Notes under the pieces: generated by a model
Seen by the model: only the letters and a program-made list of their open reading frames with translations
Databases searched by the model: none
Told to the model about the DNA's origin: nothing
Made by a program: the position numbers and the translations under genes
Part shown: piece by piece, positions 1-33,755 of the stretch
Position numbering within the stretch: the stretch's first letter is position 1
Layout of the letters: each line of letters starts with the position of its first letter
Origin: a virus
Virus record (IMG/VR): IMGVR_UViG_3300023175_000128
Coordinates: 1 to 33,755 of that record
DNA length: 33,755 bases
Reading direction: 5' to 3' (one strand)

Positions 1-175
1 CTATATAATAGTAAGACTTTTTGACCAAAGTTACACGGTTACACCGGTTACGGCTATTTTGACCTTTTTTCTTTTTCTTATTTTCTGGCTCTATATAAAG
101 AGAACGGCGTTAAATACGTTGCCCCGTGGGCCGTGAATGCTGCTGCACGTGTCGCTTTTGGATACATACGGGACG

Positions 176-189
176 TGAGCCGCGGCTCA
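176..189. repeat. 14-bp perfect palindrome
   Basis: The sequence TGAGCCGCGGCTCA is identical to its reverse complement. It lies in the non-coding left end, 21 bases before the RNA fold at 211. It could be a protein-binding site (operator or packaging/recombination site) or chance. No partner protein can be named from the sequence. Confidence 0.5.
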
Positions 190-210
190 TGATCTGTTAG
201 ACTTTCTTTC

Positions 211-283
211 GGCCCGGCCTGCGTAGACTCCTAAAGCGTTTACTTTGGCCGAAGTAAGCGGATCAAACGGCGTGGGTCGGGCC
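211..283 (+). ncRNA. Candidate structured RNA
   Basis: On the plus strand, bases 211-224 can pair continuously with 270-283 to form a 14-bp helix that includes four G-U pairs (217/277, 220/274, 221/273, 224/270). Inside it, 237-245 pairs with 252-260 (9 bp, one G-U, 6-nt loop). On the minus strand all five G-U pairs become A-C mismatches, so the fold favours a plus-strand transcript. The 73-nt span resembles a tRNA in length, but there is no 7-nt anticodon loop, no TTC-type T-loop and no D-loop GG. I do not call it a tRNA. No clear plus-strand promoter was found upstream. A hairpin (300-319) and a run of eight T (about 330-337) lie downstream. Confidence 0.35.
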
Positions 284-290
284 ACCTCCT

Positions 291-319
291 CCAAAAGAAA
301 AGGGCCCCGAAGGGCCCTT
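291..319 (-). terminator. Intrinsic terminator (UUCG loop)
   Basis: Read on the minus strand, AAGGGCCC-TTCG-GGGCCCTT (319 to 300) forms an 8-bp stem with a UUCG tetraloop, followed by TTCTTTT. It lies 70 bases after the last minus-strand gene (stop at 390), so it probably ends the left-end early operon. On the plus strand the same hairpin is followed, 10 bases later, by a run of eight T, so weaker bidirectional action is possible. Confidence 0.8.
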
Positions 320-389
320 GGTTTAGTCTTATTTTTTTTAAAAGTTATTTCTTTTTAATGCCCACGTTGCCGGAAGTGTCGATACGCAT

Positions 390-611
390 TCATCCCATCG
401 GGGACAAAATGTAAACCGGTATCTCAAAGCCGGTGTTTTGAAAAGTCTGCGAAGCAAAGGTTCGGGCGATGTCGGGGCTATCGAAAGGCCCAAACGTTTC
501 GGCAGCCGCGGGGCTTCGATCATCGTCGCCTTCTGCTTCGGGCACCATGTTCAGCCACCAGCCGGGCTCATCGAAGGATTCAAAAATCATAGCATGTCTT
601 GGTTCGCTCAT
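390..611 (-). CDS. Small hypothetical protein (73 aa)
   Basis: This is an acidic 73-residue protein with no signal peptide or membrane segment. It carries a 'GPFDSPDIA' stretch near residue 41, of a kind seen in small phage proteins that I cannot assign a function. Its start ATG overlaps the stop of the upstream gene as ATGA, which suggests translational coupling. It is the last gene of the left-end early operon and is followed by a terminator at 300-319. A shorter overlapping reading frame (338-523) has no ribosome-binding site and is treated as a shadow. No function can be inferred beyond likely early, host- or regulation-related expression. Confidence 0.65.
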   Translation of the reverse strand: MSEPRHAMIFESFDEPGWWLNMVPEAEGDDDRSPAAAETFGPFDSPDIARTFASQTFQNTGFEIPVYILSPMG

Positions 612-838
612 AGTCGGTCCTCATAGTCTTTAACGGATGGAATTTCTTGGTTCTCTTCTTCCGGCTCTTCGATTTCTTGCCAGACAAGGGCGATCACATA
701 GGCCGGGTTAAAGCGCACCGTCGTTTCGTTGGTTAGGATGATTTCCAATTTGGTGTCATCCCATGTCCACGTCTCGACATTGTTGTAAACAATTTGCGAG
801 CCCGCGCCCGGGTGCATATCAATCGTTAAAACTTTCAT
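608..838 (-). CDS. Small hypothetical protein (76 aa)
   Basis: The frame stays open upstream to 1018, but the chosen start is the ATG at 838, whose ATGA overlaps the stop of the preceding gene exactly. The upstream extension would read through that gene in another frame and has basic, low-quality composition. The 76-residue product (MKVLTIDMHPGAG...) looks beta-rich in its N-terminal two thirds and has a very acidic C-terminal tail (IEEPEEENQEIPSV). I do not recognise the family. It is coupled by 4-nt overlaps on both sides, so it is probably co-expressed with its neighbours. Confidence 0.65.
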   Translation of the reverse strand: MKVLTIDMHPGAGSQIVYNNVETWTWDDTKLEIILTNETTVRFNPAYVIALVWQEIEEPEEENQEIPSVKDYEDRL

Positions 839-1137
839 GTGTTGTCTCCATTGAAGCTTGCCCGCTTCATCGGTTTCGTTCTGAAGAAGCCGTCGTATTG
901 CGGGTAGTGGTGCATAAACAATCGTGCGTAGAGCGCGATGTAATCGTTGCTGATTTTGTAATCGTCCCCGGTGGTAACGATCATGGTTTCCCACCGGATT
1001 CGATTGACGATAAGCCAAGCGGATAGGCGGCGATGCCCTTTACCAATCGCTTGGAAGGTGAAGCGTTTAAACAGATCATAGAACTCGGGGTTCTGTTTGT
1101 GCCACGCCCACCATTTTTCTTTGAGGTCTTCAGCCAT
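835..1137 (-). CDS. Conserved phage hypothetical protein (100 aa)
   Basis: This 100-residue soluble protein is rich in aromatic and basic residues. Its pattern, with EKWWAWHKQNPEFYDLF at the N-terminus, RRLSAWLIVNRIRWET in the middle and NDYIALYARLFMHHYPQYD near the C-terminus, matches a widespread phage and prophage protein family of unknown function that I know from memory. The family is typically 80-110 residues, so this copy looks complete. It overlaps the upstream AlpA-type gene by 8 bases and the downstream gene by 4, in the left-end early operon. The WH/RW-rich, likely helical composition would fit a nucleic-acid-binding or small regulatory role, but that is only inference. Confidence 0.8.
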   Translation of the reverse strand: MAEDLKEKWWAWHKQNPEFYDLFKRFTFQAIGKGHRRLSAWLIVNRIRWETMIVTTGDDYKISNDYIALYARLFMHHYPQYDGFFRTKPMKRASFNGDNT

Positions 1138-1513
1138 TGACCAGTGCGTATGCGACAGCCGCTGCTACCCCGCCAATGACGGCCAACAGCGTATGGTTTT
1201 CCCAGAAGCCCTTTGGGCCGTGGTCCGTGTCCTCTGGTGCGAAGTCTTGGACCTGTCGTGCGGCATCCACTTTATTGACAGTGTTATTAATTTGACGCAG
1301 CGGTTGCTTCATCCACTCTGGATCGTTGCCTTTCATGAGCCAGCCCATGACTTGGCCACGTTCCCAGCGGTTGACGGTCTTTGGTCCGCGGTCCCCGGCG
1401 CGTGGCACTTTGACGGGTTTAGGAAAGTCAGTGTGCTTTAAACGTCGGTAGATGGTTGGCTTTGATACGTTAGCGATCTTGGCCACTTCGTCGAGTGTGA
1501 GTAAGTCTTTCAT
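1130..1513 (-). CDS. AlpA/MerR-like HTH regulator with C-terminal membrane segment
   Basis: Residues 1-60 form an AlpA/excisionase-type winged HTH: LLTLDEVAKIANVSKPTIYR is the helix-turn-helix, followed by the family-typical FPKPVKV wing and a VNRWERGQVMGWL end. AlpA-type proteins are about 60-90 residues and act as transcription activators, repressors or excisionases. This one has 127 residues: a polar linker (about 66-103) and then a hydrophobic stretch of about 20 residues (HTLLAVIGGVAAAVAYALV) at the very C-terminus, which looks like a tail anchor. The start at 1513 has an upstream CGGAG. A promoter lies at 1543-1572 with a short GTGA-CT-TCAC inverted repeat just downstream, suggesting autoregulation. 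It heads the left-end operon. The HTH call is solid; membrane location is inferred from hydrophobicity alone. Confidence 0.8.
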   Translation of the reverse strand: MKDLLTLDEVAKIANVSKPTIYRRLKHTDFPKPVKVPRAGDRGPKTVNRWERGQVMGWLMKGNDPEWMKQPLRQINNTVNKVDAARQVQDFAPEDTDHGPKGFWENHTLLAVIGGVAAAVAYALVNG

Positions 1514-1528
1514 AGCAATCTCCGTGTT

Positions 1529-1572
1529 GTGACTTCACGGGTATTGTATGCGACTTTATTAGATAATGTCAA
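1529..1572 (-). promoter_or_regulatory. Sigma70-type promoter of the AlpA-like operon
   Basis: On the minus strand a perfect -35 TTGACA (1572-1567) is followed after 18 bases by TACAAT (1548-1543). The expected start site is about 1536. A 10-bp inverted repeat GTGACTTCAC (1529-1538) covers that position and may be an operator. The -35 begins directly after the stop codon of the upstream gene (1573). Confidence 0.65.
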
Positions 1573-1821
1573 TCAGTGAATATTATCGGGGGCGTCGTGC
1601 GTGACTTCTATAAAGCCTTCGGCGTGTTGTGCTGCGTTGGCTATACAAGAGGAGAGGAGCCCCATCGCTGAAGGGGTGTCGGGCGACACGGCGATTAGGT
1701 GGGTGATGATTTGAGTCAGGGCTCCCCCGAGAGCGGGGCCTTTCTCAAGGCCGCGTTGATCGAACTCAGCAAGAAGATCAGCGGTTTGTTCAGCAGCTTC
1801 AAAGAAGTGGTCTTTCGCCAT
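1573..1821 (-). CDS. Small hypothetical protein (82 aa)
   Basis: The start is taken as ATG 1821 (MAKDHFFEAAEQ...), 4 bases after the stop of the 58-residue gene. The frame is open further up, but only to a TTG at 1914 that lies inside the preceding gene. The protein is mostly helical and soluble, with no cysteine pair or signal. The C-terminal half (TPSAMGLLSSCIANAAQHAE) looks like a packed helical pair. I do not recognise a functional family. Its ribosome-binding site is weak (GAAGAA), so expression probably depends on coupling to the upstream gene. It shares a promoter (2094-2123) with that gene. Confidence 0.6.
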   Translation of the reverse strand: MAKDHFFEAAEQTADLLAEFDQRGLEKGPALGGALTQIITHLIAVSPDTPSAMGLLSSCIANAAQHAEGFIEVTHDAPDNIH

Positions 1822-1825
1822 TTCT

Positions 1826-2002
1826 TCAGCCACTGAGTATTCGCTGCCATGCTTTTTCAATTTCGTTAAGCCTTTGCTTCTTGTCATCTGGTTCCATCGT
1901 ATCATTTTCCTCAATTTTTAACAGGGTTTCGTTTACAACCCTATTAATTTGTGATACGGCCCAGCTCCAATCTATCTCGCTTACGCGCTTATCGGCTTCC
2001 AT
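1826..2002 (-). CDS. Small acidic/helical protein (58 aa)
   Basis: ATG at 2002 is preceded by a strong GAGGAG at ideal spacing (5 bases). It opens a 58-codon frame ending in TGA at 1826. The product begins MEADKRVSEIDWSWAVSQIN and continues as a charged, probably entirely alpha-helical chain ending AWQRILSG. The strong ribosome-binding site, coupling to the downstream gene and dedicated promoter support it as a real gene. No family is recognised. A long leader with two hairpins lies upstream (2019-2087), so its expression may be controlled by attenuation or by a repressor at 2069-2087. Confidence 0.65.
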   Translation of the reverse strand: MEADKRVSEIDWSWAVSQINRVVNETLLKIEENDTMEPDDKKQRLNEIEKAWQRILSG

Positions 2003-2016
2003 AACGACTCCTCAAA

Positions 2017-2053
2017 TTAAAAGCCCCTAGATGGGGGCAACCATACTAGGGGC
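2017..2053 (-). terminator. Leader terminator/attenuator hairpin
   Basis: On the minus strand GCCCCTAG (2053-2046) pairs with CTAGGGGC (2030-2023). After a single-base bulge, ATGG pairs with CCAT around a 6-nt loop, giving 12 bp in all, followed by TTTTAATTT. It has the form of an intrinsic terminator. It sits between the promoter at 2094-2123 and the ribosome-binding site of the 58-residue gene, and could also stop transcripts from the RHH/zinc-ribbon unit upstream. Confidence 0.6.
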
Positions 2054-2068
2054 AGAGTCAACTACGGA

Positions 2069-2087
2069 GAACATGGGCTTCATGTTC
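2069..2087. promoter_or_regulatory. Operator-like inverted repeat
   Basis: GAACATG (2069-2075) and CATGTTC (2081-2087) are perfect inverted 7-mers separated by 5 bases. The repeat lies right where transcription from the TATAAT at 2094-2099 should begin. A dimeric repressor bound here would block the promoter. As RNA it would also form a 5' hairpin. Confidence 0.55.
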
Positions 2088-2093
2088 GAGGTC

Positions 2094-2123
2094 ATTATAG
2101 ACACATCTGTATGGGATAAGCAA
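2094..2123 (-). promoter_or_regulatory. Sigma70-type promoter
   Basis: A consensus -10 TATAAT (2099-2094, minus strand) lies 18 bases from TTGCTT (2123-2118), which matches only half of the -35 consensus. It would drive the 58- and 82-residue genes. The weak -35 suggests activation, or reliance on the perfect -10. Confidence 0.6.
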
Positions 2124-2139
2124 TAGTTAATCGCATACA

Positions 2140-2328
2140 TTAGCTGTTGATTGGGTATTCTGCCCCGGGAAAACTATCTAAGATGGTTAATACGCAGCGA
2201 TCACACTTTCTTTCTAGGCGATCTTTTGTTTTTTTCACAACTTTAAGCGGCCCTTCGCACTTCGGGCACTGGTTTTGCATCAATCGGCGGTGAATATCAC
2301 CGTTGCTCTGCAACTCTATCCGAGTCAT
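2140..2328 (-). CDS. Zinc-ribbon protein (62 aa)
   Basis: The protein has two CxxC knuckles, CPKC at residues 21-24 and CDRC at 42-45, separated by a basic linker (KVVKKTKDRLERK). This is the classic layout of a small zinc ribbon that binds nucleic acid or protein. The chosen start is ATG 2328 (MTRIELQSNGD...). The frame stays open upstream to 2379 but overlaps the RHH gene more deeply there. With this start the overlap with the RHH gene is 32 bases. No enzymatic domain is present. A transcription-accessory or anti-host role is possible but not shown. Confidence 0.7.
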   Translation of the reverse strand: MTRIELQSNGDIHRRLMQNQCPKCEGPLKVVKKTKDRLERKCDRCVLTILDSFPGAEYPINS

Positions 2329-2470
2329 TCTTCTCTGCCTGCTCTTTGTACCACTCGAAAACAAGGCGCAACTGCCCACCGATGGTCCGGCCCTCGGCTT
2401 TTGACATTTCTTTTATCTCTTCATACACCTCTCGTGGTACGAGGATGCTTTTCCAGCGTGTTGTATCCAT
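2297..2470 (-). CDS. Ribbon-helix-helix-like protein (57 aa)
   Basis: ATG 2470 is preceded by GGAGTAGGA and opens a 57-codon frame ending in TGA at 2297. The sequence has an N-terminal strand-like WKSILVPREVYEEIKEMSK followed by a turn (AEGRTIGG) and a second helix (QLRLVFEWYKEQ). This is the Arc/MetJ-type ribbon-helix-helix pattern of small dimeric DNA-binding repressors, in which the strand contacts DNA and the two helices dimerise. The gene's promoter overlaps a symmetric ATTATC-TAC-GATAAT site, as expected for autorepression. The domain call is from pattern only. The zinc-ribbon gene follows with an overlap. Confidence 0.7.
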   Translation of the reverse strand: MDTTRWKSILVPREVYEEIKEMSKAEGRTIGGQLRLVFEWYKEQAEKNDSDRVAEQR

Positions 2471-2493
2471 TAATTCCTACTCCAGAGTACCGG

Positions 2494-2532
2494 ATTATCT
2501 ACGATAATATAGGAGATTATGCAAGAAGGCAA
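2494..2532 (-). promoter_or_regulatory. Promoter with overlapping operator for the RHH gene
   Basis: On the minus strand TTGCCT (2532-2527) lies 17 bases from TATTAT (2509-2504). The inverted repeat ATTATC-N3-GATAAT (2494-2508) covers the -10 box, so a bound repressor would exclude RNA polymerase. The -35 overlaps the tail of the polymerase terminator's U-tract region. Confidence 0.55.
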
Positions 2533-2533
2533 G

Positions 2534-2556
2534 AAAAACCCCGCCGAAGCGGGGTT
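2534..2556 (-). terminator. Intrinsic terminator after the polymerase gene (UUCG loop)
   Basis: On the minus strand AACCCCGC-TTCG-GCGGGGTT (2556-2537) is a perfect 8-bp stem with a UUCG loop, followed by TTTCTT (the last two T of the stem add to the U-tract). It lies 20 bases after the polymerase stop codon and ends the replication operon. Confidence 0.9.
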
Positions 2557-2576
2557 AGTCGAGCAGTATGGAGTTG

Positions 2577-4472
2577 TTATTTTGCTTCGCCCCATGAAGG
2601 TCCGATCTCGACATCGCACTTGCTGGGTACTTCAAGGGGTACAGCATCCTCCATCACCTTAGCGATCTCGTGTGCCTCGTCAATACTTTTCACTGACATG
2701 GCAATTTCGTCGTGGATTTGGATCATGGGCAGCTTACCCATCTTGTACAGGTCCACCATCGCTTTCTTGGTCATGTCGGCAGCCGATGCTTGGATCAGGC
2801 GGTTGAGCGCTTTGTACGTGTACGCTCGCTTCAGTCGGGTTGTCGCTCCGTAGGTGTCGATAGCTTCTTTGTACGGCAGCGCCTTATTCATGGCGAACGT
2901 ATCCGGCTCCCATAGATCGAAGCGGCACTTGCGCCCAAGGATGGAGCGCAGCGAACCGCCGGACGATTTCTCGTTGAGCCGGTTCATGACGCCTGTCATC
3001 AGTCCTTTAACGAACGGCACCCGGTCATGGTATTGCTTTACCAGTCCCTTGGCTTCCTCCACAGGGATGTCTAGCTGCTCTGAGAGCTTGTTTACCCCCA
3101 TGCCGTACATCATCCCAAGGTTGATCGTTTTGGCCTGCTTACGTGGAATGCTGGCCATCTCAGCCACCATAGTGTGGAAATCTGTCTCCGGATCGTTGGT
3201 GTACGCGTCCACAAAGTCTGCCGCGCCGTCCAGTTCGATACCTCGCATTTTCCCGTATACATGCGCATAATGGGTCAAGATGCGTGGTTCCTGCTGCGAG
3301 AAGTCAATGGCAGCCCACTGCTCCCCTTCTTCCGGGAGGAACAGACTACGGATCATAGGACCAAGTTCTGGGTCGCGGGCCGGGATTTGTTGCAGGTTGG
3401 GGTTGGACATTGATATGCGGCCAGAGACTGTGCCGCCATCGTCGGAGCGAATTTGATTGATATGACTGTGTATTCTGCCGTCAGCGTGGCAGTGCTTCAT
3501 GATGGTGTTGATGAAGGTGCCGGATGTCTTGTTCAGATTCCGCGCTTGGACGATGAGCTGCGCGAGGGGATGATTGTTTTCTTGGAGGAAGAGCTTAGTG
3601 AAGCTCGGTGCGCCTTTTTCGGTTTGTGGATAATGGATGCCGACTTTATCGAACGCTTTAGCGAGCGACTGCGCAGCCCAGATTTCCACGTCTCCGCCAA
3701 CGATATTCTTAATTTGCTTGAGGACTTCCCTCTCTCGTTTGAGCAGACTATCCCTCGTTCGCTCTACCCGGTCAGTATCGACGCGGACGCCTCGCATGGT
3801 CATGTCAACGAGACATGGGAGGAGATCAAGTTCGAGATTTGCGATAGGCCAAAGGTCTTCTTTGCTAAGTTGTGCGGAGAAGAAGTTCCAGAGTTCGAGG
3901 GTCAGTTCAGCGTCGCCTTCAGCGTAAGGTCCAACATACATGGCTGGCATCTTCCACATTTCAGCTTTCGGGTCGATTCCGAACTCCCGGGCAGCCTCGA
4001 CGAGGGCCTTCTCTGACTTCACCTTGTTAAGGTGGTCATAAGCTAACGCGTTCAGGCTGTAGCTAAACCTGTTCTCGTCGAGCAGCGATGCGACAAGCAT
4101 GGTGTCGATGACGCGGCCTTTGACTTCAAAGCCCATCTGCTTGATCCACCCAAGGTCGTACTGGGCGTTGTGCATAATCTTGTCTGCCGGGCACTCGAAT
4201 ACTTTCTTGAGCCACCGGTTTACAATCTTCTCATCTAAGTTTCCGCCGCCCATGTGACGCACGGGAAGGTAGCCGGACCAACCGTCTACTGCGACGGCAT
4301 AGCCCACCACTTCCCCGTCCCCGGTCGGCCAACCCGGACCATTTGTTTTTAGGTTCGGGTCGCGTGTTTCGACGTCGATGGCAATCTTAGTTGCCGACGT
4401 GATGTCCGGAAGTTCAAGCGGCGGAACCCACTCACTTTTTGGTGCGAACATCGTCATTTGTAATCCTGCCAT
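2577..4472 (-). CDS. polA: Family A DNA polymerase with 3'-5' exonuclease
   Basis: This is the replicative phage polymerase. The proofreading domain (about residues 25-210) keeps all three exonuclease motifs: IDVET with D33/E35, HNAQYD with N102/D106, and YAEGD with D187. The polymerase domain has motif A DFSQQEPR (D390), motif B RKQAKTINLGMMYG (about 444-457) and motif C HDE (587-589). The position equivalent to E. coli Pol I Phe762 is leucine (L452). At 631 residues it is slightly longer than typical exo-pol phage enzymes and lacks a 5' nuclease domain. The start is ATG 4472, with GGAGAAGG just upstream, rather than the GTG at 4484. It is the last gene of the replication operon, and its start lies within the end of the upstream gene. 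Confidence 0.97.
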   Translation of the reverse strand: MAGLQMTMFAPKSEWVPPLELPDITSATKIAIDVETRDPNLKTNGPGWPTGDGEVVGYAVAVDGWSGYLPVRHMGGGNLDEKIVNRWLKKVFECPADKIMHNAQYDLGWIKQMGFEVKGRVIDTMLVASLLDENRFSYSLNALAYDHLNKVKSEKALVEAAREFGIDPKAEMWKMPAMYVGPYAEGDAELTLELWNFFSAQLSKEDLWPIANLELDLLPCLVDMTMRGVRVDTDRVERTRDSLLKREREVLKQIKNIVGGDVEIWAAQSLAKAFDKVGIHYPQTEKGAPSFTKLFLQENNHPLAQLIVQARNLNKTSGTFINTIMKHCHADGRIHSHINQIRSDDGGTVSGRISMSNPNLQQIPARDPELGPMIRSLFLPEEGEQWAAIDFSQQEPRILTHYAHVYGKMRGIELDGAADFVDAYTNDPETDFHTMVAEMASIPRKQAKTINLGMMYGMGVNKLSEQLDIPVEEAKGLVKQYHDRVPFVKGLMTGVMNRLNEKSSGGSLRSILGRKCRFDLWEPDTFAMNKALPYKEAIDTYGATTRLKRAYTYKALNRLIQASAADMTKKAMVDLYKMGKLPMIQIHDEIAMSVKSIDEAHEIAKVMEDAVPLEVPSKCDVEIGPSWGEAK

Positions 4473-4725
4473 TACCTTCTCCACCCAGCGCAGCGTAGCC
4501 GCATATATCTAGCCATGAGTCTTCGTGTGCTGGTGTTACTATTAATCGTGCGAGCTTAACAGCGATCATGCACTGATAGACCTGCTCTGGGGTGACGTCA
4601 GTCTCAAGAATGACTGACCATAAATTAGCTATACGCTCGTGGTTTTCGTAAGCATCACCATAGTCTGCGGCCCGCTTACCATTAATTATGCGCTCTGCTT
4701 CTTGTAAAATTTCTCTTCGCTTCAT
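4432..4725 (-). CDS. DUF6378-like protein (97 aa)
   Basis: The protein matches from memory a common phage family (DUF6378). It has an N-terminal helix ending in the GKRAADYGDAYENHERIA motif, then LWSVILETDVTPEQV, a KLARL motif and a DSWLDICGYAALG motif. Conserved acidic and histidine residues in these helices resemble all-alpha NTP pyrophosphohydrolase-type folds, but I cannot confirm catalysis. The length is typical. It overlaps the polymerase start by about 40 bases and the upstream gene by one base. Location in the replication operon fits a nucleotide-metabolism or replication-accessory role, which is inference. Confidence 0.8.
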   Translation of the reverse strand: MKRREILQEAERIINGKRAADYGDAYENHERIANLWSVILETDVTPEQVYQCMIAVKLARLIVTPAHEDSWLDICGYAALGGEGNGRITNDDVRTKK

Positions 4726-4919
4726 CAGTCCGCCTTCACAAATTCTTTGCGCTCTTTATCCCACTCGAACCGGACGCCTTCGATTTCCTCGTCTGGAATG
4801 CTGGGGTCGGTCCACCGCGCTTTGGCTCGGTAGTGAGCAAGATCAGCCACGCCGTTCGCTTCAAACAGCTTGCGACGTTTTTCTTCGTATTCTTTCCATT
4901 CAGTCCATGACATTTTCAT
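4725..4919 (-). CDS. Small hypothetical protein (64 aa)
   Basis: This 64-residue, highly charged protein is rich in Trp, Glu and Lys (MKMSWTEWKEYEEKRRKLF at the N-terminus). It is probably a helix followed by a short strand pair (EGVRFEWDKERKEFV). There is no cysteine, signal or membrane segment. The start overlaps the helicase stop as ATGA, and the stop overlaps the next start as TGATG, so it is translationally coupled in the replication operon. No family is recognised. Confidence 0.65.
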   Translation of the reverse strand: MKMSWTEWKEYEEKRRKLFEANGVADLAHYRAKARWTDPSIPDEEIEGVRFEWDKERKEFVKAD

Positions 4920-6433
4920 AGGTCATAACTCCTTGTTACATCTTCGGCGTCTACGATGTACAGATTACGCCGTGTTCTTGTGACGCCAACATAGAACACG
5001 CGGTGCATGTCATCAGGATTGATGCGCATTTCATCATCGGCTGCTGGGCTGAGGTCCGTGAATAACACGACGTTATCCGCCTCACCGCCCTTTGAGCCGT
5101 GGATCGTGGATGCTGTTATGCGGGGGATGCCGTTAAATTTCTCGCCCCTGCGCAGCAGTGCAGTGATGTAGGCCCGGTCAGTCTCGGGCAGTTTGTCCAT
5201 GGCCTCGGACCAAATCATGTCGGTGGTGGCCAGCAAGCCGTGGTCGGTAACCAAGTCTCCCATTTTCACGAGGTCGGTATCGTCGATGCCGGGCAGCTTT
5301 TTGTAACCTCGGGTAACACGATTACCGGTAGACATGTAGCTGTAGATGATCCGTGCTACTTTTCCGGACACTTCTTTGCCTTTACGTAATTGTTCCCAGC
5401 CGTTGATGGCTTCGCTGACTTTTTCAGCAATGGACCGTTTGCCACGGTACGTGAAGAGGTATCCGCCGGACTTGAGGTCGTTGTAGACGGGCTGTAGTTG
5501 GTAGGCTGCCTGCGACAAAATCAACCAAGACCCTTGCGTCATGTCGAGGGAGTTAATAGTGTTGATCCGCGCCACTTTCCCGGGCTCCTCACGGGGCTTG
5601 TATACCTTTGGGAATCGTCGGGAAATGCGGCGCACGACACCCTCCGCAATGTTGTGGACTGATGACGGAATGCGGTACGACTGCGATAGAGTTTCGCTAC
5701 CGCCCGGTAAGTTAATGAAGTGGTCCACGTCAGCGCCCGCCCAGCGGTATATCGCTTGGTCATCATCGCCTGCGCAGTACATGCGCTTGGATTGCTTATC
5801 CAGAATATGAGCGATGTCCCACTGTAGGGGACTGAGGTCTTGTGCCTCGTCGAGGAAGCACAGGTCGAACGTAGGGCAGAACTTGTCGGCACCTTTGGCA
5901 AAGTGTTCGAGCATGTCCGTGAAGTCGTACAGGCCCATGGCGTCCTTGTATTCGCGTAGGCTTTTGTCCACGTAGTTGACCGTGTTCCAGTCAGGTTCGA
6001 TGTTGCTCATGTTGTACTGCTCGCGCAGCGGTGCTTTGCGCAGCCGGGCTAAGTTAATCAGGCCAAGTATCGGGTCGCTGCTGGTGACAAGGGTGGGAAT
6101 ATCTTCATCGAAGTTGGTGTTCTTGGCGCTGCCTAGTGACACGCCAATGCTTTTACTTAGCTCCCGGTAGTGTTCATCCTGCATTACCTGCTCTGGGCGT
6201 ATGTCAGTCATCGTGAGAGCCAGACTGTGCAACGTTCGGAAGAAGATAAGGTCTTTCTTAGGGTCGAGGTTAAAGCGCTCTGAGGCGCGTTCCTTGGCCT
6301 CGTTGGCGGCCTTGCGCGTGAAGGCTAGGAAAGCGATCCGTTCTGGTGCGATACCCTTTTCGAGTGCGTCATCCACCATGTTGAGCAGGGTCGTAGTTTT
6401 ACCCGTGCCCGGCGGGCCGAATATTCTAAACAT
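4916..6433 (-). CDS. UvrD/Rep-type superfamily 1 DNA helicase
   Basis: The 505-residue protein has the full SF1A motif set: Walker A GPPGTGKTTT (6-15), motif Ia FLAFTRKAANEA, DEAQD (195-199), GDDDQAIYRWAGA (222-234), QSYRIP, TIHGSKGGEADNVVLF (motif V), and VFYVGVTRTRRNLYIV (motif VI). It is shorter than cellular UvrD (about 720), having reduced 1B/2B insertions as phage Dda-like enzymes do. It is an ATP-driven 3'-5' (UvrD type) or Dda-like 5'-3' translocase; direction cannot be read from motifs. No DnaB-type helicase is seen in the window, so this may be the main fork helicase. The start overlaps the preceding TAA by one base. Confidence 0.93.
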   Translation of the reverse strand: MFRIFGPPGTGKTTTLLNMVDDALEKGIAPERIAFLAFTRKAANEAKERASERFNLDPKKDLIFFRTLHSLALTMTDIRPEQVMQDEHYRELSKSIGVSLGSAKNTNFDEDIPTLVTSSDPILGLINLARLRKAPLREQYNMSNIEPDWNTVNYVDKSLREYKDAMGLYDFTDMLEHFAKGADKFCPTFDLCFLDEAQDLSPLQWDIAHILDKQSKRMYCAGDDDQAIYRWAGADVDHFINLPGGSETLSQSYRIPSSVHNIAEGVVRRISRRFPKVYKPREEPGKVARINTINSLDMTQGSWLILSQAAYQLQPVYNDLKSGGYLFTYRGKRSIAEKVSEAINGWEQLRKGKEVSGKVARIIYSYMSTGNRVTRGYKKLPGIDDTDLVKMGDLVTDHGLLATTDMIWSEAMDKLPETDRAYITALLRRGEKFNGIPRITASTIHGSKGGEADNVVLFTDLSPAADDEMRINPDDMHRVFYVGVTRTRRNLYIVDAEDVTRSYDL

Positions 6434-6576
6434 TATAGCGCCTCTAATTTTCTGACAATCTGGCGGATGCGCTCCCGGGACAGGTTCATTCGTCTGCCTA
6501 TGGCGGCAAACGTCATACCGCGCTGGTACATCTTTAGAATTTGTTTATTGCGGTCTGCAAACTCAGGCTTGGTCAA
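6433..6576 (-). CDS. Sigma-70 region 4-like HTH protein (47 aa)
   Basis: A TTG start at 6576 overlaps the primase stop as TTGA and is preceded by GGGGAGG at 7-base spacing. The frame ends with TAA overlapping the helicase ATG. The product reads TKPEFADRNKQILKMYQRG, then MTFAAIGRRMNLSRERIRQI, then VRKLEAL. The second part closely follows sigma-70 region 4.2 (TxxxIGxxLxLSRERVRQI). It is thus essentially a free-standing region-4 HTH. It may contact -35 DNA or the beta-flap of host RNA polymerase, or simply be a small DNA-binding protein. The strong ribosome-binding site and double coupling support expression. Confidence 0.75.
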   Translation of the reverse strand: MTKPEFADRNKQILKMYQRGMTFAAIGRRMNLSRERIRQIVRKLEAL

Positions 6577-8111
6577 AACGGTGCCTCCCCTTGATTACCA
6601 AACTGCGGCGGATCAAGGTCAACCTCCACGCTGTCGAACGCAGGGATTTGCCAGACGCGTACTGCTCGGCCTTTAATCTTCAACACTATGCTTTCACCGT
6701 TGATGTCGCGTAGACGCTGGGCGATCTTGTGCGACTTGTACTCAAAGAACTTATTCTTGCGCAGAAAAGCTTCAAAGTCTTTGAGCCGGAAGAAGGTGAT
6801 GCCCTGCTCTTCATCGGTCCATGGGCGGCGTAGCAGGATTTCTTCTTTGTCCTGCGCTTGCTGTAAGTGACGGCAGAACTCTTCAAGGTAATCATAGAAC
6901 TGACCACTGATACTGGCATCCTGAGCCACTTCTATAATCGCGCTTTCGTTATCACGCATTTCGGAAAGCAAGGTGCTGATCCTGCTTTCCCACATTGTTT
7001 TCTGCACTGACTGCGGCATGAAGTTAAGTTGCTCCATGCAAGCCTTCTGGAACATGGCTTGATTCATCAGCGCGTCGGTATCTAGCTCCAGCGGTTCGCC
7101 ATTCACGTCCATAAACCAGACGGGCGGGGTAGAGTTATATTTACGGAGGTTTGCGATGGTTGCGCCAGCTACCGCAGCGCCAACACCAAACTTGCGGGTA
7201 CGACAAAGCTCTTTGTTGCAATGTGAATTGATCGGAGCGTCGCTGCATTTGTAAGCGTAATCTTTACGGTCTAGTTGCTTGGCAACTATGTTGACCTCTG
7301 GCAGCGGTAACGGCGGAGCAAGATGCTCCATGTTGTACTTGAGGATTTCGGATTCCCAACTGTCCGGATATGCCTTGCGTAGGTACACCCCGATGTTGAA
7401 TAGACCATTGTTTCTTCCCCCCTCGCTGATGCCAGACTTACACAGTATCTGCAAACAGGGTGGACCGTCCTTCAGTAGGTCGGTCTCGCCGCTGCCTACT
7501 ATCTGTAGCTTAACTATCTCTTCAGGAGTTTGAACAAAATTATCGTAAAGCCCGTAAAATTCTTCGAGCGTCGCGGACGTTCCATCGTCTAAAAAGGCAT
7601 AGCGCAAGCCGCCCTCGTGATCGTAGTAAGGCAGGTTTAGAAAGTTACCTACGTCACCACGGTCGAGGTGCAGTTTAATTTGCTTTGGGAATATCTCACT
7701 GTCGCCGTAGCCGAGGGCCGCGGACATATTTTGCAGAGCTTTCTGCATGTCTTTTGCTTCTACCCAATTGGCAGAAAACAGGAATAGGTGTGCGCCGCCG
7801 GACTTTGACCGGCATATAACGAGGGGAAGTTTAAGCTTCCGGATTTTGTCGATGAGCAACTTGTGATCCAGCGGGTACTGGTCGATGTCGATGCAGCCCC
7901 ACTTACACATGTTGTCTTCGTTGATGGGTATGATACCCAGACCACTTCCTTTGCCGGAGAGATGGTTTTCCCACAGAGCCTTGGTCCGTGGTTCACGCAA
8001 TACGCCAGCTTTGCCCTTGGCCTTACCATTGGCCCCGGTATTTTCTATCTTGAAGTAGCCATATGCTTCCTTCAGACCATCAAAGATGGCCATAAATTTT
8101 TCTACTGACAT
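6573..8111 (-). CDS. Archaeo-eukaryotic-type primase (AEP/PrimPol-like)
   Basis: The 512-residue protein carries AEP catalytic signatures: a DxD pair in CIDIDQYP (D75, D77), then CRSKSGGAHLFLF, whose SxGxH-type histidine is H108, and a downstream GNFLNLPYY stretch (155-163). The EIFPKQ motif (139-144) and overall pattern resemble the primases of TOTE-like and phage AEP families known from memory. A second domain (about 200-310) has C219, C289, C298 and C303, suggesting a metal or Fe-S site as in primase accessory domains. The C-terminal 200 residues are mostly helical and unassigned. The start is ATG 8111 with GGGGG at 5-base spacing. Its role is RNA/DNA primer synthesis, possibly with polymerase activity. 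Confidence 0.85.
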   Translation of the reverse strand: MSVEKFMAIFDGLKEAYGYFKIENTGANGKAKGKAGVLREPRTKALWENHLSGKGSGLGIIPINEDNMCKWGCIDIDQYPLDHKLLIDKIRKLKLPLVICRSKSGGAHLFLFSANWVEAKDMQKALQNMSAALGYGDSEIFPKQIKLHLDRGDVGNFLNLPYYDHEGGLRYAFLDDGTSATLEEFYGLYDNFVQTPEEIVKLQIVGSGETDLLKDGPPCLQILCKSGISEGGRNNGLFNIGVYLRKAYPDSWESEILKYNMEHLAPPLPLPEVNIVAKQLDRKDYAYKCSDAPINSHCNKELCRTRKFGVGAAVAGATIANLRKYNSTPPVWFMDVNGEPLELDTDALMNQAMFQKACMEQLNFMPQSVQKTMWESRISTLLSEMRDNESAIIEVAQDASISGQFYDYLEEFCRHLQQAQDKEEILLRRPWTDEEQGITFFRLKDFEAFLRKNKFFEYKSHKIAQRLRDINGESIVLKIKGRAVRVWQIPAFDSVEVDLDPPQFGNQGEAPF

Positions 8112-8127
8112 TGTTGCCCCCATACGG

Positions 8128-8156
8128 AAAAAGCGGTGAGGCCGAAGCCCCACCGC
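8128..8156 (-). terminator. Intergenic intrinsic terminator (UUCG loop)
   Basis: On the minus strand 8156-8147 pairs with 8142-8133 (10 bp, one G-U), with a TTCG loop and a TTTTT tract at 8132-8128. The A-C mismatch it would have on the plus strand shows it acts on the minus strand. It lies between the SSB-like gene and the primase, so partial termination would give far more SSB-like protein than primase. Confidence 0.85.
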
Positions 8157-8165
8157 AGCGATTAC

Positions 8166-8939
8166 TTAGAACGGTGTATCTTCACCGCCCGCTTCATCGT
8201 CCGTATGCTTAACAACAACGTCACCTGCGGTGATGCTGTCAGCAAAACCCTTTGCCCGAGTGTAAAGGGCGGCGTCTTCAATGGGGCCTTCTACTGACAT
8301 TTCCCAACCGTGCCACGAGCCTTTGGAGTTTTCCTCAGACACCGTTTTCAGGTTGTAAATGTGGGAGAAGCGCGGGGGCGTAAACGGCCCATTCGCACCC
8401 ATCATAGACCGAGAGGCCATCATGCTGTTCCATTTACGCGACTTCTTGAGCTGCGTAGATTTCATTGCAATTAGTGCCGTCTCGTGCGACCCGTCCTCGT
8501 TGAGGAGTACAACGAAATGCTGATGCGTCTCTTCGATGTAGTCGCCATCCCCTCCGACAACGTAATCCTTGTTGTCATCGGGTGAACGCTCCGTCTTAGG
8601 ACGCTCATCTGAGGGTTCGTAAATTGCCACGGGCGCACCGCTTCCGCTGCCACGCGGAGCCCACTGGATGAACCGTCTTTGGTAGGCGCATGGCACAACT
8701 CGGATGCCAGCTTTACCTTTGAACAGCGCACCAGTAACGGTGTTGTATATATCGCCCTTACGAGCCTCTTCATTTTCGTCGAGGACAGGATCGTTGCCGG
8801 ATAGTACCTTGAGGAAAGGAAGCGCTAAGTCTTCTTGCCCCATGTTCTCCATGCCACGGCCTGCATCGGCCTCAAACATAGCTGCATCAAATGCAGCCAC
8901 TTCATTTTTGCCAGCTTTGGCTACTGCTTTCGTACTCAT
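8166..8939 (-). CDS. Putative single-stranded DNA-binding protein
   Basis: This 257-residue acidic protein begins MSTKAVAKAGKNEVAAFDAA, has a beta-rich core (IRVVPCAYQRRFIQWAPRG near residue 80, HQHFVVLL near 140, then a SMMGANGPFTPPRFSHIYNL segment) and ends in an acidic tail DDEAGGEDTPF. A disordered acidic tail ending in a proline-phenylalanine is the hallmark of SSB-type proteins, where it recruits replication partners. Position between replication genes fits. Relatives in marine phages are usually left as hypothetical, so the function is inferred. A terminator directly downstream implies high expression relative to the primase. The start overlaps the upstream stop as ATGA. Confidence 0.6.
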   Translation of the reverse strand: MSTKAVAKAGKNEVAAFDAAMFEADAGRGMENMGQEDLALPFLKVLSGNDPVLDENEEARKGDIYNTVTGALFKGKAGIRVVPCAYQRRFIQWAPRGSGSGAPVAIYEPSDERPKTERSPDDNKDYVVGGDGDYIEETHQHFVVLLNEDGSHETALIAMKSTQLKKSRKWNSMMASRSMMGANGPFTPPRFSHIYNLKTVSEENSKGSWHGWEMSVEGPIEDAALYTRAKGFADSITAGDVVVKHTDDEAGGEDTPF

Positions 8940-9520
8940 TTTTTACCTCGCTTGATAACTGCGCGTTGACCAACCCACGCCCCGAAAAGCTCCATAGGAA
9001 ATTCTTCACCAGCTTCCACACGCTCTTTAACGAACGCACGGAGGGTCTGGGGATGAACCTCTGTCTTTTGCTCTGGGGTATACCCTTGCTGCTGCGCAAA
9101 CGCAGAAAAGGCACTGGCAAGATCGTCCTCTCCACGGCCAAACTGGCAGGCGACAGTATTCTTGATAATGTCGTCGTACCCGTTATCGCGTAGCCACTCG
9201 TAAGCTTGAGGACGGTTTTGAACGAGGATCGAAGCTCCATACGTTTGCTTGATGTCAACGGTGGAACCGTCGTCCAAGACAAACGAAGTAAGTCCGATTT
9301 CTGCCAGCATTGCAGGCATGTCCTCGTCAGTAAGTTTCAGAAGCGCCTTCTTCTCCTCCTTGAGCTGTGACTCAAGGTGGTCAATCTGGGCTTCCTTATC
9401 GCGGATGGTTCTGGCCAACGTAGCTACCGAAGTTAAGCCTTGCTGGTCTATTTTTTCTACCGATGAGGCAACAGTTTTTTCAAACTCCTGCTCCATCAAC
9501 TTGGTAAGGTCATCACTCAT
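8936..9520 (-). CDS. Conserved coiled-coil phage protein (194 aa)
   Basis: Residues 30-65 form a strong coiled coil (TIRDKEAQIDHLESQLKEEK). They are followed by a compact domain with the pattern GLTSFVLDDGSTVDIKQTYG and a C-terminal part with VHPQTLRAFVKERVEAGEEF and LFGAWVGQRAVIKRG. I recognise this arrangement from many phage early regions, but its function is unknown to me. It is the first gene of the replication operon. AAAGGAG lies at good spacing before ATG 9520, and the promoter is at 9573-9600. It likely acts as a replication- or recombination-associated accessory factor, on context only. Confidence 0.8.
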   Translation of the reverse strand: MSDDLTKLMEQEFEKTVASSVEKIDQQGLTSVATLARTIRDKEAQIDHLESQLKEEKKALLKLTDEDMPAMLAEIGLTSFVLDDGSTVDIKQTYGASILVQNRPQAYEWLRDNGYDDIIKNTVACQFGRGEDDLASAFSAFAQQQGYTPEQKTEVHPQTLRAFVKERVEAGEEFPMELFGAWVGQRAVIKRGKK

Positions 9521-9559
9521 CGTGTTTCTCCTTTCGTGGTTAAAGGCACCTTTCGGGCC

Positions 9560-9587
9560 TTGACAAATGTAGATAATATCTTATACC
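9560..9587 (+). promoter_or_regulatory. Promoter of the SNF2 gene
   Basis: On the plus strand a perfect TTGACA (9560-9565) lies 16 bases from TATACC (9582-9587). The predicted start is about 9594, with GAGGA before ATG 9625. The two overlapping promoters share an 8-bp inverted repeat, CTTGACAA at 9559-9566 and TTGTCAAG at 9594-9601. Confidence 0.65.
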
Positions 9588-9600
9588 ATCAGCTTGTCAA
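9573..9600 (-). promoter_or_regulatory. Promoter of the replication operon
   Basis: On the minus strand a perfect TTGACA (9600-9595) lies 16 bases from TATTAT (9578-9573). The predicted start is near 9566, giving a leader of about 45 bases with AAAGGAG before ATG 9520. It physically overlaps the plus-strand promoter. Confidence 0.75.
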
Positions 9601-9624
9601 GCAGTTTTTGAAAAAGAGGAACAG

Positions 9625-11073
9625 ATGCTCTCCTACGACTACGAAACACAACCATACGATCACCAGCGCAAGGCGTTGGAAGACTCGTGGGCCGCGGAGT
9701 TTTACGCACTTCTCATGGAGATGGGCACAGGAAAAACCAAGGTGGCCATCGACACGATGGGGGCTCTGTTTGAAGCGGGCAAGGTCAAAGCTGCTTTAGT
9801 TATCGCACCGAAAGGCGTTTACGACAACTGGGTCAAGGGGGAAATTCCCATTCATTTACCTAAGCGGATACCGCGTCAGGTGTTACGGTGGACTCCGGCT
9901 AAGACATTGAAGTTCGAGAACGAGCTTAAGGACTTCATCGTAGACCGTGATCCCAAATTAAAAGTCTTCGTAGTAAATGTCGAAGCCTTCTCTACGCCCC
10001 GTGGCATGGAAGCTGCGGAGGCGTTTCTTTATCAGAACCCTGATAACATCGTTGTTGTGGACGAATCTACGACAATCAAAAATAGGAAAGCATCGCGAAC
10101 CAAGAACATCATCGCGTTGCAGAAGCGGGCCAAGTACCGCCGTATTTTGACCGGCTCCCCCATTACCAAAAGCCCCATGGACTTATTCAGCCAGTGCAAC
10201 TTCTTGGCCGAAAAAGCACTGGGCTTCAATAGCTACTACGCCTTCCAAGCGCGGTACGCGAACGTCGCAAAGAGGACCATGGGACACCGCAGTTTTCAGC
10301 AGATTATGGGCTACCGACGCCTAGACGAGCTATCTGACAAGCTTGACCGGTTCAGTAACCGGGTGCTGAAGGAAGACTGCTTGGACTTGCCTGCCAAGGT
10401 GTATGTCCGCCGAGAGGTAACCTTTACTCCTGAGCAGGAGCGCCTGTACCGACAGATGCAGAAGCTGGCTCTGGCAAAGTTAGAGTCCGGCGAGCTGGCA
10501 ACGACCGCCAGCGTACTGACGCAGATTATGCGTCTTCAACAGATTTGCTGCGGGCATTTGCAGCCAGATGAGGGTGAGATCAAAGAGATCAAAAACAACC
10601 GTTTGAACGAGTTGTTGGACCTCACTGACGAGTTACAGGGAAAAGCAATCATTTGGGCGTCGTATACCCACGACATTCAACAGATAGCTTCTGCCCTGCG
10701 CGACCGTTTCGGGCCCGATTCGGTCGCAACCTATTACGGGGAAACGCCCCAAGACGAGCGACAGGAGATCGTCGAACACTTCCAGCAGAAAGACAGTCCC
10801 CTGCGCTTCTTTGTGGGACAGCCAAAAACAGGAGGTTACGGGATTACCTTAACCGCTGCCCACACGGTGATTTACTACAGCAACAGCTACGATTTGGAAA
10901 TACGTCTTCAATCTGAGGATAGGGCACACCGTATTGGGCAGACAAACAAGGTGACTTACGTGGACCTTGTGACGCCCGGAACCATTGACGAAAAAATCTT
11001 AGGCGCTTTGCGATCCAAGATAGATGTAGCCAGTGAGGTGTTGGGTGAAGATACACGGTCGTGGCTTACTTAG
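9625..11073 (+). CDS. SNF2-family superfamily 2 ATPase/helicase
   Basis: All SNF2 motifs are visible in this 482-residue protein: YDHQ near residue 11, Walker A EMGTGKT (32-38), APKGVYDNW (motif Ia), DEST (146-149) in place of DEAH, LTGSPI (175-180), IIWASYTHDI (IV), GYGITLTAA (V) and QSEDRAHRIGQ (VI) near the C-terminus. Such enzymes translocate on double-stranded DNA and remodel protein-DNA complexes rather than unwind. Phage copies are common, short and lack accessory domains, as here. It is the only plus-strand gene. The start has GAGGA at 4-base spacing. Its 3' end overlaps the convergent minus-strand gene by 8 bases. Confidence 0.93.
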   Translation: MLSYDYETQPYDHQRKALEDSWAAEFYALLMEMGTGKTKVAIDTMGALFEAGKVKAALVIAPKGVYDNWVKGEIPIHLPKRIPRQVLRWTPAKTLKFENELKDFIVDRDPKLKVFVVNVEAFSTPRGMEAAEAFLYQNPDNIVVVDESTTIKNRKASRTKNIIALQKRAKYRRILTGSPITKSPMDLFSQCNFLAEKALGFNSYYAFQARYANVAKRTMGHRSFQQIMGYRRLDELSDKLDRFSNRVLKEDCLDLPAKVYVRREVTFTPEQERLYRQMQKLALAKLESGELATTASVLTQIMRLQQICCGHLQPDEGEIKEIKNNRLNELLDLTDELQGKAIIWASYTHDIQQIASALRDRFGPDSVATYYGETPQDERQEIVEHFQQKDSPLRFFVGQPKTGGYGITLTAAHTVIYYSNSYDLEIRLQSEDRAHRIGQTNKVTYVDLVTPGTIDEKILGALRSKIDVASEVLGEDTRSWLT

Positions 11074-11428
11074 GTTCGTCCGGTTTTTCTTTTTCGTATA
11101 AGGCTTCCATTGTGCCTATTCGGATAGTTAGCTGGTGAACCCTTTCCTGCATTTCTCGAAGCTCATACAAATCACGTTCTAGCCCTTCGATCAGCATGTC
11201 CTGCCGAGCGTCTGCCGGGAGCGAACCAAGCTGCCCTCTAGGCCAGAGGATTCGGAACTCAGAGTTTGCTTTGATTTCAACATCGGTCATTTCGATGTTG
11301 TGTTCGAGGGCCGTGAGCCGTGCTTCTATGGTGAAGTACGCCATCGTTGCGACGGCGGTAATGGCCAGCATCCCCAACAGGTTTTTTAGAGGGATCGTTA
11401 CGTTAGTGTCTTCTGATACTCTGGCCAT
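11066..11428 (-). CDS. Small single-pass membrane protein with coiled coil (120 aa)
   Basis: A short basic/polar N-terminus is followed by a transmembrane helix (LLGMLAITAVATMAYFTI, about residues 17-34) and then a soluble, mostly coiled-coil part (GLERDLYELREMQERVHQL) ending in a charged tail. The segment FRILWPRGQLGSLPADARQD between them is a pattern I associate with marine phage proteins of unknown role. It is the last gene of the virion operon. Size, topology and position would suit a lysis accessory (holin or inner-membrane spanin), but no peptidoglycan hydrolase is seen nearby. The gene end overlaps the SNF2 gene by 8 bases on the opposite strand. Confidence 0.75.
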   Translation of the reverse strand: MARVSEDTNVTIPLKNLLGMLAITAVATMAYFTIEARLTALEHNIEMTDVEIKANSEFRILWPRGQLGSLPADARQDMLIEGLERDLYELREMQERVHQLTIRIGTMEALYEKEKPDEPK

Positions 11429-11443
11429 ACATATACACGGACC

Positions 11444-12325
11444 CTAGCCGTTCATGAGCGAGGCAATGCCCCCGCCCATTACTCCGCTGCCGGGCATCGG
11501 TCCACCACGTGGAACGGGTAATGCTTGCGAGTATTGCTGCATCATAGGACCGCCGCCAAAACCGAAACTTTCTTCTGCGCCAAAATGGGCACGTTCGGCT
11601 TGGTCAACTAAATCTAAAAACTGATCTACTTTTTGCTGTTGTTGCTGCATTTCAGGAGCCGCGTATGTTTGCATTAGGTAGTTTTGATAAACCTTTAACG
11701 GAGACGCCTGCATCTGGCCCATTTGCTGACCAAATTGGGTGTGTAATTTTTCAAACAAGCCGCCGATAGCGGGCTGAGGCATCGGTCCTCTATCAACTTG
11801 AACTTGAGGCGTCGGCATGGGCATCGCCGAGTAAGTCGATTTCATAGGATTTGCGTATGGCGATTGAATCATCCCGCCCTCCTGCATATGTTGTACTGGG
11901 GGCACTACGCCACCTTCAGCTCTTTCTATTTGACGGTCCGTCCTATCGTCATCTGGGATGTTACCGGGACCAACGTCCGTGCCTGTCGAGGTGCTTGTCG
12001 TAGTTTCATACCCTATGGGCCCGCTCATACTAGCAAAACCAGAAAGCCCCGAAGTTCCGCCTCCGGAATGGCCTGAAAAGCCGCCTAAACTAAAGTATGG
12101 GTTCGTTCCCCCACGTCCTTGAACAGCATAAGAAAACGGAATAGCTTCTTGAGCGCGAGACATCGCAGCTTCACGGTTTGCAGCACGGGCCGCGGCCTGA
12201 TCGGCAAACCGGTCGTACTCTTCTTGGCTGCTTGCCCACTCCGGGTTCTGTAGTTTGTTCCAATCGGCAGCGCTGTAATAACCGCGCTCTCCGGCAGGTC
12301 CAGTATATTCGGAAAAAATTCCCAT
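11444..12325 (-). CDS. Virion-associated Gly/Gln/Met-rich protein (293 aa)
   Basis: The N-terminus (MGIFSEYTGPAGERGYYSAA) is followed by an Ala/Arg-rich helix, a Gly/Ser/Thr low-complexity stretch (about 75-125), the motif pair AEGGVVPPVQHMQEGGMI (about 136-153), a helical region and a terminal GGGIASLMNG. The 'GG...MQxGG' and 'GGIASL' motifs recur in structural proteins of marine phages. It follows the 1,272-residue protein with a TAATG overlap and precedes the small membrane protein. It is probably a minor virion or internal protein. No catalytic motif is visible. Confidence in the gene is high, in the role moderate. Confidence 0.75.
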   Translation of the reverse strand: MGIFSEYTGPAGERGYYSAADWNKLQNPEWASSQEEYDRFADQAAARAANREAAMSRAQEAIPFSYAVQGRGGTNPYFSLGGFSGHSGGGTSGLSGFASMSGPIGYETTTSTSTGTDVGPGNIPDDDRTDRQIERAEGGVVPPVQHMQEGGMIQSPYANPMKSTYSAMPMPTPQVQVDRGPMPQPAIGGLFEKLHTQFGQQMGQMQASPLKVYQNYLMQTYAAPEMQQQQQKVDQFLDLVDQAERAHFGAEESFGFGGGPMMQQYSQALPVPRGGPMPGSGVMGGGIASLMNG

Positions 12326-15300
12326 TAGCCTTGTCCTGCCAAACTAGCAATTCCCATCAAATCGCGGTCTTCGGGAAATAAAGCTGCAAACCTAGCCCTA
12401 TCAACCGTTCCTGAAAGGGTTGAAGGTGGTGACTGGGGAGTCGCAGAAGCCAGTTGAGTCAGGCTAGGCGCAGCACCACTGCCCTGAGTGGGAAATTGGG
12501 CAGGCGGTACGAATGCCCCTTGCTGGTTAGCAGGAGGCAAATTTTGTGGCAAGTTCATCGGACGCTGGGGAGGCGGAGGCGCTTCGTACTCTTCTGTAAT
12601 GGCTTCGTCAGTCGCACGAACACCAATTGGTATACGACGGCCCACCTGACGAGCCAACGGAGCCATAATCGCTTCGATACGGGTAACCGCATTGTCGGCC
12701 ATCTTCTTGTCTTGGATTTCCTTCATCATTTCAGCAAGAAGCTTTGGATTACTGAACATGTCAGTCATGACTTTAATACGCTGGGTCTCTGGGCCGCGGA
12801 GCAAGACCCGCTGCACGAGGTCCGAACCAGTCTGTTCAGCGATCAAGCCCCCGCTCATTTGCGGCATACCCAAGAATTTCTTCAACTGTTGCTGCGCTGC
12901 GGCACCAGCAGTCGCACCCGCAATGCGGATGTAAAACAGCTTGGCCATGCTGGGGTTTTTGAACAGTACGTTTTCAAAGTTGTTGGTGGCAAAAGCTTCT
13001 TCTACACCACGTAACGTTTTAATGGCTTTTTGAACATCGGCCATTTCATCTTCGGTGGCCAAGCCTTTGCGAACCAAGAAATCGCTGATCGAAAGCTTGG
13101 CGCTGGGGTCTACCCCGGGTATCTGTGTAAACAGCTCCCGCTGCAACACATCACCGTTTGGCAAGCCCGCGGTGTTGTTTGCTTTACGTAGCGCATTGTT
13201 GAAGATAGCCGATTTAAGGCCCTGCATAGCCTGTTCACGAGTAAAATCAGCGTCTTTGTAGTCGGCTTCGTTTACCATGCGATAAAGCGCATTGAGCGCC
13301 AAGCTTGGTTTTTCCGCCGCTAAAGCTTTGGCAACCGCTTTGCCCGGGTCTTCGTACTGAAGCACCCATTGGAAAGCCTTAGTGCCGTAATGATTGGTCA
13401 ACTGTTCATTGGTCATACCCGCACGGGCAGCTTCTGACGGCTTCATTTGAAGCGTTATATCATCCAACATGCCATCAAATGCGCGTTGCGCAGACTGAGC
13501 ATTAGCTAAATCCACCTCAAGGTCTGGAATAAGAGCATACAATTCTTTAGTGCCGGGTTTTTCACGAAAACCTTGCAATTTTGAGGGGTTTACTACAAAA
13601 GTCTCAACTGCTTCACCGGTGGCAGGATTTGTAACGATTTTCTTATCCACAATTTGATTCAAGGAATCGCGGAGCGCGGCCTGCATAATTTGATCTGCGT
13701 CCATCGCTTGGACGGCTTCTTCAGTGAAGCCTGCTTCGTCGATCAGGAATCGACCGGCTGCACGGATTTGGTCAAATCGTTTTGCCGTGCTGAGGTTGCC
13801 CCCACGGAAAGCCACGTCTAACAGGTTTTGTGGGTCCAAAATCAGTCCACGGTTACGATCTACTGCTTGCAAATCGCTCAAGAAGCTACGCGTAAATACG
13901 TTGTTTCGGGCAAACGTATAGGCGCGGGCTGTGTTGTAAGCCTCAGAAACCCCGTCTTTTTGACCGGTCAAGTCGCGCAGTAAAGCATCGTTAAGTTTGT
14001 CCAAACGTCCAGCGTTCACAATATCGCCTTGCTTACGCAATTGTGCGGCTCGGTTCATCAAGCCCGACCGCATTTCAAAGAATTTTTGAGCAGTGGCCGG
14101 GTTGCGACCTTGGCCGTCTTGGAAGTAAGTAGCCAAATCGTCGAAATCGTCTTTGTATTTACCCAAAGCCGCGTTTAATTCACCTTGAGCGCCCTTAGAA
14201 GAAAAGTTCAAACCACCTCGGCTTGAAGGACGACCAAGCAATTGCAGCACGTTAGGTTGGTTAATCTGCCGACCATTACGTGCATAAAACTCTGTCAGCG
14301 GGAAATTCTTAACTTCCGCCCAAAGACGGCGCTCACGCGTTTTACTCAGGTCAATTTGATTTTTTAAAACGTTGTATAAATTTTCCGAAAGCTCCGTTCT
14401 CGTAGAAGGTAAATCTGGACCACGGCCTAAAACTTGTTTGGCTGCCCCAAACAAGTTAGCTACGCCATTATCAATGCCGTCTAAGATGTTTTGCTCAAAC
14501 AAACCTTGTTGAATACGGGCCGCGTAGGCAAGTGCTGCCGGGTCACCAGTAGACGACAAAGCTCGAATTGCGTTAATTGCACCGGCTTGCAGCTCTTCTC
14601 GACCTCGCCCAGTGGCGGCTTTTAAGTCAGCACTGGATTTAGCCAGTTCTTGCTGAATAGTCTGCATGGTCGCGGAAAAAGGCAGTCCTTCCATAGAGGC
14701 AAGGTCCGCAGCAGTAAGCGGTATCGGCTTTCCATCCGGACCTATGCGTTCTCTAGCCGCAGCTTCACCAAGCTGCTGAATAAAGATATTGAGCCTTTCT
14801 TCCCCTGTTTGAAGGACGGTTCCATCCGGTCCTACAACAGGCTCGAACTCCTGCGATTTTTGAATCGCTTGAAGTATGCGATTAGCTGCGTCTTTTTCTA
14901 GTTTACCGCGTAAAACACCTTGTCTTGCTGTCTCATCGGTTCCTTTGCCCCACCACTCTTTCATGGTGCGGAAAACACCTTTGACTAGATCAGGGCCTGT
15001 ATCGACGGCCAGTTGTACCGGAATAGGAACAACCAAAGAGCCGATTAATTCGCCACCGATTCGGTAACCTTCATCATAAGGTGCCATATTCTGTGCAACT
15101 GCGGCACCCGTACCGGTTCCTAACGCTACCAAGCCCTCAGTAGCAAGAAATCTACCCGGCTTATCACGAGCCGCAGCCATAGATTTCTCAATCCCGCCCT
15201 CTACCCCAGCGACTAGACGAGCGCCAACCGGGCCTTTTCTTGGGTCAAACAATTTACCGGCAGGGTTAAAACGGGTTAAGCCTAAGTTAACGCCATACTG

Positions 15301-16143
15301 ACCACCAAACATGGGGCCCATTTCAGAAGCAACTTCACGAGCTTTTCGAGCTTTTTCAAAAAGTTTAGCTGCTGCTTTTTCAGACAATCCTGCATCGCGG
15401 GCCGCGAGCTGGAAGGCTTCGTCAGCTACGTCGGTGTATTTACCAGAAGAGACGTTTTTGAAGTTTTCCACAAACTCAATAGCGCCTGTTTTAGCTTTAG
15501 GAATAGATGGAGCTAGTTTCCATGGCGACGCCAACATTGACATGGCGATCATGCCTGTTTCACCACCGCGGTATCGGCCCTCAAGGGAAGGAATAACGGG
15601 GTCCGCTTCTCCAATAATGGCGTCTTCAGCCGCACCAAAGCCCATTGCGCCAAGAATAGCGCCGCCAATACCGCCGATTCCGTAAACAATACCTTTGGCT
15701 GCAAGACCGGGTAAGCCAACAGGCGGGATCATAGCTGCAATAGGGGTCGCTGCTGCTAAACCCGTTTTAAAACCAAGGCCCGCCCCAATTGTTTCAGGGA
15801 TTTCTCGCGCCGCACCCGCAGCAATCGCTTTTGTTCCGGGGCTGAAAAAACTGTCATCCGCCGGGTCGAATTTTCCAAAGTCTTCGACGTTGGTAAATAG
15901 CGTCAAAATTTCCTCATCAGAAACTTGACGTTGGTCTGGAGTTAAACCTTTGTAGCGATCAAGCTGGTCTAAAATTGGGTGTGTACCATTTTTAAGCGCT
16001 TCACGAGTTAACGGTACACCCCCTAATTCAAGCTCTTCGTTAGCAATAGACAAGATGCCGTCCACTGTATTGGCCAGCCCTTGCGTCTCCATCAGGTTTT
16101 CAAACTGAGGTCTTGTCAGACTAATTAAAGCGTCATCTGCCAT
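12325..16143 (-). CDS. Large internal virion/DNA-ejection-type protein (1272 aa)
   Basis: A helical N-terminus is followed by a long Gly/Ala-rich hydrophobic zone (about residues 105-180, e.g. GIVYGIGGIGGAILGAMGFG) with two or three possible membrane segments. A further hydrophobic part lies near 335-375. A long helical body follows, then a proline-rich C-terminal linker (about 1180-1240) and a final RARFAALFPEDRDLMGIASL. Very long, membrane-active, helix-rich proteins in this genomic position are the ejection proteins of podoviruses (T7 gp16 or P22 gp16/gp20 analogues), which leave the virion and span the envelope. No lytic transglycosylase motif is apparent. The function is inferred from size, composition and position. 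Confidence 0.75.
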   Translation of the reverse strand: MADDALISLTRPQFENLMETQGLANTVDGILSIANEELELGGVPLTREALKNGTHPILDQLDRYKGLTPDQRQVSDEEILTLFTNVEDFGKFDPADDSFFSPGTKAIAAGAAREIPETIGAGLGFKTGLAAATPIAAMIPPVGLPGLAAKGIVYGIGGIGGAILGAMGFGAAEDAIIGEADPVIPSLEGRYRGGETGMIAMSMLASPWKLAPSIPKAKTGAIEFVENFKNVSSGKYTDVADEAFQLAARDAGLSEKAAAKLFEKARKAREVASEMGPMFGGQYGVNLGLTRFNPAGKLFDPRKGPVGARLVAGVEGGIEKSMAAARDKPGRFLATEGLVALGTGTGAAVAQNMAPYDEGYRIGGELIGSLVVPIPVQLAVDTGPDLVKGVFRTMKEWWGKGTDETARQGVLRGKLEKDAANRILQAIQKSQEFEPVVGPDGTVLQTGEERLNIFIQQLGEAAARERIGPDGKPIPLTAADLASMEGLPFSATMQTIQQELAKSSADLKAATGRGREELQAGAINAIRALSSTGDPAALAYAARIQQGLFEQNILDGIDNGVANLFGAAKQVLGRGPDLPSTRTELSENLYNVLKNQIDLSKTRERRLWAEVKNFPLTEFYARNGRQINQPNVLQLLGRPSSRGGLNFSSKGAQGELNAALGKYKDDFDDLATYFQDGQGRNPATAQKFFEMRSGLMNRAAQLRKQGDIVNAGRLDKLNDALLRDLTGQKDGVSEAYNTARAYTFARNNVFTRSFLSDLQAVDRNRGLILDPQNLLDVAFRGGNLSTAKRFDQIRAAGRFLIDEAGFTEEAVQAMDADQIMQAALRDSLNQIVDKKIVTNPATGEAVETFVVNPSKLQGFREKPGTKELYALIPDLEVDLANAQSAQRAFDGMLDDITLQMKPSEAARAGMTNEQLTNHYGTKAFQWVLQYEDPGKAVAKALAAEKPSLALNALYRMVNEADYKDADFTREQAMQGLKSAIFNNALRKANNTAGLPNGDVLQRELFTQIPGVDPSAKLSISDFLVRKGLATEDEMADVQKAIKTLRGVEEAFATNNFENVLFKNPSMAKLFYIRIAGATAGAAAQQQLKKFLGMPQMSGGLIAEQTGSDLVQRVLLRGPETQRIKVMTDMFSNPKLLAEMMKEIQDKKMADNAVTRIEAIMAPLARQVGRRIPIGVRATDEAITEEYEAPPPPQRPMNLPQNLPPANQQGAFVPPAQFPTQGSGAAPSLTQLASATPQSPPSTLSGTVDRARFAALFPEDRDLMGIASLAGQG

Positions 16144-16155
16144 GCCAAAACCCCT

Positions 16156-18906
16156 TTAATTTCTTCTCATTTGTAGGATTTGATCCCGCGCCGTCGTTAA
16201 GCTTTGATCTTGACCCGGAACAACAGAGGAACGAGTAGAGGGTTCAACCGCGAAGGCTTTTTGGAAAGCAAGAACTTCATTGTAAAGTCGCTTGATTTCG
16301 TCCATCTCTCTTCCCATTTGTTGTACTTCTGAAGGCTTAAGATTACTGGAATCACCACCATAAGCGGGAAGCATGTCTCGCCCTTTTCTAAGAGTTTGTT
16401 CTAAAGAACCTGCAATTGTTTCCAAAGCGGCGCTTGCATCAGCGTCCGTTCTAAACAAAAACCCTCCGGGGCGGATGTTTTGAGTTTCTTTTTCCAAAAG
16501 CTCTTGAACAAACTTAAGTACTCGACCCCCTTGATCCCCGGAAGTGTTGTATTGCAACAAGTCGTTGGCTAACGCCTCTAAACTTGTAGCGGCTCTAGCC
16601 ATATTTTTGGCTTGCGGACTTGCATCGCCGCCAAATAATTCCGCGGAGCCTTCCGAAAACGCCTTCTCAATACCCGGGAAAAAACGAGACGCGCCGACCA
16701 CTAGCTTGTAATCAACATTTGGATCAAAGATTGCGGGCGGAGTTACAGACCAAGCCTCGGACTCGTTGTTTATCGAACCATCAGGGTTAAATATTTCCGC
16801 TTTATAGTCCTTTAAAGTCCGTTGTGGAGGGGGAGTTCCGGTTCCGGTTCCGGTTCCGGTTCCGGTTCCGGTTCCAGCACCGCTTTGATCGACAGTTGCG
16901 TCGATTTCCATGGTTTTTGCAACTTGCTCGTAAAACGCAGGATTGCCTTTTTGAATGGCTGCCAATACGCGAGGAGCCAATTTGTTAGGGGCCCCTTTAA
17001 CGTAGCGTCCGGCCCCTGCGTCCCAAACCTCGTTGTTTTTCGGGTTGATGTAATCCAGAACAAGTTGCTCGAACTCGGTTGTACCCTCTCCAAGCGTACC
17101 GTTAGCGTATTTGTCCAACCTTTCAGTGTCTGTTAGGTAGGTAATCGTGTTAGTAAGCGACTCACTGCCCAGTTTAGTTGCATTCGCAGCCAACTGGTCA
17201 ATAGCCAATTTACCAAGCTTGTACGCTTCGTCGAGTACCTGAGCGCGTTCGGCCAAGCCAAGCTGTACGTCGGTCTGATCGGCTCTACGTGTAGCCAAAG
17301 CGTTATCAAACTGACGGTTAATCTTAGCAATACCGCGGTCAATTTCAGCCTGATCCGACGTGAACTTCTGCATTTCCTCCTGCATGAGCTGCCGGAAATT
17401 TTGATCGCTAAGTTGCAGGTTCTCACGCTGTGCGCGATCCAATGCCGCTTCAGCCGCCGTGAAGGCGTTCTGGAACTCTTGTGCTTCGCGAGCAATAGCG
17501 CCTTTATGGCTGGCCAAGGCAAGGTTAAATCCATGACCTTTGTCCATGCGCTCCAATTCGTAGGTGTTAAGAATGCCGTCACGCTGAAGCTGGTTCTCAA
17601 ACGCCAATTGGTTTTCAGCAATACGAAGCTCGCTGCCAAGACGCATGTTGTCTTGCTCAAGCTTGTTGCGAAGCTTGATAGCTTCTTGGTTTTCATCGCC
17701 TTGCAAGCCCAAAAGCGCTACGTCGTTTTGGAATTTCAAGTTTTGCAAGCGCTCAGTAAATTCTTGCTGACTTAAGCGGTCGGCGTTTTTAAAGTCAAAG
17801 TCCATGTTCTTCAGCGTGATCTGGTGCGCACGATCTAAGCGCGACTCACTTGCTGAAAAATCATTCGCTGCTGTTTGTAATGCCGCTTTAGCTGCTGCGG
17901 CTTCTTCTGACGCCAGCGTGGTTTCTGCTGCGCCCAAGGCTTGTAAGTTCAAAGCGCGTTCTTCACGTCTTTGACCCTGCTTAAACTTTTCTAGCTCACC
18001 AGCGCGAGCGCTGATGTTGCCAAGAACCGGGGTAAACGCTTGTGCCAGACGCTCGGCAGGGCTCATTCGACGGTCGCCCGGGGTAGCGAACATCAAAGCG
18101 CCTTGCGCGATGTCAAACAGCATCTGCGCCTTAGTCATGTCAGTCTGTTCTTCTAACTCTAGCGCGGAGTCTTGCGGTGACAGGATGCTGGAGTACAAAG
18201 ATTGCTTCTGACCATAAATTTCTCCAAGGCGACCCCCCAGTGGACTGCCACCGTCTTGCATATAAACTACAGGACCGCCTTGGTTAAAATTTACAGGAGC
18301 AGGGCCCCCTAGACCCTGAGCAGGCTCTTGAGCGCCCATGTTGACGGTAGACATGATGCCTTCCGCCAGCGCTCCTTCGACTGGAGCATTCATTTCTTCC
18401 ATGGCCAAACCGCCGATCCCTTGATCGACGGAAGCCATCAGCATGACAGGCTGCACCAGTGCCAGAACCGATTCAGGCGTCTGTCGCGCATCTTCTTGAC
18501 CCACAATGCCAGCCAGTTCCGTGTACCGTTGTTCAATCGGCGCATTGTCGCCTCGAATACCGTTGATGACCTGCTCATAATCTTGGGCATTTTCTAAATC
18601 GTCTAGCTGGCTGGCGTATTGACTAAGCATCCCCTCCATCATGACGGGATCAATACCTTGCTGCATTGCGCCTTGAGCTGCCTGATTTAGATCAATTGAG
18701 TTAGGGTCTACTTGCCCCATCGCACCGGCCATGACTTCTGGTCCGAGGCCCGCGGGCATTGGTGCCATGCCACCCTGCTGCATATTAATTACACCGCGAC
18801 CCATCAGAATATCCTTCTGAGTCACTTGTCCATCGCCACTTAGATCAGGAAAACCGGCAGCGCCGCCTTTCTTGAACATCTGACGCTCCATTACACTTCT
18901 GTTCAT
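16156..18906 (-). CDS. Large helical virion protein with EF-hand-like N-terminus (916 aa)
   Basis: The N-terminus contains FPDLSGDGQVTQKDILMGRG (19-38), a dockerin/EF-hand-type DxSGDGxVTxxD loop that could bind calcium. MQQGG and later QGGPVVYMQDGGSPLGG follow. Residues about 300-560 are a long, charged coiled coil rich in Gln, Arg, Glu and Ala. A GT dipeptide repeat (seven copies, near 665-680) acts as a linker to a C-terminal helical domain. It is probably an internal or ejection protein, coupled to its upstream neighbour by ATGA and 12 bases from the next gene. There is no recognised enzymatic motif. The hexanucleotide repeat beneath the GT stretch may be length-variable. Confidence 0.75.
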   Translation of the reverse strand: MNRSVMERQMFKKGGAAGFPDLSGDGQVTQKDILMGRGVINMQQGGMAPMPAGLGPEVMAGAMGQVDPNSIDLNQAAQGAMQQGIDPVMMEGMLSQYASQLDDLENAQDYEQVINGIRGDNAPIEQRYTELAGIVGQEDARQTPESVLALVQPVMLMASVDQGIGGLAMEEMNAPVEGALAEGIMSTVNMGAQEPAQGLGGPAPVNFNQGGPVVYMQDGGSPLGGRLGEIYGQKQSLYSSILSPQDSALELEEQTDMTKAQMLFDIAQGALMFATPGDRRMSPAERLAQAFTPVLGNISARAGELEKFKQGQRREERALNLQALGAAETTLASEEAAAAKAALQTAANDFSASESRLDRAHQITLKNMDFDFKNADRLSQQEFTERLQNLKFQNDVALLGLQGDENQEAIKLRNKLEQDNMRLGSELRIAENQLAFENQLQRDGILNTYELERMDKGHGFNLALASHKGAIAREAQEFQNAFTAAEAALDRAQRENLQLSDQNFRQLMQEEMQKFTSDQAEIDRGIAKINRQFDNALATRRADQTDVQLGLAERAQVLDEAYKLGKLAIDQLAANATKLGSESLTNTITYLTDTERLDKYANGTLGEGTTEFEQLVLDYINPKNNEVWDAGAGRYVKGAPNKLAPRVLAAIQKGNPAFYEQVAKTMEIDATVDQSGAGTGTGTGTGTGTGTPPPQRTLKDYKAEIFNPDGSINNESEAWSVTPPAIFDPNVDYKLVVGASRFFPGIEKAFSEGSAELFGGDASPQAKNMARAATSLEALANDLLQYNTSGDQGGRVLKFVQELLEKETQNIRPGGFLFRTDADASAALETIAGSLEQTLRKGRDMLPAYGGDSSNLKPSEVQQMGREMDEIKRLYNEVLAFQKAFAVEPSTRSSVVPGQDQSLTTARDQILQMRRN
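16835..16876 (-). repeat. Hexanucleotide microsatellite in coding sequence
   Basis: Six perfect copies of GTTCCG (plus strand, 16835-16870) and a seventh with one change (GTTCCA) encode seven Gly-Thr pairs. Slippage would add or remove GT pairs without breaking the frame, so linker length could vary between particles or strains. Confidence 0.9.
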
Positions 18907-21900
18907 CCAAATAACCCCGCTTTTGCTGCGCCGCCTGCTGCTGACAGACCGGCTATGCCCAAGCCAAGAATTGACTGGGCTGGTGACACGCCGCCACCCG
19001 ACGCTTGTGAAATAGCCATTTGGCTAGATGGCGCACCTTTGTAAATATCTGACAAAAAGGCAATACGCTCGTAAGGCTCCATAACTGTTTGAAGCTCATT
19101 TTGACGTGCCGCTTCAAGTTCGGCTTGCTGTTGAGCTTGTAGCTGCCTACCCATATCGAACAAGAATCCTTGCTCTTTTTGGCCAAGCTGCTGTGAAAGC
19201 TCCCCAAGAGCGCCTTGGCGTAGACCAAGCTGACTGAGAGCTTCGCCTTGCTGTAGGTTGAGCTGGCCGTACTGTGTTCCGAGGGCCCCGAGTCCTTCTC
19301 CGAGACGTCCGGTAAGTTCCTGACCTTGTAAGCCCAGAGCGCCCGCGGCTTGTGAGCCTTGGATTGCCAATTGACCTTGACTTTGACCCAACTGACCGGC
19401 TTGTCCAGCAAGCTGGCCCGCAAGCTGATCGGCAGAAATGCCCAGCATTGCGGCTTGTCGAGCAATATCGGCTTCTTGTCCTGCACCTTGCAAGCCAAGC
19501 TGACCAAGATTTGTATTAAGCTGCCCGGCGAGCTGCGCTGCGCTCATACCTGTCTGAGAAGCAAGCTGTTGTAAATTCATGCCGGTGCTGGCTAATGCTT
19601 GAGCATTGGCAGAGGCCATTTGTTGTGCGCTGAGACCAAGCTGGGCCCCTTGTTGCGCGGCCTGCAACCCTGTCTGAGCAATAAGCTGCTCGGCGGACAA
19701 GCCCGTCTGCGCCTGCTGGTTGAGGAGCTGTCCAGCAAGCTGTTCCGCAGACATACCGAGCTGGGCCGCTTGTCCTGCAAGCTGACCCTGTAATTGTGAT
19801 GCCGACATGCCCAATTGACCTGCAAGCTGTTCTGCTGCGATGCCGGTTTGAGCCTGTTGTTGAGCCGTTTGAGCGGCCAATTGTTCGGCAGATAGGCCGA
19901 GCTGACCGGCTTGTTGCGCGGTCTGGGCCAAAAGCTGGTTTGCAGACAATCCGGTCTGGGCCTGCTGTTGTAGCATCCGTGCAGCCATTTCTTCGGTAGA
20001 GATACCAAGCTGCGCAGCCTGTCCGGCAAGCTGGCCTTGTAGCTGTGCAGAAGACATTCCGAGCTGTCCCGCCAATTGCTCTGCTGACTGTCCCAACTGG
20101 CCCGCTTGAGCCAAGTTTTGTGCGGCGAGCTGTTCTGCGGCCATCGCCTGCTGACCCATCTGGCCGTATGCAGACAGACCAAGCTGACCACCTTGTAGCA
20201 GTCCGGCTTGTGCCAGTTGTTCTGCGGACAATCCTGTCTGGGCAGCCAACTGCTCCGCAGACATACCGAGCTGTCCTTGTTGTTGCGCGGTCCGTGCAGC
20301 TAATTCCTCAGCCGACAGGCCAAGTTGACCCGCCGCCTGAGCTGCTTGAAGACCGGTTTGTGCGCCTTGCGCACCGAGAGCGCCAGTAAGCTGCGCCGCT
20401 TGCTGACCTCTTGCTTGTTGAGCTTCAAAGGCTTGTTGTGCGCGTTGAGCGGCACTTTCAAAACCTTGCTGGCGCATACCTGCTGCGGTACGAGCCTGTT
20501 GTTCGAGAATGTTTCGCTGTAATTCAGCTTCTTGTACAGCCTGCCGAGAACCACCAAAGGCTCCGGCCCCAACAGCTTGTGCAGCGACCTGCTGCTGTTG
20601 AATATCACCGGCACGTTGAATATCACGCAGCGCTTGTTGAACCGCAGCATCTTCATACTGGTTCATAAATGCGCCAGCAGAAGTGGGATCAAACGCCCCC
20701 GTCGTACCGGCTAGACCAGCAATACCTTGTTGAGCAGTCTGTGTTCCGAGGGCCCCGGCCTGTTGTAGGGCCTGCGCGGCCTGACCAGTAATGCCTCGTG
20801 CGCCAGTAATAGCGGCTTGGGTATCCATGGCAGCTTGTTGCGCTGCCGTGCGACCACCTGTACCTGCTCGTGCAGCGACGTTACGTGCAGCTTGTGCCAC
20901 ATCGCCAACACCGCCCATAGCTTGTTCAAATGCGCTAATACCACCAGCACCGGCTTGTTGAGCCGCGAGCCGTGCTGCGTCGCTGACGCCGCCCAGACCC
21001 GCTGCCGTGCCTGCGGCACCTAAACGTGCGCCCAGACCCGCTTGAGCAGCCGCATCTGCGCCCGCTAAACCAGCGGCGGCAAGCGCTTGTTGTCCGCCAG
21101 CCGCTTGTAATCTTGCTGCGTCTAACGCAGCTTGTGTCCCTGCACCGGCTTGTTGTGCAGCCGCAAGGCCACCAATGCCAGCTTCCCCCAGAGTTTGTCC
21201 AGCACCCTGAACGCCTGCACGAGCAGCCTGAATAGCTGCGGCAGTGTCAGTTCCAGCCTGTTGAGCCGCGGTCCGCGCTCCAAGGCCGGATTCTTGTGCA
21301 AAACCTTGTCCTAAACCAGCGGCTTCACCTAAATTGGCTTGTCCAGTAAGCGCCTGTAGTCGAGAGGCGTCGATTGCTCCAGCAATGCCTTGCCCCGCAC
21401 CGGCAGCCAAGTCACGTGCGCTAAGAGCGCCTTGTGCCGCCCCAGCTAACCCGGTTTGACCCGCGGCAGCTTGTTGCGCCGCAGCGGCAGAAGCGGCATC
21501 TAAGCCCCTGCCTAACGTATCAACAACGCCTGTTTGAGCAGCACGTTGCGCAGCAGCTTCGGCAGCCGTTAGGGCCGTCCCCATACCTGCTTGAGTGCCT
21601 TCAAGAATACCCGGGATACGGCTTGCCGCCGTCCCCATACCTGCTTGACCCGCCGCAGCCTGTTGTTGTGCGCCAGTGGCCGCTTGACCCATCGCATCAG
21701 TAGCTAATTGAGTAGCGGTAGCGCCTGTTCCAATACCACCGGCAATACCGGTTTGTGCCGCAGTTACTTGGTCAGGAATGCCCTGCAAAGCTGCCCGATA
21801 AGCTTGAGCCGCTTCGGCCTGAAACGGCAAAGCGCCTGCCATGGTCGCGCCAATGGCTTGTTGTGCATCACCAAGGGTGTAACCAGCTTGGTCTAAATAC

Positions 21901-22091
21901 CCTTGATAGTTTCCAATCCCGGCAGCAGCCAAGTCGGCTGCGGTGGTTTGTAAGCCTGATAAATCGGCTATTAACTTAGGCGGTAGTGGGCGACCAAGGT
22001 CTGCGAGCGTTTTAGCATCTTGTAAAAGGGCGAGTTTAATCGCCTCGATTTCGGGCGCTTCGCGGACAATCTGAGTGGTTGTTTCAGCCAT
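18903..22091 (-). CDS. Giant Ala/Gln/Gly-rich repeat protein (1062 aa)
   Basis: After a leader of about 110 residues, the N-terminal half has loose AAQQAGAGT-type repeats. A conserved middle segment follows with MNQYEDAAVQQAL, AVGAGAFGGSRQAVQEAELQ and LEQQARTAAGMRQQGFESAA. The next 350 or so residues are dense LGMSAEQLAGQ-type repeats. Units of 11 and 18 residues (11+7) alternate, as expected for a straight alpha-helical rod. The C-terminus (EPYERIAFLSDIYKGAPSSQ and a Gly-rich hydrophobic tail GLGIAGLSAAGGAAKAGLFG) is conserved in marine phage proteins. It has no Cys pair or catalytic motif. It is probably an internal virion or tail-associated elongated protein, between two other ejection-type genes. 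Confidence 0.75.
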   Translation of the reverse strand: MAETTTQIVREAPEIEAIKLALLQDAKTLADLGRPLPPKLIADLSGLQTTAADLAAAGIGNYQGYLDQAGYTLGDAQQAIGATMAGALPFQAEAAQAYRAALQGIPDQVTAAQTGIAGGIGTGATATQLATDAMGQAATGAQQQAAAGQAGMGTAASRIPGILEGTQAGMGTALTAAEAAAQRAAQTGVVDTLGRGLDAASAAAAQQAAAGQTGLAGAAQGALSARDLAAGAGQGIAGAIDASRLQALTGQANLGEAAGLGQGFAQESGLGARTAAQQAGTDTAAAIQAARAGVQGAGQTLGEAGIGGLAAAQQAGAGTQAALDAARLQAAGGQQALAAAGLAGADAAAQAGLGARLGAAGTAAGLGGVSDAARLAAQQAGAGGISAFEQAMGGVGDVAQAARNVAARAGTGGRTAAQQAAMDTQAAITGARGITGQAAQALQQAGALGTQTAQQGIAGLAGTTGAFDPTSAGAFMNQYEDAAVQQALRDIQRAGDIQQQQVAAQAVGAGAFGGSRQAVQEAELQRNILEQQARTAAGMRQQGFESAAQRAQQAFEAQQARGQQAAQLTGALGAQGAQTGLQAAQAAGQLGLSAEELAARTAQQQGQLGMSAEQLAAQTGLSAEQLAQAGLLQGGQLGLSAYGQMGQQAMAAEQLAAQNLAQAGQLGQSAEQLAGQLGMSSAQLQGQLAGQAAQLGISTEEMAARMLQQQAQTGLSANQLLAQTAQQAGQLGLSAEQLAAQTAQQQAQTGIAAEQLAGQLGMSASQLQGQLAGQAAQLGMSAEQLAGQLLNQQAQTGLSAEQLIAQTGLQAAQQGAQLGLSAQQMASANAQALASTGMNLQQLASQTGMSAAQLAGQLNTNLGQLGLQGAGQEADIARQAAMLGISADQLAGQLAGQAGQLGQSQGQLAIQGSQAAGALGLQGQELTGRLGEGLGALGTQYGQLNLQQGEALSQLGLRQGALGELSQQLGQKEQGFLFDMGRQLQAQQQAELEAARQNELQTVMEPYERIAFLSDIYKGAPSSQMAISQASGGGVSPAQSILGLGIAGLSAAGGAAKAGLFG
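19190..20330 (-). repeat. Internal 11/18-residue coding repeats
   Basis: Degenerate DNA repeats encode units such as LGLSAEQLAAQTAQQQAQ (18 residues), TGIAAEQLAGQ (11), LGMSASQLQGQLAGQAAQ (18) and TGLSAEQLIAQ (11). They are alike in protein but differ at wobble positions, so they are old duplications under selection rather than recent copies. Confidence 0.75.
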
Positions 22092-23863
22092 TACGACATT
22101 GCCCTCCCACGGCGCTCAAGGTTTCGCATGACCGAATACATATTCTTGATGCCGTTATTAAGGTTTCCGTTGCCCAAGCCTCTAACAGCGTCTGTCGTCA
22201 TGACAAATTCGCCCGGCATGAGCATAGCTCTTACACTATCTTCGCCCGGAGTACCTTCGTTTGGCATAATGCCGCCATTGCGGCGCGGGAAGACTTCAGG
22301 GATTGCTCCACCCTGTGCGGCAGCGACGTAAGGACGCGCAAATGGGCCACCCGGGTTAGAAGCAAGTAAGTAACCTGCGCTGTTGTTTACACCGTAACCG
22401 CCTTGAGGAGCAGAAACTGGATACTGCGTTGGAACAACATATGGGTTTGTTGCAGGTACGGTAACATCAACTTCTTCTTGTTCTTTATCTTCGTATTGCC
22501 CGGTTTCAGGGTTAAATACGCGTGTCCCGAGGTCCGCGATACGATACCGAGCTGGATCGGCGTCGATCAAATCTTGGCCGGTAACGGGCGTTCCATCGGG
22601 GTTGTAGTCAATAAAGTCTGCCGGTATAGCGTCGGGCACTTCAAACATGCCAGTAGCACCCGCAGCCAACGTACCTGCGGCTGCCAGCGGAGCAAATGCC
22701 CTAAACATGCCGGGGTTAGCTGCCTGAGCAGCTATTTCAGCACCTTTTAGCTGGGCCGCGGTAGCATTTACCGGATTGATGTTATTTGCGGCTAAGACAT
22801 CCGCAGTAGTAGTTCTTGCAGGGAAAAACGCGTCGCCCAAACCTTCCACAAAGCCAACGTCATCACCGGGGGTCAATGCGCCTTTTATGCTTTCAAAGAA
22901 ACCCGGTGGCTTATCAATGGTTTGAATAGCGCCTGATTGTGCCGCTTGTGTGGCACCCTGTTGTGCCGCTTGCTCCGTGGCTTGTTGGGTAGCTTGTTGC
23001 TCCGCAGTTTGTTGTGCCGCTTGCTCGGGAGTAACTTGAGCAGCGGGATCAGCAGAAGGAGCGTCCGCGCCGCCTGCGGCCTGTACCTCAGCCCCCGGCG
23101 TCGGTACATACTCAGCGAAAAAGTTCTCGCCAAATCCACTTAAGCTGCCGCTACTTACGCCTTCGGTAAAACCAGATACTGTTTGGCCAAAACGACCGCC
23201 AAAGTCGGACGCAGCATTTGCAATGTTTTCAGTAAAGCTTCCAGAACCGGTAAATCCAGCCGTGACGCCACCAATTGCACCACTAATCAGTGCTGACTTC
23301 AGGGCGTCCTTAATACTACCGCCGTTAATTAGCGTTCCGATACCTGAACCAAGCGCGGCACCGAAAATAGGTCCGAGGGGCGTGAATGACAAAGCAATAG
23401 GCAAGACAATCGGAGCGATCTTCTTGACCACTTTTACGACGGCCTTAACAACCTTCTTGATAGCTTTAAAAATCTTTTTAAGGAAAAACTCGTAAGCGCC
23501 CGTTTCTGGGTTAATGCTATTTGAGTCAGAACCCACAACGTAACGCTCTGGGTCTTCAATGCCATACTCACGCATACGCTCGAAGAGCAGTTCTTTAAGC
23601 TCCTCGTTGTCAGCAATTAGCGCTGCGGGTATAATTAGTTCACCGGTTTCGACGTGAGCAATGCTATCATCGCCCTCACGACCCATGGCCGCCATCTTTT
23701 TGGTTAAGGCAGGAAATTGCGCGATACCATCATCGCCAAACTCTTCCGTGCCATCAGAATCCGGACCGTAAACGGCATCCGCTTCTTCGTCCTCCATGAT
23801 GAAATCAGCGATACCACCCTCGGGAACGGTTAACTCTTCCATTTTTTCAGCTACTTCTGCCAT
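22091..23863 (-). CDS. Internal virion protein with amphipathic/Gly-zipper segment (590 aa)
   Basis: The N-terminal acidic region contains DDSIAHVETGELIIPAALI and SINPETGAYEFF, a pattern known from memory in marine phage structural genes. It is followed by a strikingly basic amphipathic helix (KKIFKAIKKVVKAVVKVVKK, about 128-147) and a hydrophobic Gly-rich stretch (IVLPIALSFTPLGPIFGAAL, then GTLINGG). This looks membrane-disrupting or channel-forming. A Gln/Ala low-complexity linker (about 275-310) leads to a C-terminal domain with NGGIMPNEGTPGEDSVRAML and PGEFVMTTDAVRG, the widespread PGEF motif of phage tail and virion proteins. It is likely an ejection or tail-associated protein. Both ends overlap neighbours as TAATG. 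Confidence 0.75.
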   Translation of the reverse strand: MAEVAEKMEELTVPEGGIADFIMEDEEADAVYGPDSDGTEEFGDDGIAQFPALTKKMAAMGREGDDSIAHVETGELIIPAALIADNEELKELLFERMREYGIEDPERYVVGSDSNSINPETGAYEFFLKKIFKAIKKVVKAVVKVVKKIAPIVLPIALSFTPLGPIFGAALGSGIGTLINGGSIKDALKSALISGAIGGVTAGFTGSGSFTENIANAASDFGGRFGQTVSGFTEGVSSGSLSGFGENFFAEYVPTPGAEVQAAGGADAPSADPAAQVTPEQAAQQTAEQQATQQATEQAAQQGATQAAQSGAIQTIDKPPGFFESIKGALTPGDDVGFVEGLGDAFFPARTTTADVLAANNINPVNATAAQLKGAEIAAQAANPGMFRAFAPLAAAGTLAAGATGMFEVPDAIPADFIDYNPDGTPVTGQDLIDADPARYRIADLGTRVFNPETGQYEDKEQEEVDVTVPATNPYVVPTQYPVSAPQGGYGVNNSAGYLLASNPGGPFARPYVAAAQGGAIPEVFPRRNGGIMPNEGTPGEDSVRAMLMPGEFVMTTDAVRGLGNGNLNNGIKNMYSVMRNLERRGRAMS

Positions 23864-24093
23864 TATCCCGCTCCACCAGTAATACTTTCAGGCATAGTTA
23901 CCTGTATCATTGTACTTCTCTTTTCCCCACCAGTCCATGAAGAACCGCACTGCGGGCAGTTCCCATCGGGATAAGAAGCGATTTCTTCCGGTGTATCCAC
24001 TTCGTTTTCACAACTGACGCAATGAACCACATCCCGGCTTGTGGAAGGTCTCCACTTGCTGCCGTTAGGCATAATAATAATTGTTTCACTCAT
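23863..24093 (-). CDS. Small zinc-ribbon protein in the virion operon (76 aa)
   Basis: The product has CVSC near residue 25 and CPQC near 46, separated by an acidic linker, giving a probable zinc ribbon. The rest is short and unstructured, ending ESITGGAG. It overlaps its upstream neighbour by ATGA and its downstream one by TAATG, so it is embedded in the virion operon. It could be a small structural or assembly factor. There is no enzymatic motif. Confidence 0.65.
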   Translation of the reverse strand: MSETIIIMPNGSKWRPSTSRDVVHCVSCENEVDTPEEIASYPDGNCPQCGSSWTGGEKRSTMIQVTMPESITGGAG

Positions 24094-24386
24094 GATGTTG
24101 TCACCGTGACACTACCCACGGCCCCCGTTGCTGACACCCCACGGGGGTGTGGTTTGTTTGCAAGCGCAATTTTTAAGAAACCGTCTACCTGAAAAACGCC
24201 ACCGTTTTCCAAGCCAAAATCGTCCGTCTGCAAATCGGTTAATGTAAGACTTGAGGCCCGCCACGGACCCGGATTGTTAACTTGGTTCAAAAATACAGAG
24301 AAGGCACGGACAATCTCTGCCTGATACATCTGATCGTATTCGGCAGGCGCATTTGGAAATAGCGGCTGTACCAGTCCTCTACTCAT
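24090..24386 (-). CDS. Small virion-operon protein with beta-repeat tail (98 aa)
   Basis: The start is taken as ATG 24386 (MSRGLVQPLFPNAPAEYDQM), which overlaps the hub-protein stop as ATGA; the frame is open further up inside that gene. It has a helical YDQMYQAEIVRAFSVFLNQV segment (about 15-36) and a beta-rich middle. It ends in GVSATGAVGSVTVTTS, which matches one unit of the 22-residue repeat of the LamG protein at 30129-31448. Small proteins of this type sit beside hub/stabilisation genes in marine phages. It may be a minor tail component. Confidence 0.65.
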   Translation of the reverse strand: MSRGLVQPLFPNAPAEYDQMYQAEIVRAFSVFLNQVNNPGPWRASSLTLTDLQTDDFGLENGGVFQVDGFLKIALANKPHPRGVSATGAVGSVTVTTS

Positions 24387-26308
24387 CGGCGACCATCCTG
24401 CCGCATGTCTACACGTGGTGTGCCCAAACGCCACCCCACACCGGTTTCATCAGAGGCTATCTTGAATGCAAAAGACCGACCACGTAGTCGTATGTTTACT
24501 TCGTTCGTAAATTGCTCGACCGGCACTGTTGCACTTCGCGTCACTGGACTATCTGTCGTCGATGAATACGCCGCACCGGGCCAATTTCTGGTCTGCAAAG
24601 TAAAATCTACGCTTGGTGATTCGGCAGTAGAGCCGTTAAAGGTCACATCTGGAATCAATCGGCTGAGGAAAACAAAATTGTCTCCAGCACCAATCGACAT
24701 CTGGCTGCTTTCAATGTAGGCGTCAATCGAAACGGGTGGATTTACGCTACCATCATCAAATCCAAACTCGTGGTAATAAAGGTATCCGTCCAACGATGCA
24801 GCAATAGGGTATTGATTAATCCCACGATCCAGCCAAACCGAGCGATCCAAAGTTCCGTAGTACCAAACCTGCTCTTGATAGTTGTAAACCACATACCTGT
24901 CGATGTTGTCAGAATCCGCAGACGGATAAAACCACCAAATTTCCGAATAAGCAGAATTAACGCCGCAGGTAACTTTCTCTTGTTGGCTGACGTTAAAGTC
25001 GTTGAAAACGAAAGAACGCACCGAACAAGGTAGCTTTTGCACCTGCCCGGTATACATATAAAAGTCTTCTTCACCCATCCAAAAAACGAGATCGTCTACG
25101 GCAACCGCAGCCAAAGGGCCTGCAATTGTCACGTTTGTCGCAATTTCGTTGATACCAAAGGTGAAGGGCGGCCCCAAATACTGCATCGCGTGTAGCGACG
25201 TGTCCGTAAACACGAGAATCTGCTGCCGTGTTTCGAGGGCCGTGATGATTTCAGAACCTGTACCGATCCGCAGATCACCTGCCGTGTTAGTTGCAGCAGC
25301 CGCCCAAACCAAGGGGTTTTCTTGGTCGGAAAACCGGATCAAAAGCGGGTCTTGCGTACCAATGTCATCTTGAGGATCACAGCCAAACACGATTACGTGC
25401 CTGTCACGGTCAGAAATTAGAACCTGTTTAGCAATCGTAGGTGTCGTGGCGTCCGCCCCGGCAAGGTCTGAAAGGGCCACGGCCCGTGTAAAGGGTGCCG
25501 AACTGGTCGATTTATCCCAATAGTAGATACCACCATTGCGGATGTTAATGATGAGGTCTTCACCAAAGTTGTCATGGCTCCAAATACGCAAGGTATCGCC
25601 AATCGCAGTCAGAGTAGCACCCGATCCCCACGTTCCTCGGGACCACGTGCCTGCACCCCAACCCGTACCAGCGACGGTTGTATCCAGACCGGTTAGAACT
25701 TGATAAGCCCCAACAACAGATGCTCCGCCGTTACCGGTGTCTGAACCGTCTGCCACGACGGGAACGGGGGTGTACTGGCCATCAATGGTAATATCTGCAA
25801 GCGTATTTACCTCACGAGCTATAATCTCGTAAGTGTTGGCGTTTTCTACGCGAGAAATCTGATACTCTTGGTTGAGAACGTCTGCCGTAATCTGACCACC
25901 AAGGCTTACAGCGCCTGAAAACGTAACAAAATCGTTTTCTTGTGCGCCGTGGTTGGTGTCAGTGACAGTGATCGTAGAAGAGCCGTTGGTCGCGGCAAAC
26001 GTTACATCGCCCGCAGCCGTTGTTGCACGGATTGGCGTAATGTCGGCGTAACCCCCACCCTCATTAATGTAATACTTGAGGTGTGTACCTACGCCGATGT
26101 AGCTCGTTCCGTCTAAAGCAACAAACGGATGAAGCGCCCGACAGGTGCCAAGGAAGCTTTTGCCTGAAAGTCGTTCCCAGCCCCCAATTTTTTCGGGCGT
26201 TCCAAACCTAAACCGCACTTTGTCACAGTCAAACCAGCCCCCCTCGTTGGTATACGAGGTGGTTTCTCTATTTACACCCGGTCTGAACTGTAACTTTTGT
26301 AGCGGCAT
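24383..26308 (-). CDS. P22 gp10-like DNA-stabilisation / tail hub protein (641 aa)
   Basis: The N-terminus (LQFRPGVNRETTSYTNEGGW, then DKVRFRFGTPEKIGGWERL) is characteristic of the phage packaged-DNA stabilisation family related to P22 gp10, as I remember it. An inserted Ig-like beta domain (about residues 90-170, TFAATNGSSTITVTDTNHGA) is followed by blade-like Trp/Asp/Gly-rich repeats (DDLVFWMGEEDFYMYTG; EIWWFYPSADSDNIDRYVVY). It would form the hub closing the portal after packaging. GAGG precedes the ATG. It is flanked by small minor genes. Family assignment is fairly secure; the exact name is less so. Confidence 0.8.
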   Translation of the reverse strand: MPLQKLQFRPGVNRETTSYTNEGGWFDCDKVRFRFGTPEKIGGWERLSGKSFLGTCRALHPFVALDGTSYIGVGTHLKYYINEGGGYADITPIRATTAAGDVTFAATNGSSTITVTDTNHGAQENDFVTFSGAVSLGGQITADVLNQEYQISRVENANTYEIIAREVNTLADITIDGQYTPVPVVADGSDTGNGGASVVGAYQVLTGLDTTVAGTGWGAGTWSRGTWGSGATLTAIGDTLRIWSHDNFGEDLIINIRNGGIYYWDKSTSSAPFTRAVALSDLAGADATTPTIAKQVLISDRDRHVIVFGCDPQDDIGTQDPLLIRFSDQENPLVWAAAATNTAGDLRIGTGSEIITALETRQQILVFTDTSLHAMQYLGPPFTFGINEIATNVTIAGPLAAVAVDDLVFWMGEEDFYMYTGQVQKLPCSVRSFVFNDFNVSQQEKVTCGVNSAYSEIWWFYPSADSDNIDRYVVYNYQEQVWYYGTLDRSVWLDRGINQYPIAASLDGYLYYHEFGFDDGSVNPPVSIDAYIESSQMSIGAGDNFVFLSRLIPDVTFNGSTAESPSVDFTLQTRNWPGAAYSSTTDSPVTRSATVPVEQFTNEVNIRLRGRSFAFKIASDETGVGWRLGTPRVDMRQDGRR

Positions 26309-26315
26309 TCATTCC

Positions 26316-26534
26316 TCACTCAGCGTCTTCTTTAGCCTCTAAAGAAGCTTTTAACTCTCGAAAAAAAGCTTCTCGACCAAAAGCAAGCTGGTCCACGTTA
26401 AAGCGAGCGTTCGCTAGTTTTCGGTCTAAATCTGCAACGTGGTTGCACAGAGCTATCTGCTCTTCGGTTAAATCTTCGACGTTGTATTCAACATCATCGA
26501 CTGTGACGGTTTTCTTTTCATCTTTCGCCATCAT
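26316..26534 (-). CDS. DUF6447-like small protein (72 aa)
   Basis: The sequence VTVDDVEYNVEDLTEEQIAL followed by a heptad-rich helix (HVADLDRKLANARFNVDQLA) and a charged end is typical of a family I recall as DUF6447, found beside tail genes in marine phages. It is a beta-hairpin plus coiled coil. Two adjacent ATGs follow AAAGGAG; the second may be used. It has no known function, but could be a tail-fibre chaperone or assembly factor, given its location between fibre and hub genes. Confidence 0.7.
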   Translation of the reverse strand: MMAKDEKKTVTVDDVEYNVEDLTEEQIALCNHVADLDRKLANARFNVDQLAFGREAFFRELKASLEAKEDAE

Positions 26535-26561
26535 TAGTCTCCTTTCTAAGTTAAGTTAAAA

Positions 26562-26879
26562 TTAAGTCCAAGGTACACCTTCGCCGGTAGTGGGGTTTAC
26601 CAAAGCTTCAATTTGAGCGTCGATATTAGCCTCAACAGCCGCTACCTCTTCCGCGCCCATTGCCGCCTTAGCCCAATCAACCGCCATGGTTTCGGTAATG
26701 TCGGCCCATTCAACAAACGGTGTACCGGGAGGACCAAGAGCAACCGTGCTGTAAGCGCTTCCGGTATTGCCGCTATCATCTGTTTTGTAACAGCGCCAGT
26801 GTACGGTAGTCACTACGTTGGTGTGACCGTCTTGCGATACGTTATAGTCCATCGCAGGGACTGACCAATTAAATTCCAT
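26562..26879 (-). CDS. Conserved small phage protein (105 aa)
   Basis: The protein contains YNVSQDGHTNVVTTVHWRC (about 12-30), then FVEWADITETMAVDWAKAAM and a C-terminal ANIDAQIEALVNP helix. I recall this family (possibly DUF7936) as common near phage tail-fibre genes and of unknown function. The beta-strand N-terminus and helical C-terminus are complete. It has AAGGAG before ATG 26879 and lies 15 bases from the tail fibre, consistent with joint expression. Confidence 0.7.
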   Translation of the reverse strand: MEFNWSVPAMDYNVSQDGHTNVVTTVHWRCYKTDDSGNTGSAYSTVALGPPGTPFVEWADITETMAVDWAKAAMGAEEVAAVEANIDAQIEALVNPTTGEGVPWT

Positions 26880-26894
26880 AGTTTTTTCTCCTTA

Positions 26895-29800
26895 CTATGC
26901 TTGCCCAATAAAAGTAATGGTTGAATAACCAAAATCGACAACTGGGCCGTTGTTAATATATGTAATTTGTATTTTTACAGCCCCGCTTCCCCCATCATTA
27001 ACCATAGCAATAGAAGAAACTGGGTCAGTTCCGCGAGTGGCAGTTGAAATCAATGTAAAATTAGAATTAAGTGTGCCGTTGGAGTTTGTCTGTATGTAAT
27101 ACATTCGCGTTGAAGAATATAATCCGCTTGAGCCATTTACCGTGACATAAAGGTGGCCATTTACATAACCATTATTCACGTTTCCATTAGCATCTAAAAA
27201 GCGGAAAGCATCTACCGTTGCGTTATTTGATGAGCTGGCTCTGTGGGTTCTAACAAAAGATGTACCACCAGTAGAGCCTGTAGAAAGCGTCGCAGTAGGA
27301 AGCCCGTTTGTAAAATGACCAGTTTCAGAAGTAGTCCCAAGCAGCAAGTTGCCGCTTGAGTTGATACGCATACGTTCTGCTGAACCTGTATTAAACGTAA
27401 AGGCTCTACGGTTTGCTGTTGTTGCGTGTGACTCGTGGTAAAACTTTAGGTAAAAATCCTTTTGTCCATTAGTACCCGGATTACCAAAATAAATTCCACT
27501 TTCGCCGGTTGAGGCGGTTAATAAACTAAGGCCAACGTTGCCGCTGTTTTCTAAAACAAGTTCATCAGCGTCTGCATCAGCAGTAACGCTTCCTGCGCTT
27601 GCAGAAAACACATTTAGCTTTCCATCAGGAACATCAGTACCAATACCAACGTTCTGTGAGGTGTCTATAAAAATCGCGTTTGTTGAGTTAGTCCCAAGAG
27701 CAAAAGTATTTGCTGTTCTAGTTCCTGCAAACTGCGCTTTATATACACCGCGCATAACTCCGGAAGCACCTACGCGGATTTCACCGTCAGCACCACCAGA
27801 GAGTAATTGAACGTTTGTATAAGTGTTGTCTGAAACTCTTAAACCTTCGGTTAGAGAGCCTCCAGAACTACCTGCTACAATGTGTAATTTTGTTCCCGGA
27901 CTCGTAGTACTAATTCCAACGTTGCCGCTTGAGTCGATGCGCATGCGTTCGTTTGTGTGGCCGTTGGTATAAAAACGCATGGGTGCGTTAGCTCTTGTCA
28001 TAATAGACAAACCGCCAGAAGCGCCACTACCAGACCCAATCACCGAGCCATCCTGAACAAAACCACCGTTTGTTGTAAAAGCTGTTCCTGTGGTTTGTAG
28101 GAATAAACCATGGCTTACTGTTGAACTATTGGTTACATAAACAGTCGCTTCTGTTGCTGTACCGGCGTTATCGTTATAGAAATGTCCTAATACTGGGTCG
28201 CCATCAGTAGACTTATAGCTAGTTAAAACACCCGTAGGCGAACTCGTACCAATACCAACGTTGCCACTAGAGTCGATACGCATACGTTCTGTATTTACCG
28301 TGTCAAAACAGATTGCGCCGTCGTTACCAATAGAAGCAACGTCACGAATAAACCGGATGTTTGTTGCTGGGTTAGAGGGTGCTAAAGTGTTAAATGCTTT
28401 AATTTGCCCGTATGTTCCTGTTGATCCAAGACTTGTATTAAAGGCAACATCACTACTGCCACCAAAAGCTAGTGTTGCATTAGGACTCGAAGTGCCAATA
28501 CCAACGTTGCCAGCATCAGTAATGGTCATTCTTTGTGCAATAGATGCGTAGTTACCCGTCCAGAAGGATAAGTCTTTTGTGCTTGACTCAAATCTTACGC
28601 GACCAGCGGGGCCGCCAGTGCCACCACCCCTAAAGTCAATATCCATTACAGATGTAGATGACCCAGAACCATTTATTGCTATTGTTTTTGTTCCAGTGGC
28701 TCCATCGCCTACGGCAAGCAACCCAAGTGATGACGGACTCGCAGTGCCAATACCAACGTTGCCGCTAGAGTCGATACGCATACGTTCGGCAGATGTGGTC
28801 GTAAATGCCAGAGCAGTTGAGTCGTTAAATGTTATATAAGATTCTGTTGCGGTCCCGCCAATAGTCCGCAGATAAATAGAAGGGGCCGAGGCGGTATCAG
28901 AATTTGCAACAATAGCATGGGTTCCTGAGCCTTGCTCAACAGACAAAATCCCACCAGCAAGCGCAGAAGTCGTGCCAATACCAACATTCTGGCTAGAATC
29001 AATCGTAATCGCAGTGCTTGTGGCGTTATCGTCGATGCCTGTGGAGGTGAACGTAGTAAACGTGCCGGTGGCCGCGCTAGATGCGCCAATGTTGGTGCCG
29101 TCAATAGCCCCACCACCAATATCTACAGAATTAGATATAAAGTTAGTAATCGTAAAGTTGCCAGTGCTGTTCGCAATCGTTGCCGCAGCCGTGCCGTCGT
29201 TAGCAGAAATATTGCTAGTTTCGATGTCGGTTGCATTAACAACGTCATCTTTTAGCAAAACACTATCAATCGTGACACCAGTACCTGCGGTAGTCTCGTT
29301 AATCGTATTTGCAGTCAGCGCCTGACCGTTGTCGATAATCAGGTTGTTTGCACCGGACGTGTTGCCGTTCGCCAAAATCTCGGCCAGCGTATCCACCGTG
29401 CCGACTTGGCTATCTACGTAAGCTTTAATAGATTGCTGCGTAGCAAGTTTGGTGGCGCTATCTGACGCCATATTGTCTTCGTCAAGAACGCCATCTACCG
29501 TAGTAGAGCTGGCAATGTTCAAACTGGTGCTGGCGGTAAGCGTCGTAAATGCGCCAGTTGAGGCACTGGCTGCACCCACAGTGGCACCGTCTACGGAACC
29601 TCCATTAATGTCGGCAGTCCCCGCAGTAAGCGTAGGCGTGGTAATTTCAGTGGCGCGAAGCTTAGTAAATACGTCTGTTACGGTCGCAGAAGCGCCCGCA
29701 CCATCAAATCTAACGACCATATCCACCCCAGCAGGGATTTCTAGGTCATTACTCGCGTTATACGTGCCTTGAAAAAGCAAAACAGACTGACTACCGGCCA

Positions 29801-30116
29801 GACTGTTTCTAATAAATAAGATTTTTTCAGCGTCGTTTGGAACCAAACGGACGTATGCGCTACCTCCCAGATCAGAGGCGCTATAAATCTCAATCCACTT
29901 GTTACGGCCTTCCGAACTTGTCGTTGAGCCGTTGACAATGTTAAGGTCGTTTGGAGACCCGGAAGTACCCGCGCTGGTCAGCGTGACACGTACTGAACCG
30001 TTGACAGCTTGGTCGATAATGTCAAAGTTGACATTCGTAGTATCGCCCCAAGTGCCCGATTGTTCCCCCGTGGCGGGTTTTTCGATTCCGAGGTTTATTG
30101 TATAGGTACTTGGCAT
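26895..30116 (-). CDS. Tail fibre / receptor-binding protein (1073 aa)
   Basis: The N-terminus (MPSTYTINLGIEKPATGEQS, then GTWGDTTNVNFDIIDQAV) is an attachment module common to marine phage fibres. The body alternates beta-structured blocks with seven copies of the ERMRIDSSGNVGIGTSSP motif, spaced about 80-115 residues apart. The C-terminal 100 residues (VNGHLYVTVNGSSGLYSSTR, then QITYINNGPVVDFGYSTITF) form a beta-rich tip that probably contacts the receptor. No intramolecular chaperone (peptidase S74) domain is present at the end. AAGGA precedes the ATG. The repeat motif and length strongly support a trimeric fibre. Confidence 0.85.
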   Translation of the reverse strand: MPSTYTINLGIEKPATGEQSGTWGDTTNVNFDIIDQAVNGSVRVTLTSAGTSGSPNDLNIVNGSTTSSEGRNKWIEIYSASDLGGSAYVRLVPNDAEKILFIRNSLAGSQSVLLFQGTYNASNDLEIPAGVDMVVRFDGAGASATVTDVFTKLRATEITTPTLTAGTADINGGSVDGATVGAASASTGAFTTLTASTSLNIASSTTVDGVLDEDNMASDSATKLATQQSIKAYVDSQVGTVDTLAEILANGNTSGANNLIIDNGQALTANTINETTAGTGVTIDSVLLKDDVVNATDIETSNISANDGTAAATIANSTGNFTITNFISNSVDIGGGAIDGTNIGASSAATGTFTTFTSTGIDDNATSTAITIDSSQNVGIGTTSALAGGILSVEQGSGTHAIVANSDTASAPSIYLRTIGGTATESYITFNDSTALAFTTTSAERMRIDSSGNVGIGTASPSSLGLLAVGDGATGTKTIAINGSGSSTSVMDIDFRGGGTGGPAGRVRFESSTKDLSFWTGNYASIAQRMTITDAGNVGIGTSSPNATLAFGGSSDVAFNTSLGSTGTYGQIKAFNTLAPSNPATNIRFIRDVASIGNDGAICFDTVNTERMRIDSSGNVGIGTSSPTGVLTSYKSTDGDPVLGHFYNDNAGTATEATVYVTNSSTVSHGLFLQTTGTAFTTNGGFVQDGSVIGSGSGASGGLSIMTRANAPMRFYTNGHTNERMRIDSSGNVGISTTSPGTKLHIVAGSSGGSLTEGLRVSDNTYTNVQLLSGGADGEIRVGASGVMRGVYKAQFAGTRTANTFALGTNSTNAIFIDTSQNVGIGTDVPDGKLNVFSASAGSVTADADADELVLENSGNVGLSLLTASTGESGIYFGNPGTNGQKDFYLKFYHESHATTANRRAFTFNTGSAERMRINSSGNLLLGTTSETGHFTNGLPTATLSTGSTGGTSFVRTHRASSSNNATVDAFRFLDANGNVNNGYVNGHLYVTVNGSSGLYSSTRMYYIQTNSNGTLNSNFTLISTATRGTDPVSSIAMVNDGGSGAVKIQITYINNGPVVDFGYSTITFIGQA
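27345..29030 (-). repeat. Seven dispersed coding repeats in the tail-fibre gene
   Basis: A DNA core (plus strand: CCAATACCAACGTTGCC, often with GAGTCGATACGCATACGTTC) recurs near 27360, 27650, 27920, 28265, 28505, 28760 and 28990. At least three copies are nearly identical over about 40 bases, giving substrates for recombination between fibre modules. Confidence 0.8.
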
Positions 30117-30128
30117 CTTTTTAAATCC

Positions 30129-31448
30129 TTACGCTGCTATTCGCGTCCAGTTAGCATCTTGTGTTGGCGTATCCTCCGACCACGTGGGCGACTGACTGGG
30201 TGTCACATCAATATACCCCGGATTTTGATCGGGGACAATATTTGAGTACACCAGTACCTGTCCAACGCGTCCTGTCGCAGCTACACCTATTGCATTTACG
30301 ATAGCGTCTGCTTCAACTCTTACGCTACCAACTCTTCCTGTACCAGCTACGCCACCTACATCAACATTCTGGTCAGTGGTGACTGAAACAGACCCAACCG
30401 CACCTGTCGATTGTAATCCAGTAACGGGAACAATTGCCTCACTATCTACGGAGACGGTTCCTACTTCACCAGTAGCTTCAAGACCTGTCGGGAAGACATT
30501 AGCTTCTCCAATAACAATAACGCCACGGTCTGTTTCGTTGATAATGTCGGTAGAGCCGTTAGTACCGTCAAAGTGTAAAAGTGAATTTGTGTCGCCATCT
30601 ACTGCGTAATTTGCAGTCGGCTCTGTAAAAGAGGTGCCCCCATAACGAGCAACTGAAGACAACCGCAGTTCATCAATGTACCCATTGAAGTCACCAAAGC
30701 CGTTTTTACCAATAGCAAACACGCCATTATCGGGGCGGTTTCCAGTAGAACTTGATGCCTCTAAGACCCCGTTGATGTAAAGCCTGTGAACATTCCCCTC
30801 TCTTTCAACAGAAATCATAGTCCAGACATTTGGAGAAATTCTGGTACTAGATAAGAAGAGTGTCGTTGACCCGCCGACAACGCCTTGAACCTGATCTCCA
30901 ATCAAATACACATTAAGCAGAGAGCTTGTACCTGACTGCCACAAACCTTTGTAGCCTGTAACATTTGTCGGACGAATCCACATATCTACTGTGAAGTCGC
31001 CAGAACTTAGGTCAATGTTGTTGTCAGAGGTTACAAAGTCGTCCGTCCCATCAAGCAGGAGTGAAGATGGGCCAAACTTAGCTTGGGCCGTGGAAAGCTG
31101 CGCGTTTCCATCTGCCGTAAATGCCGGGCCACCGCCCGTTGGTGTTATAGCCTCTGCGGAGACGCCGGTTACACTAACATTTGCTGTACCGGTAACGGTA
31201 ACTGAGCCTACGGCTCCTGTTCCTGACACGCCCGTAACATTAGCGTTTGCATCTGCGGTAACCGTAACGGAACCTACGGCTCCTGTTGCGGTTAATCCGG
31301 TTACAGGAACGTTTGCATCTGCATTTACTGTTGCGGACCCAACGTTCCCGGTTGCGCCGGGCAAACCCTCATCTTCGCCCCACGCTCCACCGCCCCAACC
31401 TTGGCTAGAAGAGTTCCAGCCTTTAAATGCGACGGTAATGTCCGACAT
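30129..31448 (-). CDS. LamG-type lectin-like virion protein with 22-residue repeats (439 aa)
   Basis: Three beta-repeat units open the protein (VTGLTATGAVGSVTVTADAN and relatives, about 30-105). A LamG/concanavalin-type jellyroll follows (about 115-285: KFGPSSLLLDGTDDFVTSDN, GDFTVDMWIRP, HRLYINGVLEA, GYIDELRLSSVARY, with LLHFDG at its end). Four further units (GLQSTGAVGSVSVTTDQN, GRVGSVRV, GRVGQVLV) precede a Pro/Thr/Ser tail ending in TQDANWTRIAA. LamG folds bind carbohydrate, so a tail-spike or decoration role in host-surface binding is likely. It overlaps its upstream neighbour by TAATG and precedes the tail fibre. Confidence 0.8.
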   Translation of the reverse strand: MSDITVAFKGWNSSSQGWGGGAWGEDEGLPGATGNVGSATVNADANVPVTGLTATGAVGSVTVTADANANVTGVSGTGAVGSVTVTGTANVSVTGVSAEAITPTGGGPAFTADGNAQLSTAQAKFGPSSLLLDGTDDFVTSDNNIDLSSGDFTVDMWIRPTNVTGYKGLWQSGTSSLLNVYLIGDQVQGVVGGSTTLFLSSTRISPNVWTMISVEREGNVHRLYINGVLEASSSTGNRPDNGVFAIGKNGFGDFNGYIDELRLSSVARYGGTSFTEPTANYAVDGDTNSLLHFDGTNGSTDIINETDRGVIVIGEANVFPTGLEATGEVGTVSVDSEAIVPVTGLQSTGAVGSVSVTTDQNVDVGGVAGTGRVGSVRVEADAIVNAIGVAATGRVGQVLVYSNIVPDQNPGYIDVTPSQSPTWSEDTPTQDANWTRIAA

Positions 31449-31900
31449 TACGCTATCCGAATAATTGCATTACTTGCATCAGCGGTCGGAAACACAACGG
31501 TGAAGTCGCCTGCGGTGGACGTTTTATCGCCACCGAAATCCAACACCACAACAGTCGGGTTCGTTACCGAAATCGACGTGGTATTAGGTGTCGTATTGTA
31601 AATAAGCGCCCCACGTGCCGTAATAGTGGCCGTAGTCCACGTTTCGTCAGCAAAATCGGTAAAAGCCGTCGTGCCAGACGTGGTGGGGTCTACATTCGTT
31701 AGTGCCTGACCGCCCGCAGAGTAACCCGTTCCCGAGACTTCGTTTGTAGCCGTGTAGGCTGTAGTCGAAGCATCAAAAGACGCACTATTCGTATAAAGCG
31801 CGATGTTAAAAGTATCGCCGTTGGCGAGATCAAAGTCATGTACACCAAAAAGAAGCTCTTTCTTAAAGGATGTACACATGAAGTTTCCTGAGAAAGCCAT
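31448..31900 (-). CDS. Conserved phage virion-region protein (150 aa)
   Basis: This is a compact all-beta protein beginning MAFSGNFMCTSFKKELLFG, then FNIALYTNSASFDASTTAYT, with a DFADETWTTATITARGALIY motif and a C-terminal VVLDFGGDKTSTAGDFTVVF, then PTADASNAIIRIA. I know this family as very common in marine and other phages next to adaptor and fibre genes, without a named function. The length is typical. AAGGAG precedes the ATG at 8 bases. It could be a minor tail or fibre-attachment protein. No catalytic site is visible. Confidence 0.8.
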   Translation of the reverse strand: MAFSGNFMCTSFKKELLFGVHDFDLANGDTFNIALYTNSASFDASTTAYTATNEVSGTGYSAGGQALTNVDPTTSGTTAFTDFADETWTTATITARGALIYNTTPNTTSISVTNPTVVVLDFGGDKTSTAGDFTVVFPTADASNAIIRIA

Positions 31901-31901
31901 G

Positions 31902-32201
31902 TCACAGTCTCCTTATTAAGTCGGCAAGCTCCTTATGGCCTGCATCGGTTAACGCATTGTACACAGTGGTTCTATCACTTTTAATCGCTTCGCGCATGTA
32001 AAATTCTAAAACTTTAACTAGCTGCTTACGAAAGGCACGTGCTTGCGCCTGTATTGCAGGGGGTGCCGTGTCGCTTATAGAAATGACTTTCTGTGCGCAA
32101 CGCTCTGCAACCTCCTCTGGAGTAAACCCACGATTGTTGGTGGTGTGTACTTCCACCTTAAAATCTGGATTTATGTTCAAATCAAGTGCTGGAATACTCA
32201 T
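31902..32201 (-). CDS. Conserved small phage protein (99 aa)
   Basis: This is a mostly helical 99-residue protein with RGFTPEEVAERCAQKVISIS, PPAIQAQARAFRKQLVKVLE and FYMREAIKSDRTTVYNALTD motifs, known to me as a common neighbour of phage adaptor genes. No function has been assigned. The start overlaps the upstream adaptor stop as ATGA, and its stop is just before the next gene's start. The family pattern matches full length. A role in head-tail joining or assembly is inferred from position only. Confidence 0.75.
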   Translation of the reverse strand: MSIPALDLNINPDFKVEVHTTNNRGFTPEEVAERCAQKVISISDTAPPAIQAQARAFRKQLVKVLEFYMREAIKSDRTTVYNALTDAGHKELADLIRRL

Positions 32202-32848
32202 TGCTTGGGCCTTATCACCATACCAGTACGATACTCATCCGTTACTTCTTTTGCCTCCCCAAGCATCTTCATACCTTGGATCGCTTCCATAAATCGTTTC
32301 TCATACTGCTGCATCATGTCAGGCTCACCTTTCATATAGATGTAAGCCTCCATCAAACTGCCGTACAGCATTGCAATTTCTGCGTTTTCACTAAGCCAAG
32401 TAGTCCCAGAACCCGATCCCGCCGTCAAACTGGCCGGTCTATAGAAGTAATGAAGCTCTACCGCATAAGCACTATCCGGGGTAGGGCCCAAAATAAAGTT
32501 ATCTACGTCAAAAACCGCATAAAACCGCGGGTTTCCGGTGGTTGTAGCGTCTGGATTGAACGTTTGTACAAAATCAGCGTCTTTGAACTCCAAAAATTGG
32601 TGATCGCTGTTCCCGTCCACAAAAGAAAGCGAAAAAGGCGCTAAAAAATCGCTTGGACAAGCCAAATACTTGTTAGAAGCGCTCATTGCACCGCTTACAT
32701 TCTTGCGAAACAGGCTCAATTGGACGTTTTTGAGGATGCGCTCCTCAGCCTGACGGATAAAAACCGGCAAATTGGTTACGAACGATGTCTCGTCGTTTTC
32801 TGTGTAGTCCTGAATGGCCTGTTTTAGCTGATCGTATGTGAAACTCAT
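32198..32848 (-). CDS. Phage head-tail adaptor (SU10 adaptor-like, 216 aa)
   Basis: The start is ATG 32848 (MSFTYDQLKQAIQDYTENDE), overlapping the previous stop as ATGA; the frame is open 13 codons further. It contains FVTNLPVFIRQAEERILKNV, then YLACPSDFLAPFSLSFVDGN, a RFYAVFDVDNFILGPTPDSA stretch and a LHYFYRP motif. This matches, from memory, the adaptor that binds under the portal in SU10/phiEco32-like podoviruses. Homologous marine genes sit between the gp4-like gene and fibre genes, as here. The assignment is by pattern recognition. Confidence 0.8.
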   Translation of the reverse strand: MSFTYDQLKQAIQDYTENDETSFVTNLPVFIRQAEERILKNVQLSLFRKNVSGAMSASNKYLACPSDFLAPFSLSFVDGNSDHQFLEFKDADFVQTFNPDATTTGNPRFYAVFDVDNFILGPTPDSAYAVELHYFYRPASLTAGSGSGTTWLSENAEIAMLYGSLMEAYIYMKGEPDMMQQYEKRFMEAIQGMKMLGEAKEVTDEYRTGMVIRPKQ

Positions 32849-33150
32849 GACGTACTCACCGTAACTGTGCCAACCTGACCGAAGCAAGGCACCGGTTTTA
32901 GGTTAGGGGCTTCAACGAGAGGCACACCGACAAATACATCTAGTGGCTCAACACGGTCAGGACGCGCATTTTGCAGCGCTTCAGGGTCCACAACCTTGCG
33001 GAAAGGCCCCAATTGCGGATGTTTGGGCTCGTATTCATCCGGACCCACAAGCAAACCGTTCCACTCGCGTTTCATTACCTTGTACGGGTAAGCGAAACCG
33101 GAGCGGTCAGATATAGCCCACGAGTTTTTTCCAGATGCAAACTTTGCCAT
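32845..33150 (-). CDS. Small adaptor-region protein (101 aa)
   Basis: The sequence begins MAKFASGKNSWAISDRSGFA, continues YPYKVMKREWNGLLVGPDEY with KHPQLGPFRKVVDPEALQNA, and ends GQVGTVTVSTS. The first part is a widespread small phage protein, placed between the gp4-like and adaptor genes in marine podoviruses. The end matches a unit of the 22-residue repeat in the LamG protein. Function is unknown. Coupling: TAATG upstream, ATGA downstream. Confidence 0.75.
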   Translation of the reverse strand: MAKFASGKNSWAISDRSGFAYPYKVMKREWNGLLVGPDEYEPKHPQLGPFRKVVDPEALQNARPDRVEPLDVFVGVPLVEAPNLKPVPCFGQVGTVTVSTS

Positions 33151-33755
33151 TAGCCCGCCCTGTAATATTCATACTTCGGCACCACGTTGAAAGACGAACG
33201 ATCTCTGTCCTCAGTGGCAGCCCTATCAAATTCTTCTTCATACACAGCTTTAAGCATTTGAACCCGGTTAGGGGCCCGCTTTAAAGCAATGTAGTAGGCC
33301 AGCCCTGCTGCCAAGCATGGATAGAACCGGAACGGTAAATCCATGGTGTTGGTGTAATCATCCGCATCGTCCATACGGGTCAATGCGTCGTATATCACCA
33401 CGTCTGTACTGTTTTCTGGCACCGGCCAAATCTTTAAGTTTGGCGTCAGTTGGCGATCCAAAAAGAATTGGTTTGGACGGCCTTGCGTTGTTTTGTTCGG
33501 AATGGTCAGAAACTGGTCTCGGCTAAGACGTTCCAACGAATAGTCCGTGCCGCTGCGTCGTACAACGACAGATAAGACGTCAATAACATCGGTGCTTAGA
33601 TCATACTCCCCATCCGCGGTGACCGTCGTCAACGACCGCTGCTTAATGGTCCATTGGTTAAGGCCGCGGTTAGCCCAATCAGCAAGCAAAAGATTGAGCG
33701 AACGACGTGCAGTCTTAAGGTCGTAACCAGTACGAACCTCCAAGCCACAACGCTC
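33150..33755 (-). CDS. P22 gp4-like head-completion/stabilisation protein (5' end cut)
   Basis: The reading frame continues through the right edge: the bases at 33744-33755 read ERCG in frame before LEVRTGYDLKTARRSLNLLL. No initiator ATG is seen, so the start lies outside the window, probably 10-20 codons upstream. Visible motifs are LLADWANRGLNQWTIKQRSL, DGEYDLSTDVIDVLSVVVRR and a RDQFLTIPNKTTQGRPNQFF stretch, then a YPCLAAGLAYYIALKRAPNR helix. This fits the gp4-type packaged-DNA stabilisation family. It should lie just after the capsid genes. Its role would be to close the portal channel and bridge to the tail. Confidence 0.8.
   Translation of the reverse strand, partial: ERCGLEVRTGYDLKTARRSLNLLLADWANRGLNQWTIKQRSLTTVTADGEYDLSTDVIDVLSVVVRRSGTDYSLERLSRDQFLTIPNKTTQGRPNQFFLDRQLTPNLKIWPVPENSTDVVIYDALTRMDDADDYTNTMDLPFRFYPCLAAGLAYYIALKRAPNRVQMLKAVYEEEFDRAATEDRDRSSFNVVPKYEYYRAG

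Follow-up and report, generated by a model that had tools for sequence, protein, structure and literature searches.

What would a short-tailed phage do with a protein of 1062 residues that is built in large part from short helical repeats? The window analyzed here is a virus record of 33,755 bases. The gene in question (positions 18903..22091, minus strand) is complete within it, with an ATG start and an open frame, and a second IMG/VR contig (locus L006) carries an identical copy (3189 of 3189 bases). The original prediction, which named no strand, was that blocks of 11 and 18 residues alternate in the C-terminal half and could make a straight rod or bundle, which might serve as an extensible conduit or a ruler. 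On balance, we favor the reading that the product serves a short-tailed phage as a DNA-ejection protein, encoded at the gene position of T7 gp14 and P22 gp7 and folded as one antiparallel α-helical hairpin.

Parts and repeats of the 1062-residue protein

All parts of the gene are given on the minus strand. A conserved N-terminal domain with the sequence REAPEIEA (residues 1 to 66; 21894..22091) has columns that are invariant in 22 family members, and it includes a G-I-G-x-Y anchor at residue 58. It is followed by the N arm (residues 67 to 470; 20682..21893), an Ala/Gly/Gln-rich predicted helix with degenerate periods of 18, 29, and 36 residues. The most conserved part (residues 463 to 580; 20352..20705) is, judging by conservation and predicted models, the distal end of the hairpin; within it, the putative turn is the sequence GAFGG (residues 510 to 514; 20550..20564), in which G510, A511, and F512 are invariant in 25 family members. 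The C arm (residues 579 to 985; 19137..20357) is rich in Gln, Ala, Leu, and Gly, and contains a regular 11/18 array (19284-20357). The conserved C-terminal domain (residues 985 to 1062; 18906..19139) consists of PYER-x2-FLSDIYKGAPSS and a Gly/Ala-rich tail.

Both the open reading frame and the repeats are genuine. From residue 579 to residue 936, the motif [LT]G[MLIQ][SANQ] occurs 22 times, and all 21 spacings equal 11 (7 cases), 18 (13 cases), or 29 (1 case) residues. None of 5,000 shuffled sequences gave an equal array, and the best of them had 2 allowed spacings. Identity autocorrelation across residues 580 to 1000, compared with shuffles, was strongest at lags of 18 (z, 11.7), 29 (z, 10.3), 47 (z, 8.7), and 11 (z, 7.9). 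Both measures uphold the 11/18 periodicity. The two block sizes are present as predicted, but their order is irregular and not strictly alternating. Likewise, the repeats do lie in the C-terminal half, but the array ends near residue 936, and the N-terminal half shares its periods. Residues 120 to 470 of the 1062-residue protein taken alone gave no significant autocorrelation periods; over 15 family members, the N-terminal half gave lags of 36, 54, 29, and 18 (z, 11.0, 8.2, 6.7, and 6.3, respectively). By these measures, the N-terminal half is patterned more weakly, yet with the same periods as the C-terminal half.

At the family level, hydrophobic and polar residues recur every 3.58 to 3.63 residues in both arms, consistent with the helical periods that had been predicted and within the range of 3.5 to 3.67 expected of coiled-coil-type helical repeats of 7, 11, or 18 residues. 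Glycine in the N arm did not have this period at the family level, and in the window protein's own N arm large hydrophobic residues peaked at 3.27. Assignment of the repeats to helix-turn-helix motifs was considered and rejected; the Pfam matches fell below the curated cutoffs and were judged to be due to chance.

Arm lengths and insertions among relatives

A scan of IMG/VR with the 1062-residue protein recovered 53 loci, and scans with two short relatives recovered 80 and 37. Complete relatives range from about 270 to 1346 residues. Common to them are the N-terminal domain, the central GAFGG block, and the C-terminal domain; the remainder varies in length. Short members are found in the phage collection (DSL-LC04 and Pelagibacter phages HTVC023P and HTVC027P), and phages of the HTVC023P type are described as Podoviridae (PMC9599517). 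The bacterial and archaeal genomes covered by two scans contained no relative, and therefore no host was found.

For the N arm we took the distance from G-I-G-x-Y to GAFGG, and for the C arm the distance from GAFGG to the C-terminal domain, in 90 distinct complete relatives (294 to 1346 residues), which gave 54 distinct pairs of lengths. Ahead of the turn, the arm spans 72 to 596 residues, and beyond it, 86 to 614; the window protein's arms measure 452 to 473 residues. Across the 54 distinct pairs, the two lengths rise together (r, 0.998; slope, 1.00; median offset, 18.5 residues), and 41 pairs lie no more than 4 residues from this offset rule. Twenty-five of the 90 proteins were held out, coming from a later scan made after the rule had been seen, and these alone gave an r of 0.997 (21 distinct pairs). 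Random growth in either arm would lead to a mean imbalance of 61 residues, versus the 4.5 observed. Our first anchor, an N-terminal profile, gave the same slope with an r of 0.993 and a scatter of 16.7 residues; the fit was poorer because some subfamilies have additional residues ahead of the G-I-G motif. Moving the anchor to that motif dropped 20 proteins that do not have it, and proteins with no recognized turn or C-terminal match had been excluded at an earlier step. Independent contrasts, calculated with the first anchor for 64 proteins and with relatedness removed, gave an r of 0.996 (0 of 20,000 permutations), and 36 of 46 non-zero contrasts shared sign.

The rule extends to remote subfamilies: L037, L040, L045, L046, and L057, which are 35 to 45% identical to the window protein, have offsets of −17 to −19, as do L088 and L101. 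The exceptions are L171 (−56), L165 (−32), L164 (−28), L151 (−25), and L237 (+18). Further exceptions are L204 and L246 (−6), L029 and L242 (−1), L031, L032, and L036 (+3), L013 and L157 (−11), and the group of 294 to 298 residues (−13 to −14). The C-arm lengths are also quantized: 50 distinct lengths concentrate around a single phase of a period of 3.618 residues, i.e., one helical turn (R, 0.735), whereas the best of 2,000 random sets reached 0.486 and none reached 0.735. No significant quantization was detected for N-arm lengths.

Close relatives differ by insertions of equal size at equal distances on either side of the turn. L016 and L020 differ by 18 residues at −155 and +158 from the turn, L022 and L025 by 29 residues at −111 and +110, L016 and L014 by 64 and 65 residues at −156 and +156, and L010 and L011 by 40 residues at −81 and +82. 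The window gene, to which L006 is identical, differs from L010 by 36 residues at −129 and +134. The distances often agree within 10 residues. Of 40 automatically listed pairs with at least 70% identity, 14 pairs, several of which share members, had one indel per arm, and the sizes agreed within 2 residues in all 14. For 16 hand-chosen pairs, the summed arm mismatch was 29.5, compared with 202 ± 31 when the C-arm indels were relocated (0 of 1,000); taken singly, 5 of the 16 did not fall below 0.05. The hand-chosen sets (16 pairs for the mismatch test and 22 for a survey of indels) share members. In seven pairs, no sequence relationship is apparent between the segment inserted in one arm and that inserted in the other. 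We conclude, as far as sequence comparison can tell, that the two halves of the protein form the arms of a single antiparallel helical hairpin that turns at GAFGG, instead of the C-terminal half forming a single straight rod. Searches of the literature, mostly open access, found no description of length covariation in this ejection-protein family.

Gene neighborhood, predicted fold, and competing readings

The 1062-residue gene is flanked on the same strand by large genes. Upstream is a gene for a 590-residue protein (22091..23863) with a tape-measure-like C-terminal motif and one hydrophobic stretch (hydropathy, 1.82). This neighbor matches tape measure family profiles; the 1062-residue protein does not. 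Beyond it lies a nozzle/stabilization-like tail protein of 641 residues (24383..26308; phrog_3287; E, 1.2e-74). Downstream are a 916-residue protein at the gp15 position (16156..18906), which has no family match and whose order is kept in relatives, and a 1272-residue protein at the gp16 position (12325..16143), whose counterpart in the relative DSL-LC04 is annotated "DNA transfer protein." The order of nozzle-like gene, 590-residue gene, 1062-residue gene, and two large ejection-type genes is kept in relatives. It matches the position of T7 gene 14, between the tail nozzle gene and the gp15/gp16-type genes, with the 590-residue gene as one extra gene between. Of 10 relatives scanned, 9 matched the profile phrog_4287, labeled "DNA ejection protein" (E, 0.008 to 2e-19), and the short relatives match it along nearly their whole length. 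The window protein matches it weakly (E, 0.0054; residues 881 to 1055); the profile has 392 positions and no counterpart of the long arms, and the protein is tied to the short relatives by the common N-terminal, tip, and C-terminal domains. Family label and gene order support a role in DNA delivery, in line with the short-tailed phage context of the original prediction.

T7 gp14, the outer-membrane channel protein of the ejectosome (PDB 7ey7, 7eyb, 9jyy, 9jz0, and 8e4g), occupies the same place in the gene order. After DNA ejection, it is described as a pair of antiparallel helices connected by a short loop, six copies of which form a channel from the nozzle to the outer membrane (PMC11784390). 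The hairpin proposed here, which is supported by covariation and low-confidence models, may resemble this ejected form. The two differ in size, since gp14-like proteins are reported to vary hardly at all (181 to 240 residues; PMC8954989), compared with 1062 residues in the window protein and 294 to 1346 in the arm set. They also differ in membrane helices: four or five are predicted in gp14-like proteins according to the same source, and none is indicated by hydropathy here, where the maximum over 19-residue stretches is 1.27 and none reaches the usual membrane-helix level of 1.6. Profile comparison with T7 gp14 detected no similarity (hhalign probability, 0.1%). With P22 gp7, which itself falls in phrog_598, 15 to 16 C-terminal residues align and nothing beyond (E, 0.03 to 0.4). 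We do not assign the protein to the gp14 family, on sequence relation and membrane helices, or to the gp7 family, on sequence relation.

The protein might instead be a hairpin that stays inside the particle as a core or scaffold part, such as a portal spacer or an organizer of packaged DNA, and never becomes an extended conduit. The family labels say only "ejection protein," T7 gp14 too is described as part of the internal core before ejection (PMC11784390), and the 1062-residue protein has no stretch with membrane-helix hydropathy. A capsid spacer, however, would not be expected to tolerate a sevenfold range of arm length in phages with records of 48 to 62 kb (12 of 16 records searched are at least 48 kb, whether complete or partial). 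We regard this reading as rather unlikely.

AlphaFold2 models of single chains bear on how the arms pair. Instead of disorder throughout, the window protein was predicted to be nearly all helix (mean pLDDT, 54), with residues 509 to 513 nonhelical at GAFGG, and the 384-residue relative L158 was likewise almost entirely helical in its model, the helix being interrupted at GAFGG (mean pLDDT, 61). The tip of the L158 model, with ten-residue blocks at 73 to 84, is an intramolecular hairpin of modest confidence. It overlays known helical hairpins over 59 to 72 residues at 1.7 to 2.1 Å (for example, 72 residues at 2.1 Å). The fold so matched is a common arrangement. Solved structures searched by sequence gave no credible match (best E, 0.54), and Foldseek searches of the PDB were not significant with either the window model (best E, 2.6) or the L158 model (best E, 0.21). 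T7 gp14 was absent among the Foldseek matches listed, an absence that excludes nothing.

Pairing could also occur between molecules, in a barrel where each subunit's N arm lies against the C arm of its neighbor. Covariation cannot separate this arrangement from intramolecular pairing, as equal arms and mirrored insertions would follow from either; the predicted tip, at its modest confidence, is intramolecular and argues against it, and we consider it unlikely, somewhat more so than a core or scaffold part. Alternatively, each arm might separately span the same fixed distance, crossing the envelope or lining the same neighbor, so that a shared gap rather than pairing would make the lengths equal. 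This predicts equal lengths and nothing further, whereas mirrored insertions need a side-by-side register and the tip is predicted to be a hairpin, so that we judge it improbable. Finally, drift in the length of a low-complexity Ala/Gln/Gly sequence, without structural meaning, would fit the strong composition bias and low model confidence, but it would not be expected to give matched arms, mirrored indels, and helical-turn quantization, and we dismiss it as far as such data allow.

A possible role in DNA delivery

We return to the hairpin as an ejection protein. Because it combines the gene position, the hairpin, and the ejection label, the protein may work like gp14 with arms grown severalfold. 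Several copies would leave the virion via the tail and straighten; packed side by side, the straightened copies might form a helical channel or stalk, an extension of the short tail. Arm length would then set the distance of the base, formed by the conserved N- and C-terminal domains, from the tip. The helix rise is 0.15 nm per residue, and a fully helical arm would measure about 68 to 71 nm in the window protein and about 11 to 92 nm across the family. Phage heads at this genome size are about 60 nm. A straight rod of 70 nm is too long for such a capsid, and the protein would therefore be folded before ejection; at that stage, bends or breaks in the hairpin probably occur at its many glycines.

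That the hairpins form a tube is suggested partly by likeness to the phiX174 pilot protein H, a helical tube described as having 11- and 7-residue units and a glutamine-rich lumen (PMC7354561); the C arm here is Gln/Asn-rich, with 104 such residues per 410 and few charges. The H tube differs in that it has one helix per subunit, a length of 170 Å, ten copies, an ssDNA phage, and no hairpin. The protein may be an extensible conduit. The suggestion of a ruler was not borne out, as arm length showed no significant rank correlation with the length of any of three neighboring proteins (26, 29, and 22 relatives). A tentative and rather doubtful extension is that one hairpin protein builds, only during infection, a tube or stalk reaching at most about 70 to 90 nm, and that evolution sets its length by adding matching whole-turn segments to both arms. 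SMC coiled coils are likewise described as intramolecular hairpin arms with length constrained in steps (PMC5344682). Their length modes are about 100 residues apart, in a heptad coiled coil with ATPase heads, whereas the steps of the phage hairpin are single helical turns over 86 to 614 residues.

Related phages thus provide a natural length series, from 72 to 614 residues per arm, with which one can ask what purpose such reach serves in an ejection protein, whether it relates to envelope thickness, capsule, receptor distance, or another factor. The family also illustrates clearly how two widely separated regions of one gene can change in length in concert. Since the inserted segments show no apparent relation between the arms, two events seem to be required for each matched step, which raises the question of how phages pass through the mismatched intermediate. 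For structure prediction, the family shows that length covariation by itself can disclose a fold when models are poor.

Arm lengths in the proposed hairpin protein family

The 1,062-amino-acid product of 18903-22091 (minus strand) is read as an antiparallel helical hairpin. In this protein and its relatives, the lengths of the C arm, which follows the GAFGG turn, are quantised by helical turns, whereas those of the N arm, which precedes it, are not. This contrast perhaps arises because the G-I-G-x-Y motif used as the starting point for N-arm length is shifted by 1 to 2 residues from subfamily to subfamily.

Other genes in the window

The helicase gene (9625-11073; phrog_62 match) lies on the plus strand, whereas the remaining large genes lie on the minus strand. 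A 66-bp unit occurs twice (31190-31322; copies 79% alike) within the gene of a 439-amino-acid protein whose family matches are to baseplate-wedge and structural proteins. PHROGs families matched by a 97-amino-acid protein (4432-4725) are labelled phosphofructokinase, which looks doubtful given its small size.

Neighbours of the proposed hairpin gene

Downstream, the gene of a 916-amino-acid protein (16156-18906, minus strand) contains a perfect GTTCCG hexamer array (16835-16875; 6.8 copies), which is translated as a Gly-Thr linker. The 590-amino-acid protein encoded upstream (22091-23863, minus strand) in this short-tailed phage carries a tape-measure-like C-terminal motif.

When hydropathy was tested in two window proteins, only one stretch exceeded 1.6, in the 590-amino-acid protein, which may be the membrane partner of the hairpin protein.
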